From Cladocopium goreaui (taxonomy: Eukaryota > Sar > Dinophyceae > Suessiales > Symbiodiniaceae): DNA of 64,000 nt. Positions 1-64,000 of this stretch are shown piece by piece; the stretch's first letter is position 1; the number at the start of each line of letters is the position of its first letter. Under the pieces are notes generated by a model. That model saw only the letters and a list, made by a program, of their open reading frames with translations, was not told the origin of the DNA and made no database searches. The translations under genes were made by a program, and so were the position numbers. The stretch spans positions 1 to 64,000 of the forward strand of contig CAMXCT020002734.1 of NCBI GenBank assembly GCA_947184155.2, read 5' to 3'.

Positions 1-40
1 TTTTTTCATCTTTTTTCTATCCCCAAATTTGATCACATTT

Positions 41-145
41 TACCCTCTGGTAAACTAACGAAACTATGGAAAATCACCATTTTTAATGGGTAAATCCACT
101 ATAAATGGCCATTTTCAATAGCTTTTTGTTTGTTTACCAGAGGGT
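41..145 (+). mobile_element. TIR-1 element (short TA-inserting inverted-repeat element)
   Basis: A 105-bp palindromic element with ends taccctctggtaaac and gtttaccagagggt. The inner part (atggaaaatcaccattttta ... aatggccattttcaatag) recurs 27 more times in the window. It has no coding capacity. The TA target duplication and the terminal CCCTCTGG resemble non-autonomous Tc1/mariner (Stowaway-type) elements. The family is defined from an occupied/empty site pair at 9131-9236. Confidence 0.85.
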
Positions 146-225
146 CTCCCTCTTGTCCCCTGGGATTTTCCTTGGCGCAAAATCGGGGGGTTCCAGGACT
201 CGAGGACCTGACGAAGTATCCTCAG

Positions 226-281
226 ATCGTGGCACACATCGATAAGGCACTGGAGATGCTGGAGATGCTCGAGATTCGGCT
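226..281 (+). CDS. Candidate coiled-coil exon
   Basis: After the AG of tatcctcag the + strand reads IVAHIDKALEMLEMLEIRL, which has heptad-like spacing of I, L and M. The same frame is open further upstream (GLEDLTKYPQ), so the acceptor could lie earlier, at ttccag near 196. The first GT that could act as donor is at 282, which gives a length that is not a multiple of three. No family is recognised. It resembles the other + strand islands by composition only. Confidence 0.35.
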
Positions 282-387
282 GTGTTTTGATGCGATTTCT
301 AATGGAGAAAGCTCTGAGCTGGCTATCTGTTTTTTTCCGGAATTGGAATCTGGTTCTTCAACGTAGAATCACCATGTTGAAATCATG

Positions 388-443
388 ATTTATAGCATCT
401 ATGGGCCATCTATACCATAGCTATATTGAATAACCAGAGGGTA
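388..443 (+). mobile_element. TIR-1 fragment (3' half)
   Basis: Only the right half is recognisable: a degraded inner part followed by the canonical end accagagggta. No left end is present. Confidence 0.6.
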
Positions 444-564
444 CAGTCCTACTCAGTCGATTCTTGTGGCATGGGTTGAGGATGCGCTACGGTTCACATG
501 ACATTCCACTGCGAACCGTTCAGCGGACGTCAGTTGGATCACCTAAACATGAACTATATATTGA

Positions 565-655
565 AATATGATGTACTAGCATATATAACTATAATATATA
601 TATATATATGATTATAATATATATATAGTTATAATATATATATATATAAATAAAT
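565..655. repeat. AT-rich (TA)n tract
   Basis: Alternating tatata with interspersed taatata blocks. The tract is partly palindromic and non-coding. Confidence 0.9.
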
Positions 656-2510
656 ACACGTTTTATGCGACTATACACAGCTGCTACGAAATGAAGTGAA
701 ACTCCACGCCCGGACAACATGCAGCCCATGTTTCCACGTTGCCCAGTCCAGTTCTGCAGGTGGTTCGATTGGAAGGCTACACCTACCTCAATGAGTGAAG
801 TCGATTCGATCTGCAGATATGTTCACCAAAACCGGAGGGCCTCTCGTTGTTTGAAAAATGGAGAAATCACTCTAGGAACACGACATGAAACAACAATAAG
901 AATTCAAAAAGATAGAAAAAAAGTCTATTTTGATGCAGAAAAAGCCTGCCGCTTTTTCTGGATGATTTGTGCACAGTTGCTGGTTCTTCAGCCATCTCTT
1001 GCTGCCCGAGTCTGACTACAGTCTGGCGCACCCGAAAGATCGGGAAGCCAGTGATCGATGCGGCTAGAGCGCCAGTATGATGATCGGGTTGTCAAATGTG
1101 GCATGACATGCCACACCCTTGGGAGCTTGGAACCTTCATATTTTGATGGCTTGATACATAACTGAATTTGAACACCGAGAAACCAGAGGATACCGTATGA
1201 GTTTCTGATCCGTTCCCGGAAATTGATACCGGAGGTCGGAGATGGCTTGCTGTTGGTATAGGCTTCAACGGTGGGCAGTTTTTCCACCATCTTTCCCAGG
1301 ATGAGGATCCCAGATCCCGTGCAACTGCTGTTAGATGGCTAAAAACCCACCATCCATTCATCATTTTTCATGCAAAAAAAAGGGGTCACATAGGATGACC
1401 CAGCTAGCACTCAGCTGCTGCTGGTTAGTAGTAGCTACCAACTCAGATTGGTCACCCAACCTATCCTCTACAATCCGATTCCTGTTGCAAAGTGGCCGAA
1501 AACAGTCGTTTTCTCCACCGGTGCTGGCCAATTAACCAAGACGACCCGAGGCGTTCGCCATCGTTCGCCGTTCGCATGTCCGCGTCTGCCATGGAATGCC
1601 AGCAGGAAAAGGACGTCATTGTGGGGGTGCTGCAAAGCTGCAAATATGGGTAAAGTATGGTAAAGTCATTTGTTACCACCAAGACTATTTCACAACTGCC
1701 TGAAATAGTTTTCATTGGCCACCTATGAGTGTCTCTCTTTGATTTTCACTCCCTGAAACCCAGATCAGCAGGGGGTCACGACTTGCAGCCCATGTTCCGA
1801 GATGTAGCATTTTTTCCTTGTAACCAACTTCAGCAAACATCAGCAGGGTGTGTCTTAGAATTGGATACCCTATAAATTCAATAATTGTTCTATGGGGAAC
1901 ATAATTTTCTCAACCAGGCAGATGATTCAACCGAAAACGGTTGCAGCTTCCGATCTTCCGAATTCCAGCCTTTCAATTTCAAACGTGATCCATTATATTG
2001 GGGTATATTGGGCATGAAGTCCTTATAGTGTTTCATTCTTCCATTTGTACTTATCTAAGTTATCTTATAACATCTTTTAACCAATTTTTTGACATCCTCG
2101 TTGGGTTTCATCACAACTTTTAGGGTTACATTCCGGTGACATTTGGTGAAGATCTCCATTGGAAGTACAGCGCGTGTACTTGGGCTGGATAGTAAACTTC
2201 CTGTCTATCATTCATTAAGATCAACTGCTGGTTGGCAGCCACTTATTTTGAGCTAAACGCAACTTTCTTATCGACACACCAACATTCACTGGTTAAAGCA
2301 TGTTGAGGGCACATTTTGTTGATATAGCATCCTCATTGATGTTATTTTGAATCCCAGTGATGTTGGGAAAGGTCCACATTTCAGTTGGTAAACCCCACTT
2401 TTGTTGGTAAATATCTTCATGTTTGGTTCTTGAAACCAGGTTGATCATCCTTTTTTCTTGGCAATCCTCAGATTTAATGGGTCAAATATCCAAATTTCGT
2501 CAAAACAGGT
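656..2510. other. No gene recognised
   Basis: Mixed-composition DNA with only short, unsupported reading frames on both strands. No TIR-family copy, tandem repeat or convincing exon island was found here. Confidence 0.6.
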
Positions 2511-2627
2511 CTGGTTGGTGGTTTCAAACATGAATTTTATTTTCCATTTCCAAAAATGGGATGTCATCCGAAACCCATTGACTTTCACTCCATCATTTTT
2601 CAAGATGGTTATTGCACCAGGAACCAG
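2511..2627 (+). mobile_element. TIR-2 element
   Basis: Begins ctggttggtggtttcaaac and ends ggaaccag. It is flanked by a 4-bp direct repeat AGGT (2507-2510 and 2628-2631). The body (ttttccatttccaaaaatgg) is shared almost unchanged with 10212-10324. Other copies lie at 6920, 53839 and 55958. Confidence 0.75.
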
Positions 2628-2663
2628 AGGTTGCCCTTGTTCCACCGAAATCGGTGGCCCGAG

Positions 2664-2696
2664 GCTGCTCCGGCCACGGCGGCCACGGCTGCGGAG
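2664..2696 (+). CDS. Candidate Ala-rich exon
   Basis: A GC-rich island in AT-rich surroundings that reads AAPATAATAAE between cccgag and the donor-like GTGGTC. It is 33 nt, phase 0 at both ends. It matches the 33-nt island at 25324 in length and phase. Low complexity makes homology impossible to judge. Confidence 0.35.
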
Positions 2697-2819
2697 GTGG
2701 TCGGCATGGGAAAGCGTGGATGCTCAGCGGGGGCTTACTGAAGAGTTCCCCTTGAGCCAGAAAATGACTCAAAATGGTTGTTTATAAACCATTATAATCA
2801 TTATACATGAAAATCTTTG

Positions 2820-3100
2820 GGGGTTTATAAACCATCCATTTAGAATGGTTTATAAGGGTTTATGAATGGGGGATATTCCTACTTATGGATGGTAAATATA
2901 TGTTGGTTTCTAGGGGAAAATGGGGTTTACAAATGGGAAAATGAGGGATACCCCATAGTTTCAATGGTTTTTCTATGGGAAATGGTGGTATAAATCAGGG
3001 ATACCCCTACTTATGGATGGTTTATAATGTTTTTTTTTTTTTTAAATCCATCCAAAAAATGGATGATTTGGAGGTAGCCCTATTTCAGGAAGCCTCCAAA
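2820..3100 (+). repeat. TIR-3-like palindromic repeats
   Basis: Successive blocks of the type gggatacccctacttatggat and ggatgatttggaggtagccc, ending in tatttcaggaagcctcc. They belong to the TIR-3 family (ends CTAAAATGGGG / CCCCATTTCAG) seen more cleanly at 36417 and 54730. Confidence 0.55.
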
Positions 3101-3514
3101 ATGGCCCGGTTGATCACGGTTCATTGGGTACGAACTGTTGGGACCTATACTAGCTTTACTGGGGATTATGATAAGCCATAGGGAAACGGTTTTCAACCAA
3201 CTAGTATAAATGAGATGGGATAGGGGTAATGGCTCAATTGGGGTTGTCTGACAATTGAGGGGACAACCCCCAACATTTGATAATTCATCATGTTTCCATA
3301 TTCTGCCTATTCGAATGGTCATTTTTTGGGCAGAGGGACATAGAAATACAAATTTTTAAGACACATCCAATTAACATAGACTCACAGGCCTGCCAAATGC
3401 GCGAATGGAAGACTGCTTTCCACTTAAGATTGGCCTTTCTCAGGGTCTATCTTGGTGCGGGATGGTATCTCATGTTTTTGTAGCCAGATAGCTTGAACTG
3501 GTTTAGTGTCATAC
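3101..3514. other. No gene recognised
   Basis: Only short frames. The sequence ggggttgtctgacaattgaggggacaacccc at 3239-3270 forms a local inverted repeat. Confidence 0.55.
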
Positions 3515-3622
3515 TACCCTCTGGTAATTTAACATAGCTATTGAAAATCACTATTTTTAATGGGTAAATCCACTATTTCTATGGCCATTTTCAATAGCTT
3601 TTTGTTAGTTTACCAGAGGGTA
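3515..3622 (+). mobile_element. TIR-1 element
   Basis: 108 bp with both canonical ends (taccctctggtaat / ttaccagagggta) and TA at both borders. Confidence 0.85.
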
Positions 3623-4481
3623 TTCCCAATGATCAATGAGTGTCCCCAGGATTTGGGGTATCATCCCAGCGGTGCATTGGGTCAGTGCTTTGTGGCGAAT
3701 CGCCGCGCAAGCGGTCAGTTTGACTAAGCGAGGCTTTTTTGGAGCCTTTTTTCCTGCAAAACACGTTACAGTTTTCCTTCTGGGAATATTTGTCCAACAT
3801 GAGGATTGAACCAAAACATCATGTATCATGGGATACTCAGCCAGGAATCCCTGGATGTTTGGGATTGGGATTGAAATCCTCAATACTAGAGACAAGTAGC
3901 CAAATGATTTTCCAATTTTAAACGTGGGGTTTCCGTTGCCGTATTACAGGGGAGGCCGAAACCCAAGTTGATGTCAATGCCTGGGCAAGGTGTCTTTGTT
4001 TTCCAACTGAGCAGTGTTCAAAAAACCGGTTGCTTGATGATTCTATGGGATTATACGGCCCAATATCTTGGGGCTTCTCATAATCCACTGGAAATCCTAC
4101 AACCAGTATCAAGGGGACGAGGCGAAGCTAACACGACCCCCCGTCCGGCGTACAAAAATAAAATGGGGGGGCAGGAGCCCCTTTTAAAATAAAAAAATAA
4201 AAAATAAAATGAAAATAAAATGGGTCAGACCCCAGCATTTTATTTTGTGGGTGCATTTTATTTTTTGAGGTGCCTAACCCATCAAGTTAACTGACAGAGA
4301 TAGCATGATAGCAAAGATGCACAGCTGGGAACGGTCTGATCATTTTGTGAAACATTCCAGAGATTTGGAATTACTTGGACATTAACTTCGAAAATGGGTT
4401 GGCCCCCCTCATTTTCTATTGCCTTCCTTGGTCAACAAAAGACACACGGGCAGCTTACAGCAGCCAATGAGATTTCTTAAG
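3623..4481. other. No gene; AT-rich inverted motif near 4160-4270
   Basis: No supported coding sequence. Around 4156-4268 there are aaaataaaat-type blocks facing gcattttatttt blocks, and the latter motif recurs at 5772-5802. This may be another short inverted-repeat element. Confidence 0.5.
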
Positions 4482-5299
4482 TTTATTCACGTCGCTTCGC
4501 GACGGCAACCGCCCGCACCGCATCGTTGGGCAGCCGCTCGTAACTGCCAATGATGTCGGCCATTGAGACCAAAATCATCCGAAAGTACCGATTGTCGGAA
4601 AAAAAAAAACGCGAAGAATTTGATAGCCATGTATAGCGGACCAACACAGTTCAAAAAATAACGAAAAACATGAAAAAACGGCGAAATTGCTGTTATTTAC
4701 AGTGTTTTTGCGCGGTGAGAAGCAGAAACCACTGCAAATACCATGGTTTTCGAGGGTCAGGTGGCCAAAAACACTGTAATTTACAGTGTTTTTTAACCAA
4801 CGTCAAAAAACACTGGTATTTACGATGTTTTCATTCACACCGTAACATAAAACAGCGTAATTTACGAGGTTTTTGGAAGTTTTGAAGCTAGCCGTCAAGC
4901 ATGCAGAAAACAGAAAAACACTGTAAAAACCAGTGTTTCTGCTATCACAAAACGACGAAAATCAGTCCGAAAACGGGTCCAAAAACTCAAAAATCCGCCT
5001 GCGGGCCAGGCCACCTGCGGAACCGCAAAAAAAGATGTTGCAAACCAAAAAATTGAGGTCAAAAAGTTGAAAAACACGGGTTTTTTTCACTTTTCGCTTG
5101 CCGATTTTGGACGGGCGCGTTCACGAACAGGTGTCTTCCGTACTGTTTTTTACAGTGTTTTTTGAAGGCGAGCGTCACGACCTATCAAAAACAGGAGGTT
5201 TTGGACGAAAAATGCCCCCCCCCCCCAGGTAAACCTGTAACCTTTTTACGAGTGCCATCCGGAAGATCACGCCCCAGCACCTTCGGTGCGGGCGGATTT
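4482..5299. repeat. 818-bp dispersed repeat, copy 1
   Basis: From tttattcacgtcgcttcgcg to ggtgcgggcggattt this segment matches 22381-23198 with the same total length and only a handful of differences. It contains at least five short palindromes built on cactg...cagtgttttt. The small frames inside are not coding. No target duplication or terminal inverted repeat is obvious. Confidence 0.9.
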
Positions 5300-6224
5300 A
5301 TAGTTATTTGTATCTTTTCTGGAAACCGTCCAGATGTCAGAAGTGGAACCAATTATATATATATATTATATTGATCGAAATCCGCGCAATTTTTCCTTCC
5401 TGTTGGCACGTGAAAAGGCTAAACAAGACTAAACAAAACTAAAAAAAATCAACCAATCAAATAAGGAAACAATGTAAAGGACTAAACATGCTGGGATACG
5501 TTGGAGGTTGGGTCTTGCAATTTTGGGGGTTTTCGAGTTTTCCTTCAAAGATGGTTAAAACCAATCAAAAAAGGAAACAAGACAAAACAAGATCAACCCA
5601 AAAGAAAATGCCGGAGCCTGAGGTCCAACAGTTGCATAACGTAGGTCCAACAGTGGCCAGGTGGAGGGTGCCTGACGTCATTTTCTTTTTGTACCTGTCC
5701 ATTGTATTTTGCTTGGGTTTTCCTATCTTACCTTATGCCCTCTCATTTTATTGGCATTTTGTCCTTAGGCCCCTGCATTTTATTTTATTTTTTTAGGGGT
5801 TCCACCCCCCCCTGGCAACAGACGAGGGTTAACACGGTCGCGACTCATTTACAAGGCTCCCACCCACATGGACCACTACTGTGGATCCAGAGGCCAGGGC
5901 CAGGGGGCCATGAGAGAAGCACCAGGGGATCCAGGGGGGACCTTCACCGCCACCGGGTTTCTGGGGGTGTCTTTGTTGAAGCGACCATGGTTGGCACCCG
6001 TTCATACAAACAGGATACCCTCCAGTCGATCAAGATATGGAACACACATGATTTGTCGATCATCTTCTGAACGGGAAAACCATGGGTTTCCATATCGCTA
6101 ATTTGTCAGAGGGTAACGCGGGAGACCATCAGTTGGGGGACTAGCATCACCAAAGTTTTTCCATCGGCACTTCCGAACTATCGAACTGCACATCAAGAAA
6201 CTGGTATTTCTTTATCATTCCCAG
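5300..6224. other. No firm gene; possible exon near 5878-5990
   Basis: Contains imperfect repeats of the type accaatcaaataaggaaaca and accaatcaaaaaaggaaaca (5453-5620). A GC-rich stretch, 5868-5990, is open in several frames (one reads MDHYCGSRGQGQGAMREAPG) but has no clear exon borders. Confidence 0.4.
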
Positions 6225-6285
6225 CTGAAGGAAAAAACCGAGGCTGCTTCCAAAGAAGAAAACGACAAGTGCCACGTTCAACCTG
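6225..6285 (+). CDS. Candidate coiled-coil exon
   Basis: After a pyrimidine-rich stretch and cccag, the + strand reads LKEKTEAASKEENDKCHVQP, which is highly charged and helix-prone. Possible donors are GTGCCA at 6269 or GTTGAT at 6286, so the 3' end is uncertain. An antisense frame is also open here (6147-6341), but its peptide has no recognisable pattern. Confidence 0.4.
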
Positions 6286-6537
6286 GTTGATTTGGTGCCA
6301 GTGACCCAGCTGCAACAACTACGATCAATACTATTTGGCACACCATGATAACCGACTTATAACATATCAATACAGACCATTGTATCATAAGGCATTCTAA
6401 AACTTATCATTTTTCCGATTGTAAGATATCACGACCATTAAATTATACCAACATGATATTCGTAAGTATGTATATCCTAGTTATGATCACATTATGACCA
6501 TATTACAAGCCACAAAAATGGGTCCCATCTGCGCCAG

Positions 6538-6574
6538 GAAGATCCTGTCCCGGAGACGATGGAGCTCAGCGGAA
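6538..6574 (+). CDS. Candidate exon
   Basis: After gcgccag the + strand reads EDPVPETMELSGSGEMMQDG. The GT at 6575 (GTGGCG) is a possible donor, which leaves phase 1. The start codon pair GAA GAT resembles the EDLR exons. Support is composition and an acceptor-like context only. Confidence 0.35.
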
Positions 6575-6919
6575 GTGGCGAGATGATGCAGGATGGCCAT
6601 GGCATGTTTCATGAAATAAACCATCCAGCTATTGGGGTACCCCCATTTATGGAAACCCTCATATAATCCCATTTATATATCATATATATGTATATACAAG
6701 TGGGGATATTCCATAAGTGGAGGTAAAACCCATTGTAGAAGTGGGGATATTCCATAACTGGGGGTAAAACCCATTTACTAAGGGGGATGCACCCGCAAGA
6801 GCAAACTCCTAATCTTGCTTTCTATGTTTTTTTTGATGATTTTTGAGCATTCATATTGAAGGAGTTTTTGTTTTTTTTAAAGAGACACATGGGAATATCA
6901 GTGATGATTCAGTGATAAG

Positions 6920-7024
6920 CTGGTTGGTGGTTTGGAACATGTTTTATTTTTCCATATATTGGGAATTTCATCATCCCAACTGACGAACTCATATTTTTCA
7001 GAGGGGTAGGTATACCACCAACCT
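6920..7024 (+). mobile_element. TIR-2 element
   Basis: Ends ctggttggtggtttgg and ataccaccaacctg, flanked by TAAG on both sides. The body has ttatttttccatatattggg, as in the 53839 copy. Confidence 0.7.
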
Positions 7025-7248
7025 GTAAGTGATGATGGTTGATTGATGAGTTCCTCAGTTATTTATACCCTTTCTGGGGATCACAATCCGAAAGCCAGGA
7101 TCTCATTTTGTCGGGTGGTTGAAAACGATGGGGGCCGTCCGTCATGGGGATAGCCCTTAAGGCCGTTGATTGCACATTGATTTGGGATGATTGAGCCATG
7201 AAACACCTGGTGATATTCTATAGTTGGTCATTTCTTATGATCACTTTG

Positions 7249-7356
7249 TACCCTCTGGTAAACATACAAAAAGCTATTGAAAATGGCCATTTATAGTGAG
7301 TTTTCCCATGAAAAATGGTGATTTTCCATAGTTATGTAAACGTTTACCAGAGGGTA
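7249..7356 (-). mobile_element. TIR-1 element (inverted)
   Basis: Full-length copy with its body in reverse orientation (agctattgaaaatggccatt first). Both ends are intact and bounded by TA. Confidence 0.85.
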
Positions 7357-7697
7357 TATGGGAATCTTTGACATCATTCTGTAGCTCGCATTGATGTTCA
7401 TCCCCCCAGTCAATATGGGAATGGCAGTGCCCTCAGTTATGATCATGGAAATCCATAGCTGCTTCCTGTTGGGAGTTTGATCTACTTTCATTATAAATTG
7501 TGTAGCTAAGTCAGTTTACTGAGTTTACTGGGAGTGTACTTGGCGTTGCATCCCAGTAGGTAGGTAATAACATGTAACAATATTCTACTCCAGTTACGTA
7601 TGTTAGATCTATGTCAAGTATGTCTAAGTATGTGTTCATTCTCGACATTTTCCTACATTCACCGGCAGATGAATTCACGTTCGCCACTGATCATCAG

Positions 7698-7736
7698 GAA
7701 GCCGAAGACGAAGCGCAAGCAGATGAAGAGGCCGGA
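7698..7736 (+). CDS. Candidate acidic coiled-coil exon
   Basis: A 39-nt island between atcatcag and GTTCAC, phase 0 at both ends, reads EAEDEAQADEEAG. The open frame extends upstream to gcag near 7668 (DEFTFATDHQ), so an earlier acceptor is possible. The length and phase match the island at 17843. Confidence 0.45.
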
Positions 7737-7758
7737 GTTCACGGGAGCGAAACTGAGG

Positions 7759-7800
7759 ATTTATTGATGTTTATTGATGTTTATTGATGTTTATTGTTGA
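7759..7800 (+). repeat. Short tandem repeat
   Basis: Three to four copies of a 12-bp unit, tttattgatgtt. Confidence 0.8.
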
Positions 7801-8029
7801 TATTGGGGTTCTACTAACGATTCAAACTGGAAAAACATTACGATCCATTCTGGGAATAACTATGAATCTATGAACAAACCAATAGAACCACTTCGTGCTT
7901 GCAGGTTTTTTGACGTTCAATCGAGGAAATGGATGATTTGGGTTTGTAAAATGGTGTATATACTCCTAAAATCCATGGTCTATCACATGTTTTTCCCTAA
8001 TAAAAACCAATCAAACTGGCCGTGAAAAA

Positions 8030-8064
8030 CCAATCATAGCGAACTGTTGGTTTACCAGAGGGTA
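8030..8064 (+). mobile_element. TIR-1 fragment (right end only)
   Basis: A solitary right end, gaactgttggtttaccagag followed by ggta, with no left partner. Confidence 0.6.
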
Positions 8065-8450
8065 ATATGATGTAATATTCTTACCATCTAAGAAAACTAG
8101 AAACAATGCAGGTGGTCTACTCGCATGATTTGCCATGACCCTCTCATGTCGAGTAGGGGAAACCAGCCCAAATGGATCCAAACATTTTTTCTTTCTGATT
8201 CGGGAATCACAAATTTTGCTGAGAATCTATATGAAAACTGGCAGTTCTTCCCCAAAGTTCCCTGACTTTTCGTAACGACATACTTCACCCTTCGTCTTCA
8301 AACCTTGCTAGTTGATTCAAAACATTCGCGGACAGGCTTGATATACACAGATATTGTGTTGCGATTTCGTATGGCCCAACAGGATTCCAGGATCTAAACA
8401 TTTTTGACAGGCGATGTGCTTCCTTTTCTCACAATTTTGACAGGCATATG

Positions 8451-8985
8451 GGGATGGGTCAAAACCCTATCCCCCTGGAGAACATCAAAATAGCTGGTAA
8501 ATGGATGTTCATCCCCCTAAAAATGGTATGTATAGGTATTGATCCATAGCCATATATCTGCTGCATGTTAGGTGGTCCTTGAAAAAACGCTTAAATGATG
8601 TCTCTTTGAACCCCATGTGATTTGCGCAGTCCACACGAGAAGATCTCTTATCAAAGCTCAAGGCCCAGCTTTGAGCACTGGGTGGGCGTAAGTCGAGAAA
8701 AAAATGGGACAGTTGAAGGTTTTTTGAGCGGTAAAGCATCTGTTTTATGGGGATATGCACAGGATATGATGGGAGGCTGACCATTTCCGAAAATGGTGGT
8801 TTGACACGGTCTAACCATCCTGAAATGAATACATAGCTGATAGTCAATGTAATGTTAAATACCACCAATATGGCTATGGATCAATACCTATAGATAGATT
8901 TTGAGTGGGTTATTCACATCCATAAATCCCAGCTATTTTGATGTGAACAAAAAAGGGGTACAAGGTTTTGACACACTGCCATATA
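8451..8985. mobile_element. Foldback element with arms of about 100 bp
   Basis: The left arm (8457-8556) and right arm (8868-8977) are imperfect reverse complements. Shared blocks include ggctatggatcaataccta, agctattttgatgt and caaggttttgac. About 310 bp lie between them. A single arm also occurs at 18368-18475 and is intermediate in sequence. There is no transposase. Confidence 0.7.
8630..8674 (+). CDS. Candidate coiled-coil exon inside the foldback element
   Basis: After tttgcgcag the + strand reads STREDLLSKLKAQL and then a stop at 8672-8674. EDLLSKLKAQL resembles EDLRxQLxKM of the main exon array. It lies within the spacer of the foldback element, so it may have been captured, or it may be chance. 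The opposite strand is open across the same interval. Confidence 0.35.
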   Translation, partial: STREDLLSKLKAQL

Positions 8986-9130
8986 AGACCCCTTAAAATG
9001 AATAGATCCAACAATTCAACATAGCCATGACAAATAAGTGATGAAACCTGCCATTTCCACCATGTTTCATCGCAACGTGGAAAAACGGTGACCATTTTCA
9101 GCAGCTGTACAATTCCATGGAAGTTCCATC

Positions 9131-9236
9131 TACCCTCTGGTAAACATACAAAAAGCTATTGAAAATGGCAATTTATAGTGGATTTTCCCGTTAAAAATGG
9201 TGATTTTCCATAGCTATGTTAAATTACCAGAGGGTA
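9131..9236 (-). mobile_element. TIR-1 element with recognisable empty site elsewhere
   Basis: Insertion of 102 bp plus a duplicated TA. The flanks aagttccatc-TA and TA-aatcccagtcttggtgagat are joined without the element at 18061-18103. This defines the element as CCCTCTGG...CCAGAGGG with a TA target duplication. Confidence 0.92.
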
Positions 9237-9259
9237 AATCCCAGTCTTGGTGAGATCCT

Positions 9260-9384
9260 TACCCTCTGGTAAACTAACAGTTTGCTATTGAAAATGACCA
9301 TAGAAATAGTATGAAATAGTTGAGTTTTCCCATTAATAGCATGGTGGATCTTTTCATAGTTTTTTGTATGTTTACCAGAGGGTA
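9260..9384 (-). mobile_element. TIR-1 element (inverted)
   Basis: Lies 23 bp after the previous copy. Both ends are intact (taccctctggtaaactaac / tttaccagagggta). The body carries an insertion-like variant with gttgagttttcccattaata. Confidence 0.8.
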
Positions 9385-9397
9385 TATCTTTTGCAGC

Positions 9398-9440
9398 TTT
9401 GGAAGACCCTTCTGTCATGGTCAAGACGGTTCCTGCCGAT
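9398..9440 (+). CDS. Weak exon candidate
   Basis: After cttttgcag, just downstream of a TIR-1 right end, the + strand can read LEDPSVMVKTVPADG. There is no clear donor and the first codon is in phase 1. Several frames are open here. Confidence 0.2.
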
Positions 9441-9499
9441 GGGTTTTCTTCTCCCCCATTCCCATCCATTCCCTACTAAGCACCAGTAAGTCCTTATCT

Positions 9500-9572
9500 C
9501 GAAATAGTTGAGTTTTCCCATTAATAGCATGGTGGATCTTTCCATTGTTTTTTGTAGCTTTACCAGAGGGTA
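9500..9572 (-). mobile_element. TIR-1 fragment
   Basis: Repeats the right two thirds of the 9260-9384 copy, including gttgagttttcccattaata and the end accagagggta. The left end is missing. Confidence 0.7.
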
Positions 9573-9587
9573 ACCATCAAGCACCCA

Positions 9588-9722
9588 TGATTCACCACTA
9601 CTAACCATCACTATTAATCATTAACCACTACTAAGCATCATTAACCATCATTAACCATCATTAACCATCATTAACCATCATTAACCATCATTAACCATCA
9701 TTAACCATCATTATCCATTAAT
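9588..9722 (+). repeat. Tandem repeat of ttaaccatca
   Basis: About nine near-perfect 10-bp units with degenerate edges (accactacta). It is not telomeric in sequence. Confidence 0.9.
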
Positions 9723-9774
9723 GATTACTAACCATAGGGTATCTCTATTAACCACGGATCATCGATCGCGTCAG

Positions 9775-9880
9775 CTGGCTAAACAAGCTCTGCTCTGGGA
9801 ACGCGCCGTGACGCAGCGCCTGCGCAGTCAACTCGATATGGCTGAGGCTCAATTTATCGAATCAGTGATGGAGTTGGGAG
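9775..9880 (+). CDS. Candidate coiled-coil exon (106 nt)
   Basis: One of the clearest islands. After gcgtcag the + strand reads LAKQALLWERAVTQRLRSQL and continues DMAEAQFIESVMELGG up to the donor-like GTTTAA at 9881. GC content is well above the surroundings, and L/A/I spacing is heptad-like. It starts in phase 0 and ends in phase 1 with this donor. A 10-bp tandem repeat lies just upstream and an AT tract just downstream. The family is not recognised. Confidence 0.55.
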
Positions 9881-9911
9881 GTTTAACTAACAAAATATGG
9901 GGAGTCAATAG

Positions 9912-9945
9912 GATATATATATATATTATATGTATATATATATAT
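9912..9945. repeat. (TA)n tract
   Basis: Short alternating tatata run. Confidence 0.85.
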
Positions 9946-10211
9946 AAATGAGAATATCATTAATATAATGGGATGTCATAGACTAGAACCAATCATTCCA
10001 GGTCAATCCACTGGATAGGGAAATTTGTGCATCAAACATGAGGGTTGAACAAAACACATTCCGGGGATCTAGCCATCATAGTGGTCAAACAACTGGAAGT
10101 GTAGTAGTAATTCCGACTGTCATCTTTTGCTATGAATCGTGATATATACATTTATCAACCAAATCAGCAACAAATCACAACATTTTGAAGGGTATCCAAG
10201 ATAGAACATAG

Positions 10212-10324
10212 CTGGTTGGTGGTTTCAAACATGAATTTTATTGTCCATTTCCAAAAATGGGATGTCATCCGAAACCCATTGACGAACTCATATTTTTCAA
10301 GATGGTTATTGCACCACCAACCAG
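10212..10324 (+). mobile_element. TIR-2 element
   Basis: Near-copy of 2511-2627, with a better right end (caccaccaaccag). The flanking 4-mers ATAG and ATAT match imperfectly. Confidence 0.75.
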
Positions 10325-10405
10325 ATATATTATTCATTAGATCAGGTATTAATCACTATAATAACCACTATTAACCACTATTTTCATCACTATTAACCAT
10401 GGTTA

Positions 10406-10421
10406 AGTCACCACCAACCAG
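10406..10421 (+). mobile_element. Solo TIR-2 right end
   Basis: gtcaccaccaaccag without a left end, ending exactly where the next exon candidate begins. Confidence 0.5.
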
Positions 10422-10453
10422 ATAGTTCTCCGAAGCCTTCGAGGGGCATGGCC
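10422..10453 (+). CDS. Candidate exon abutting a TIR-2 end
   Basis: Directly after ccaccaaccag the + strand reads (D)SSPKPSRGMA up to the donor-like GTGGGG. The frame stays open much longer (VGVSKMPRIPRNSSKGLERG) and runs to the TIR-1 left end at 10542. That gives two possible 3' ends: GTGGGG at 10454, or GTAATG inside the TIR-1 end at 10551. Confidence 0.35.
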
Positions 10454-10541
10454 GTGGGGGTTTCCAAAATGCCACGGATCCCAAGAAATTCATCCAAAGG
10501 ACTTGAGCGCGGCCCGGGGATATGGAAAATCCCATGGAAAA

Positions 10542-10667
10542 TACCCTCTGGTAATGACATTCACAGTTTGCCATGGAAAGATCCACCATTTTTTGCTATT
10601 AATAGGTAAACCATCTACAAATATATGGGCCATTTTCAATAGCGAACTGTTAGTTTACCAGAGGGTA
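10542..10667 (+). mobile_element. TIR-1 element
   Basis: 126 bp with both ends intact. It sits at the end of an open frame coming from 10422, and its left end supplies a GT (ctctg-gtaatg). Confidence 0.8.
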
Positions 10668-11509
10668 ACATGGATGATGACTGGGGGTAGCACCATTTTT
10701 GGCATGCAAAATATTCACACATCTACTGTCAATTCCTTGCTACTTTGATCTTGAGACATACCGCTTTCCCTAGTGCCACTTTCTCATTGATTTTACATGC
10801 TAAACATGTGTTTCTGTATGGAAAACCAGTTTTTCTCATTGATATGCCATTGTATCATTTTTACCAGGCATACCAGATAATATTTGTACCAATCTTTCAT
10901 ACATCTTTCATACATATCTTAGATTCATCTCTTTATACCAATGATATTTGGTCATTATAATACCTACAGTATAAAGTGTGGTTACCCCCTGGTAATTTGG
11001 ACAATTTGCCATGGAACATCACGGTTTTTAATAGGCACATCATGGAAGTAAAAGGGCATTTTTCACTGGCAAACTGTTAAATTTATCGGAGGATATCGAA
11101 AAGGAACTATGTCAGGATTTCATATCTATCCACATCTATTGATATCATATTAAGTATCCATATCTATCCATATCCATTCATATCTATGTATGTATTCTCT
11201 GTGTAAGAAATCCATATTGGTCATCCTACCCATAAAATACCATAAAATACAAATGATCATTGGTTATATCTCCATGAAATATCCCCATTTCAGATAGTTG
11301 GATGCCTCCCAATGATTTCAGTTGGTTGATACATTCCCATGTTTACTAGTTAAATCCCATGATATCTCATTAGGTTCCCTTTATTAAGAGTATATATATA
11401 TGATATATTCCCATGATAATTTCCATTCGACCACTATATCTTCATTGGTTAAACCACGTTTGATAGTTCAACCATCAGTTTTCACCATATTTTTCATGTG
11501 TAAAACCAG
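10668..11509. other. No gene recognised
   Basis: AT-rich. Includes a run of related phrases (catatctatccatatccattc) at 11125-11200 and a degenerate TIR-1 copy. Confidence 0.55.
10983..11095 (+). mobile_element. Degenerate TIR-1 element
   Basis: Recognisable left end taccccctggtaat and body (catggaacatcacggttttta). The right end is decayed to tttatcggagga. Confidence 0.6.
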
Positions 11510-11548
11510 GCCTGGTCGCCGCCCGATAGCGAAGAGGAGGCGCGGTGA
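11510..11548 (+). CDS. Candidate acidic exon, possibly terminal
   Basis: After taaaaccag the + strand reads AWSPPDSEEEAR followed by TGA. Alternatively the exon ends before GTGACG at 11545. It is a GC-rich island in AT-rich DNA and is similar in style to 17130-17189. Confidence 0.45.
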   Translation, partial: AWSPPDSEEEAR

Positions 11549-11832
11549 CGCTAAACCTGTGAATGTACGACCCAGGTAGGGGAATTTTAAGCAGAGAAAT
11601 TGATAATTGGCCGATGGATTTCGCGGGGTAAGGCGTGATGGAAATGGATCAAACCAGTTTGCCATGTTTGCCACCTGTGAAATTGTGAAGCTCAGTTGAT
11701 AGAATCCCTGGATTCTGGTTGGATTCTGGTTCCATGAAATCGGTTCGGAAACCAGTTCCAGTTTTGGGTTCCCCTTCCGCTTCCGCAGTTTCCTGGCCCT
11801 GCAGACACCAGGTACTGACATTGAAAGCCCAG

Positions 11833-11856
11833 ATGGCGTCTCCTGGCGACGAGAAA
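11833..11856 (+). CDS. Candidate short exon
   Basis: 24 nt between gcccag and GTCGTC, phase 0 at both ends, reading MASPGDEK. The frame is open on either side (11719-11937), so the borders are guesses. Confidence 0.3.
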
Positions 11857-12141
11857 GTCGTCATACGAAAGCCACAAAAGATGGATATAAGCAACACGCT
11901 TAAAATGCTATACCAAGACAAGAAAAGGGATACATAGTACGTAACTAAATGTAACTAAATGTAACTACATAAATGTAACTAATAGGTCTAGTATACTGGT
12001 ATGATACTGGTTAATCTGATGAATCCAATTCTACAATCTCCGGGATGGTTTCGTTAGTGTGGAGCAATAGGACCGATCCTCAAGGCACAGTTTCTCAGGG
12101 GCTGAATAGCTACGATGGTAAAGGTTTGAAGCAAGATCAGA

Positions 12142-12245
12142 TACCCTCTGGTAAACTAACATAGCTATGGAAAATCACCATTTTTAATGGGAAAACTCAC
12201 TATAAATGGCCATTTTCAATAGCTACGTTAAATTACCAGCGGGTA
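12142..12245 (+). mobile_element. TIR-1 element
   Basis: Full copy. The right end has one change (accagcgggta). Confidence 0.85.
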
Positions 12246-12437
12246 CCACTATTCGGAGTATTTCTTTGGGCAACGTTTTCACTGGTGTTTTTTTTCTCTA
12301 TACGACGTTGCAGCAGCTTGCACGATGCGTTGAAGTCTGTTCGTGGTGGGCAATTTTTTCATGGCTAGCTCTGTGATCAGAAGCAGGAAGAGGATACGAT
12401 GTGCAAAAGGAGAACAAGGTGATTCAATACAACCATC

Positions 12438-12543
12438 TACCCTCTGGTAAACTAACATAACTATGGAAAATCACCATTTTCAATGGGAAAATCCACTATT
12501 TCTATGGCCATTTTCAATAGCTATGTTAGTTTACCAGAGGGTA
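12438..12543 (+). mobile_element. TIR-1 element
   Basis: Full copy with perfect ends and TA borders. Confidence 0.88.
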
Positions 12544-12837
12544 CCGCCCTGAAAAACTGTAGAACTTCCCGTCAGAGTGCGCAGCGCAGTAAATCCCAAA
12601 ACCGCGACGGTTGGGCTTTTGCCGGCTGGTGGATGGTGGAATTCTCAGCCAGTGGGATTAGAATTCCAGGCTGTGGGTTACACACTGTGGGTTTGTGTGG
12701 GTTTAAGGGGCGGCTACGCCTATTTCCAAGGTGTTTTTTTTGGCATTTTATCATGAAATTGCAAAAAAGGTTGCTCTGTATTTTGTAACTTAAGCCCGTG
12801 AGAACTCTGCTCTGAACGAGAAGTAGAGCCACTCCAG

Positions 12838-12900
12838 TGTTTGAGGTCTTTGCTTGAAGAAAATCGGAAACTGAAAGAGGAGGCAGAGGCCATTTTCGAT
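12838..12900 (+). CDS. Candidate coiled-coil exon (63 nt, three heptads)
   Basis: Between actccag and GTGACC the + strand reads LRSLLEENRKLKEEAEAIFD preceded by one Cys codon. It is 21 codons, phase 0 at both ends, with leucine and hydrophobic spacing typical of a coiled coil. Its length equals the optional 63-nt form of the EDLR exons at 34-51 kb. The next in-frame stop is 27 bp past the donor. The specific protein is not recognised. Confidence 0.55.
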
Positions 12901-12943
12901 GTGACCCTGTCGATCAATTTGGATCTTTGACGAAGAGGTCCCC

Positions 12944-12974
12944 ATAGAGAGAGCGAGAGAGAGAGAGAGAGAGA
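12944..12974 (+). repeat. (GA)n microsatellite
   Basis: agagagcgagagagagag tract. Confidence 0.9.
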
Positions 12975-13840
12975 TGTTTTCCAGGAGGTACTATGGTGAT
13001 ATTTTGCCAATAAACATGTCTATCTGTCTATCTATTTTGGTGTGGCCAAAAATAAATGATATTAGAGGTAATTTATCACATCGGTGGCGCCTCACATTTG
13101 ACCCCAATACCCAAGTGAAGAAATGCCAGGAGTTGTATCCCCAGTCATGGCATCGAGTCCTAGAGCATCGTGCCATGGCACGTCCGCAGCCAAATCTGTT
13201 TGTTGGGTCTGATGCAGAGCTTTGTCAGCTTATGGTCCATTGGTAGCTTTTGGTTGGTACCCTCTTGTTGCTGGTCTGTGTTTTTTGATGCTTTTGTTTT
13301 GCACTGATCTGATTTTTGCATTCAGATGCAGTTGAAACGAATCTGTTTGTTGGGTTTGCAAGGATGAACCCAAGATAAATTCAGCGGGCTGAATTGTAGT
13401 GACGAAAGACATCTCCGCTTACTTTCTGATGCAGACCTTTGTCAGCTTATGGTCCATTGGTAGCTTTTGGTTGGTACCCTCTTGTTGCTGGTCTGTGTTT
13501 TTTGATGCTTTTGTTTTGCACTGATCTGATTTTTGCATTGATATGCAGTTGAAAATTGAAACGAATCTGTTTGTTGGGTTTGCAAGGATGAACCCAAGAT
13601 AAATTCAGCGGGCTGAATTGTAGTGACGAAAGACATCTCCGCTTACTTTCTGATGCAGACCTTTGTCAGCTTATGGTCCATTGGTAGCTTTTGGTTGGTA
13701 CCCTCTTGTTGCTGGTCTGTGTTTTTTGATGCTTTTGTTTTGCACTGATCTGATTTGTGCATTCCCGAATCTGTTTGTTGGGTTTGCAAGGATGAACCCA
13801 AGATAAATTCAGCGGGCTGAATTGTAGTGACGAAAGACAT

Positions 13841-14474
13841 CTCCGCTTACTTTCTGATGCAGAGCTTTGTCAGCTTATGGTCCATTGGTAGCTTTTGGTT
13901 GGTACCCTCTTGTTGCTGGTCTGTGTTTTTTGATGCTTTTGTTTTGCACTGATCTGATTTGTGCATTCCCGAATCTGTTTGTTGGGTTTGCAAGGATGAA
14001 CCCAAGATAAATTCAGCGGGCTGAATTGTAGTGACGAAAGACATCTCCGCTTACTTTCTGATGCAGACCTTTGTCAGGTTGTGGTAGCTTTTGGTTGGTA
14101 CCCTCTTGTTGCTGGTCTGTGTTTTTTGATGCTTTTGTTTTGCACTGATCTGATTTTTGCATTGATATGCAGTTGAAACTTGAAACGAATCTGTGTGTTG
14201 GGTTTGCAAGGATGAACCCAAGATAAATTCAGCGGGCTGAATTGTAGTGACGAAAGACATCTCCGCTTACTTTCTGATGCAGACCTTTGTCAGCTTATGG
14301 TAGCTTGTTGTTGGTACCCTCTTGTTGCTGGTCTGTGTTTTTTGATGCTTTTGTTTTGCACTGATCTGATTTTTGCATTCATATGCAGTTGAAACGAATC
14401 TGTTTGTTGGGTTTGCAAGGATGAACCCAAGATAAATTCAGCGGGCTGAATTGTAGTGACGAAAGACATCTCCG
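13841..14474. repeat. Higher-order segment, copy 1 (three monomers)
   Basis: Monomers ending near 14044, 14260 and 14474 reappear in the same order at 14904-15536, at a distance of 1063 bp. The diagnostic variants are shared: agagctttgtc, caggttgtggtagc and tagcttgttgttgg. Confidence 0.85.
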
Positions 14475-14903
14475 CTTACTTTCTGATGCAGACCTTTGTC
14501 AGCTTATGGTCCATTGGTAGCTTTTGGTTGGTACCCTCTTGTTGCTGGTCTGTGTTTTTTGATGCTTTTGTTTTGCACTGATCTGATTTTTGCATTGATA
14601 TGCAGTTGAAACGAATCTGTGTGTTGGGTTTGCAAGGATGAACCCAAGATAAATTCAGCGGGCTGAATTGTAGTGACGAAAGACATCTCCGCTTACTTTC
14701 TGATGCAGACCTTTGTCAGCTTATGGTCCATTGGTAGCTTTTGGTTGGTACCCTCTTGTTGCTGGTCTGTGTTTTTTGATGCTTTTGTTTTGCACTGATC
14801 TGATTTTTGCATTGATATGCAGTTGAAACGAATCTGTTTGTTGGGTTTGCAAGGATGAACCCAAGATAAATTCAGCGGGCTGAATTGTAGTGACGAAAGA
14901 CAT

Positions 14904-15536
14904 CTCCGCTTACTTTCTGATGCAGAGCTTTGTCAGCTTATGGTCCATTGGTAGCTTTTGGTTGGTACCCTCTTGTTGCTGGTCTGTGTTTTTTGATGCT
15001 TTTGTTTTGCACTGATCTGATTTGTGCATTCCCGAATCTGTTTGTTGGGTTTGCAAGGATGAACCCAAGATAAATTCAGCGGGCTGAATTGTAGTGACGA
15101 AAGACATCTCCGCTTACTTTCTGATGCAGACCTTTGTCAGGTTGTGGTAGCTTTTGGTTGGTACCCTCTTGTTGCTGGTCTGTGTTTTTTGATGCTTTTG
15201 TTTTGCACTGATCTGATTTTTGCATTGATATGCAGTTGAAACTTGAAACGAATCTGTGTGTTGGGTTTGCAAGGATGAACCCAAGATAAATTCAGCGGGC
15301 TGAATTGTAGTGACGAAAGACATCTCCGCTTACTTTCTGATGCAGACCTTTGTCAGCTTATGGTAGCTTGTTGTTGGTACCCTCTTGTTGCTGGTCTGTG
15401 TTTTTTGATGCTTTTGTTTTGCACTGATCTGATTTTTGCATTCATATGCAGTTGAAACGAATCTGTTTGTTGGGTTTGCAAGGATGAACCCAAGATAAAT
15501 TCAGCGGGCTGAATTGTAGTGACGAAAGACATCTCC
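14904..15536. repeat. Higher-order segment, copy 2
   Basis: Second copy of the 13841-14474 block, after which the array becomes irregular. Confidence 0.85.
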
Positions 15537-16800
15537 GCTTACTTTCTGATGCGACCTTTGTCAGCTTACTTGTCCATTGGTAGCCTTTTGGGTTGGTACC
15601 CTCTTGTTCTGGTCTGTGTTTTTTTGAATGCTTTTGTTTTGGCCTGATCTGATTTTTGCATTGAATATGCAGTTGAAACGAATCTGTTTGTTTGGGTTGC
15701 AATGGATGAACCCAAGATAAATTCAGCAGCGTGCTGAATTGTGTGACGAAAGACATCATCCGTTACTCTTTCTGATGCAGACCTTTTGTCAGCTTTATGT
15801 GGTCTGTTGTTTTGTTAAATCTTTTGTTTTGGTACTGATCTGAATCAGGATGAATGGATTATGCGTTAGATGTTTGTTGCCTCGTTCTGTTTGGTCTGGT
15901 TTGTTGGGTTTGCAAGGATGAACCCCAGATAAATTCAGCGGGCTGAATTGTAGTGACGAAAGACATCTCCGCTTACTTTCTGATGCAGACCTTTGTCAGC
16001 TTATGGTCCATTGGTAGCTTTTGGTTGGTACCCTCTTGTTGCTGGTCTATGTTTTTTGATGCTTTTGTTTTGCACTGTGATTTGTGTGTTCTGATGTTGA
16101 CCGAATCTGTTTGTTGGGTTTGCAAGGATGAACCACAGATAAATTCAGCGGGCTGAATTGTAGTGACGAAAGACATCTCCGCTTACTTTCTGATGCAGAC
16201 CTTTGTCAGCTTATGGTCCATTGGTAGCTTTTGGTTGGTACCCTCTTGTTGCTGGTCTGTGTTTTTTGATGCTTTTGTTTTGCACTGATCTGATTTTTGC
16301 ATTGATATGCAGTTGAAAATTGAAACGAATCTGTGTGTTGGGTTTGCAAGGATGAACCCAAGATAAATTCAGCGGGCTGAATTGTAGTGACGAAAGACAT
16401 CTCCGCTTACTTTCTGATGCAGACCTTCGTCAGCTTATTATATATAACTTGTTGTTGGGACCCTCTTGCTGGTCCGTGTTTTTGTCAAAGCTTTTGTTTT
16501 GTGCTGATCTGATTTTTGCATTCAGATGCTGTTGGCTCGTTCTGTTTGTTGGGTTTGCAAGGATGAACCACAGATATATAAATTCAGCGGGCTGAATTGT
16601 AGTGACGAAAGACATCTCCGCTTACTTTCTGATGCAGACCTTTGTCAGCTTGTGGTAGCTTATGGTTGGTACCCTCTTGTTGCTGGCATGTTTTTTTTTT
16701 TCCTAAAGCTCTTGTCTTGCACTGATCTGAGTTATGCGCTCAGATGTTGTTGGCCGAATCTGTTTGTTGTGAAAAAGGTAATCAACGGGCTGAATTTTCC

Positions 16801-17129
16801 TGACAAATGGATACACATGGCATATTTTGTTTTGTTTTTGTTTCATTTTGTTTTTTTGTTGTGACCTTTGTTTTGAAGTTTTCATCTGTTCATGTATGAA
16901 AACGACTAGCAGGGGTTGAACACCATTTTTTGTTGTTTTAAAACCCTGAGTTTGGTTGATTTGATATTATTTGGTGTCGTTCGAGCCCAACTTGTTCATC
17001 ATTAAAAGCCTCATGTTTCTCTATTCAACACAGTTTATTTCATTGAACAATCCATACTAACTCCATCTAAGCCCGAATTTTGCGTGGTTTTTTGCCAGCC
17101 GGGCCTCTTGAAGCCACTCCTTTTGCCAG
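16801..17129. other. No gene recognised
   Basis: T-rich sequence (ttttgttttgtttttg runs) leading into an exon candidate. Confidence 0.5.
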
Positions 17130-17189
17130 GCATCGTCCAGCGACAGCAGCGACGGCGAGGCGCGTGCCCAGTATCTGCTGGCCAGCTAG
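17130..17189 (+). CDS. Candidate terminal exon
   Basis: After a pyrimidine-rich stretch and ttttgccag the + strand reads ASSSDSSDGEARAQYLLAS and then TAG. It is 60 nt including the stop, phase 0, and strongly GC-rich compared with its flanks. An internal GTATCT at 17171 could instead be a donor. With 11510-11548 it suggests alternative C-terminal exons, or simply separate genes. Confidence 0.5.
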   Translation, partial: ASSSDSSDGEARAQYLLAS

Positions 17190-17747
17190 GCCCTGAGATC
17201 AAAAGACTCTATATTGTAAAACACTAGTTGTACCCACTATGTCACTATCCCAATGTTTTACACATGATGTTTTACCAGTTGTACCAGTTGTACTCGTATC
17301 ACATGTTGTACCCACTATCCCAATGTTGATTCGGCCCTATAAAAAACTGGTGAAAAATGGATTGACTCGAAAGTCCCTTTTGTTGCGACTGCCAAGTTCC
17401 CCAATTGGATGGCCACCAGCATGAAAAAACCCAATTGGACACCCCTTTTGTTGCTTGAATCCCCATATTTATCGAGTATCTCTTTAAACCTTTGAGTTGT
17501 ATTCTCACCTAAAAGCCTGTTGTTGGTTCAGTCTGAACGCAAATTTTTGTTGATTGAAATGGATCAGGGATAAAACTATCCCGACTGTTGGTGTTTACAT
17601 GTATGTAGTGATTCACATACCCAACAGAAAACAATAGCTGTCAGTAGTTTATCCCCCAAGGGAAATGCCTTTGTTTTGAGAATACCATGCCCTGAATCCA
17701 TTATCGGATGATTTAATATTCATAGTAATTGCTCAAAATGAAGATTT

Positions 17748-17800
17748 TATCCTCTGGTAATCCAGTCATAGTTATTATATTTCTATTTTCATGAAGATAG
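17748..17800 (+). mobile_element. TIR-1 fragment (left end)
   Basis: tcctctggtaatccag left end only. Confidence 0.45.
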
Positions 17801-17842
17801 GCTTTTTGGCCAAATGCCATTGTAATCTGTGCGCCGGTCCAG

Positions 17843-17881
17843 GAGACAGAAGCATTGCAGGCAGAAGTGCGTGACGCGCAG
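17843..17881 (+). CDS. Candidate coiled-coil exon (39 nt)
   Basis: Between ccggtccag and GTCAGA the + strand reads ETEALQAEVRDAQ, 13 codons, phase 0 at both ends. Without splicing, the frame ends three codons later at TAA. Same length and phase as 7698-7736. Confidence 0.5.
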
Positions 17882-17943
17882 GTCAGAGAGTAATTTTCCG
17901 AAACGTCAGGACGGTCATCTTACAATTTTGGCTCTTTACCAGT

Positions 17944-18051
17944 TACCCTCTGGTAAACAGCCACATAACTATGGAAAGATCCACCATGCTATTAATGGGA
18001 AAATCCACTATTTCTTTGGCCATTTTCAATAGCTTTTTGTATGTTTACCAG
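17944..18051 (+). mobile_element. TIR-1 element (right end truncated)
   Basis: Left end taccctctggtaaacag and a full body. The right end stops at gtttaccag, and the terminal agggta is replaced. Confidence 0.75.
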
Positions 18052-18060
18052 TTAAAATCG

Positions 18061-18103
18061 AAGTTCCATCTAAATCCCAGTCTTGGTGAGATCCTTACCC
18101 TCT
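18061..18103 (+). other. Unoccupied TIR-1 insertion site
   Basis: aagttccatc-TA-aatcccagtcttggtgagat is continuous here. The same 43 bp is interrupted by a TIR-1 copy and an extra TA at 9121-9267. Confidence 0.85.
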
Positions 18104-18154
18104 AACAGTTCGCTAACTTTTATTTTAATGGGAAAATCCACTATGGTTTACCAG
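18096..18154. mobile_element. Internally deleted TIR-1 copy
   Basis: Starts taccctctaacagttcgct and ends ggtttaccag. Only part of the body remains. Confidence 0.5.
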
Positions 18155-18367
18155 TTAAAAGTCACTTTTTTTTTTACCCCATAGCCATGGAATGAATGAT
18201 GATCCCAAAGCCGTGGGTGACAGGATAAGCCTCGGATGAATGATCGATGAATCCCCACCAACTGACTTTTTTCTCTGTTTTTCCCAGGCTGAAAAACTGA
18301 TATTCTGAAAGTTCTGAGTTATTTTTTCTGACATATGTTATGACATTTCATCTCATACATATATGGG

Positions 18368-18475
18368 TATGGATCAATACCTATAGATACATTTTTAGTG
18401 GGATGAACATCCATTTACCAGCTATTTTGATGTTCACCAGGGGTACAAGGTTTTGACACACTGCCATATAAATAT
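18368..18475 (+). repeat. Single arm of the foldback family
   Basis: Shares tatggatcaatacctatag, ccatttaccagctatttt and caaggttttgacacactgcc with 8457-8556 (inverted) and 8868-8985. Confidence 0.75.
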
Positions 18476-18699
18476 TTAATTAGACATGTTATCTCCGGCA
18501 TTCTGGCGAGGTCCAGGCAGGTAGATGGTAGACATCAACTCTAGAGTCCCTCACCTGGGGTGGGGAAAAAGAATTGTCTGGTTAGATTTTGATGCAATTT
18601 GTAATGGGGGCACGATCTGGATATGTGACATATATATATATATGGGAGCCGTCCGTAAAAGCAGGTCACAAATTTATGAATTGATGCGTTTACTTTGCT

Positions 18700-18765
18700 T
18701 TGCGCGATTGCTAAAACCTGCATCGCGATAGGCTGAGCGATTGGTTGGCGATTGGTTATACGGCT
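18700..18765 (+). repeat. GCGATTGG motif cluster
   Basis: Repeats gcgcgattg, gagcgattgg and ggcgattgg in close succession. Similar clusters occur at 20885, 36785 and 37050-37260. Confidence 0.6.
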
Positions 18766-19150
18766 ACCACCCTATTACTACTACTACTACTACTAGTACT
18801 AGTACTACTACTACTACTACTACTACTACTAGTACTACTACTACTACTGCTACTACTACTACTACTAGTACTACTACTACTACTACTACTACTACTTTTA
18901 CTACTTTTACTACTAGTACTGCTAGTACTGCTAGTACTGCTAGTACTGCTAGTACTGCTAGTACTGCTAGTACTGCTAGTACTGCTAGTACTACTACTAC
19001 TACTACTACTTTTACTACTTTTACTACTAGTACTGCTAGTACTGCTAGTACTGCTAGTACTGCTAGTACTGCTACTACTACTACTACTACTACTTTTACT
19101 ACTTTTACTACTAGTACTACTAGTACTGCTAGTACTACTAGTACTACTAG

Positions 19151-19182
<32 letters not shown>

Positions 19183-19202
19183 GTACGACTACGACTACGA
19201 CG

Positions 19203-19228
<26 letters not shown>

Positions 19229-19233
<5 letters not shown>

Positions 19234-19475
19234 TCGAGACCAGAACCATGCCAATAATTGACATGGCCGCGCGGATTCCGCGCGCGCGGAATCCGCGCAG
19301 ATGTTTTCAGGTCAGAAGGACATTCAAGCTAGCTCCAATTGAAAACAGGTCAGAAACAGGTCAGAAAACAGGTCAGAAACACCAAAAAGGCAGCACTTGC
19401 CTAGCATCCCATCCATCCATCCATCCATCCATCCATCCATCCATCCATCCACCTCAGCTCTTATCATTGCTACTT
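19229..19475 (+). repeat. Module M1, copy 1, with perfect palindrome
   Basis: Starts ctttcgagaccagaaccatg, holds a 30-bp perfect palindrome at 19269-19298 (GCGCGGATTCC ... GGAATCCGCGC), then ggtcagaaac repeats and a (catc)n run. It is repeated at 19657-19895. Confidence 0.9.
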
Positions 19476-19656
19476 CTACTATTATTATTACTACTATTAC
19501 TACTATTACTACATTACTACTATTACTACTATTACTACTATTACTACTATTACTACTATTACTACTATTACTACTATTACTACTATTACTACTATTACTA
19601 CTATTACTACTATTACTACTTCTACTCCTCCTCCTCCTCCTACTACTACTACTACT

Positions 19657-19895
19657 ACTTTCGAGACCAGAACCATGCCAATAATTGACATGGCCGCGCG
19701 GAATCCGCGCGCGCGGATTCCGCGCGCGCGGAATCCGCGCAGATGTTTTCAGGTCAGAAGGACATTCAAGCTAGCTCCAATTGAAAACAGGTCAGAAACA
19801 GGTCAGAAACAGGTCAGAAACACCAAAAAGGCAGCACTTGCCTAGCATCCCATCCATCCATCCATCCATCCATCCACCTCAGCTCTTATCATTGC
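19657..19895 (+). repeat. Module M1, copy 2
   Basis: Same order as copy 1, but the palindrome is extended by one more half-unit (19695-19740), giving three alternating GGAATCC/GGATTCC cores. Confidence 0.9.
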
Positions 19896-20197
19896 TACTA
19901 ATACTACTACTACCATCCACCTCAGCTCTTTTCATTGCTACTAATACTACTACTACTCCTGCTACTACTACTACTGCTACTACTACTGCTACTACTGCTA
20001 CTACTACTACTCCTACTACTACTCCTACTCCTACTCCTACTCCTACTTCTACTCCTCCTCCTACTCCTACTCCAAACGCAACCTCTCTCTCTCTCTCCCT
20101 TGCCTATTCCCTCACCCTCCTACCAGAACTCCTACGCCTACTCCTATTCCAATTTCCACTACCACTACTGCTAGTGCTACTGCTACTGCTAGTGCAC

Positions 20198-20283
20198 TGT
20201 GAGTTTTCCGGACCGTTTCCGGACCGCACAAGCTTATTTTGCTTCCAAATTTGAAATCGAATGCGTTCACGCATGGATCCTTA
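20198..20283 (+). repeat. Module M2, copy 1
   Basis: gtgagttttccggaccgttt through gcgttcacgcatggatcc, repeated at 20737-20820. Confidence 0.85.
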
Positions 20284-20736
20284 CTCCCACTACTAGATTT
20301 GCTACTACCCCCAGCACTACCACCACACCCGCTGCTACTGCACCACCACTACCACTAGTACACCTAGGAATTTCTGCTCTTGCTTTTAAATCCAATTGAC
20401 ACGAGTTCCGCTGAAGGGTCAGAAACGAGTCAGAAACCAGTCAGAAACCCGTCAGAAACCGGTCAAACGCAACCATCTGTTTCCCCCTCCCTCCCTCTCT
20501 CTCTCTCTCTCTTTCTCTCTTTCCCTCCCTCTCCCTTTCTTCCCTTGCCCTGCTACTAGAACTCCTTCTCCTATTCCTACTCCTACTCCTACTCTTACCC
20601 CTCCTACTACTATTCATACTACTACTACTACCACCACGACTACTACTACTACTACTACTACTACGACTACTACGACTAGTACTACTAGTACTACTAGTAC
20701 TACTAGTACTACTAGTACTACTGCTGCTGGTACTAC

Positions 20737-20820
20737 TGTGAGTTTTCCGGACCGTTTCCGGACCGCGCGAGCTTATTTTGTTCCCAAATTTGAAATCGAA
20801 TGCGTTCACGCATGGATCCT
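20737..20820 (+). repeat. Module M2, copy 2
   Basis: Near-identical to 20198-20283. A trinucleotide run precedes it, as it does copy 1. Confidence 0.85.
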
Positions 20821-20879
20821 CATTATATAATACATAACTTATATTTTATGTATATGATCTGATCAACGAAGAACAAGCC

Positions 20880-20940
20880 CTTCCGCGATTGCTCACTGTG
20901 GTACCGCGGTTGCTACGCGATTGGCTGAGCGATTGAGGGC
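20880..20940 (+). repeat. GCGATTGG motif cluster
   Basis: ccgcgattgctc, tacgcgattggctgagcgat and related phrases. Confidence 0.6.
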
Positions 20941-20984
20941 TGTCCGGGAAAAGGTATTTTGGACAACCCCCATATGATGATCTA

Positions 20985-21600
20985 TGATCTATGACCATAG
21001 CTGGTTGCTGGTTTTGATATATATATATATAATGATGATCTATGACCACTGGTCATTATGCTATATATCAGATGATATATGATGATTTATGACCACATTA
21101 CATGATTTTCACCAGATATGATGATATATGATGGGATATACCAGATATATGGTTTCACATGTTTCTCCAAGTTTTCTCCACAAAGTGGTGATGATTCACA
21201 ATGGCTTGCATGTTGACGGTGCCACCAAGCAACTGTCGACAGATAGCAACAAAAGATTGGACTCGGGTGATCAAAACATATGTTTTTCTACGCAAATAAT
21301 TGTAAATAAGTTTTTTTTTTTAATATATATGTTCGTATTTTCGTATATACGTGTATATGTGCATATGCGTATATGTGTTTATGTGTGTGTGCATATATAT
21401 ATATATATCTATATGAATGTAAATATGTATATGTAAATATGCATATGTACATATGTAAACAAATGCGTGTATATATATATTATATGTATATATATGTATG
21501 AATATGTATATAACGATGTATACGTATATATATATAATTATGTATATAAATATGTATACATGTATATATGGGATATATGGTATATGCATCATATATCCAC
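20985..21600. repeat. AT-rich microsatellite region
   Basis: atgatgatctatgac phrases (20980-21130), then tatatatgta/tgcatatgtg runs (21325-21600). Open frames rich in Tyr/Ile are artefacts. Confidence 0.85.
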
Positions 21601-22073
21601 AAACAGATCAAAACATATGGGAATGTCACCAGCTCACTCGACCATCACTTTTTAGGGTGGAAATCGTCAGTTACTCTGTATTTTTGTTGATGTTAATATA
21701 GGATATATAGGACATACATGGGCTAAACACAAGTCATGCCACAATTTTGTCTCATCTTTGTGCAGGAAACCAATAAAGACCTAATGATGATTAGCAACAA
21801 TGATAAGAGTAATAGCAATAACCATAGCAATAACTCTAGTGCTACTAATGAATATGTGATGAACATATATTTTCTGTCTAAGAGCCCTGTTCATAAGAGG
21901 GCCTTTTTCGAAAACCCTTCTTAACCGCAGAAAATTTCCGAGGCAGAAATTGAGTTTCAGCGCTTAGCTGGGGATGGATCCGTGAAAAACGTCATCTGAT
22001 TGTCTTTTGTAAACCAAGCAGTACCACGGACTTCGCTTCAATTTTCACCAGCTATGCCCCCGAAACGTCCCAG
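21601..22073. other. No firm gene
   Basis: A frame after tttgtgcag (21766) reads ETNKDLMMISNNDKSNSNNH but looks like low-complexity sequence from aataacca repeats. Confidence 0.4.
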
Positions 22074-22115
22074 GCGGAGTTAGAAGTGGCACAAGAAAAG
22101 TTGAAGGCTGGACAG
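22074..22115 (+). CDS. Candidate coiled-coil exon (42 nt, two heptads)
   Basis: Between cgtcccag and GTGCGG the + strand reads AELEVAQEKLKAGQ, 14 codons, phase 0 at both ends, with donor CAG-GTGCGG. The frame is open upstream (YAPETSQ), so the acceptor could also be ttcaccag at 22051. Confidence 0.55.
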
Positions 22116-22380
22116 GTGCGGCATTCCCTTCATGGCTTTCGATCCGTCGCTTTTGGATGAGAAAATGTGATGTTTTGCTTATCCCAACCACAACCTTTCA
22201 AGTGTTTGGTCGAGGTTGGTTATCTTTTTGGTGACTGGTGGGGTGAAAAAATACATACGTAGATATAATTGATAAATGATGTTTAATTGATTATTATCAT
22301 TATTATTGCTACGTATGAATTGTAGTTTATTCTCACTGTTATTGTTACTACTATGACTGGGGTTATTGGGCTATACTTGT

Positions 22381-23198
22381 TTTATTCACGTCGCTTCGCG
22401 ACGGCAACCGCCCGCACCGCATCGTTGGGCAGCCGCTCGTAACTGCCAATGATGTCGGCCATTGAGACCAAAATCATCCGAAAGTACCGATTGTCGGAAA
22501 AAAAAACGCGAAGAATTTGATAGCCATGTATAGCGGACCAACACAGTTCAAAAAATAACGAAAAACATGAAAAAACGGCGAAATTGCTCTTATTTAGAGT
22601 GTTTTTGCGCGGTGAGAAGCAGAAACCACTGCAAATACCATGGTTTTCGAGGGTCAGGTGGCCAAAAACACTGTAATTTACAGTGTTTTTTTAACCAACG
22701 TCAAAAAACACTGGTATTTACGATGTTTTCATTCACACCGTAACATAAAACAGCGTAATTTACGAGGTTTTTGGAAGTTTTGAAGCTAGCCGTCAAGCAT
22801 GCAGAAAACAGAAAAACACTGTAAAAACCAGTGTTTCTGCTATCACAAAACGACGAAAATCAGTCCGAAAACGGGTCCAAAAACTCAAAAATCCGCCTCC
22901 GGGCCAGGCCACCTGCGGAACCGCAAAAAAAGATGTTGCAAACCAAAAAATTGAGGTCAAAAAGTTGAAAAACACGGGTTTTTTTCACTTTTCGCTTGCC
23001 GATTTTGGACGGGCGCGTTCACGAACAGGTGTCTTCCGTACTGTTTTTTACAGTGTTTTTTGAAGGCGAGCGTCACGACCTATCAAAAACAGGAGGTTTT
23101 GGACGAATAATGGCCCCCCCCCCCCAGGTAAACCTGTAACCTTTTTACGAGTGCCATCCGGAAGATCACGCCCCAGCACCTTCGGTGCGGGCGGATTT
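22381..23198. repeat. 818-bp dispersed repeat, copy 2
   Basis: Matches 4482-5299 end to end. Differences include a shorter A run, one extra T, ggcctgcgg/ctccgg changes and a paired G/C to C/G change in a small hairpin (22589 and 22597). Confidence 0.9.
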
Positions 23199-24024
23199 TG
23201 TGGATTTTGAGCTGACAAAACAATGGGAATCCTTAGTAAGATCACATGTGCTGGCCAGAATCACTGGATAGGGATGTAGCTGTTGACACTATCAGCACCG
23301 AGGTTTCAATCATGCACTTAGCGGAGGATATAGCTGAGAATGACAACAATGATATGGGATAGAAAAACCAGAAAAACGATAGGAGAAACAACTTAAACTT
23401 TGTCAAGGAAGCCATACCGATTGGGATAGCTGCTTAGAGGCTATGATGAATTAGGCCATGTATGGCCTACCCTATGGCTGGCACCACAGTCCTGGAAGTT
23501 TTGAGGACAGTTGGCACAGCATCTACAAACTACCAGCGCAGAACCTGTCGGCAGGTTTATCTTCCTAGTGTTTTATCAACGAATGAGCCATGGCGAAAAA
23601 AAAACAGGAGTGTTTTTGGGTTGGACTACCATTCTGCCAGATTTCTATTTAGTTTACATAGTGCTTTGTTAACTCCATCTCTATTTTGCCTATTTCTATT
23701 ATACCCCTAACATCCCAAGCCCCAGCATACAGTCTGATTCTTGTTCCGTAATTGACCATAAATGACCACACATATAGAATGAGATAAACTCCATTAATGA
23801 CAATATCAAATTCATACACCTTTCTGGTGTCATCATACATGGCTTGCTTGAAGATCCATCATTTAGTTGATTTTCCCAGCTATAAACCTCCATTTATCGG
23901 GGAAATTCCAGCCATGTTGACACCAAAAGTTCGACATCACGAGACAAAAGACGAAACTGTTGAAGCGCCATTGGGTTTATGGTATATCGAAATAATCCTA
24001 CTATATTCATAGTAATAGAACTAT

Positions 24025-24139
24025 TACCCTCTGGTTATGACTAACATAGCCATTGTATAGATGGCCCATAGAAATAGATGGTCTACCGTTCTTAAAAATG
24101 GGTGATCTTTCCATGGCTATGTTAAATAAGCAGATGGTA
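24025..24139 (-). mobile_element. TIR-1 element (diverged)
   Basis: Left end taccctctggttatgac, right end decayed to gcagatggta. Closely related to the 36291 copy (ggttatgactaacatagcca). Confidence 0.75.
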
Positions 24140-24550
24140 TATTTATAGTAATAGAACTATTAACCAACTATAGTAGGATTAATATATCTAAATACATTAA
24201 AATGTTGTAAACCAACTTGTGACTTCAGCAAGTAGTTCAACAACGTTTTGGGATTTAAACCACCGAACATCGGCGGGATGTGATCCGAACATCGATGGGG
24301 AGTTGCTGTTGATCACTCTTGGATGGACGAGGAAGATATCGATTGGGCGACTATATAGAAGCCAAGAAACATACCCGGAGGGGCAATCAAACATGGCTTG
24401 CTGGAAAAGAATCGACTTATTGCGATGTATATAATTCCCATTACATCCTCCATTGATCTCCATGGTTTTTGGGGTTTTACCAGCGATGTTTGACACCGAA
24501 GGGTATCTGGGGGGTCCCGCATTTGATGATTCAGGATTTCACGGACTTTT

Positions 24551-24660
24551 ACACCCTCTGATCTAAGACTTTGCTATGGAAAATGGGCCATTTTATAGAT
24601 GAGTTACCTATTAAACTATCAAACATGGTGATTTTCCATAGCGATAGTAGATTACGGGAC
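24551..24660 (-). mobile_element. TIR-1 element (degenerate)
   Basis: caccctctgatc left end and the body gattttccatagcg. The right end is lost. Confidence 0.55.
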
Positions 24661-24850
24661 TGGAATGGCACTGAATATATCATTTTTGTGAACTAGTAGA
24701 ACCAACTGGACAAGGATATTTTAAACTTAGGTGGCAAGACAGATCCCTTGATGGATTTGTTTCTTAAAGATGGCCTTGTTCTATCTTGTTCTACCGGATG
24801 TGGCTCGCCGCCCCCCGGGCCCCAGGGACCCCCAGAGACCCCTTCGCCAG

Positions 24851-24880
24851 GAGCAGCAGAGGGCAGCCGACGAGCAGGCC
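24851..24880 (+). CDS. Candidate coiled-coil exon (30 nt)
   Basis: After ccttcgccag the + strand reads EQQRAADEQA up to the donor-like GTCAAG, phase 0 at both ends. Upstream, the same frame continues through a Pro/Arg-rich GC-rich stretch from about 24797, so the exon may be longer. Confidence 0.45.
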
Positions 24881-24963
24881 GTCAAGAGATGGATTGTACA
24901 CCCATATTAGTGGATGGCCATCAATCCATTAGTAGGGATATATATATATATAAACAGGATTCG

Positions 24964-25048
24964 TAAAATGGGGGATCCTCAAAATCATAGGTTCAATACT
25001 AAAATTGTCTAATGACTTGGATGATTTGGGGGTGCCCCTATTTTAGGA
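24964..25048 (+). mobile_element. TIR-3 element
   Basis: Ends taaaatgggggatcc and ggtgcccctattttag, with the body ataggttcaatactaaaat shared with 36417-36503. Confidence 0.65.
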
Positions 25049-25323
25049 CCCCAATTCTGCTTGGATTCCCATGGGGATGGATGTCCATCAACTATTTCTC
25101 ACCTGGAAAAATTATCGAGTTTGTGAGTTCATGTGGGGATTCTTATGTATATCCATTCTAACTATCATGGATGATTTACATATTATATCCATTGTAAGAT
25201 TCTGCATTGTGAGTTGTTTATTGGATTCTTGGTCAAGTTCAGGTTGTGGATACCACAACCTTTTGGGTGAGTCGTCACTTTCCCGTGTCGAATTTCTCGT
25301 CGAGTTTCTTGTCAATCTCCAAG

Positions 25324-25356
25324 GTGGCTGCGGCCAAAGCAGAGGCAAAGGGCTGG
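25324..25356 (+). CDS. Candidate coiled-coil exon (33 nt)
   Basis: After caatctccaag the + strand reads VAAAKAEAKGW up to GTAAAG, phase 0 at both ends. The frame is open on both sides (25246-25428). Alternative borders exist. Confidence 0.4.
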
Positions 25357-25482
25357 GTAAAGTGCAGGGTTTTGGTGGTGAATGGATCAGTTGCCACTTT
25401 GAACGGCCAACCCATTGAACATAACTAATTGATAGTTGGACATTTCACATACTATATATTTGATCAATGGCCATTTCAGGAT

Positions 25483-25587
25483 CCTAAATTGGAGGTATCT
25501 ACCATATATAAGGCCTATGTAAGGCCTATGTAAGGGAATATCCCCAGAAAATATGGCCTTAAAAAGGTACAGTACCTCCATTTTAGG
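25483..25587 (+). mobile_element. TIR-3-like element
   Basis: Inverted ends cctaaattggaggtatct and agtacctccattttagg flank a body with aaggcctatgt repeats. Confidence 0.6.
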
Positions 25588-26313
25588 ATCCTGAATTTCC
25601 CATTGATTTGAGAATCACATCAACTTTTTAAGGGATAAAACTGGGGTTCATGGGTTCATGACGATTAATTTCTGTAGCCATTCGCCCTGGAGATTGCTGT
25701 GCCCACACAAAACTGATGTGAACAATGTTTCTGTTCGAAAATGGGTACTGCTAGCCATAATATGGACTGAATATATCGATTGCGACGAAGTATGCAAATT
25801 CAGTATGCGCCAACGAACATCTCTACCCCGAAGAGCACAGTCTTTGGGTATTACACTCCAACACCTCAGAATCTTTACGTCAAAGATGTTCGCTGCAGAA
25901 TTCACAAAAACCAAAAGAACAAAGTCACCCATCGTCGTTCTGGTTCCAGGCGGAAGAACACAGGATGTCGGGATTATATATTATATCCTTGGAAATTATG
26001 TTTTTTTTTCACATTTTATAACCAGCTCAAAAAGCCAAATTTCAGTAACCTCAAGTGTTGACTTGACGCCACGCAGAGATGTCTGGTGGATCCCTTTGGG
26101 ACGTGACGAATGGCCACATTCCATAAACCATTGGTCAATCATTTCGATACCAGTTTTCCATAGTTTCCCTTAGCTTTTTCCCACCCATGTTGGGTATTTG
26201 ATACGAATGTCATTTCTTTGTATCTTTCAATCCTTTTTTTTCCCCCATGATATATCCATATGGAATCTATAGCATCCATAGATTTTCCACTGGTTTTTTC
26301 CCTCTCCGACCAG
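25588..26313. other. No firm gene; long open frames at 25658-26173
   Basis: A 171-codon + frame (MTINFCSHSPWRLLCPHKTD...) is open but lacks any recognisable motif. Other frames across 25780-26061 and the minus strand are open too, so coding is unproven. Confidence 0.3.
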
Positions 26314-26398
26314 GCGGATGCCCTTCGCAAGGCCATGGACACCTTGGAGACGGAGAAGGCGGCGGCGGCAGAAGCTGCGCAGGAGGAGAGCGGAACTG
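26314..26398 (+). CDS. Candidate coiled-coil exon (85 nt)
   Basis: A strong island. After a long pyrimidine tract and ctccgaccag the + strand reads ADALRKAMDTLETEKAAAAE followed by AAQEESGT, up to GTGATT (26399) or GTGATC (26412). Heptad-like A/L/M spacing and high GC. It is followed at once by the TA array. Antisense frames are open but read Ser/Ala low complexity. Confidence 0.55.
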
Positions 26399-26469
26399 GT
26401 GATTTGAAGAGGTGATCGATGGAGATCATCCCAATGGTCAGTTTTTGCAGAGATCTTATGCATCTCTTA

Positions 26470-27775
26470 TACATAATATATATAATTATATATACATACT
26501 ATATATACTATATATACTATATATACTATATATACATACTTTATAATATATACTATATATATACACTGTATAATATATACTATATATATATATACTATAT
26601 ATATACTATATATATACATACTATATATACTATATATATATGTACTATATATATATACTATATATATACTATATATATAGTATACTATATATAGTATACT
26701 ATATATAGTATACTATATATACTATATATACTATATAATATATACTATATATATATGTACTATATATATAGTATATATATACTATATATATACTATATAT
26801 ATACTATATATATACACTATATATATATACACTATATATACTATATCTATACTATATATATACTACATATATATATACTATATATATACTATATCTATAC
26901 TATATATATACTATATATATATACTATATATATATACTATATATACTATATATATACATACTATATATATATACTATATATATATACTATATATATACTA
27001 TATATATATATACTATATATATACTATATATATACTATATATATACTATATATATACTATATATATACTATATATATACTATATATAAATTCTATAAATA
27101 TATACTATATATACACTATATATACTATATATATACACTATATATATACTATACATATACTATATATATACTATATATATACTATATATATTATACTATA
27201 TATATACTATTATATATATACTATATATATACTATATATATACTATTATGTATATACTAGATATATATACTATATTTACTATATATATACTATACATATA
27301 CTATATATATACACTATATATATACACTATACATATACTATATATATAATATATTACTATATATATACTATTATATATATACTATATATATATACACTAT
27401 ATATACACTATATATATACACTATATATACACTATATATACACTATATATAAACTATATATATACTATATATATACACTATATATATACACTATATATAT
27501 ACTATATATATAGTATATATAGTATACATACATACTATATATACTATATAGTTTATATATATACTATATATATAGTGTATATGTATACTATATATATAGT
27601 GTATATGTATACTGTATATATAGTGTATATGTATACTATATATATAGTATATATATACTATATATATACACTATATGTATACTATATATATACTATATAT
27701 ATACTATATATATAATTATACACTATATATATACTATACATATATATATACTATATATATACACTATAATATATA
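26470..27775. repeat. 1.3-kb tatatactata array
   Basis: Almost pure T/A with periodic C (or G on the other strand). Mostly actatatat units. Between about 26680-26705 and 27500-27660 the unit flips to its complement (tatagtat), so the array is locally palindromic. Tyr/Ile-rich frames up to 252 codons are artefacts. Confidence 0.95.
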
Positions 27776-27786
27776 CAGATGATCAG

Positions 27787-27828
27787 TTTGCTTTGAAATC
27801 TATCACCACGGGCACGGAGGAGGCGAAG
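27787..27828 (+). CDS. Candidate coiled-coil exon (42 nt)
   Basis: At the right edge of the TA array. After gatcag the + strand reads FALKSITTGTEEAK up to the donor GTGATC, phase 0 at both ends. The frame stays open and equally charged downstream (VIRGAVEELKKKLQDRDG), so a longer exon ending near 27880 is just as likely. Confidence 0.5.
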
Positions 27829-27899
27829 GTGATCCGCGGGGCCGTGGAAGAACTGAAGAAGAAGTTGCAGGACAGGGATGGTGCTTCGCCACTGGTTCA

Positions 27900-28000
27900 C
27901 AGTGGTTCATTCTGGTTGATAATTGTTAATAATGGTTGGTAATGGTTGATAATGGGTAATAATTGTTAGTAATGGCTAATAATGTTGGTAAGACAATAAT
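27900..28000 (+). repeat. ggttaataatggt imperfect repeats
   Basis: Degenerate repeats of ggttgataatggttaataat, returning at 28230-28300. Confidence 0.75.
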
Positions 28001-28122
28001 AAATTAACCATCCCCCAGTGATCACAATTTTTATAGGTTCTATAAACCATTCCAAATGGGTGGTTTATGGCATTGTTTTACCCACATTAATGGTTTCATG
28101 ATTAATGGTCACTAATGGTCAG

Positions 28123-28226
28123 TCCCCTCACATCAAACACCCCATTGATTATGCTTCCAATTCAGTGGAAATTACTTACTAAACCATTGTTTCGTTTGGG
28201 GGTGTTTAATATTAGAGGGGGTGTAA
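28123..28226 (+). mobile_element. Short inverted-repeat element (TIR-5)
   Basis: Ends cccctcacatcaaacacccc and ggggtgtttaatattagagg are imperfect reverse complements. A right half also occurs at 57535-57582. Confidence 0.55.
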
Positions 28227-28370
28227 TTATGGTTCATAATGGTTATTATAATGGTTATGGTTATAATGATTGTTAATAATGATTAATACTGGTTAATCAT
28301 GGCTAAATCTATGGAACGTACTTGAAATATAACCAAGAAGGCTGTGTATGAATAATGGGATGAATACTGA

Positions 28371-28432
28371 TAACCCTCTGTTTTTTGATGTAGCCATGGA
28401 CAATGTCTATTTTTGATAGGCAAATCATAAAT
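28371..28432 (+). mobile_element. TIR-1 fragment
   Basis: Left end taaccctctg and part of the body (ccatggacaatgtctatttt). Confidence 0.45.
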
Positions 28433-28632
28433 CAATGACAGTTTTCGAGCACTTTGCAACAGGAATTATTAAAAGCCAACGGGTCATGACTCTGATCATA
28501 GTATTTAAACATATTTCATCCCAACCAGATCCCAACCAAATGGTCACCATATGTCATCATCATCATCATCATCATCAACTTTTCGGGGCCCGAATACCAA
28601 TCGTCACAAAATGGGTGCCGAATCGCTCGCAG

Positions 28633-28700
28633 CGCCGGAAAAGGAGCTGCTGAAAGACGGGGAAGAGAGGCCAGAAACGAATTCAACGTCAATTGAGGGT
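28633..28700 (+). CDS. Weak coiled-coil exon candidate
   Basis: After cgctcgcag the + strand reads APEKELLKDGEERPETNSTS in a frame open from 28551 to a stop at 28757. No clear donor. Confidence 0.3.
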
Positions 28701-28757
28701 TTCACCATTCGAAAAATTGGTTTCTCCGAAAAAGGGGTACCAAAATTACATTTTTAG

Positions 28758-29147
28758 TCGGGAAACTGATGATACATAGACCATGTGTTTTTTGTTATCT
28801 TATTTTGAGACAAAACCCAAATTGCGGATACCAATGTGTGAAACACCATAAATGATGGCTCCCTTGGACTCCCTGAACTCATTCAAAATGAAAATTGTCA
28901 TTGATTAACTTGGGAAGTAATGTCCGCCCAACCAGTAGAACTGCAAGTTTGGAAGCCCAAACTGGCCATATCCAACTGGAACAATATCCTGGGGACGCTA
29001 TGTTCTTACAATTTCCGAGGACCATCTTGTTAGATTTTCCTCTTGAGGCCATATGTAACCATCTTGCTCTCGATGACTTCGACTAAAACTTTGAACTGGA
29101 ATCTCATGATCTCCGTGGTATTTTAGTTGTATCCATCTCACATCATA
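28758..29147. other. No gene recognised
   Basis: Short frames only. Confidence 0.5.
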
Positions 29148-29164
29148 AGTAGATAAACATATTT

Positions 29165-29310
29165 CATATACGTACTGTCCATATATATATATAAATACAT
29201 AGAATTACATAGACATATGTAAATGCTTAACGTGTACACACACATATATATATATATACACGTATATACACATATGTATATGTATATACAAATAATATAT
29301 ATATATATAG
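29165..29310. repeat. TA/TG microsatellite left of the mobile-element block
   Basis: tatatatataaatac, cacacacatatatat and tatgtatatgtatatac runs. Confidence 0.9.
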
Positions 29311-29317
29311 TGTTTGG

Positions 29318-29596
29318 TTGCACGGCCGCTATCCCACCGTAGGTATCTGTTTGCCGATGTCCTCTGATGAAAGCCATGATGAAAGCCAATCGCCACAGAG
29401 TCCCTTATCGCCTGGCGCCAGGTGGACGGACAAGTGCGAGGACTGCACGGCAGCTTGCGCAGAGGGGTGCATCACTTATTCTGTGCAAGCTGTCGTGGCA
29501 ATCCTCATGGTGCTCTCCTTCCCCTTCATGGCGATATGGTTCAGTTGCATCAAACCTCTCGCGGACGGATTCGAAGATTGGTGGAAGAGGAAGTAA
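29318..29596 (+). CDS. Small membrane ORF at the 5' end of the mobile element
   Basis: 92 codons. The N-terminal third is rich in Ser/Asp/Glu/Pro (SSDESHDESQSPQSPLSPG). A Cys-containing segment follows (CEDCTAACAEGC). Next comes one strong hydrophobic stretch around residues 57-77 (VVAILMVLSFPFMAIWF), then a basic end, DWWKRK. This suggests a single-pass membrane peptide. The last codons overlap a perfect donor sequence GTAAGT (29594), so the segment could also be an exon. Other frames overlap, but this one has the only coherent hydrophobic profile. Function unknown. Confidence 0.45.
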   Translation: MHGRYPTVGICLPMSSDESHDESQSPQSPLSPGARWTDKCEDCTAACAEGCITYSVQAVVAILMVLSFPFMAIWFSCIKPLADGFEDWWKRK

Positions 29597-29754
29597 GTGC
29601 CCTACTCGCACCAAAGACACGGTATCCGCTACCGAGGATTCCATGCAAGCCCTGTTCTATTGCGGTTCTGCAGACCAACCGCTAGCCCTGGATGAGTTTG
29701 CTGTCGTGATTGATTATTTCAAGGTTCACCGACCGCAGATCAAAGGCCGGTTCA

Positions 29755-30237
29755 ATGAGCTGGACGGTGGCTCAGGCACAGAATGCGCGGCTGAAGCTAC
29801 ATCGCTCATGGACCCAATACATCGACGAGTCAGTCAAGCTTTGGAGAACTTTCGCAACAGACTTCGCGAACAAGGATGCAGAGATGGCGAAAAAAGTCAC
29901 GGAAGCCAAAGAGGCTGTCCAGGAGGCAAAAAAGAAGTACGACACTGCGAAAGAAGACAACGATCGACAAGACGCAGCGAACATCGAGGATGTAGAGGAG
30001 ATTTCGGATGGGATGGAGGACGAGCCGACCGACAAGATGGCTACGGCAGAAGAGATCCAGGCCAACATCAACACGATGTTGGACAACCTGGAGGTCCTTC
30101 GAGCTCGACCTGCACAAGAGCAATCCGAACATGCCAACAAGAAGCAACGTACAGATCCAGGAGACGATGGGGAACTACCTGGACAGCATGGCTTTGGGGC
30201 TTCTGCTCTCAAGCCTTTTGGTGCGCCCGGCAAATAG
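29755..30237 (+). CDS. Gag-like coiled-coil ORF
   Basis: The frame opens at 29710; I prefer the ATG at 29755 (MSWTVAQAQNARLKLHRSW). It encodes a helical, charged protein with a coiled-coil core (AKKVTEAKEAVQEAKKKYDT), an acidic middle (IEDVEEISDGMEDEP), a second helix (EEIQANINTMLDNLEVL) and a basic patch, KKQRTDPG. From memory this resembles the first ORF of retroelement-like polyproteins common in dinoflagellate genomes; I could not check this. After the TAG at 30235 the same frame continues TKGRRFAKGYKRG, so the stop may be a decay mutation. The next conserved segment is in the -1 frame. Confidence 0.55.
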   Translation: MSWTVAQAQNARLKLHRSWTQYIDESVKLWRTFATDFANKDAEMAKKVTEAKEAVQEAKKKYDTAKEDNDRQDAANIEDVEEISDGMEDEPTDKMATAEEIQANINTMLDNLEVLRARPAQEQSEHANKKQRTDPGDDGELPGQHGFGASALKPFGAPGK

Positions 30238-30239
30238 AC

Positions 30240-31310
30240 CAAAGGACGGAGGTTTGCCAAGGGCTACAAGAGGGGCATTATCATTCTATGGACTATGTGG
30301 TGCATCAATGGACGCACTCCATCATCAATGAATGGAAGGCCAGTATCAACGCTCTTGATCTGGCTTTTGCAATGAGTGAGGCATCTCTACATGGTGAAGC
30401 ATCAAGATCATTTGCACGAGATGAGGCAACACATAGTCGCAAAGGTTTGAGGGTGAAGTTCAACCACAATGTGGAGCTCTATGTGGGCGATGAGCACGAG
30501 CATTTTTTTCAAGGTTGGCGACTTCACTGCAACACACCAGTTCGAGAGGCCAGAATTTTCAGACCATTGCGAAGCCCTCTAGCAGATGAGACATCGTTCA
30601 TGTCCATGGGGACCTTTGACAGAAACAGACCCTTTGGACCTGAAGCACGACATGAGGATAGAATTGCAGACCGTGAGGACGTTGCGATTGACCCAGACAT
30701 TGAGTTTGTAGAAGCAGATGAAGAGGCATACAGCACTGACAATGAGGGTACAGCCAGTACTGGCAGACCAGAGCAAGACTGGTTTGCGACTCTTCTATTT
30801 GCGCTGGATCATCAGCCTATTCCCTTGCGGGTTGACTGGAATGACTTGGAGGACATGCAGCGCAGCGCAGCGCATGTACTTGAGATCAGCAATCACAACC
30901 TCTTCTACTTGCATCATGTGCAACATGCACCACAAGATCTTGTTGACGCCGGTGTGGAAGTTCTTATTGGACATCGTCATGGAGACATCGCTCAAGGATC
31001 ATCCCTTCAGCTTGTTCTTCTTGATGTGGAATTTCATTCTGCTGTTCCAGCAATTCAACATGAGGTGGTGCGCAGAATTGTCAGAATACCCAGACAGATT
31101 GGTCGACTTGCTCTACTACATCGTCTTGGGCTTGCTGCATACTGCCGCAGAACAAAGCAGAACTGCATTCTTTGGTGCAATGGAGAGATCATTTCACATT
31201 ACAGTGCCAGACCCATGGACATCATGCACGGCACCTACCTACGAATTGCTGTTCCACCAGGCGACAACACCATCAACCACATTGGAACCAGGTGCATAGC
31301 CACAGCGTGA
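30240..31310 (+). pseudogene. Mobile-element polyprotein segment 1 (function unknown)
   Basis: A frame open from 29367 to 31310. Its first part only shadows the gag-like ORF; coherent protein starts near 30295 (WTHSIINEWKASINALDLAF). Next come RVKFNHNVELYVGDE, an acidic stretch (EFVEADEEAYSTDNEG), LEISNHNLFYLHHV, the conserved-looking VVRRIVRIPRQIGRLALLHR, and LGLAAYCRRTKQNCILWCNG with YLRIAVPP at the end. It stops at 31308-31310, after which the same protein theme resumes in another frame at 31321, so a frameshift lies near 31290. No reverse transcriptase, integrase or protease motif is visible. Confidence 0.55.
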
Positions 31311-31320
31311 CAGGCATGCA

Positions 31321-31914
31321 CTTTTTGCATTAGGATGGTATGACACAATTGTTGGACAGCCTCTTGTACCACTACGACCAGATGAAGAGGAAGTTGCACT
31401 ACTTCAACGTAAAGTAGGAGTACCGCCTCTACCTGAAAGACCTTGGTTTATCAATGGAGCTGATGAATTTCAGATTGACGCCAATGTTCCTGAAGATCAT
31501 GCAGAAGAAGATGTGGGAGATATCACAAGAGACTACGTCAATCGACTTGACCAAGGAGGACCTGGTGGTATCAATCCTCGTCCGGGCCTGGATGAACAAC
31601 CCGAACGCATTCAAAATCTGGTTGATCAACTTGAAGAACATGGTGGACTTGAAATGGAACAAGAAGGACCAGTTTTGTATGTGAATACATGGTTCCTTAG
31701 CCGTCCAAACCAGCGGCACTGCACTGAATACAGAACAGTGCGTTTGGCAGGCAACTTCAGTCATTGGCACGATCAATTTCTGAGGACGTGGAACGATCTA
31801 CTTGAAGAAGGACAGCCTGTGGACTTCTACATTGTATATCCGCAGCCACCAACCACCAGGATGCAGCCGATGTGTCTCCCACATGTAATTCTGCTACAGA
31901 GAACCATGGAATAG
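31321..31914 (+). pseudogene. Mobile-element polyprotein segment 2
   Basis: Reads LFALGWYDTIVGQPLVPLRP and then an acidic linker. LVDQLEEHGGLEMEQEGPVL follows, then YVNTWFLSRPNQRHCTEYRT, a Trp-rich stretch (NFSHWHDQFLRTWNDLLEEG) and VDFYIVYPQPP with a final HVILLQ. This looks like one folded domain joined by linkers. It is in the frame of the gag-like ORF (30237), one base off segment 1. It ends at TAG 31912, but similar protein continues from 31930, so this is probably a broken polyprotein. Confidence 0.5.
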
Positions 31915-31917
31915 GAG

Positions 31918-32280
31918 AGTCGACCGAGAGCTTACCATGACATTGACGAAGCACTACACATGTTTCTAGTGGACTACCTCGCTGAGCACGCAGAGACGCA
32001 CCTGGAGGGCGCTGATTTTGGAAGTGCGGTACGCGTATGGCTGCTGGATCATGCAATTTCATGGACACGAACGCGAAGCACTCTCATGTTCTTCCGCGAT
32101 ACGCTTTCGGAGACCGATGCGCAGATGTTTCATCCCGGCATGCACAAGATCCAGATGGAGATTGACCAGCTGCTGGGCCTCAGAACCTGGAGCTTTTTGA
32201 GCATGGGCGAGGAGAAGAAAGAGGCCAATCGGGACATCGCTGGCTGTCATCAAGAATGCCATTGGTGGAAGAGCTGGTAG
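31918..32280 (+). pseudogene. Mobile-element polyprotein segment 3
   Basis: Same frame as segment 2 after one stop. Reads DIDEALHMFLVDYLAEHAET, then FGSAVRVWLLDHAISWTRTR and FFRDTLSETDAQMFHPGMHK. Near 32200 the better frame moves by one base (RPIGTSLAVIKNAIGG) and leads into the methyltransferase-like segment. Confidence 0.45.
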
Positions 32281-33244
32281 CAGCGACAGTCGCAGGATCC
32301 CCAAACCTGTGGGTCGGCAACGCATTGTGCTACACGCATTTGCCGGTCGACGCAGATTGGGCGACTTACAATATTATCTGGAGAGGGATTTATCCAGCAA
32401 GGCATCCTATGATTTGGTGACTGTGTCTCTTGACATCGTCATTAACCAGCACTGGGGAGATGCCACAAGGGCTGATACACGTCGTCTCTGGCTCTATTAA
32501 GCCATTAGAGATCGTTACGTGATCGGTTTTGTCGCTGGACCGCCATGTGAAACATGGTCGAGGGCGCGAGGAGTTCCACATGGCCGAGCTCCTCCTGCAG
32601 ATGGTGATGGTGATGCGGCGCCTGGACTTCCAGTACATGGCAGAGGACTCCCTAGAATCCTTCGTACGCTTTCTGAGTTATGGGGCCTTATGTCACTTGG
32701 CATCCGTGAACTCTGTCAGATCCTGACAGGGAACAGTCTTTTGATATTCGCCCTGGAGGCGATTGTAGAAATCGCACTCGCGGGCTCAGTTGGCTTAGTA
32801 GAACATCCGGCGGAGCCGGATGACCTGGTAGATGCCTCATCCATCTGGAGACTTCCAGTAATGGACATCATTTTGCATCTACCATGTGTGGAAAAGATTC
32901 GCTTCGCACAAGGTCTTCTTGGCGCCAAGACAGCTAAGCCAACGGAACTCCTTTGCGTGAACCTGCCATCTATGATGCAACATCTCCACGCCAATCGCGT
33001 TCGTAAGGAACTGCCGAGAGGCCAATCTGTGGGCAAGGATGGTCAAGGGCACTGGCGTACGTCCTCCTTAAAGGAGTACGCTCCAGCATTGTGCAAAGCG
33101 ATTTCTGAAGCACTCAGGGCAGCTTTTGACCCACAAGAGGTTGCTGCCGAACATGTCTGTGTCCCTCAGCATCTTCTGGACATTTGTCATTCAATGCAAG
33201 TTCAGACATTTGGATCGAACTTTGGACCCGACTATGCTAGGTGA
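32240..33244 (+). pseudogene. Methyltransferase-like segment (C5-MTase-type motifs) of the mobile element
   Basis: One frame, interrupted by a single TAA at 32498-32500. The order of landmarks matches an AdoMet-dependent C5-cytosine methyltransferase. LHAFAGRRRLGD (32330-32365) is at the motif I position. VSLDI (from 32423) sits where an acidic residue usually ends strand 2. FVAGPPCETWSRARG (from 32528) fits motif IV with its catalytic Pro-Cys. LVEHP (32795-32809) takes the place of motif VI ENV. GAKTAKPTELL (from 32921) follows. EHP for ENV and the absence of a clear QxRxR motif mean either a divergent subfamily or a look-alike fold. About 300 codons in total, with no target-recognition domain recognised. 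Retrotransposon-borne cytosine methyltransferases are known in dinoflagellates; assigning this one is inference. The stop and upstream frameshifts suggest it is inactive. Confidence 0.5.
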
Positions 33245-33319
33245 CACATTCATCTTCCTTTTGAATTCACATTTGCAGAGCCGCGGCGTCACAGCATCAA
33301 AGAGCTCACAGGAAAAACT

Positions 33320-33486
33320 GCGTATATTATATATATAGAGGTATATGTATATATGTGTATATGTATATATGTGTAAATGTATATATGTGTATATGTATTT
33401 ATGTGTGCATATATATATATATATATACATATGTATATATATATATGTATACATATACACACACACACACATATATATATATATAA
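33320..33486. repeat. TA/TG microsatellite right of the mobile-element block
   Basis: tatatgtgtatatgtat repeats, then (ta)n and cacacacaca. Similar in kind to 29165-29310. Confidence 0.9.
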
Positions 33487-33543
33487 AAGATACATGGTCA
33501 GCCCCCCAAATAGATAGAACAGTTGAAACCCTGGAAATTCCAG

Positions 33544-33620
33544 GGGACACATCATCCTTGGCGCCCAGGAGCGCCAAGGAAGCCGCGCAACGCGGGGTGG
33601 AGGCGACGGAGATGGAGGAT
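33544..33620 (+). CDS. Candidate coiled-coil exon
   Basis: After attccag the + strand reads (G)[17 protein letters not shown] and VEATEMED in a frame open to 33651. GT at 33597 is a possible donor. GC-rich island, phase 1 start. Confidence 0.4.
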
Positions 33621-33659
33621 TTTCCTCTCCAAAAATGGGATATACCCAAATAACCCATT

Positions 33660-34664
33660 TTTAATAGGGAAAATGAGGATGAACCCATAGATTTAGGATT
33701 TAGGATGATTTACATAGGGATATCCTATTTTCGGTGAAGCCCAACTAAAACATCTAAAATACAAACCTTGGGGGTGATTCAACTTCAACACCTTGGGTGA
33801 TTAACCCAAGGGGTTTCCAAAGCATGGGGGTCAAAGAATGGAGGTTATTTAACTTCACTGAGAAAACAAGAAGCAAGGTGATTTGACCAAGAAATGGGAG
33901 AAATTGGGATTGGAAGAAACACACATGGGCCCACAAGAATCCCTCAACGAGAAATGCGTGACTGCTGCCGCCCAGTGAGAAACCCAAGAGTCAATCCCAA
34001 TTCCGGTTTTGAAACCTCCACAGATATGGATGATGCGTGTTTATTTTCTCCTTTAACATGGTGATTTCCTATGGTTTTCCCGCTAAACAACATGTCTTTT
34101 TTCATGATTGTACCATAAACATGATGGTTTTCCCACGATTTTCCCTTTAAAATAAGAGGTTTTCCTGTTGCCGCCTTGGTTTTTAAACTTGGAGAGGGAC
34201 CTTGGTCGCTGCTGAAACTGGAAGAAACCAACCCTTTTCCATTGAAAAATGCCATGACTTGGAATAGTTTCCCCATTTTCAGACGAAATTTTCATAGATG
34301 ATTATTAGGATTAGTCTAGGCACGTCATGATTTTTGGGATTATCATTGATTTATCGGGATTATAGAATAATGTCCGGATTATGGTGATTATCGTTTGCAG
34401 ATTATTATGGGTTGCCGTTTCAGCCCCTGGGGCCTCTTTTTTGGTGATGTAGAGTGGCATTCCTTCTTTCTCGGAAACCCAACTTTTGATCCACAGCATT
34501 TGTTTCTTGAAGATATGACGGACACCTGAAACCATGGAATGCTTGCAAGACTTTGAGCTAACCTTTGGCAATTTATCTAACATAGCTGTGGAAAATGGTT
34601 CCCTTGTAGATGAATTTCCTATCCAAACCTCCATTTTGATGGGGCATTTCCCAGTGATATCCAG
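33660..34664. other. No firm gene
   Basis: A frame near 33929 reads QESLNEKCVTAAAQ before a stop and could be an exon. The antisense frames at 33944-34276 and 34311-34781 have no recognisable motif. Confidence 0.35.
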
Positions 34665-34727
34665 GAAGACCTGCGAGAGCAACTGCGAAAGATGCCACTT
34701 GGGGCCCCCAACCACGAAAATGGCGAG
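34665..34727 (+). CDS. EDLR-family exon C1 (63 nt)
   Basis: First member of the EDLR exon family. After gatatccag it reads EDLREQLRKMPLGAPNHENG plus Glu and ends at GGCGAG-GTTCCG, 63 nt, phase 0 at both ends. A second possible donor, GTAGCC at 34743, gives 78 nt. More diverged than the array copies, which suggests an older duplicate. Confidence 0.55.
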
Positions 34728-35464
34728 GTTCCGGGAGGGGAGGTAGCCATGGGTTTTCCCAGGTAGGCAGAATTGGGGCAATGCTTTGCCATTGGCCCAT
34801 CCATTTTGGGGGTATCTAGCCTATCTAGCCAGCAAAAATGCTACACATTTCTCCGGAGATGAAGAGTGATTGAACAATGATAGCTGATTATGCTCAATAT
34901 ACCTGGGTGGTGGTATCATATTTTTCAGTCATATTTAGAGTGATTCTTGTGTTGTTGGGATGGGTTGAAGGTTGTAGTGCCGGTCCATCAGAGGTCCCTA
35001 CTTTAAGTAGGGTCAATTTAAGTGACCCCCAAGTGATTTGTGCCATTAGGGCCCAAGTGAGCCTTTAAGATCCAAGTAGCCAAAATAGCCAAAATAGCCA
35101 AAATCCCATTGAAAAGGCATCAGCCCAAGATCCAAGTAGCCTTCAAGATCCAAGCATCCCCATTTCAGGCAGCCCAAGTAGCCAACTTATGTTTGGCTGA
35201 TTGGTTCTCTCCGATTTGAGGGGGCCTGTATGTAAAAACCCTACAAGGTGGTGCCTTGCCAGTTATTAAGTTGGTTTATAAAACCCGTTAACTATTGATA
35301 TATCATGATATATCTATATCTATGCTATCCCATATCTACCAGAGTGAATTAACTATAGATATGAAAACTATATAGATATATCTACCATTGGGCCATGGGT
35401 TTAGATGTTTACCTTAGGGTATCTGCCCCATGGATCTCCCACAAACGCCGGACGTTTTCCACAG

Positions 35465-35529
35465 GAAGATCTTCGGGAGCAGCTGCGGAAGATGCAAGAG
35501 ATGGAGGAGCAGCGGCTGCGATGTCTGCG
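35465..35529 (+). CDS. EDLR-family exon C2
   Basis: After ttttccacag it reads EDLREQLRKMQEMEEQRLRC and continues in frame to GYPAW at a TIR-1 left end. Donors could be GTGTCT at 35530 (65 nt), or GTAAAC inside the TIR-1 end at 35587. It retains a fuller coiled-coil pattern than the array exons. Confidence 0.5.
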
Positions 35530-35575
35530 GTGTCTCGATTTTACGGGAGAAAATTCGCGCAGCAAAAAGTGCGGA

Positions 35576-35686
35576 TACCCGGCCTGGTAAACTAACAAAA
35601 AGCTATTGAAAATGGCCATTTATAGCGAATTTTCCCATAAAAAATGGGTGATTTTCCATAGTTATGTGGCTGTTTACCAGAGGGTA
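35576..35686 (-). mobile_element. TIR-1 element directly after exon C2
   Basis: The left end is slightly altered (tacccggcctggtaaac). Full body and perfect right end. The open frame of exon C2 runs into it. Confidence 0.8.
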
Positions 35687-35914
35687 TCATGGGATACAGT
35701 ATCCATAGATATTTGAGATATTTTGGAATCCTTTGGATGGGTTGAACTATTTCCCAACTATATGGGTAATTATATAAGCCCAATGGGAACCTAGTTTCTT
35801 CATGTACCTTGTAATTACACACAGCCGGGTCTAGGGCCAATGGCATGCTTACATCAAAGGTGTTATGGGCAGCAAAAGTAAACTAAATGTGTTTTTTTCT
35901 TTCCAGAGTATCCG

Positions 35915-36125
35915 TGATTGTTGTGTTGGTGTTGGTGTTGGTGTTGGTGTTGTTTTTGGTGTTGTTGTTGTTGTTGCTGTTGCTGTTGGTGTTGTTGTTG
36001 TTGTGGTGGTCGTGGTCGTCCTCGTCGTCGTCCTCGCAGTAGTAGTAGTAGTAGTAATAGTAGTAGTAGTAGTAGTACTAGTACTAGTACTAGTACTAGT
36101 ACTAGTACTAGTACTAGTACAACAT
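35915..36125 (+). repeat. gtt / gtc / tag / actagt trinucleotide-hexanucleotide field
   Basis: ttggtgttggtg, then cgtcgtcgtcc, tagtagtagt and actagtactagt runs. Non-coding. Confidence 0.9.
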
Positions 36126-36290
36126 TATTATTACTATTATTTTCATTATTATTTTGTATGTATATATAATAGTTTTTCCACGCACATCATCCCTCATTGA
36201 GAATGGAGGTCGCCCTTCTGGCTTGACCCAAGTTGTTGGAGACCAGTGCGAAGTCCAGGTCACTTAAGGGTATGTTTGAACATTTGGTTA

Positions 36291-36397
36291 TACCATCTGG
36301 TTATGACTAACATAGCCATGGAAAATCACCATTTTTAATAGGTAAACCATCTATAAATGGGCCATTTTCCCATGGCTATGTTAAATAACCAGAGGGT
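36291..36397 (+). mobile_element. TIR-1 element
   Basis: taccatctggttatgac left end and ataaccagagggta right end. Confidence 0.8.
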
Positions 36398-36416
36398 ACT
36401 TCCCAAGTGGAGCTTT

Positions 36417-36503
36417 CCTAAAATAGGGGATCCCCAAGTCACCATAGGTTTCATTACTAAAATGGTCTAATTTTGGATGATTTGGGGGTGCCCCCATTTC
36501 AGG
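36417..36503 (+). mobile_element. TIR-3 element
   Basis: Ends cctaaaataggggatcccc and gggggtgcccccatttcagg. The best-preserved TIR-3 copy. Confidence 0.7.
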
Positions 36504-36784
36504 AAACCTCCAAATGGTTTGTAATTGAAAATCCCAAAATCAAATGGATGATTTGGGGATACCCCCATGACTTAGGAAACATCCAAATGGCTGTTGAATG
36601 AGAACATGATAAACTATCCAGCGGAAAAATGGACCCATTTTCAGAGACGCCGATTCACTTTCAGGCCTCAAAAAAAAGGACCCCTTGAGCCTTGAGCCAT
36701 CAACAATAGCCCTTATTGATGGGTTCACATGGGAGCCGATCGCAAACGCAAGTCTAAGAATTGTGAAAGGGCATGTGTCTTTCA

Positions 36785-36840
36785 GCATCCGCGATTGTAA
36801 AGCTCTGCGTCGCGATTGATCGGCGATTGGTCTGCAATTG
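36785..36840 (+). repeat. GCGATTGG motif cluster
   Basis: tccgcgattgtaaag, cgcgattgatcggcgattgg and variants. Confidence 0.55.
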
Positions 36841-37044
36841 AGACAACCATTAGTTGTATAAGAATCGAGTCTGTAAGAGGAGAAATCAATAGTATATTAT
36901 TTTAATGGCATGGCTTCATTTCAGCCTTATACTGTATTCGGGTCGGCCTAGACACTGTGTTCAATAGTGATAGCCAATAGCAAAGAAGAATCAGAACAAC
37001 AAGTTCAAAGTCTAACAACCCAGATCAATTCAATTTTCCAAAAA

Positions 37045-37262
37045 TGTCGATGAAATCGGCGATTGGTTCGCGGTTGATCCGCGATTGTTAAACCCGCCTG
37101 AGTAGGGCCTGGCTCACGCCATGCCTCTAAATACTGTGATATGTAGCAATGTTTTGACTTTGACGATTCTCTGCACAAACTCGTGTCGCATACGACAAAG
37201 GCCGCGATTGACACCGTTGAAAAATCGCGGAAGAGTTTCGCGGTTTTCTTCGGCGATTGTAG
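37045..37262 (+). repeat. GCGATTGG motif cluster
   Basis: cggcgattggttcgcggttg, ccgcgattg (twice) and cggcgattg over about 200 bp. Confidence 0.55.
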
Positions 37263-37429
37263 CTGCCCCAGATAGCTATTGATGGGGGATTCAACCGAAA
37301 ATTCACTGGTGGTATTTCCAATAGTTTCTTTTTTCCAGCCAAAGAAACGCGGGATTCTGGTGGTTTTTCATGTGGTAACTCATGATGAGTTGATGTAGTA
37401 AAGTGACATCAAGTGACTAATATACATCA

Positions 37430-37531
37430 TTAATATCCATAGGATCCATGTATGGTATATATGCTAACATGACTGGGGTATATTGATGGTAAATGTTACC
37501 ATATATAGCATACATGGATCCTATGGGATAT
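37430..37531. repeat. Inverted repeat, arms about 36 bp
   Basis: tatccataggatccatgtat faces atacatggatcctatgggat. The inner arm parts ggtatatatgc and ggtaccat-type phrases keep pairing with a few changes. Confidence 0.75.
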
Positions 37532-37862
37532 AGGCTGTAAATGGCTGTAGAGTTCACTTTTTTTCAGGTCGTCCAAGGTCTTGATGACAAAAGGGTGTTG
37601 TACTGCCTGCAGCACCTGCATCATTTTTATGTTGGATACAGGAAGACCTTCAATGATGGTCACTGCTTGTTTCTAGATTGAGGTTTATTTCAAATACCAG
37701 CTTTTTCGGGGTGAAGAAATTAAGTGGACCTCCAAACAAGAAGATGACCTGATTGGACAGCATGATGATCATGAGGTGTGACAGCATGTTTAAGCAGTGA
37801 TGGAACCTGAAGGGAAATCGAACTTGAACCAGAAAGATCTACCAGTCCCTCTTAAAGCGCAG

Positions 37863-37919
37863 GAAGACCTGCGTGCCCAGCTTCGGAAGATGGAAGCCGG
37901 CGCTTCCGATCATGAAACC
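37863..37919 (+). CDS. EDLR exon A1
   Basis: EDLRAQLRKMEAGASDHET. This A copy is closest to the B type in its first half. Acceptor aaagcgcag, GT at 37920, optional end +6. Confidence 0.6.
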
Positions 37920-38005
37920 GTGGCGGTTTCTTGGCTATGCTGAGATGAATAGCTTTTCCATAGGTCTTTCTGGATGAGCCGTTTTCATTTGAGAAGAAGC
38001 TTCCT

Positions 38006-38123
38006 ATGGCTAGAGAGATTAGTGTCAGAGCGGAAATTCTAAGGAGGTTCAGAAGAGGTCACATCACATTAGTACAGTCCTATCCCAACAGATCTCAACC
38101 TTCGAGTGATGTTGTGCCTACAG
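38006..38123 (+). other. Conserved A-to-B spacer with ATG frame
   Basis: Each unit has an ATG here (MAREISVRAEILR...) opening a frame of 80-138 codons that crosses exon B in another frame. Conservation equals that of the surrounding spacer, so it is probably not coding. Confidence 0.4.
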
Positions 38124-38180
38124 GAAGACCTTCGGGCACAATTGCGGAAGATGGAAGCTGGCGCTTCCGACAAAGACAAG
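38124..38180 (+). CDS. EDLR exon B1
   Basis: EDLRAQLRKMEAGASDKDK. Acceptor tgcctacag, GT (GTCGAG) at 38181. In-phase GC at +6. Confidence 0.6.
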
Positions 38181-38681
38181 GTCGAGGCACCAAATGGCAT
38201 TATGGACATGTGCAGCATTTTCTATTGCACAGACAAGTGCGAGAAGAGGAAACGCACCACAGCAATATTTGTGCTGTGCGTTTCCCGGATTCGTATAGAA
38301 TTATCAAGATGTACTCACATTTTCCATCCTTTTCCTTCAGTGCATGACCTTTGGTGCAAAGATGTTAAGGGTGCTACTCTTCCTTGGGTGGACTTTAATG
38401 AATTTTGCCAGGCATGATAAGGCATGATATCATTACAAAGATGTCTGTGCTTGTTGGGAATCCATGCGTTTGTCAACTTTGCATCGGCTGGCGATATCAT
38501 TAAACAGTATCAAAACTTACCTCATCAGTCAACATGGCAGGGCCAGCACGTCTTGGTAATCAAAAATGACAGCGGAAGGGCCCCGTTTTCAAGAGGCGAT
38601 TATATCATATTATATCAGTCATCATCGACCATCCACCAATGTAGATTCCATGGCATTTCCACAAACATGTCAGATTGCCAG

Positions 38682-38719
38682 AGTTAGAGGACGACCTAAG
38701 AGAGTCCCTAGGAGCATAA
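38682..38719 (+). CDS. Third exon-like segment D (relic?)
   Basis: Between gattgccag and the perfect donor GTAAGT. It reads ELEDDLRESLGA then TAA just before the donor. Only 22 bp separate its donor from exon A2. In most other units a small deletion changes the frame; the copy at 46889 still reads EDDLREYL. It looks like a diverged member of the EDLR family. Confidence 0.35.
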
Positions 38720-38741
38720 GTAAGTGCAATTTTGTACGCAG

Positions 38742-38798
38742 GAAGACCTACGTGTCCAGCTTCAGAAGATGGAAGCCGGCGCTTCCGACCATGAAACC
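38742..38798 (+). CDS. EDLR exon A2
   Basis: EDLRVQLQKMEAGASDHET, acceptor tgtacgcag, GT at 38799. Confidence 0.6.
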
Positions 38799-39002
38799 GT
38801 GGCGGTTTCTTGGCTATGCTGAGACGAATTGCTTTTCCATAGGTCTTTCTGGATGAGCCGTTTTCATTTGAGAAGAAGCTTCCTATGGCTAGAGAGATTA
38901 GTGTCAGAGCGGAAATTCTAAGGAGGTTCAGACTCGGTCACATCACATTAGCACAGTCCTATCCCAACAGATCTCAACCTTCGAGTGATGTTGTGCCTAC
39001 AG

Positions 39003-39059
39003 GAAGACCTTCGGGCACAATTGCGGAAGATGGAAGCTGGCGCTTCCGACAAAGACAAG
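39003..39059 (+). CDS. EDLR exon B2
   Basis: Identical peptide to B1. GT at 39060. Confidence 0.6.
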
Positions 39060-39622
39060 GTCGAGGCACCAAATGGCATTATGGAAATGTGCAGCATTTT
39101 CTATTGCACAGACAAGTGCAAGAGTAAAGCACCATAGCAACATTTGTGCTGTGCGTTTCCCGGATTCGTATGGAATTATCAAGATGTATTCACATCTTCC
39201 ATCACTTTCCTTCAGTGCATGACCTTTGGTGCAAAGATGTTAAGGGTGCTACTCTTCCTTGGGTGGACTTTTATGAATGTTGCCAGGCATGAGAAGGCAT
39301 GATATCATTACAAAGATCTCTGTGCTTGTTGGGAATCCATGCGTTTGTCAACTTTGCATCGGCTGGCGATATCATCAAACAGTATCAAGACTTACCTCCT
39401 TCAGTCAATATGGCAGGGCCAGCACGTTTTGGTAATCAAAAATGACAGCGGAAGGCGGAAGGGCCCCGTTTTCAAGAGGTAATTATATCATATTATATCA
39501 GTCATCATCGACCATCCACCAATGTAGATTCCATGGCATTTCCACAGGCATGTCAGATTACCAGAGTCAGAGGACGACCTAAGAGATCCTAAGAGTATAA
39601 GTAAGTGCAATTTTGTATGCAG

Positions 39623-39679
39623 GAAGACCTACGTGTCCAGCTTCAGAAGATGGAAGCCGGCGCTTCCGACCATGAAACC
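39623..39679 (+). CDS. EDLR exon A3
   Basis: Standard A peptide. It is followed after only 136 bp by another A, with no B between. Confidence 0.6.
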
Positions 39680-39815
39680 GTGGCGGTTTCTTGGCTATGC
39701 TGAGACGAATTGCTTTTCCATAGGTCTTTCTGGATGAGCCGTTTTCATTTGAGAAGAAGCTTCATATGGCTAGAGAGATTAGTGTCAGAGCGGAAATTCT
39801 AAGGAGGTTCAGCAG

Positions 39816-39872
39816 GAAGACCTACGTGTCCAGCTTCAGAAGATGGAAGCCGGCGCTTCCGACCATGAAACC
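39816..39872 (+). CDS. EDLR exon A4 (extra copy)
   Basis: Second A in the same unit. Its acceptor is created by a junction in which the spacer gaggttcag joins directly to caggaagacc. Confidence 0.6.
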
Positions 39873-40076
39873 GTGGCGGTTTCTTGGCTATGCTGAGACG
39901 AATTGCTTTTCCATAGGTCTTTCTGGATGAGCCGTTTTCATTTGAGAAGAAGCTTCCTATGGCTAGAGAGATTAGTGTCAGAGCGGAAATTCTAAGGAGG
40001 TTCAGACTCGGTCACATCACATTAGTACAGTCCTATCCCAACAGATCTCAACCTTCGAGTGATGTTGTGCCTACAG

Positions 40077-40133
40077 GAAGACCTTCGGGCACAATTGCGG
40101 AAGATGGAAGCTGGCGCTTCCGACAAAGACAAG
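40077..40133 (+). CDS. EDLR exon B3
   Basis: Standard B peptide. GT at 40134. The following spacer has several small indels (40320-40510). Confidence 0.6.
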
Positions 40134-40681
40134 GTCGAGGCACCAAATGGCATTATGGAAATGTGCAGCATTTTCTATTGCACAGACAAGTGCAAGAGTG
40201 AAGCACACATAGCAACATTGTGCTGTGCTTTCCCCGGATTCGTATGGAATTATCAAGATGTATTCACCTCTTTCCACAACTTTCCTTCAGTGCATGACCT
40301 TTGGTGCAAAGATGTTAAGGTGCACTCTTCCTTGGTTGGCTTTTATGAATTTTTGCCGGCATGAGAAGGCATTATATCATTAACAAAGATCTCGTGCTTG
40401 TTGGGAATCCGGCGTTTGTCAACTTGCATCGCTGGCGATATCTCAAACAGTTCAAGACTTACCTCCTTCAGCAATATGGTCAGGGCCGCACGTTTTTGGT
40501 AATCAAAAAAAAATGACAGCGGAGGCCGAATGGCCCCGTTTTCAGAGGTAATTATATCAGTCATCATCGACCATCCACCAATGTAGATTCCATGGCATTT
40601 CCACAAACATGTCAGATTGCCAGAGTCAGAGGACGACCTAAGAGATCCTAAGAGCATAAGTAAGTGCAATTTTGTACGCAG

Positions 40682-40738
40682 GAAGACCTACGTGTCCAGC
40701 TTCAGAAGATGGAAGCCGGCGCTTCCGACCATGAAACC
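40682..40738 (+). CDS. EDLR exon A5
   Basis: Standard A peptide. From here most A-to-B spacers are 201 bp (loss of agg before ttcag). Confidence 0.6.
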
Positions 40739-40939
40739 GTGGCGGTTTCTTGGCTATGCTGAGACGAATTGCTTTTCCATAGGTCTTTCTGGATGAGCCG
40801 TTTTCATTTGAGAAGAAGCTTCATATGGCTAGAGAGATTAGTGTCAGAGCGGAAATTCTAAGGTTCAGACTCGGTCACATCACATTAGTACAGTCCTATC
40901 CCAACAGATCTCAACCTTCGAGTGATGTTGTGCCTACAG

Positions 40940-40996
40940 GAAGACCTTCGGGCACAATTGCGGAAGATGGAAGCTGGCGCTTCCGACAAAGACAAG
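40940..40996 (+). CDS. EDLR exon B4
   Basis: Standard B peptide, GT at 40997. Confidence 0.6.
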
Positions 40997-41560
40997 GTCG
41001 AGGCACCAAATGGCATTATGGAAATGTGCAGCATTTTCTATTGCACAGACAAGTGCGAAGAGGAAAGCACCATAGCAATATTTGTGCTGTGCGTTTCCTG
41101 GATTCGTATGGAATTATCAAGATGTACTCACATTTTCCATCATTTTCCTTCAGTGCATGACCTTTGGTGCAAAGATGTTAAGGGTGCTACTCTTCCTTGG
41201 GTGGACTTTTATGAATGTTGCCAGGCATGAGAAGGCATGATATCATTACAAAGATCTCTGTGCTTGTTGGGAATCCATGCGTTTGTCAACTTTGCATCGG
41301 CTGGCGATATCATCAAACAGTATCAAGACTTACCTCCTTCAGTCAATATGGCAGGGCCAGCACGTTTTGGTAATCAAAAATGACAGCGGAAGGCGGAAGG
41401 GCCCCGTTTTCAAGAGGTAATTATATCATATTATATCAGTCATCATCGACCATCCACCAATGTAGATTCCATGGCATTTCCACAGGCATGTCAGATTACC
41501 AGAGTCAGAGGACGACCTAAGAGATCCTAAGAGTATAAGTAAGTGCAATTTTGTATGCAG

Positions 41561-41617
41561 GAAGACCTACGTGTCCAGCTTCAGAAGATGGAAGCCGGCG
41601 CTTCCGACCATGAAACC
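41561..41617 (+). CDS. EDLR exon A6
   Basis: Standard A peptide, acceptor tgtatgcag. Confidence 0.6.
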
Positions 41618-41821
41618 GTGGCGGTTTCTTGGCTATGCTGAGACGAATTGCTTTTCCATAGGTCTTTCTGGATGAGCCGTTTTCATTTGAGAAGAAGCTT
41701 CCTATGGCTAGAGAGATTAGTGTCAGAGCGGAAATTCTAAGGAGGTTCAGACTCGGTCACATCACATTAGTACAGTCCTATCCCAACAGCTCTCAACCTT
41801 CGAGTGATGTTGTGCCTACAG

Positions 41822-41878
41822 GAAGACCTTCGGGCACAATTGCGGAAGATGGAAGCTGGCGCTTCCGACAAAGACAAG
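41822..41878 (+). CDS. EDLR exon B5
   Basis: Standard B peptide, GT at 41879. Confidence 0.6.
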
Positions 41879-42445
41879 GTCGAGGCACCAAATGGCAGTA
41901 TGGAAATGTGCAGCATTTCATTTTCTATTGCACAGACAAGTGCGAGAAGAGGAAACGCACCACAGCAATATTTGTGCTGTGCGTTTCCTGGATTCGTATG
42001 GAATTATCAAGATGTATTCACATCTTCCATCACTTTCCTTCAGTGCATGACCTTTGGTGCAAAGATGTTAAGGGTGCTACTCTTCCTTGGGTGAACTTTT
42101 ATGAATGTTGCCAGGCATGATAAGGCATGATATCATTGCAAAGATGTCTGTGCTTGTTGGGAATCCATGCGTTTGTCAACTTTGCATCGGCTGGCGATAT
42201 CATCAAACAGTATCAAGACTTACCTCCTTCAGTCAATATGGCCAGCACGTTTTGGTAATCAAAAATGACAGCGGAAGGCGGAAGGGCCCCGTTTTCAAGA
42301 GGTAATTATATCATATTATATCAGTCATCATCGACCATCCACCAATGTAGATTCCACGGCATTTCCACAAACATGTCAGATTACCAGAGTCAGAGGACGA
42401 CCTAAGAGATCCTAAGAGCATAAGTAAGTGCAATTTTGTACGCAG

Positions 42446-42502
42446 GAAGACCTACGTGTCCAGCTTCAGAAGATGGAAGCCGGCGCTTCCGACCATGAAA
42501 CC
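42446..42502 (+). CDS. EDLR exon A7
   Basis: Standard A peptide, GT at 42503. Confidence 0.6.
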
Positions 42503-42703
42503 GTGGCGGTTTCTTGGCTATGCTGAGACGAATTGCTTTTCCATAGGTCTTTCTGGATGAGCCGTTTTCATTTGAGAAGAAGCTTCCTATGGCTAGAGAG
42601 ATTAGTGTCAGAGCGGAAATTCTAAGGTTCAGACTCGGTCACATCACATTAGTACAGTCCTATCCCAACAGATCTCAACCTTCGAGTGATGTTGTGCCTA
42701 CAG

Positions 42704-42760
42704 GAAGACCTTCGGGCACAATTGCGGAAGATGGAAGCTGGCGCTTCCGACAAAGACAAG
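42704..42760 (+). CDS. EDLR exon B6
   Basis: Standard B peptide. The next A is missing. Confidence 0.6.
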
Positions 42761-43267
42761 GTCGAGGCACCAAATGGCACTATGGAAATGTGCAGCATTT
42801 TCTATTGCACAGACAAGTGCGAGAAGAGGAAACGCACCACAGCAATATTTGTGCTGTGCGTTTCCTGGATTCGTATAGAATTATCAAGATGTACTCACAT
42901 TTTTCTGCAGTGCATGACCTTTGGTGCAAAGATGTTAAGGGTGCTACTCTTCCTTGGGTGGACTTTTATGAATGTTGCCAGGCATGATAAGGCATGATAT
43001 CATTACAAAGATGTCTGTGCTTGTTGGGAATCCATGCGTTTGTCAACTTTGCATCGGCTGGCGATATCATTCAACAGTATCAAAACTTACCTCATCAGTC
43101 AACATGGCAGGGCCAGCACGTTTTGGTAATCAAAAATGACAGCGGAAGGGCCCCGTTTTCAAGAGGCGATTATATCATATTATATCAGTCATCATCGACC
43201 ATCCACCAATGTAGATTCCACGGCATTTCCACAAACATGTCAGCCAGAGTCAGAGGACGACCTAAGA

Positions 43268-43312
43268 GATCCTAAGAGTCAACAAGAAGACCGTGGCCGT
43301 GTTTCTTGGCTA
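43268..43312 (+). pseudogene. Deleted exon A remnant
   Basis: cctaagagtcaacaagaaga runs straight into ccgtggccgtgtttcttgg. The acceptor and most of the A exon are gone, so B6 and B7 follow one another. Confidence 0.75.
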
Positions 43313-43495
43313 TGCTGAGACGAATTGCTTTTCCATAGGTCTTTCTGGATGAGCCGTTTTCATTTGAGAAGAAGCTTCCTATGGCTAGAGAGATTAGTGT
43401 CAGAGCGGAAATTCTAAGGTTCAGACTCGGTCACATCACATTAGTACAGTCCTATCCCAACAGATCTCAACCTTCGAGTGATGTTGTGCCTACAG

Positions 43496-43552
43496 GAAGA
43501 CCTTCGGGCACAATTGCGGAAGATGGAAGCTGGCGCTTCCGACAAAGACAAG
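43496..43552 (+). CDS. EDLR exon B7
   Basis: Standard B peptide, GT at 43553. Confidence 0.6.
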
Positions 43553-44116
43553 GTCGAGGCACCAAATGGCAGTATGGAAATGTGCAGCATTTCATTTTCT
43601 ATTGCACAGACAAGTGCGAGAAGAGGAAACGCACCACAGCAATATTTGTGCTGTGCGTTTCCTGGATTCGTATGGAATTATCAAGATGTACTCACATTTT
43701 CCATCATTTTTCTTCAGTGCATGACCTTTGGTGCAAAGATGTTAAGGGTGCTACTCTTCCTTGGGTGAACTTTTATGAATTTTGTCAGGCATGATAAGGC
43801 ATGATATCATTACAAAGATGTCTGTGCTTGTTGGGAATCCATGCGTTTGTCAACTTTGCATCGGCTGGCGATATCATTCAACAGTATCAAAACTTACCTC
43901 ATCAGTCAACATGGCAGGGCCAGCACGTTTTGGTAATCAAAAATGACAGCGGAAGGGCCCCGTTTTCAAGAGGCGATTATATCATATTATATCAGTCATC
44001 ATCGACCATCCACCAATGTAGATTCCACGGCATTTCCACAAACATGTCAGATTGCCAGAGTCAGAGGACGACCTAAGAGATCCTAAGAGTATAAGTAAGT
44101 GCAATTTTGTATGCAG

Positions 44117-44173
44117 GAAGACCTACGTGTCCAGCTTCAGAAGATGGAAGCCGGCGCTTCCGACCATGAAACC
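44117..44173 (+). CDS. EDLR exon A9
   Basis: Standard A peptide, acceptor tgtatgcag. Confidence 0.6.
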
Positions 44174-44374
44174 GTGGCGGTTTCTTGGCTATGCTGAGAC
44201 GAATTGCTTTTCCATAGGTCTTTCTGGATGAGCCGTTTTCATTTGAGAAGAAGCTTCCTATGGCTAGAGAGATTAGTGTCGGAGCGGAAATTCTAAGGTT
44301 CAGACTCGGTCACATCACATTAGTACAATCCTATCCCAACAGATCTCAACCTTCGAGTGATGTTGTGCCTACAG

Positions 44375-44431
44375 GAAGACCTTCGGGCACAATTGCGGAA
44401 GATGGAAGCTGGCGCTTCCGACAAAGACAAG
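44375..44431 (+). CDS. EDLR exon B8
   Basis: Standard B peptide, GT at 44432. Confidence 0.6.
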
Positions 44432-44992
44432 GTCGAGGCACCAAATGGCATTATGGAAATGTGCAGCATTTTTTCTATTGCACAGACAAGTGCGAGAAGA
44501 GGAAACGCACCACAGCAATATTTGTGCTGTGCGTTTCCTGGATTCGTATGGAATTATCAAGATGTACTCACATTTTCCATCATTTTCCTTCAGTGCATGA
44601 CCTTTGGTGCAAAGATGTTAAGGGTGCTACTCTTCCTTGGGTGGACTTATATGAATGTTGCCAGGCATGATAAGGCATGATATCATTACAAAGATGTCTG
44701 TGCTTGTTGGGAATCCATGCGTTTGTCAACTTTGCATCGGCTGGCGATATCATCAACTGTATCAAGACTTACCTCCTTCAGTCAATATGGCAGGGCCAGC
44801 ACGTTTTGGTAATCAAAAATGACAGCGGAAGGGCCCCGTTTTCAAGAGGTGATTATATCATATTATATCAGTCATCATCGACCATCCACCAATGTAGATT
44901 CCACGGCATTTCCACAAACATGTCAGATTACCAGAGTCAGAGGACGACCTAAGAGATCCTAAGAGCATAAGTAAGTGCAATTTTGTACGCAG

Positions 44993-45049
44993 GAAGACCT
45001 ACGTGTCCAGCTTCAGAAGATGGAAGCCGGCGCTTCCGACCATGAAACC
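44993..45049 (+). CDS. EDLR exon A10
   Basis: Standard A peptide. Confidence 0.6.
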
Positions 45050-45250
45050 GTGGCGGTTTCTTGGCTATGCTGAGACGAATTGCTTTTCCATAGGTCTTTC
45101 TGGATGAGCCGTTTTCATTTGAGAAGAAGCTTCCTATGGCTAGAGAGATTAGTGTCGGAGCGGAAATTCTAAGGTTCAGACTCGGTCACATCACATTAGT
45201 ACAGTCCTATCCCAACAGATCTCAACCTTCGAGTGATGTTGTGCCTACAG

Positions 45251-45307
45251 GAAGACCTTCGGGCACAATTGCGGAAGATGGAAGCTGGCGCTTCCGAAAA
45301 AGACAAG
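45251..45307 (+). CDS. EDLR exon B9
   Basis: EDLRAQLRKMEAGASEKDK (Asp to Glu at position 16), GT at 45308. Confidence 0.6.
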
Positions 45308-45862
45308 GTCGAGGCACCAAATGGCACTATGGAAATGTGCAGCATTTTCTATTGCACAGACAAGTACAAGAGGATACAAGAGGAAAGCACCATAGGAACA
45401 TTTGTGCTGTGCGTTTCCTGGATTCGTATAGAATTATCAAGATGTACTCACATTTTTCTGCAGTACATTACGCTTGGTGCAAAGATGTTAACCGTGCTAC
45501 TCTTCCTTGGGTGGACTTTTATGAATGTTGCCAGGCATGATAAGGCATTATATCATTACAAAGATGTCTGTGCTTGTTGGGAATCCATGCGTTTGTCAAC
45601 TTTGCATCGGCTGGCGATATCATTCAACAGTATCAAAACTTACCTCATCAGTCAACATGGCAGGGCCAGCACGTTTTGGTAATCAAAAATGACAGCGGAA
45701 GGGCCCCGTTTTCAAGAGGCGATTATATCATATTATATCAGTCATCATCGACCATCCACCAATGTAGATTCCATGGCATTTCCACAAACATGTCAGATTA
45801 CCAGAGTCAGAGGACGACCTAAGAGATCCTAAGAGCATAAGTAAGTGCAATTTTGTACGCAG

Positions 45863-45919
45863 GAAGACCTACGTGTCCAGCTTCGGAAGATGGAAGCTGG
45901 CGCTTCCGACCATGAAACT
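45863..45919 (+). CDS. EDLR exon A11
   Basis: EDLRVQLRKMEAGASDHET. The downstream spacer changes completely after ttcttggct, which marks the edge of the homogenised array. Confidence 0.6.
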
Positions 45920-46274
45920 GTGGCGGTTTCTTGGCTTTCAAAGTTCTTAGCGCTGCTCAGGGGTCTCATCGTAAAAGTTTTTCAAAAGACTCAGTAGGAA
46001 AGATTCGATGTGAAGGGTTTTCCGATGTTGGACATGCTGTATATGAACCGCGCTGGTGCCCTAGGCCCTGGAGTGACTATTTATTAATATAATCCATATC
46101 AATTAATCATGTTTGTCCCCAGACTGACAAGCACCTTGCCTGTGGCTATGAAAAGGATTGAACAGGTATAACCGGTTGCTGTGTAAAATTTGGGGGAAGT
46201 TTTTGAAGGGCTCATGTTTGTAACCACACTTATCCCAAGATATCGCAACTTTTCAATGATTTCCTTTCCTGCAG

Positions 46275-46331
46275 GAAGACCTCCGGGCGCAATTGCGGAA
46301 GATGGAAGCTGGCGCTTCCGATAAAGACAGG
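46275..46331 (+). CDS. EDLR exon B10
   Basis: EDLRAQLRKMEAGASDKDR, acceptor tttcctgcag after a pyrimidine tract. The spacers are diverged from the array. Confidence 0.6.
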
Positions 46332-46950
46332 GTCGAGGCACCAAAGGGCATCATGAAAAATCTTCCATCAATCGTGAAAAACCTTGTGTTGCGCAGACAT
46401 GTCTGAGAAATACAAAAGGAACGGTGCTATTGTGAAGGCGTCCCATGATTTTTTTTCAAAATATTTGTTCACGTTTCTTCCCACAATGTGCTATACCCGG
46501 TGCAAAGATGTTGAAGAGTGCTCTTTTGCTTATTACCGGGCTTTTCCTTCCTTTTTCTTGAATGCTGATTTGGCAGGGAACTACTGTTACAACAGAACCA
46601 TTCCTGGATTGTTGAGAAATTTTTGAGATCTGGGGATGCTGAGAAGCCATGCGATGTGAACTTAGCTTCATCAATCCGGAAATGTCAACATGCAACAACA
46701 TTCAGTTCAATAATTGTGCATGACCTATTTTATTGAGAGAATTTGAGAGGACATGTAGCGTCTGCTTTTTGCTGATCTAAAACAGAAAACGGGAGAGCTC
46801 CAATTTCAAGAGGTAATTATATCAATCATCATCGACCATCCACCAATGTAGATTCCATGGCATTTCCACAAACATGTCAGATTGCCAGAGTCAGAGGACG
46901 ACCTAAGAGAGTACCTATAGGAGCATATGTAAGTGCAATTTTGTACGCAG

Positions 46951-47007
46951 GAAAACCTACGTGTCCAGCTTCAGAAGATGGAAGCTGGCGCTTCCGACCA
47001 TGAAACC
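46951..47007 (+). CDS. EDLR exon A12
   Basis: ENLRVQLQKMEAGASDHET (Asp to Asn at position 2), preceded by the same 22-bp GTAAGT...CAG spacer as the array A exons. Confidence 0.6.
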
Positions 47008-47202
47008 GTGGCGGTTTCTTGGCTTTCAAAGTGCTTGGGATTTTTTCAAGGGGCACTGCTCAGGGGTCTCACCGAAAAAGTTCTTCAAAAGACTCAGTAG
47101 GAAAGGTTCGGGGTGAAAGTTTTTTCGATGATGGACATACTGTAGATGAACCGCGCTGGTGCCCTAGACTGACTGTGAATTGATACCAGTTTGCCGCACA
47201 AG

Positions 47203-47232
47203 GCAGTGGCAGAAGTTGCAAAAATAGGACAC
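47203..47232 (+). CDS. Candidate short exon
   Basis: After ccgcacaag the + strand reads AVAEVAKIGH up to GTATAG, 30 nt, phase 0 at both ends. The next codon without splicing is Val, then a stop. Confidence 0.35.
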
Positions 47233-47313
47233 GTATAGGAGGAGAGGTGAGTTGTTGTAGTGCATGGATGGCAGAGCGAACCCTGATGGACCCAAAGGTG
47301 GTTGAGGCTCTGG

Positions 47314-48403
47314 CTCTCTCTGTCTCTCTCTCTCTCTGTCTGTCTGTCTGTCTGTCTATCTACCTGTCTATCTATCTATGTATCTATCTATCTCTTTGTC
47401 TGTCTATCTATCTGACCATCTGTCTACTATCTATCTGTCTATCTATCTGTCTATCTGGCTGTGTATCTGCTATCTGTCTATCTGTCTATCTGTCTATCTG
47501 TCTATCTGTCTATCTGTCTATCTGTCTATCTCCCCATCTGTCCATCTATCCATGTATCCATCTTTGCATCTTTCCATCTTTCCATCTTTCCATCTTTCCA
47601 TCCATCCATCCATCTATCGATCTTTCCATCTATCCATCTATCCATCTATCCTTCTATCCTTCTATCCTTCTATCCTTCTATCCTTCTATCCTTCTGTCCT
47701 TCTCTCCATCTGTCCATCTGTCCATCTATCCATCTATCCATCTATCTGTCTATCTGTCTACCTGTCTGTCCGTCTGTTCCTCTGTCCGTCTGTCCATCTC
47801 TCCATCTGTTCATCGGTCAATCTGTCCATTTGTCCATCTGTTCATCTGTCCATCTGTCCATCTATCCATCTATCCATCTATCCATCTATCCGTCTATCCG
47901 TCTATCCATCTATCCATCTATCCATCCATCCATTGATCGATCTATATATTTATCTATCTATCCATATCTACCTATCTACCTATCTACCTACCTACCTATC
48001 TATCTATCTATCTATCTAACCGAAGCTAATCTAATCTAATCTAATCTAATCTATGCTATGTATCTATCTATCTATCTATCTATCTAGTATGTATGTATGT
48101 ATGTATGTATGTAGGTACGTACGTACGTACGTACGTACGTACGTACGTACGTATCTATGTATCTATGTATCTATGTATCTATCTATCGATCGATCGATCT
48201 ATCTATCTATCTATCTATGGATCTGTCTGTCTATCTATCTATCTATCCATCTATCTATCTATCCATCCATCTATCTATCCATCTATCTATCTATCTATCT
48301 GTCTATCTGTCTATCAATCAACCAATCAATCAATCTATCAATCGGTCACTCGATCAATCAATCAACCAATCAATCTGTCTATCGATTGATCGATCGATCG
48401 ATC

Positions 48404-48434
<31 letters not shown>

Positions 48435-48745
48435 CTAAGCTAATTTAATCTTATCTAATCTAACCTTATCTTATCTACTCATCTACCTATCTACGTATCT
48501 AGCTAGCTAGCTATCCATTTATCTACCTATTTATCTATCTACCTATCTATCTATCAATCAATCAATCAGTCAATCTTTCTTACCTATCTAACTATCTACA
48601 TGTCTATCTATCTACCTGTCTATCTATCTAATCTTTCTAATCTATTTATCTAACCTATCTAACCGATCTAATCTATCTAACCTATCTAACCTATCTATCC
48701 AATCTATCTAACCTATCTATCGTCCTATCTATCGGAAGCAATTAT
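47314..48745. repeat. TCTA-type tetranucleotide array with drifting motif
   Basis: Long stop-free runs of tctg, tcta, tcca, tcct, then gtat, acgt (48115-48152), gatc, tcaa and taatc variants. All three + frames are open for up to 229 codons (Ser/Ile/Tyr/Leu repeats), as expected from a stop-free tetranucleotide. Confidence 0.97.
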
Positions 48746-48910
48746 GCAAGAGTTCCTTCAAAAGTGGAAGTTGACAGGGCCAAAACGTAGCAATTCTGCG
48801 AGACTTCCTCAAAAATGAAAGTTGACACCTCCAAAATCAAGAAATTCGGGCAGATTTCCTCCATATTTGAAGTTGGCACCATTGAAAACGAAGCAATTCA
48901 GCGAGACAAA
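48738..48910. repeat. Diverged 52-bp tandem repeat
   Basis: Three units beginning gcaattatgcaag, gcaattctgcgag and gaaattcgggcag, plus a partial gcaattcagcgag, at 52-bp spacing. Confidence 0.7.
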
Positions 48911-48989
48911 CGTCCCGCGCCTGCCATCGTTTTTGCAAGTGCTACGGCACCCTCACGTTTTGCTCACTTTTGGCAAGGTGCAAATCCAT

Positions 48990-49345
48990 TGCGCCTGCAA
49001 AACCACATCCTAATTTCAGAAAGTGGTCCGGGATCGTCAGGTTTAACACTTTTGACTTGTGAATGTGCTTCGCGCCAAAACGGGGTATACTTTCTCCACA
49101 TCTGAAATTTCAAAAGTGGTTTTTAGCATTTTGACTTCGACATGTGCTTGGCGCCACCAGAGCGTGCACTTTTTTGTCTGATCTCAACTTCCAAAAGCGC
49201 TCCGGAGCTGAGGTGTTCTGTACATGTTGACTCCAAAATGCACTTTGTGCCACAGCCGCGTGCAATTCTTGAACATGTCAACTTCCAAAAGTGCTCCGAG
49301 AATGGTGTGTTTTGTACCTTTCGAGTTGGAAATGTGCTTTCTGTC
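48990..49345. repeat. Diverged repeats of about 110 bp
   Basis: Recurrent phrases: acttccaaaagtgctccg, acttcgacatgtgctt and gaaatgtgctttctgtc. No convincing coding frame. Confidence 0.5.
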
Positions 49346-49377
49346 ATTTCGCGCACCTTGATCTTCTTCTACTGACT

Positions 49378-49417
49378 CTTTCTCTTCTCACTCTTCTCTT
49401 CTCTTCTCTTCTCTGAC
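49378..49417 (+). repeat. (tcttc)n microsatellite
   Basis: ctcttctcttctcttctc run. Confidence 0.85.
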
Positions 49418-49677
49418 TGGTCTCACCACTGTTGTGCTTCTGTCCATAAGTCGGAAGTTTGACTTCTATAAACTTCCTTCGACAATCAAAATCAAGTAAT
49501 CACAATTATTCATGTTTGTCCCCCAAACTGACACCTTGCCTGTGGCTATGAAAAAAATACTGCAAATTGCTGTGTGAAATTTAAAAGAAGTTTCAGAAAA
49601 AAACATGTTTGTAACAATTTTTGTAAATGAACTTGTCCCAAGACATCGCAACTTTTCAATGGTTTCTTTTCCTGTAG

Positions 49678-49734
49678 GAAGACCTTCGGGCGCAATTGCG
49701 GAAGATGGAAGCAGATGCTTCCGACAAAGACGAG
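49678..49734 (+). CDS. EDLR exon B11
   Basis: EDLRAQLRKMEADASDKDE, acceptor ttttcctgtag. Similarity to B copies continues to VEAPNGIM past the GT, with third-position changes, so the exon may be longer than 57 nt. Confidence 0.6.
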
Positions 49735-50052
49735 GTTGAGGCACCCAATGGCATCATGACATGTTTTCAATCATGAATCACGACCACGTGGCACAGACAA
49801 GTAAAGAAGGGTAAACATAGGAAAACGGATTCAGTTTGCGTGTCTTGTCTCATGCGTTTGCTTTAATACGATTTTTCCGTTTTTTTTTAGATGGTTTCAT
49901 TTTTCTCAAAACGGGACTTGTGGTGAATGGTGACTTGCCAAACATGATTTCAAGACAACGATTCCTGATTTACTTCAAAATCAGACATAAAATGGCAGGG
50001 CTGCTGAGAATGTCGATGCCTCGAATGGCATGGTGAACTGTTTTTTTGAGGT

Positions 50053-50250
50053 GGTGCTGCTGCTGCTGATGATGATGATGATGACGACGATGATGACGAT
50101 GGCGATGACGATGACAACAGTGGTGACGATGGTGATGGTGATGATGATGACGACGATGACGATGACGATGGTAATGGTTATGATGTTGATGATGACGAGA
50201 ATGACGATGGTGATGGTGACGATGATGATGATGATGATGATCATCGTCAC
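50053..50250 (+). repeat. gatgac repeat region
   Basis: Mostly GAY triplets on the + strand. One frame reads poly-Asp with Gly; the minus strand reads His-rich peptide. Both are products of the repeat. Confidence 0.85.
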
Positions 50251-50374
50251 GTGGATTGAGGAATAACCGACTTTCAGGCAAATCAATATCAATACAACAA
50301 CTATTTATCCGTATTTTTTTCCAGGAAAACCATCTGCCAAGAAAAAATGCGTTTTTCATTGCCTCGTTGTGAAG

Positions 50375-50431
50375 GAAGACCTACGGGCCCAGCTTCGGAA
50401 GATGGAAACCGGGGCTTCTGACCATGAAAAC
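50375..50431 (+). CDS. EDLR exon A13
   Basis: EDLRAQLRKMETGASDHEN. The GT at 57 nt is lost (aaac-cttgct); a GC at 60 nt (CTT-GCTATG) would still be in phase. Acceptor gtgaag is weaker than in the array. Confidence 0.45.
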
Positions 50432-50674
50432 CTTGCTATGCCTTGGCTTAGGGTCACCGACCAAGGGTCGGCTGAATCCCCATGACAAACAAGACTTAAG
50501 ACGTCAGCAAATTTTAGGATGGAAGGTTTGTAAAACAATCTCTTTTATGATTTGATGCGATTCGGATATGATTTGTTTTTGTATGTGTGGCCCAGTGGCC
50601 CGGTATTGCACTTATGGTTTGACTGGTTGTCGCATCCTACTTGGAATGCATGGGAATCCGCTGATTTTGTGGAG

Positions 50675-50731
50675 GAAGACCTTCGGGCGCAATTGCGGGA
50701 GATGGAAGCCGGTGCTTCTGAGAAAGACAAG
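50675..50731 (+). CDS. EDLR exon B12
   Basis: EDLRAQLREMEAGASEKDK, GT (GTTGAG) at 50732. Followed within 30 bp by a TIR-3 copy. Confidence 0.6.
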
Positions 50732-50760
50732 GTTGAGGCACCCAATGGCATCCTGGGTTT

Positions 50761-50848
50761 CTCAAAGTGGGGGTATCCAAAAATGGATGGTTTGTACATG
50801 AAAAATCGTCTGAAAATGGATGATTTTGGGATACCCCCAATTTCAGGA
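50761..50848 (+). mobile_element. TIR-3 element
   Basis: ctcaaagtgggggtatcc ... gggatacccccaatttcagg. Confidence 0.6.
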
Positions 50849-51221
50849 AACCTCCATATGATATGTCTTTCAAGCAGCAACCTCAGCATGTACCAACAAC
50901 ATGTCCAAGAAAGACAGCGAAGATTGCGTGACTCCAAGTTTTGGTGTCTGATATTTTTTTAAACTTGGGTTTGTCTGAAAGTAGGGTATCCCCAACTTTG
51001 ATGTTTAATCATCATTTTTCCCAATTTTTCGTCAAACGTGGCCATTTAGGAAGGTACAGCAGACTCCATTTTCAGACACATTCAAACCATACATATCATA
51101 GATTATTGGTTGGCTAAATCCCATGTAACCATCCATAAATTTCCCTATTTTGATGGGGAAACCCCATGACATATCCGATGAATTATCATGCTGGACCTGA
51201 CAGCTGTTCGAGAGTTGTCAG

Positions 51222-51278
51222 GACGGCCTACGAACCCAGCTGCGAAAGATGGAAGCCGGCGCTTCAGACCGCGAAAAC
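51222..51278 (+). CDS. EDLR exon A14
   Basis: DGLRTQLRKMEAGASDREN, acceptor gagttgtcag, GT at 51279, with a second in-phase GT (GTTTCT) at +6. Last recognisable member of the family in the window. Confidence 0.55.
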
Positions 51279-51607
51279 GTGGAGGTTTCTTGGCCTGAAA
51301 ACCGGCGCTTGTGGTTTATTATTCATCATATTTAATAGTTTAACTATATAAGGCTATATTGTTATATGTGTTATATTGTGCTTATATTGGGGTTCCTGTA
51401 AATTTTCTCTTAAACCAATCCATTGAACCGGAAACAACCATGGATTTCCGTATGTTTTTTTAAAGCTTACCCCGGGGTAGTAGCCAGGTCATGCCATTCC
51501 CAAAGACGGATTCCCACCTTGATATCAGCTGCTGGCTGGTGGTTTTAGGTACGATTTGTTTTTTTGTCATCGCTATTTCTGATGATTATTCCAGCATAAA
51601 ATGAGTA

Positions 51608-51792
51608 TACATATATATATATATGATATATATATATATATATATATGATATATATATATGATATATATATATATATGATATATATATATATGATATATA
51701 TATGATATATATATATATATATGATATATATATATATGATATATATATGATATATATATATGATATATATATATGATATATATATATAATAT
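51608..51792. repeat. (tatatga)n-type array
   Basis: atatatatgatatata repeats. Tyr/Ile frames on the minus strand are artefacts. Confidence 0.92.
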
Positions 51793-52299
51793 TATAAATC
51801 TTGGTATTCTTTTTGGGACTGAATACTGACACGATTTTCGGGCGGTGGTTATACCTCTAACATCCGATAACCGGCTCAGTCTTATTTCCCAAAAGTGAGC
51901 ATCTCCAGTTGCCATAAGTTTACTATCACAAAGTATTGACCGATACGAACCATCCCGCTCCGTTGCTGGGTTGATTTTCACACTAGCAGCTAGTTGTTGT
52001 TCATACTGTTCATCAGTTGATTTGATTTGTATCGTCCCCAATTTTACCACAATGCCATGAATTGCGGGGATAGTTTCCGGAGATTTTCCGTAGATCTCTT
52101 TGCAGGTTTTTTCCCAAAAGATAGAACTGCGCGGTTTCCGAAAACCTGGGGATTTTCCGTAAACCTGGGGATAATCCATCTAAAGTAAATGGAAATATCC
52201 CCAGATCATCCAGTTTACTTTGTGATTTCCAATGGATTTTCCATGAAACCCAACCATTGGGATCCCCCATGATGGAAAGCCCCATTGGGATCTTCGAAG
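51793..52299. other. No firm gene
   Basis: A minus-strand frame of 197 codons (51586-52179) is open but continues into the TA array and shows no motif. Short repeats of tggggattttccgtaaacc occur at 52080-52190. Confidence 0.35.
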
Positions 52300-52403
52300 A
52301 CCGCCCCTGAGGTGCAGCTGCGACATGTGCAGACTCGGAACGCCGAGCTGGAAAACGAGCTGCAGGCGTCGATGGGAGGATTTGGCCGGACGTTTACCCT
52401 CTG
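52300..52403 (+). CDS. Candidate coiled-coil exon ending at a TIR-1 element
   Basis: After gatcttcgaag the + strand reads TAPEVQLRHVQTRNAELENE and LQASMGGFGRT. It is helical and charged, with leucine spacing. The frame runs into the TIR-1 left end (ctctg-GTAAAC), which supplies the first strong GT. Acceptor alternatives are ggtgcag (52317) and tgtgcag (52329). One of the best islands. Confidence 0.5.
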
Positions 52404-52502
52404 GTAAACTAACAAAAAGCTATTGAAAATGGCCATTTATAGTGGATTTTCCCATGAAAAATGGTGATTTTCCATAGCTATGTAACAAATTACCAGAGGG
52501 TA
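52395..52502 (-). mobile_element. TIR-1 element abutting an exon candidate
   Basis: Perfect ends with TA borders. Its left end lies at the 3' end of the 52300 island. Confidence 0.88.
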
Positions 52503-52928
52503 GCAGTGGTATAAAACTTGTACATAACGAATTGATGATGGATTGATCATGATAGATTGAGAATGGATTGATGGATTTTTTTCATGGAATTCATATTGGA
52601 TATAGGATTGATGTTGGATTGTTCCATGGATTCATATTGGATTAGTAATAATTGATTAGAACATATTAGAACAACAATTCCTATTCCACCCCGTGCCTCC
52701 CGGGAGACTTTACCAATCCAGGTTTTAGTAATAGGATGTAATAGGTATGTAATATATATATATACACTATAAATATCTATCCAGTGGTTAGGAGGGAGCT
52801 AAGGAGCTAGGGGTATTCATACTCCCAGTATATTCCCTATTCAGTGGGGAGCCAGTTGGAGCTACTTAGAGTTTACGGAATCGCTACGTCGATCTAGGAT
52901 TGATTGGAACTAAGCAGCCAATATGGTA

Positions 52929-53031
52929 TACCCTCTGGTAAACTAACGGTTGGCTAAAATTGCACATCGAAATCGTTGATTTAGCCATGAAAAGATGATG
53001 ATTTTCCATAGTTATGTTATGTTAGTTTACG
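52929..53031 (-). mobile_element. TIR-1 element (right end decayed)
   Basis: taccctctggtaaactaac left end. The right side ends gttagtttac without agagggta. Confidence 0.65.
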
Positions 53032-53252
53032 GTCTACAATAGGATTAATTACACGGCTATTATGGGGATATCATAAAGGTACATCATCCATATAACACGA
53101 TATAATGGGAATATCATTGGGTTTATATAATGGAATTTAATATGATTTAATGTCATTGAATGGGATCCAATGGTATCTAACTATCGAGCACATATGGGAA
53201 TACCATTGTGATAAAATGGGATATACTGGGATATAATATGTAGCAATGATGG

Positions 53253-53346
53253 TCACCCTCTGGTAATTCAACATGTGGCTGATTTAGATCGATGCACCTA
53301 TAATTCATAGGGGATTTTCAATAGCTATGTTAAAGTACCAGGGGGT
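53253..53346. mobile_element. TIR-1 element (diverged)
   Basis: tcaccctctggtaattcaac ... gtaccagggggta. Confidence 0.65.
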
Positions 53347-53838
53347 AACAAGTGTGGGGATATATTCATGGGGAATTTCATATTCGGGGATATTTCATAG
53401 GGACATAACCAACAGTTCTGGGGAAAGCAACTGGATTGCTACTGTTACTGTCCCAAGCAGCTAAGAAACATGATTTTTGCAGGGTGTCTAAGGTTGGCAA
53501 GTGTGTAATTGGCCTTGCTTTTTGTAGGTCATTATTGAATAGAAGTCATTCCTGCTGGGATGTACAATGAAATGGCGAGCTGGCCGAAGACTGGGGTATG
53601 ATTGGACCACATGAGACATAGGAACTCACCAGCATGACTGCGGGTTACAAAAACAAGGGCGAAACAACACCAGAAAACTGAACCGTCCTGTGCTTTGGAA
53701 TCCCAGGCTGTCTGCAATCTTCATCTCCGATTCTTGTGGTTGAGACATGTTAAAAACACCCCATTTCTGAGTTGGGGGTAGTTTAGAATTCTTGGGCGTG
53801 CCACATGATGGAATTTTCAGCCCTTTTTCAAACTATAC

Positions 53839-53940
53839 CTGTTTGGTGGTTTGGAACATGGCTTTTATTTTTCCATATATTGGGAATAATAATCCCAACT
53901 GACTTTAACATTTTTCAGAGGGGTTGAAACCACCAACCAG
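53839..53940 (+). mobile_element. TIR-2 element
   Basis: ctgtttggtggtttgg ... gaaaccaccaaccag with ATAC on both flanks. Confidence 0.8.
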
Positions 53941-54036
53941 ATACCCTCGGAAATCAAACATCGGAAATCTCCAATTTTGTTCGATGATTTTCCCATGGTC
54001 TCAGACCTCCTTGGAGGATTTTCCAGTGCCCGGCAG

Positions 54037-54084
54037 GAGTTCCAGCAAGTCCAGTTGAGGAAAGCGAAGCTTAAGGCGACGCAC
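54037..54084 (+). CDS. Candidate coiled-coil exon (48 nt)
   Basis: After gcccggcag the + strand reads EFQQVQLRKAKLKATH up to GTCATG, 16 codons, phase 0 at both ends. The frame is open on both sides (SAR upstream, VMNLHLRRKN downstream), so it may be longer. Basic and helical. Confidence 0.5.
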
Positions 54085-54192
54085 GTCATGAATTTGCATC
54101 TGCGTCGCAAGAACATGATCATTCTTGGGTATTCTCCATAAAGTTAACGCAGTAAACCGCAAAAAGATAGTACAGCATATAATTAATCTTGA

Positions 54193-54306
54193 TACCCTCT
54201 GGTAAACTAACATAACTATGGAAAGATCCACCATTTTTAATGGGAAAATCCACTATTTCTATGGCCATTTTCAATAGCTGTATATATGTTAGTTTACCAG
54301 AGGGTA
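54193..54306 (+). mobile_element. TIR-1 element
   Basis: Perfect ends, with a small ctgtatatat insertion near the right end. Confidence 0.88.
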
Positions 54307-54385
54307 GAAGGATTCTACTTGTCTATCTGTTCGATGATTGCTAGACCCGAAAGCTTTCCCGGTTCTGGGAAGGCGAACAATTCAG

Positions 54386-54439
54386 GCAATAAAACGGTTT
54401 TTTGCGGGGCAGAGCGATAAGTCCTGCGACCGGACCCAG
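54386..54439 (+). CDS. Candidate exon (54 nt)
   Basis: Between acaattcag and CAG-GTGTTT the + strand reads AIKRFFAGQSDKSCDRTQ, 18 codons, phase 0 at both ends. The frame is open upstream to 54338. A long hydrophobic T-rich region follows the donor and is probably intron. Confidence 0.5.
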
Positions 54440-54729
54440 GTGTTTTCAGCCCAACTGTCTATTTTATTGATTATCAGTATTGACATGGTTTTTAGTATCG
54501 TATCTATTGTTCTTATCCATTTTTTCATGATTTTTCTTCATTTTCTTCTTACCCTTGGCATGATGTTTGCTGAGAAAATCGCAGTAGCTGTAGCTCTCAG
54601 AGTTTGAAGGATTGACCGATGGTCATCGCCATGGCTGGCATCCCCCAGAAGCGAAACAAAGCGCGTTAGAAACTGGATTATAAACCAATTATATCACCCA
54701 ATTACACTAACTACATATATGGGGGTTTA

Positions 54730-54812
54730 CTAAAATGGGGGCACCCCAATAGCTGGGTGGCCTTTTTTTGGATTTATGAAAGTGGATGATTTGGGGGTAC
54801 CCCTATTTTGGG
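54730..54812 (+). mobile_element. TIR-3 element
   Basis: ctaaaatgggggcacccc ... gggggtacccctattttggg. Confidence 0.65.
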
Positions 54813-54926
54813 AAATCCCCATATATATATAGAATTATATTATAATTACACATATATATATAATTACATAAATTCCATTTACAAACTGGGCCCAGCTAAC
54901 TCCATGGCCCATCGCCATTTTTCCAG

Positions 54927-54983
54927 GACGTGGATGTGGCGGTACAAACCGACTTTGCTGAGCCTGAGAAGCCTGAGAAGGGC
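54927..54983 (+). CDS. Candidate exon (57 nt)
   Basis: After attttttccag the + strand reads DVDVAVQTDFAEPEKPEKG up to GTCCGT. It is 57 nt, phase 0 at both ends, the same length as the EDLR exon core. The frame stays open (VRSARTKKKSVFFNTVPW), so a longer form is possible. GC-rich island. Confidence 0.5.
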
Positions 54984-55568
54984 GTCCGTAGCGCGCGGAC
55001 GAAGAAGAAGAGTGTCTTCTTCAACACTGTCCCTTGGATTAATGGTGATTTAATGGGATTATAATGATGTGTATACATATATATATATATTATAAGAGTG
55101 ATTATATGTTGATATGACATATATTTAGAATGTTAAATTGTGATTTAGCGGGATTTCATGAGAATCGATGGTGATTTCATGAGCGATTTAATATGAAAAA
55201 TGATGGGATTTGAATGGAAAATCCATATATTTGGAAGTTTCCTGACGTTGGATGATTTGAGTGTCAGTGTCAATGGATGTTGTTCTTGTTTCTTCAAAAC
55301 GTTGGATTTTTGGTTTAGCAATGGATGATGTGACGAAAAAATGGGCATGAATGTGAATTCTCTTGGATAGAAACAGCTACACAAATGACGATAAATGGAC
55401 ATAAATTGATATAAATGGAGTAAGAAGGTATGTCACTAGACCCTGCCTGCTGGGGTGCAGCCATGTCTTCGCAATAAATAGGCAAAACTCAAGATTTGAT
55501 CAGTTTGCAGATCTGTGATGTTCAGGGCCAGCGTTGCAAATCCCATTAAACTCATATTTGCAATTTAG

Positions 55569-55670
55569 GACGATACTGTAGCAACCAACACCATGACCAA
55601 TGCCCCCAATAGACCACGACTTGGACTTTGGACTGTTCAGGAGGCCAATGAAAGCTTGTCAGATGGGGGC
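55569..55670 (+). CDS. Candidate exon (102 nt)
   Basis: After gcaatttag the + strand reads DDTVATNTMTNAPNRPRLGL, then WTVQEANESLSDGG, up to GTTCAT; 34 codons, phase 0 at both ends. A second acceptor (tgttcag at 55640) would give a 30-nt exon, EANESLSDGG. Another + frame (55600-55851) and a minus frame are also open, so the reading is not certain. Confidence 0.45.
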
Positions 55671-55957
55671 GTTCATGTTGAACAATGTTCGGTTGCCCCA
55701 CAATTGCAGAATTATTCTTGAGAGCCATCCAGAATGCAATGTCGCATCCTGGAAACTGACGAGTGGGGCTAGCCATCGAGAAATCCCTTTCTCGCTGACG
55801 GTCGAAGCGTCGGAAATGGCATCAGACCCTGCCATTTCCGTTGAACGATGAGTTGCGACATGTTGCATTGCCGCATCCCCAACTCTCGGAAGATCTGGGT
55901 TGAAAGAAATGGCACCCTGAAATTCACCGGATTATCATTTTTCTCTATTAAACATTA
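55671..55957. other. Possible further coding, unresolved
   Basis: A different + frame reads SFSLTVEASEMASDPAISVE-like sequence to a stop at 55851. It is open, but its borders and frame relation to the previous island are unclear. Confidence 0.25.
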
Positions 55958-56055
55958 CTGGTTGGTGGTTTCAAACATTTTTTATTTTCCATAATATATG
56001 GGATAATCCTTCCCATTGACTAATATTTTACAGAGGGGTTGAAACCACCAACCAG
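55958..56055 (+). mobile_element. TIR-2 element
   Basis: ctggttggtggtttcaaac ... gaaaccaccaaccag, with flanks ATTA and ACTA (one mismatch). Confidence 0.8.
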
Positions 56056-57298
56056 ACTAGTAAACCACAATAAACTGGCTATTGAGGAGATATACCCCAT
56101 TCAGAAATAGGTATATAGTGGGTATAACGGGGTATACACCCAAGAGATGGTCTGAAAATGGGGCAGACATTTTTGGGCGTGGTGTTTTTGAGGCCCACAT
56201 CTGCAAGATTGACTTTAAACAATTGAAATCCTGAACTAATCATTTTGAATCTCAATCACTTATTTTTGAGGCCCAAGACATGATGAGTTCAGGATTGAGA
56301 TGGATTGACTCACATTGCCACTGGTGAACTCAGACTTGCAGCAACATTTTGTTTCTTTTGGTTACACATTTCCAAATCGCAACCCGCAGAGTGTTTCTTT
56401 TAGTGATGGGTCCATACCTATGCGACCCAACAGGCTCGGGGGATGAATCTCAGAATGTGGACTGCCAGTTTCAAGTTTGTCTACAACCCATCCAACTACA
56501 CTGCATGAATGTTGATTTAACCAAGAAATATATACAAATATGATTTAATCATATACACATCACCGTGGTCTAGTGAGGCTTAATGAGATATGGGGATTAT
56601 CTGGATAGATTTTAGTGACCTCACTGTGGAAGTCACTGGAAATGATTTCCACATTGCCGAGCATTTCAGCTAGGTGAATGATAAACACATATCCAGACAT
56701 ATTGATAATTACATATTGATATATCACCAATCTGATAATATAGGAATAATATCACTATCATATGCGTGATATATCATGAAATATCTACAACACATGTTGG
56801 CCTATTTATAAACTAACATACCTGACATACCTAGGGCACTAGTTTGGTGTGAGGTGCCGTTGTCGACTGGATTTGTTGGGGTTCCATGTGAGGGGGGCTG
56901 TGATCGGAGTGGATCACACAGAGCTTGGGATTTTCAACTTGATTCCATCATGTCTTCCAAGCATATACAATCATACATATATATATATTATATGATATGT
57001 TTATATGATATATGTATATATATGATATGATATATATATATATATAAATATGATATATATATATATGTATATATGTGATATAATTATATGTGATATAATT
57101 ATATGTGATATAATTATATGTGATATAATTATATGTGATATAATTATATGTGATATAATTATATGTATATATATATATGAATGATATATATATATATATG
57201 TATATGACATAAATGAATTGGATAACTACCTGACGCCCAGGCGCCTGGGGGCTCCGAGTCGTGCTTTGGCGCTCAAGTTCCATGATTTTTGATCCCAT
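56056..57298. other. No firm gene; AT array inside
   Basis: A frame near 56349-56543 is open without motif. 57235-57285 is a GC-rich island (gcccaggcgcctgggggctc) that could be an exon on either strand. Confidence 0.35.
56975..57208. repeat. AT array with 15-bp unit
   Basis: Six copies of tgatataattatatg (57074-57165) flanked by tatatga runs. Confidence 0.93.
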
Positions 57299-57507
57299 CC
57301 CCCTCTAGCAATTTGTTACAGTTTGCTATTGAAAATGACCATAGAAATAGTGAAATTTCCCATTAAACATGGTGATTTATAGTGGATTTACCCATTGAAC
57401 ATGGTGATTTATAGTGGATTTACCCATTGAACATGGTGATTTATAGTGGATTTTTCCTATTAAACATGCTGATTTTCCATAGTTTTCTGTATGTTTACCA
57501 GAGGGTA
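57299..57507 (-). mobile_element. TIR-1 element with internal triplication
   Basis: 209 bp, about twice the usual size. The 33-bp inner block (acatggtgatttatagtgga ...) is repeated three times. Right end accagagggta perfect, left end ccctctagca altered. Confidence 0.8.
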
Positions 57508-57534
57508 ATCCCAATTATGTGGATTTTTTTCTAC

Positions 57535-57582
57535 TAAACCCATGGTTTCGTTTCGGGGGTGTTTAATATTAGGGGGAAGTGA
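57535..57582 (+). mobile_element. TIR-5 half element
   Basis: ggtttcgtttcgggggtgtt taatattaggggg matches the right half of 28123-28226. Confidence 0.5.
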
Positions 57583-57815
57583 TGATTCCAGGTGTTGAAA
57601 TCGCGGAGATGATGACATTCCCATACAATACCCATGACTATTGTTCGATTTCCTTATCCACCGTTTTTTGACTGGTAATTGTTCATATCCTCATTTTGCT
57701 CGATGTTTGCACATATGATACGTGTCGATCCACGACTACTTAATCATTGATGATTCGTCAACAGTAGATCTACCGTGAACATCCACGAAAAATTGGTCCG
57801 GTCATAAGTCTGATC

Positions 57816-57909
57816 TACCCTCTGCCTATTCAACCTAGCCATGGAACATCACCATTATAGATAGGATAATAGGTAAATCATCATAACTATGTTAAATAAC
57901 CAAAGGGTA
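57816..57909 (+). mobile_element. TIR-1 element (short)
   Basis: taccctctgcctattcaacc ... ataaccaaagggta. Confidence 0.65.
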
Positions 57910-58230
57910 TCCCAATTTGTCCATTATTCTATACTATTCCCATTATTCATCGAGAGTTAACCAATTTAACCAGGATTTACAAATTTTGAACCATTATGTC
58001 AATTATGTCCCATCAATCCAAACTCTGATCTAGCCCAAAACATGGTGTTTTTCTTGGCACTTTGAGGTCGATCCCCGGTGCGGTGGAGCATGCCGTGTCC
58101 CAGACGCGAAGGTGGGGTGGGCATCACCTCAGGTAGTTTTTATTATTAGGGGGGTATTTATTTTTAGGGAACCAAAGTCGAATTCATGCTATTCATTATC
58201 AAAGGAAGTTTAAGGGGAGAAACTTCCGTG
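57910..58230. other. No firm gene
   Basis: A GC-rich stretch before CAG-GTAGTT at 58128 could end an exon (AVEHAVSQTRRWGGHHL), but no acceptor is clear. A tagtttttattattaggggg motif at 58134 recurs at 62997. Confidence 0.35.
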
Positions 58231-58244
58231 TTACGGACTTTTAG

Positions 58245-59322
58245 AATGTCAGGGAAAGAGTTAGTCAAAGAAAGAGTTAGCAAAGAAAGAGTTCGTCAGG
58301 GAAAGAGTTAGTCAAAGAAAGAGTTAGTGAAGGAAAGAGTTAGTCAAAGAAAGAGTTAGTGAGGGAAAGAGTTATTCAAAGAAAGAGTTAGCAAAGAAAC
58401 AGTTAGTCACAGAAAGAGTTAGCAAAGAAAGAGTTCGTCAGGGAAAGAGTTAGTCAAAGAAAGAGTTAGTCAAAGAAACGGTTAGTCAGGGAAAGAGTTA
58501 GTCAAAGAAAGAGTTAGTGAGGGAAAGAGTTAGTCAAAGAAAGAGTTAGTGAGGGAAAGAGTCAGTCAAAGAAAGAGTTAGTGAGGGAAAGAGTTAGTCA
58601 AAGAAAGAGTTAGTCAGGATATATGAGGTAGTCAAAGAAAGAGTTAGCAAAGAAACAAGTTAGTCAAAGAAAGAGTTAGTGAGGGAAAGAGTTAGTCAAA
58701 GAAAGAGTTAGCAAAGAAACAGTTAGTCACAGAAAGAGTTAGTCAAAGAAAGAGTTCGTCAAAGAAACAGTTAGTCAGGGAAAGAGTTAGTCAAAGAAAG
58801 AGTTAGTGAGGGAAAGAGTTAGTCAAAGAAATAGTTAGTGAGGGAAAGAGTTAGTCAAAGAAAGAGTTAGTGAGGGAAAGAGTTAGTCAAAGAAAGAGTT
58901 AGTGAGGGAAAGAGTTAGTCAAAGAAAGAGTTAGTCAGGATATATGAGGTAGTCAAAGAAAGAGTTAGCAAAGAAACAAGTTAGTCAAAGAAAGAGTTAG
59001 TCAAAGAAGAGTTAGTCAAAGAAAGAGTTAGTGCGGGAAAGAGTTAGTCAAAGAAAGAGTTAGCAAAGAAACAGTTAGTCAGGGAAAGAGTTAGTCAAAG
59101 AAAGAGTTAGTGAGGGAAAGAGTTAGTCAAAGAAAGAGTTAGTGAGGGAAAGAGTCAGTCAAAGAAAGAGTTAGTGAGGGAAAGAGTTAGTCAAAGAAAG
59201 AGTTAGTCAGGATATATGAGGTAGTCAAAGAAAGAGTTTGCAAAGAAACAAGTTAGTCAAAGAAAGAGTTAGTGAGGAAAAGAGTTAGTCACAGAAAGAG
59301 TTAGCACAGAAAGAAATTGTCC
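58245..59322. repeat. gttagtcaaagaaaga minisatellite with higher-order order
   Basis: About 65 units of 15-16 bp (gagttagtcaaagaaa / gagttagtgagggaaa). The marker block caggatatatgaggtagtca occurs three times (58615, 58936, 59205), giving a higher-order repeat of about 270-320 bp. Confidence 0.95.
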
Positions 59323-60896
59323 CTCACTGTAAATGGGATTGCAAGTGGTGCTGGTGGAGGCAGTTTGCCGATGAGAGTTTTGGAGGATAGTCTCGCACGA
59401 AAGCGTTTTGAGGAGATAGCAGATGCACGAAACCCTATGTTTTTCCATACAAAGTCCGTCCCCGAACCTCGATGATCTACCTCTGCGGTGCGACGGGTGC
59501 GAGACGGTCTCGTGTGTGGTCGGATCATGGTCGGATCGGTCTCGGATCATGCTCGGACCATGGTCGGATCGGTTCCGCATTGTAAATGGGGTTTCAAGTG
59601 TTTTTCGTGCATGCGCGGTCGACAGAATTCCATTGTGATTTGCAACTGTAGGATCGTTCCCGCAATGTAAATGGGATTGCAAGTGGTGCTGGTGGATGAG
59701 TTGCCGATGGAATTCCCATTGTGATTTGCAACTCTAGGATCGTTCCCTCACTGTAAATGGGGTTGCAAGTGGTGCTGGTGGAGGAGTTGCCGATGGAGTT
59801 TTGAAGGAAGTCTCGCACGAAATGTGTTTTTGAGAGATAGAAGATGCACGAAACCATGTGTTTTTCTAGACAAAGTGCGTCCCCGAACGTCGATGATCTA
59901 CCTCTGCGGTGCGACGGGTGCGAGACGGTCTCGTGTGTGGTCGGATCATGCTCGGATCGGTCTCGGATCATGGTCGGATCGGTTCCGCATTGTAAATGGG
60001 GTTTCACCTGTGTTTCGTGCATTTGCGGTCGACAGAATTCCATTGTGATTTGCAACTGTAGGATCGTTCCCGCAATGTAAATGGGATTGCAAGTGGTGCT
60101 GGTGGATGAGTTGCCGATGGAATTTCATTGTGATTTGCAACTGTAGGATCGTTCCCTAATGTAAATGGGATTGCAAGTGGTGCTGGTGGATGAGTTGTGG
60201 AGGATCCGATGGAAGATTCCAAACCCTATGTTTTCCATACAAAGATTTGCAACGGTCTAGGGATCGGATCGTCTTCGGATCATGGTCGGATCTTCTCGGA
60301 TCGTCCGCATTGTAAATGGGGTGTCACCTGTGTTTCGTGCCTTTTGGCGACAGAATTCCATGGTGATTTGCAACTGTAGGATGTTCCGAGCATTGCGTTG
60401 CATGGGGTTGCAAGTGGTGCTGGTGGATGAGTTGCCGATGGAATTCCATTGTGATTTGCAACTCTAGGATCGTTCCCTCACTGTAAATGGGATTGCAAGT
60501 GGTGCTGGTGGAGGAGTTGCCGATAAGTTTTGAGGAAGTCTCGCACGAAATGCGTTTTTGAGAGATAGCAGATGCACGAAACCCTATGTTTTTCGATACA
60601 AAGTCCGTCCCCGAACTCGATGATCTACCTCTGCGGTGCGACGGTTGCGAGACGGTCTCGTGTGTGGTCGGATCATGGTCGGATCGGTCTCGGATCATGG
60701 TTCGGATCGGTTCCGCATTGTAAATGGGGTGTCACCTGTGTTTCGTGCATTTGTGGTCAACAGAATTCCATTGTGATTTGCACCTGTAGGATCGTTCCCG
60801 CAATGTAAATGGGATTGCAAGTGGTGCTGGTGGATGAGTTGCCGATGGAATTCCATTGTGCTTTGCAACTGTAGGATCGTTCCCGCAGTGTAAATG
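59318..60896. repeat. Tandem repeat, unit about 400-430 bp
   Basis: Three to four units, each with ttgcaagtggtgctggtgga, a degenerate cgatgatctacctctgcggt block, ggtcggatcatg repeats and gacagaattccattgtgat. One unit (60165-60475) is rearranged. Short frames are repeat artefacts. Confidence 0.9.
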
Positions 60897-61925
60897 GTTG
60901 CGTCAAGGTTGCTTCGTGCCGTGGCTGCATTGGTAATACTATTGTCTTTTGCAGCTGGACTTCGTAAATCGTATTGGAGTGGCTGCATGAAGGCTGCCAC
61001 AGTGATTTGTCAGCAGATTTTCTTCATTTTGGCGCTAGTGAATTTCCTTCTAAAAATCCTTTTAAAAAGTGCTTCAAAATCGTCTTTTTTTCGCTCTGGC
61101 GTCGAGATCCATCCGGTTTTGGAGCTACAATTTCCGACGCCGTTGTGCGTAGTTCTATTGTGTTTTGCAACTCAGTCTCTGCAGATCGCATTGTAATGGC
61201 TGCGTCAAGGTTGCTTCGTGCTGTGGCTGCATTGGTAATACTATTGTCTTTTGCAGCTGGATCTCGTAAATCGTATTGGAGTGGCTGCATGAAGGCTGCG
61301 ACAGTGATTTGTTAGCAGATTTTCTCCATTTTGGCGCTAGTGATTTTCCTTCTAAAAATCCTTTTAAAAAGTGCTTCAAAATCGTCTTTTTTTCGCTCTG
61401 GCGTCGAGATCCGGTTTTGGAGCTACAATTTCCGACGCCGTTGCGCGTAGTTCTATTGTGTTTTGCAACTCAGTCTCCGCAGATCGCATTGTAATGGCTG
61501 CGTCAAGGTTGCTTCCTGCTGTGGCTGCATGCGTAATACTATTGTCTTTTGCAGCTGGACTTCGTAAATCGTATTGGAGTGGCTGCATGAAGGCTGCGAC
61601 AGTGATTTGTCAGCAGATTTTCTCCATTTTGGCGCTAGTGAATTTCCTTCTAAAAATCCTTTTAAAAAGTGCTTCAAAATCGTGTTTTTTTCGCTCAGGC
61701 GTCGAGATCCGGTTTTTGAGCTACAATTTCCGATGCCATTGCGCGTAGTTCTATTGTGTTTTGGAACTCAATCTCTGCAGATCGCATTGTAATGGCTGCG
61801 TCAAGGTTGCTGCGTGCTGTGGCTGCATGCGTAATGTCTTTGCAGCTGGATCTCGTACATCGTCTTGGAGTGGCTGCATGAAGGTTACGAAATGGATTTG
61901 TTAGCAGATTTGCTCCATTTTGGCG
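60894..61925. repeat. Tandem repeat, unit about 299 bp
   Basis: atggctgcgtcaaggttgct starts at 60895, 61195, 61494 and 61792. Three full units and a partial last one fused to the next repeat. Confidence 0.93.
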
Positions 61926-61951
61926 CTAGTGTTTTTTGTTGCACGTAGGTT

Positions 61952-62346
61952 TAGAGCAGTGTGAAGTGTGGGGCGTGAAGAGTGCAGTGTGAAGTGTGAA
62001 GTGTGAAGGAAGCAGTGGGAAGTGAGAAGTGTGAAGTGTGGAGTGTGAAGTGTGAAGAGTGTGAAGTTTAAGTTTGGAGTGCGAAGCGCGCAGTGTGAAG
62101 TGTGAAGTGTGAAGTGTGAAGTGTGAGGTTTGGAGTGTGAAGGAAGCAGTGAGAAGTGAGAAGTGTGAAGTGTGAAGTGTGAAGTGTGGAGTGTGAAGTG
62201 TGGAGTGTGAAGTTTCAGTTTGGAGTGCGAAGAGGGCAGTGTGAAGTGTGAAGTGTGAAGTGTGAGAGTGTGAAGTGAGAAGTTGTGAAGTGTGAAGTGT
62301 GGAGTGCGAAGAGTGCAGTGTGAAGTGTGGAGTGTGGAGTGTGAAG
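61952..62346. repeat. gtgtgaagt minisatellite
   Basis: About 40 units of gtgtgaagt/gtgtggagt. His/Thr/Ser/Leu-rich minus-strand frames are artefacts. Confidence 0.95.
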
Positions 62347-62647
62347 ACTTTGCTTCGTCTCTCGCTGAAAAAATCAAACGGTTGTCGAGGGAAGGACACG
62401 GTCGGGACAGGGTGTCTTTGAACTATAGGTCATTTATTTTTGGGAAACTTCCGCCGCCGGCTTGCCCGGGTCTATGTTATGAAGATATATATATATATGT
62501 ATGTATGTATGTATGTATATATATATTTATGTAATCAATTATACGTGTATATATAGTAATCATGTGTTGACAGTAGGGTTTCATGAGGCAGATAGTTAGA
62601 ATCAGTAATTATCCAGCATCCAGCGGGTCAGGTCCACAGACAGGAAG
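62347..62647. other. No gene; AT microsatellite at 62488-62560
   Basis: tatgtatgtatgtatgtat and (ta)n runs. Confidence 0.6.
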
Positions 62648-62822
62648 CCTCCATTGCTTTTTGGGATCAAGCAAACGGCCAGGCAGCTAGCCAGACAAAC
62701 AGAGCCTCGACAACTGCTGCTGGCTGGGCTGCCTGCATGGCTCTGTCTTGATTGTGTGTCTGACGCGGAGGCTGACTGGCTAGCTGCCTGGCTGTTTGCT
62801 TGATCCCAAAAAGCAATGGAGG
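62648..62822. mobile_element. 175-bp foldback element with 47-bp arms
   Basis: The arms at 62648-62694 and 62776-62822 are reverse complements with one mismatch (aaacGgcc / aaacAgcc). The spacer is 81 bp. No coding capacity. Confidence 0.85.
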
Positions 62823-63406
62823 ACTCCAGCCAGCTCAGAAAGACCTTGCAGACAGCAAGGCAGAGGGGTGGCTCTCACTCTCTCAGGCAGCAAGACAGAC
62901 TCATGTCAGCTAAAAATTGCTCAGCTAGAGCAGCCAGGCAGCTTGGATTCAGGGGTTGGGATCAAGGACCCTAATAATAAACACGCCGGGGTTAACTAGT
63001 TTTTATTATTAGGGGGCAAAACCCACAAATGGTAGCTTTATTTTTAAATTGTTTTCTAAAAAGGATCAATTAAAAGTCACATGGGCCAACCGGAAATTTT
63101 CCAAACTGGGAGATGGACCCTAGTTTTTAGTATTTGGGGGTTTAGTAACAGGGGGAAAGGATTAATAAGCTATAAAGGTTTGTGAGCCCCACAGTTGTTC
63201 ATCAGTTTTCTGGATGTGATTTTCGTTTCAAACTTGAAATCCAACTTTTTTAAAATTCCAATTTGGTGGCATTTTCTCACAAAAAAAACCCGAGGGTTTT
63301 CCCATTCAACTGGGTATTTCCTGGCGGGACATGGAAAATCATTTGGGGCTATGGCGGTTGAGAATCTTCAGCGCTGCTATCAACATATCAGCTGTATTGC
63401 AAACGA
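62823..63406. other. No firm gene; short inverted motif at 62967-63018
   Basis: ccctaataataaac faces gtttttattattaggg over about 50 bp. A frame ending at the TIR-1 left end (63300-63420) reads AVENLQRCYQHISCIAND and may be an exon, low confidence. Confidence 0.4.
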
Positions 63407-63511
63407 TACCCCCCGGTAAACTAACATAGCAATGGAAAATCACAATTTTTAATGGGAAAATCAACACAAATGGCCATGTTCAATAGCTATGTAACAAATT
63501 ACCAGAGGGTA
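63407..63511 (+). mobile_element. TIR-1 element
   Basis: taccccccggtaaactaac ... attaccagagggta. Confidence 0.82.
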
Positions 63512-63902
63512 GTCCCAAATCGTGTATGGAATCTATAAGCTACCTGAAATGATGAAAAATGACTCCTAGAAGTGACGATGTTTGGCTTCCAGTTTGAACC
63601 TCAGGGCCATCCTAAATCAAATGATATTGGACTATCACAGATACACGCTAAACCTTTACAGATGATGGGACTTGACGTATGATACATAGACCTATCGACG
63701 TTGGCACCTCTCTTTTCCAGCCAGAAATTGATCACCAAGTGTAAATTACCACTAGTACTTCAATTTGATCAATGCTGAACGTTAGACTTATAGTAACCCT
63801 TAAAAGTTAGAACGTTAAAATCCTCCTAAACAACTTGTAGGTGGCCCTCTTTCTATTTTTGTTTGTTTTTTTACATTAGTGTAAATGGTTCAAAATGACA
63901 TC
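63512..63902. other. No gene recognised
   Basis: Short frames only. Confidence 0.55.
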
Positions 63903-64000
63903 TACCATTTGGTAATTGAACTTCAGACTTAGCAATGGAACATCACTATTCTTGACTCAACTATTGATGGACCATCTATACCATGCAAGCTGTTAAATTA
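63903..64000 (+). mobile_element. TIR-1 element cut by the window end
   Basis: taccatttggtaattgaac left end and body. The right end lies beyond the window. Confidence 0.6.

Follow-up and report, generated by a model that had tools for sequence, protein, structure and literature searches.

The window analysed here, a 64,000-nt stretch of Cladocopium goreaui DNA (contig CAMXCT020002734.1, positions 1 to 64,000), contains at 34,665-51,284 of the + strand 27 copies of one small exon, which are probably spliced in tandem into the heptad-repeat stalk of one long gene. The window would represent the middle of a single + strand gene that reaches at least from about 9.8 kb of the contig to 83.4 kb; its dinoflagellate protein product would combine a long coiled-coil with an EF-hand-like C-terminal domain, and the 27 phase-0 exons would be joined in order, one after another, to form the stalk. 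The length and frame of the exons, the dinucleotides at their borders, the splice at the last copy, the tandem repeats in a relative's transcript and the constraint on the coding frame are documented directly; the inclusion of all or most of the copies in a single mRNA of this species, like the role of the stalk as a length-tunable spacer, is inferred. The locus would provide a new and clean case of a repeat protein lengthened by tandem exon duplication, in which the exon is a whole number of heptads, both frame and register are preserved when the exon number changes, and young and diverged copies stand side by side in one gene.

Organization of the exon array

The array is composed of two C, 13 A and 12 B copies, all on the + strand, whose exons sum to 1,710 nt; the initial annotation gave a total of 26, although its own list (2+13+12) sums to 27, and it was right in describing small homologous exons that lie on one strand and alternate between an A and a B type. 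C1 (34665..34727) and C2 (35465..35536) are followed by A1 (37863..37925), B1 (38124..38186), A2 (38742..38804), B2 (39003..39065), A3 (39623..39685), A4 (39816..39878), B3 (40077..40139), A5 (40682..40744), B4 (40940..41002), A6 (41561..41623), B5 (41822..41884), A7 (42446..42508), B6 (42704..42766), B7 (43496..43558), A8 (44117..44179), B8 (44375..44437), A9 (44993..45055), B9 (45251..45313) and A10 (45863..45925), then by the diverged copies B10 (46275..46337), A11 (46951..47013), B11 (49678..49740), A12 (50375..50437, previously named A13) and B12 (50675..50737), and finally by A13 (51222..51284, previously A14), the last repeat exon. The outlying copies are more diverged than the core, as had been noted, and that the array did not arise by chance is not in doubt. 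A microsatellite field lies at 47.3-48.7 kb.

The duplicated unit is about 880 bp long, and for a 300-nt stretch of it (family D4) 83-100% identity to the reference is reached by seven of nine copies, counting the reference itself. With 63-nt exons, the core introns measure 195 or 198 nt from A to B and 542-561 nt from B to A, in place of the fixed spacers of 201/204 and about 560 bp given earlier. The core exceptions are one pair of neighbouring A copies (A3 and A4, 130 nt apart, the acceptor region of A4 being unlike that of other A copies) and one B-B pair separated by 729 nt. The deletion of one A exon, also suggested before, is borne out by a short relic identified by sequence comparison at about 43,286-43,300 (+ strand).

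Exon borders and the remainder of the gene

All array exons are 63 nt long except C2, of 72 nt, and all 27 are in phase 0, the copy at 50375 being without a donor that confirms its 63-nt end. Every copy is preceded by AG and begins with G (AG/G); the CAG once ascribed to all of them is found before 24, the other three having TAG, AAG and GAG. A donor is present in 26 of the 27 copies (GT 13, GC 12, GA 1) and follows the exon type: GT in C1 and 12/13 A copies, GC in 12/12 B copies and GA in C2, with AT at the expected position (+63) of the A copy at 50375. Since exon type tracks donor type, the A-GT and B-GC exons offer a natural setting in which to compare the two donors in a dinoflagellate.

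The 3' limit of the exon is given by P0002, a 336-aa protein read from a spliced transcript, whose residues 1-12 define the 3' junction of the last A copy; its end at +63 is the single solution of the junction script. P0002 joins this copy in frame to exons of the same contig at 52312..52365 (VQLRHVQTRNAELENELQ, donor GC), 54037..54075 (EFQQVQLRKAKLK, GC), 54927..55028 (DVDVAVQTDFAEPEKPEKGVRSARTKKKSVFFNT, GT, one residue different), 57241..57260 (APGGSE(S), GT) and 58067..58111 (SIPGAVEHAVSQTR, GT, one residue different), all on the + strand, and then to later exons at 64,317-83,404, beyond the window. Between the last array copy and position 83,404, collinear exact blocks account for 324 of its 336 residues, and the C-terminal domain and exon order of the P0002 type are thus found on the window's contig. 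In the near-allelic contig C1452, the script, which accepted only GT, GC or GA donors with AG acceptors and required exact protein identity, resolved 13 of the 15 P0002 junctions, with GT at 6, GC at 5 and GA at 2; the remaining two involve a segment that differs at one residue and were read by eye as GC and GT. Because junctions of this gene use GC, there is nothing exceptional about a GC donor at each of the 12 B copies.

An exon end at +57, as initially annotated, is rejected: GT does occur there in 24 of the 25 A and B copies, but C1, C2 and the A copy at 50375 lack it, and according to P0002 the last A copy runs to +63; consequently, of the repeat lengths of 19 or 21 residues first considered, 21 is retained. 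GC donors at +71 in A and +73 in B were also considered as exon ends, because the conserved block extends beyond +63, and were discarded because their phases are incompatible and P0002 shows +63. Behind the donors, 10-18 nt are conserved.

Upstream of the array, an exon of the same gene family encoding LAKQALLWERAVTQRLRSQLDMAE was located at 9775..9846 (+ strand) by tblastn of P0007, a Durusdinium trenchii model, its tentative borders being read from the sequence. At 9796-9849, which carries the N-terminal WERAVTQRLRSQLDMAEA motif of the family, 18/18 aligned residues are identical to P0007, and P0010 matches the exon with 77% identity over 26 residues. At the tblastn cut-off used, the window gave no exons for the 323 more N-terminal residues of P0007. 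A possible coiled-coil exon with tentative borders, EAKVIRGAVEELKKKLQ, lies at 27820..27870 (+ strand), with a weak match to P0007 508-525 (67% identity over 18 residues, E 0.23); a Pfam search of three frames at 29.3-33.2 kb returned no family.

Relatives, selective constraint and coiled-coil periodicity

Two relatives belong to a group of dinoflagellate coiled-coil/EF-hand-like proteins that share the same C-terminal domain, VxLRHV..RN.EL and EFQ.VxLRK, and likewise contain 21-residue EDLRxQLRKM-like repeats. P0001 comes from a relative's 1,734-nt transcript contig, where its 536-aa frame is uninterrupted; ten 21-residue repeats, of which repeats 2-10 strictly alternate between two types, are followed by the same C-terminus. 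P0007 has seven such repeats and, in addition, N-terminal QALLWERAVTQRLRSQLDMAEA, as here, this being the motif found at 9.8 kb. These numbers compare with 27 copies in the window. The tandem EDLRxQLRKM repeats are seen in P0001 and P0007, and the transcript-derived protein of this species shows the last copy only, by its 3' end; a 234-aa query of joined exons retrieved only P0003 and P0005, and no transcript of this species across an array junction was found among the 7,991 best candidates scored. Counting against tandem splicing of the whole array are the A copy without a donor at +63 and the deleted A, as well as the nature of P0001, a relative with its own doublet, which may have duplicated independently.

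The C-terminal domain is termed EF-hand-like: no Pfam EF-hand model is matched above its cut-off, P0001 reaching 12.9 bits with EF-hand_6 (cut-off 25, E 0.099) and P0002 and P0003 giving no EF-hand at E up to 0.1. The UniRef name of P0007 is 'EF-hand domain-containing protein'. Other matches below the Pfam cut-offs, to SAP (P0001), DUF6752 (P0002), and the CENP-F leucine zipper and Med12-PQL (P0003), were taken as noise, and the single weak PDB match of the family profile, to Dynein regulatory complex protein 10 (E 0.0016), as coiled-coil background.

A paralogous locus (C1411, part 128,001-154,362) contains C2, three A and three B copies, its C2 being 63 nt long with the same GA donor as the 72-nt C2 of the window. 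It was not accepted as a second gene; because tblastn of the N- and C-terminal parts of P0007 and P0002 gave no match in this part at E up to 5, it is probably a partial duplicate and may be broken.

Selection on the motif, proposed earlier, is supported by pN/pS values in the coding frame of 0.32 for A and 0.20 for B, whereas the other two frames give 0.69 to 1.65; the coding-frame values derive from 32 copies, six of them from the possibly broken C1411 locus, and from pairs that are not independent. Together with the P0002 splice of the last copy and the repeats of P0001, they sustain the earlier idea that the micro-exons would be spliced to give a protein of 21-residue repeats. Across five regular core units, 1/126 exon columns and 44/728 intron columns are variable (Fisher p 0.009); against this, the A-to-B introns are almost as invariant as the exons, with 5/195 variable columns.

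The peptide of the 25 A and B copies has the heptad periodicity of a coiled-coil, with a hydrophobic peak at 3.50 residues, the strongest in a scan of periods from 2.8 to 5.0; the P0007 repeats peak at 3.54, and those of P0001 at 4.2 with 3.5 lower. An exon of 21 codons corresponds to exactly three heptads (C2 has 24 codons), and the addition or skipping of one therefore preserves both the frame and the coiled-coil register. Unequal crossing-over between near-identical A-B doublets would add or remove 42 residues of stalk per event, and exon skipping would change its length by 21, with frame and register kept. In Effrenium and Symbiodinium members of the family other modules are expanded instead, and stalk length in the family may therefore change repeatedly.

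Alternative readings and comparable exon arrays

A cassette in which all exons can be spliced to each other, and skipping of phase-0 exons yields a ladder of stalk lengths and sequences, appears unlikely. Any subset of exons would remain in frame, since all copies are in phase 0 and all but C2 comprise three heptads, and the donor types differ between A (GT) and B (GC). Moreover, five Effrenium or Effrenium-like sequences contain a 41-residue module in 2 to 4 copies, variants that could be isoforms, strains or separate genes, and according to PMC7557087 exon skipping is the most frequent type of alternative event in Amphidinium gibbosum (77.2%). In contrast, P0001 alternates strictly over its last nine repeats. 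The phase and, C2 apart, the exact three-heptad length of the exons would also allow a splice-tunable ruler, with stalk lengths graded by skipping, inclusion differing between GT and GC exons, and recombination between doublets making stalk length vary among strains; this elaboration is unlikely.

It is very unlikely that the array is mostly dead, with a few copies (e.g., C1, C2 and the last A) spliced and the near-identical recent units carried as neutral intron baggage. One copy without a donor, one deleted copy, the microsatellite field and the missing tandem transcript of this species among the candidates scored would suit such a state; however, frame and donor are kept in 24/25 A and B copies, core exons are less variable than core introns, and the diverged copies show coding-frame constraint. 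A mutually exclusive cassette in the style of insect Dscam, with one A or B per mRNA, is highly improbable: similar exons of symmetric phase are indeed arrayed between other exons of one gene, but the frame does not force a single-exon choice because any number of array exons stays in frame, and tandem splicing is better supported because P0001 has ten repeats and the D. trenchii model seven.

Clusters of many homologous tandem exons within one gene, as here, are characteristic of insect Dscam, where their use is mutually exclusive; in the present family, by contrast, relatives hold many repeats per protein and the phase-0 copies are freely combinable. Schistosome micro-exon genes have long runs of small symmetric exons whose skipping is likewise frame-neutral, whereas the exons described here are homologous, heptad-coding and 63 nt long. 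Among the matches listed, mainly non-subscription, no title concerned this gene or such a dinoflagellate array. Tetrahymena is an alveolate too, and its leucine-rich repeat (LRR) genes present the closest published kind of array found. According to PMC6564038, these are tandem arrays of 90-bp exons of one exact length in phase 2, most of the genes having 1 to 50 copies, under purifying selection, with introns of characteristic length between young copies and with unequal crossing-over as the proposed origin. The judgement that such an array is unusual for a protist thus holds only in part. One exact exon length and one intron phase are shared with the present array (C2 excepted), which differs in its phase 0, 63-nt exons and heptad repeat from the phase 2, 90-bp exons and leucine-rich repeats of many Tetrahymena genes; the alternating A/B doublet with different donor types is, in comparison with what that paper describes, a feature of this array.

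Copies and layout of the array

The six-frame scan of the window, requiring at least 7 of 15 motif positions, recovers 27 motif copies, all on the + strand and starting from 34665 to 51222, and repeat finding shows A-B units, about 880 bp long and almost identical to one another; the small-exon array is real, and chance falls far short of accounting for it. The same-strand array described in the initial annotation is retained, with its 26 copies corrected to 27. The A-B doublet is the duplicating unit. A3 is directly followed by A4, with no B in between, and the neighbours B6 and B7 are separated only by an A relic, a pattern to be expected from unequal crossing-over and deletion. Within one unit (40150-40500), single-base indels are scattered relative to the neighbouring units, resembling an uncorrected sequencing stretch, and a tetranucleotide microsatellite field of 1.4 kb (47300-48730) occupies the intron separating the copies at 46951 and 49678.

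Of the published systems found, Tetrahymena LRR genes with their 90-bp exon arrays come closest (PMC6564038); the array of the window differs from them in phase, exon length and protein type, and also in its alternating doublet, which has two types of donor.

Exon borders and splice donors

The aligned array copies have a common start at AG|G and their similarity extends beyond +57. The 3' border is set by P0002, a transcript-derived frame of 336 aa on a 1,197-nt contig, retrieved when translated exons served as query in a homolog search; its source is marked lgn, taken to mean Logan, an assembly of public reads. Along the 88,513-base contig whose first 64,000 bases form the window, exons collinear with P0002 extend from the last copy of the array up to 83,404, with exact blocks covering 324 of the 336 residues; its unbroken frame spans at least 15 genomic introns, so it must derive from spliced RNA or else a retrocopy. 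According to its first residues, the last copy ends (GTG GAG|GTTTCT, then CCCCTGAG|GTG CAG) at +63 in phase 0, which displaces the exon end at +57 proposed initially.

On C1452, a contig near-allelic to that of the window, a script based on exact protein identity, with donors limited to GT, GC or GA and acceptors to AG, resolved 13 of 15 P0002 junctions (GT 6, GC 5, GA 2); the other two fall at a segment in which one residue differs, and by eye have GC and GT donors with AG acceptors. These donors agree with the GC/GA share of 25-74% reported for Symbiodiniaceae (PMC11453091).

When the +63 border is applied to the array all exons are in phase 0, with GT in A and C1, GC in 12/12 B and GA in C2 (72 nt), and a donor is present at the exon end in 26 of the 27 copies, the A copy at 50375 being the sole exception. 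At the paralogous locus C1411 one A copy has a GC donor and the other two GT, as expected if GT and GC are interchangeable. The first 10-18 nt of the introns behind A and B copies (GTTTCTTGGC, GCACCAAATGGCATTATG) are largely conserved, even where the remaining intron has diverged.

Selection on the exons

The pN/pS ratios were derived from pairs among 32 copies, 16 of them distinct (26 from the window, leaving out C2, and 6 from C1411). In the coding frame the 16 A copies (8 distinct) give 0.32 and the 15 B copies (7 distinct) 0.20, with pairs that are not independent and with some copies from C1411, which may be a broken duplicate; the two non-coding frames give 0.69-1.65. Despite these caveats, pairs within the window agree with the overall ratios (for example B 39003 versus B 50675, pS 0.37 and pN 0.04; A 38742 versus A 50375, pS 0.34 and pN 0.10).

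Variable columns amount to 1/126 in exons and 44/728 in introns (p 0.009) in five regular core units, a count without the first unit (37863), the irregular units and the 39816 unit, the last left out for scattered intron indels resembling sequencing error; when the 39816 unit and the gap columns are also counted, the values are 1/126 and 100/775. The A to B introns alone, with 5/195 variable columns, hardly differ from exons.

Homologous repeats and other elements

Named relatives of the protein occur in Durusdinium trenchii, Effrenium voratum and Symbiodinium sp. CCMP2592. The frame P0001, 536 aa long and encoded on a contig of 1,734 nt (source jgi), includes exactly ten repeats of 21 residues, the first diverged and repeats 2 to 10 in strict alternation of two types, followed by VHLRHVQSRNNELESELQ-EFQQVRLR and the C-terminal domain that P0002 also has. 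In Durusdinium trenchii, the model P0007 carries seven repeats of the 21-residue type, although one measures 22 residues and where the last one ends is uncertain; the WERAVTQRLRSQLDMAEA motif of P0007 is matched in the window at 9.8 kb. Homologous repeats are therefore tandem in the proteins of relatives; a Dscam-like cassette, considered initially, is not supported and appears unlikely.

Four models from Effrenium voratum, and one jgi sequence similar to them, have 2 to 4 copies of a 41-residue module, and a 32-residue module is present in 7 copies in a Symbiodinium model and 6 in a similar jgi sequence; in other family members, therefore, different modules of this stalk are expanded. The varying number of the 41-residue coiled-coil module (P0008, P0009, P0011 and P0012 from Effrenium voratum, P0010 from jgi) may reflect isoforms, strains or separate genes.

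The homolog search with joined exons as query found no array junction of Cladocopium goreaui itself among the 7,991 best candidates scored, which says little because near-identical 63-nt exons would probably break short-read assembly. In P0004 and P0006 (source ena) a B copy is read on into its intron; from these, units of the array and of a C1411-like one seem to be present in other public assemblies.

Long + strand frames of 655, 204 and 247 aa at 29343-33244, inside an intron of the gene, matched no Pfam family and are judged to look like a retroelement. Beyond the array, a tandem-repeat field is common to the window (58195-60900) and C1411 (153129-154362); no family exons were found between array and field at C1411. 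Spread over the window are many short elements, roughly 110 nt long and with their ends inverted, which correspond to CCCTCTGGTAA (13 sites) and TTACCAGAGGG (14 sites), as at 43/134, 3517/3610, 52397/52490 and 54195/54294, and which may be of the introner-like or MITE type. At 36730-37278, an interspersed repeat about 550 nt long takes 41 of the 49 matches listed in the genome search with 36000-38000 as query, in which only 39 of 4,539 candidates were scored.
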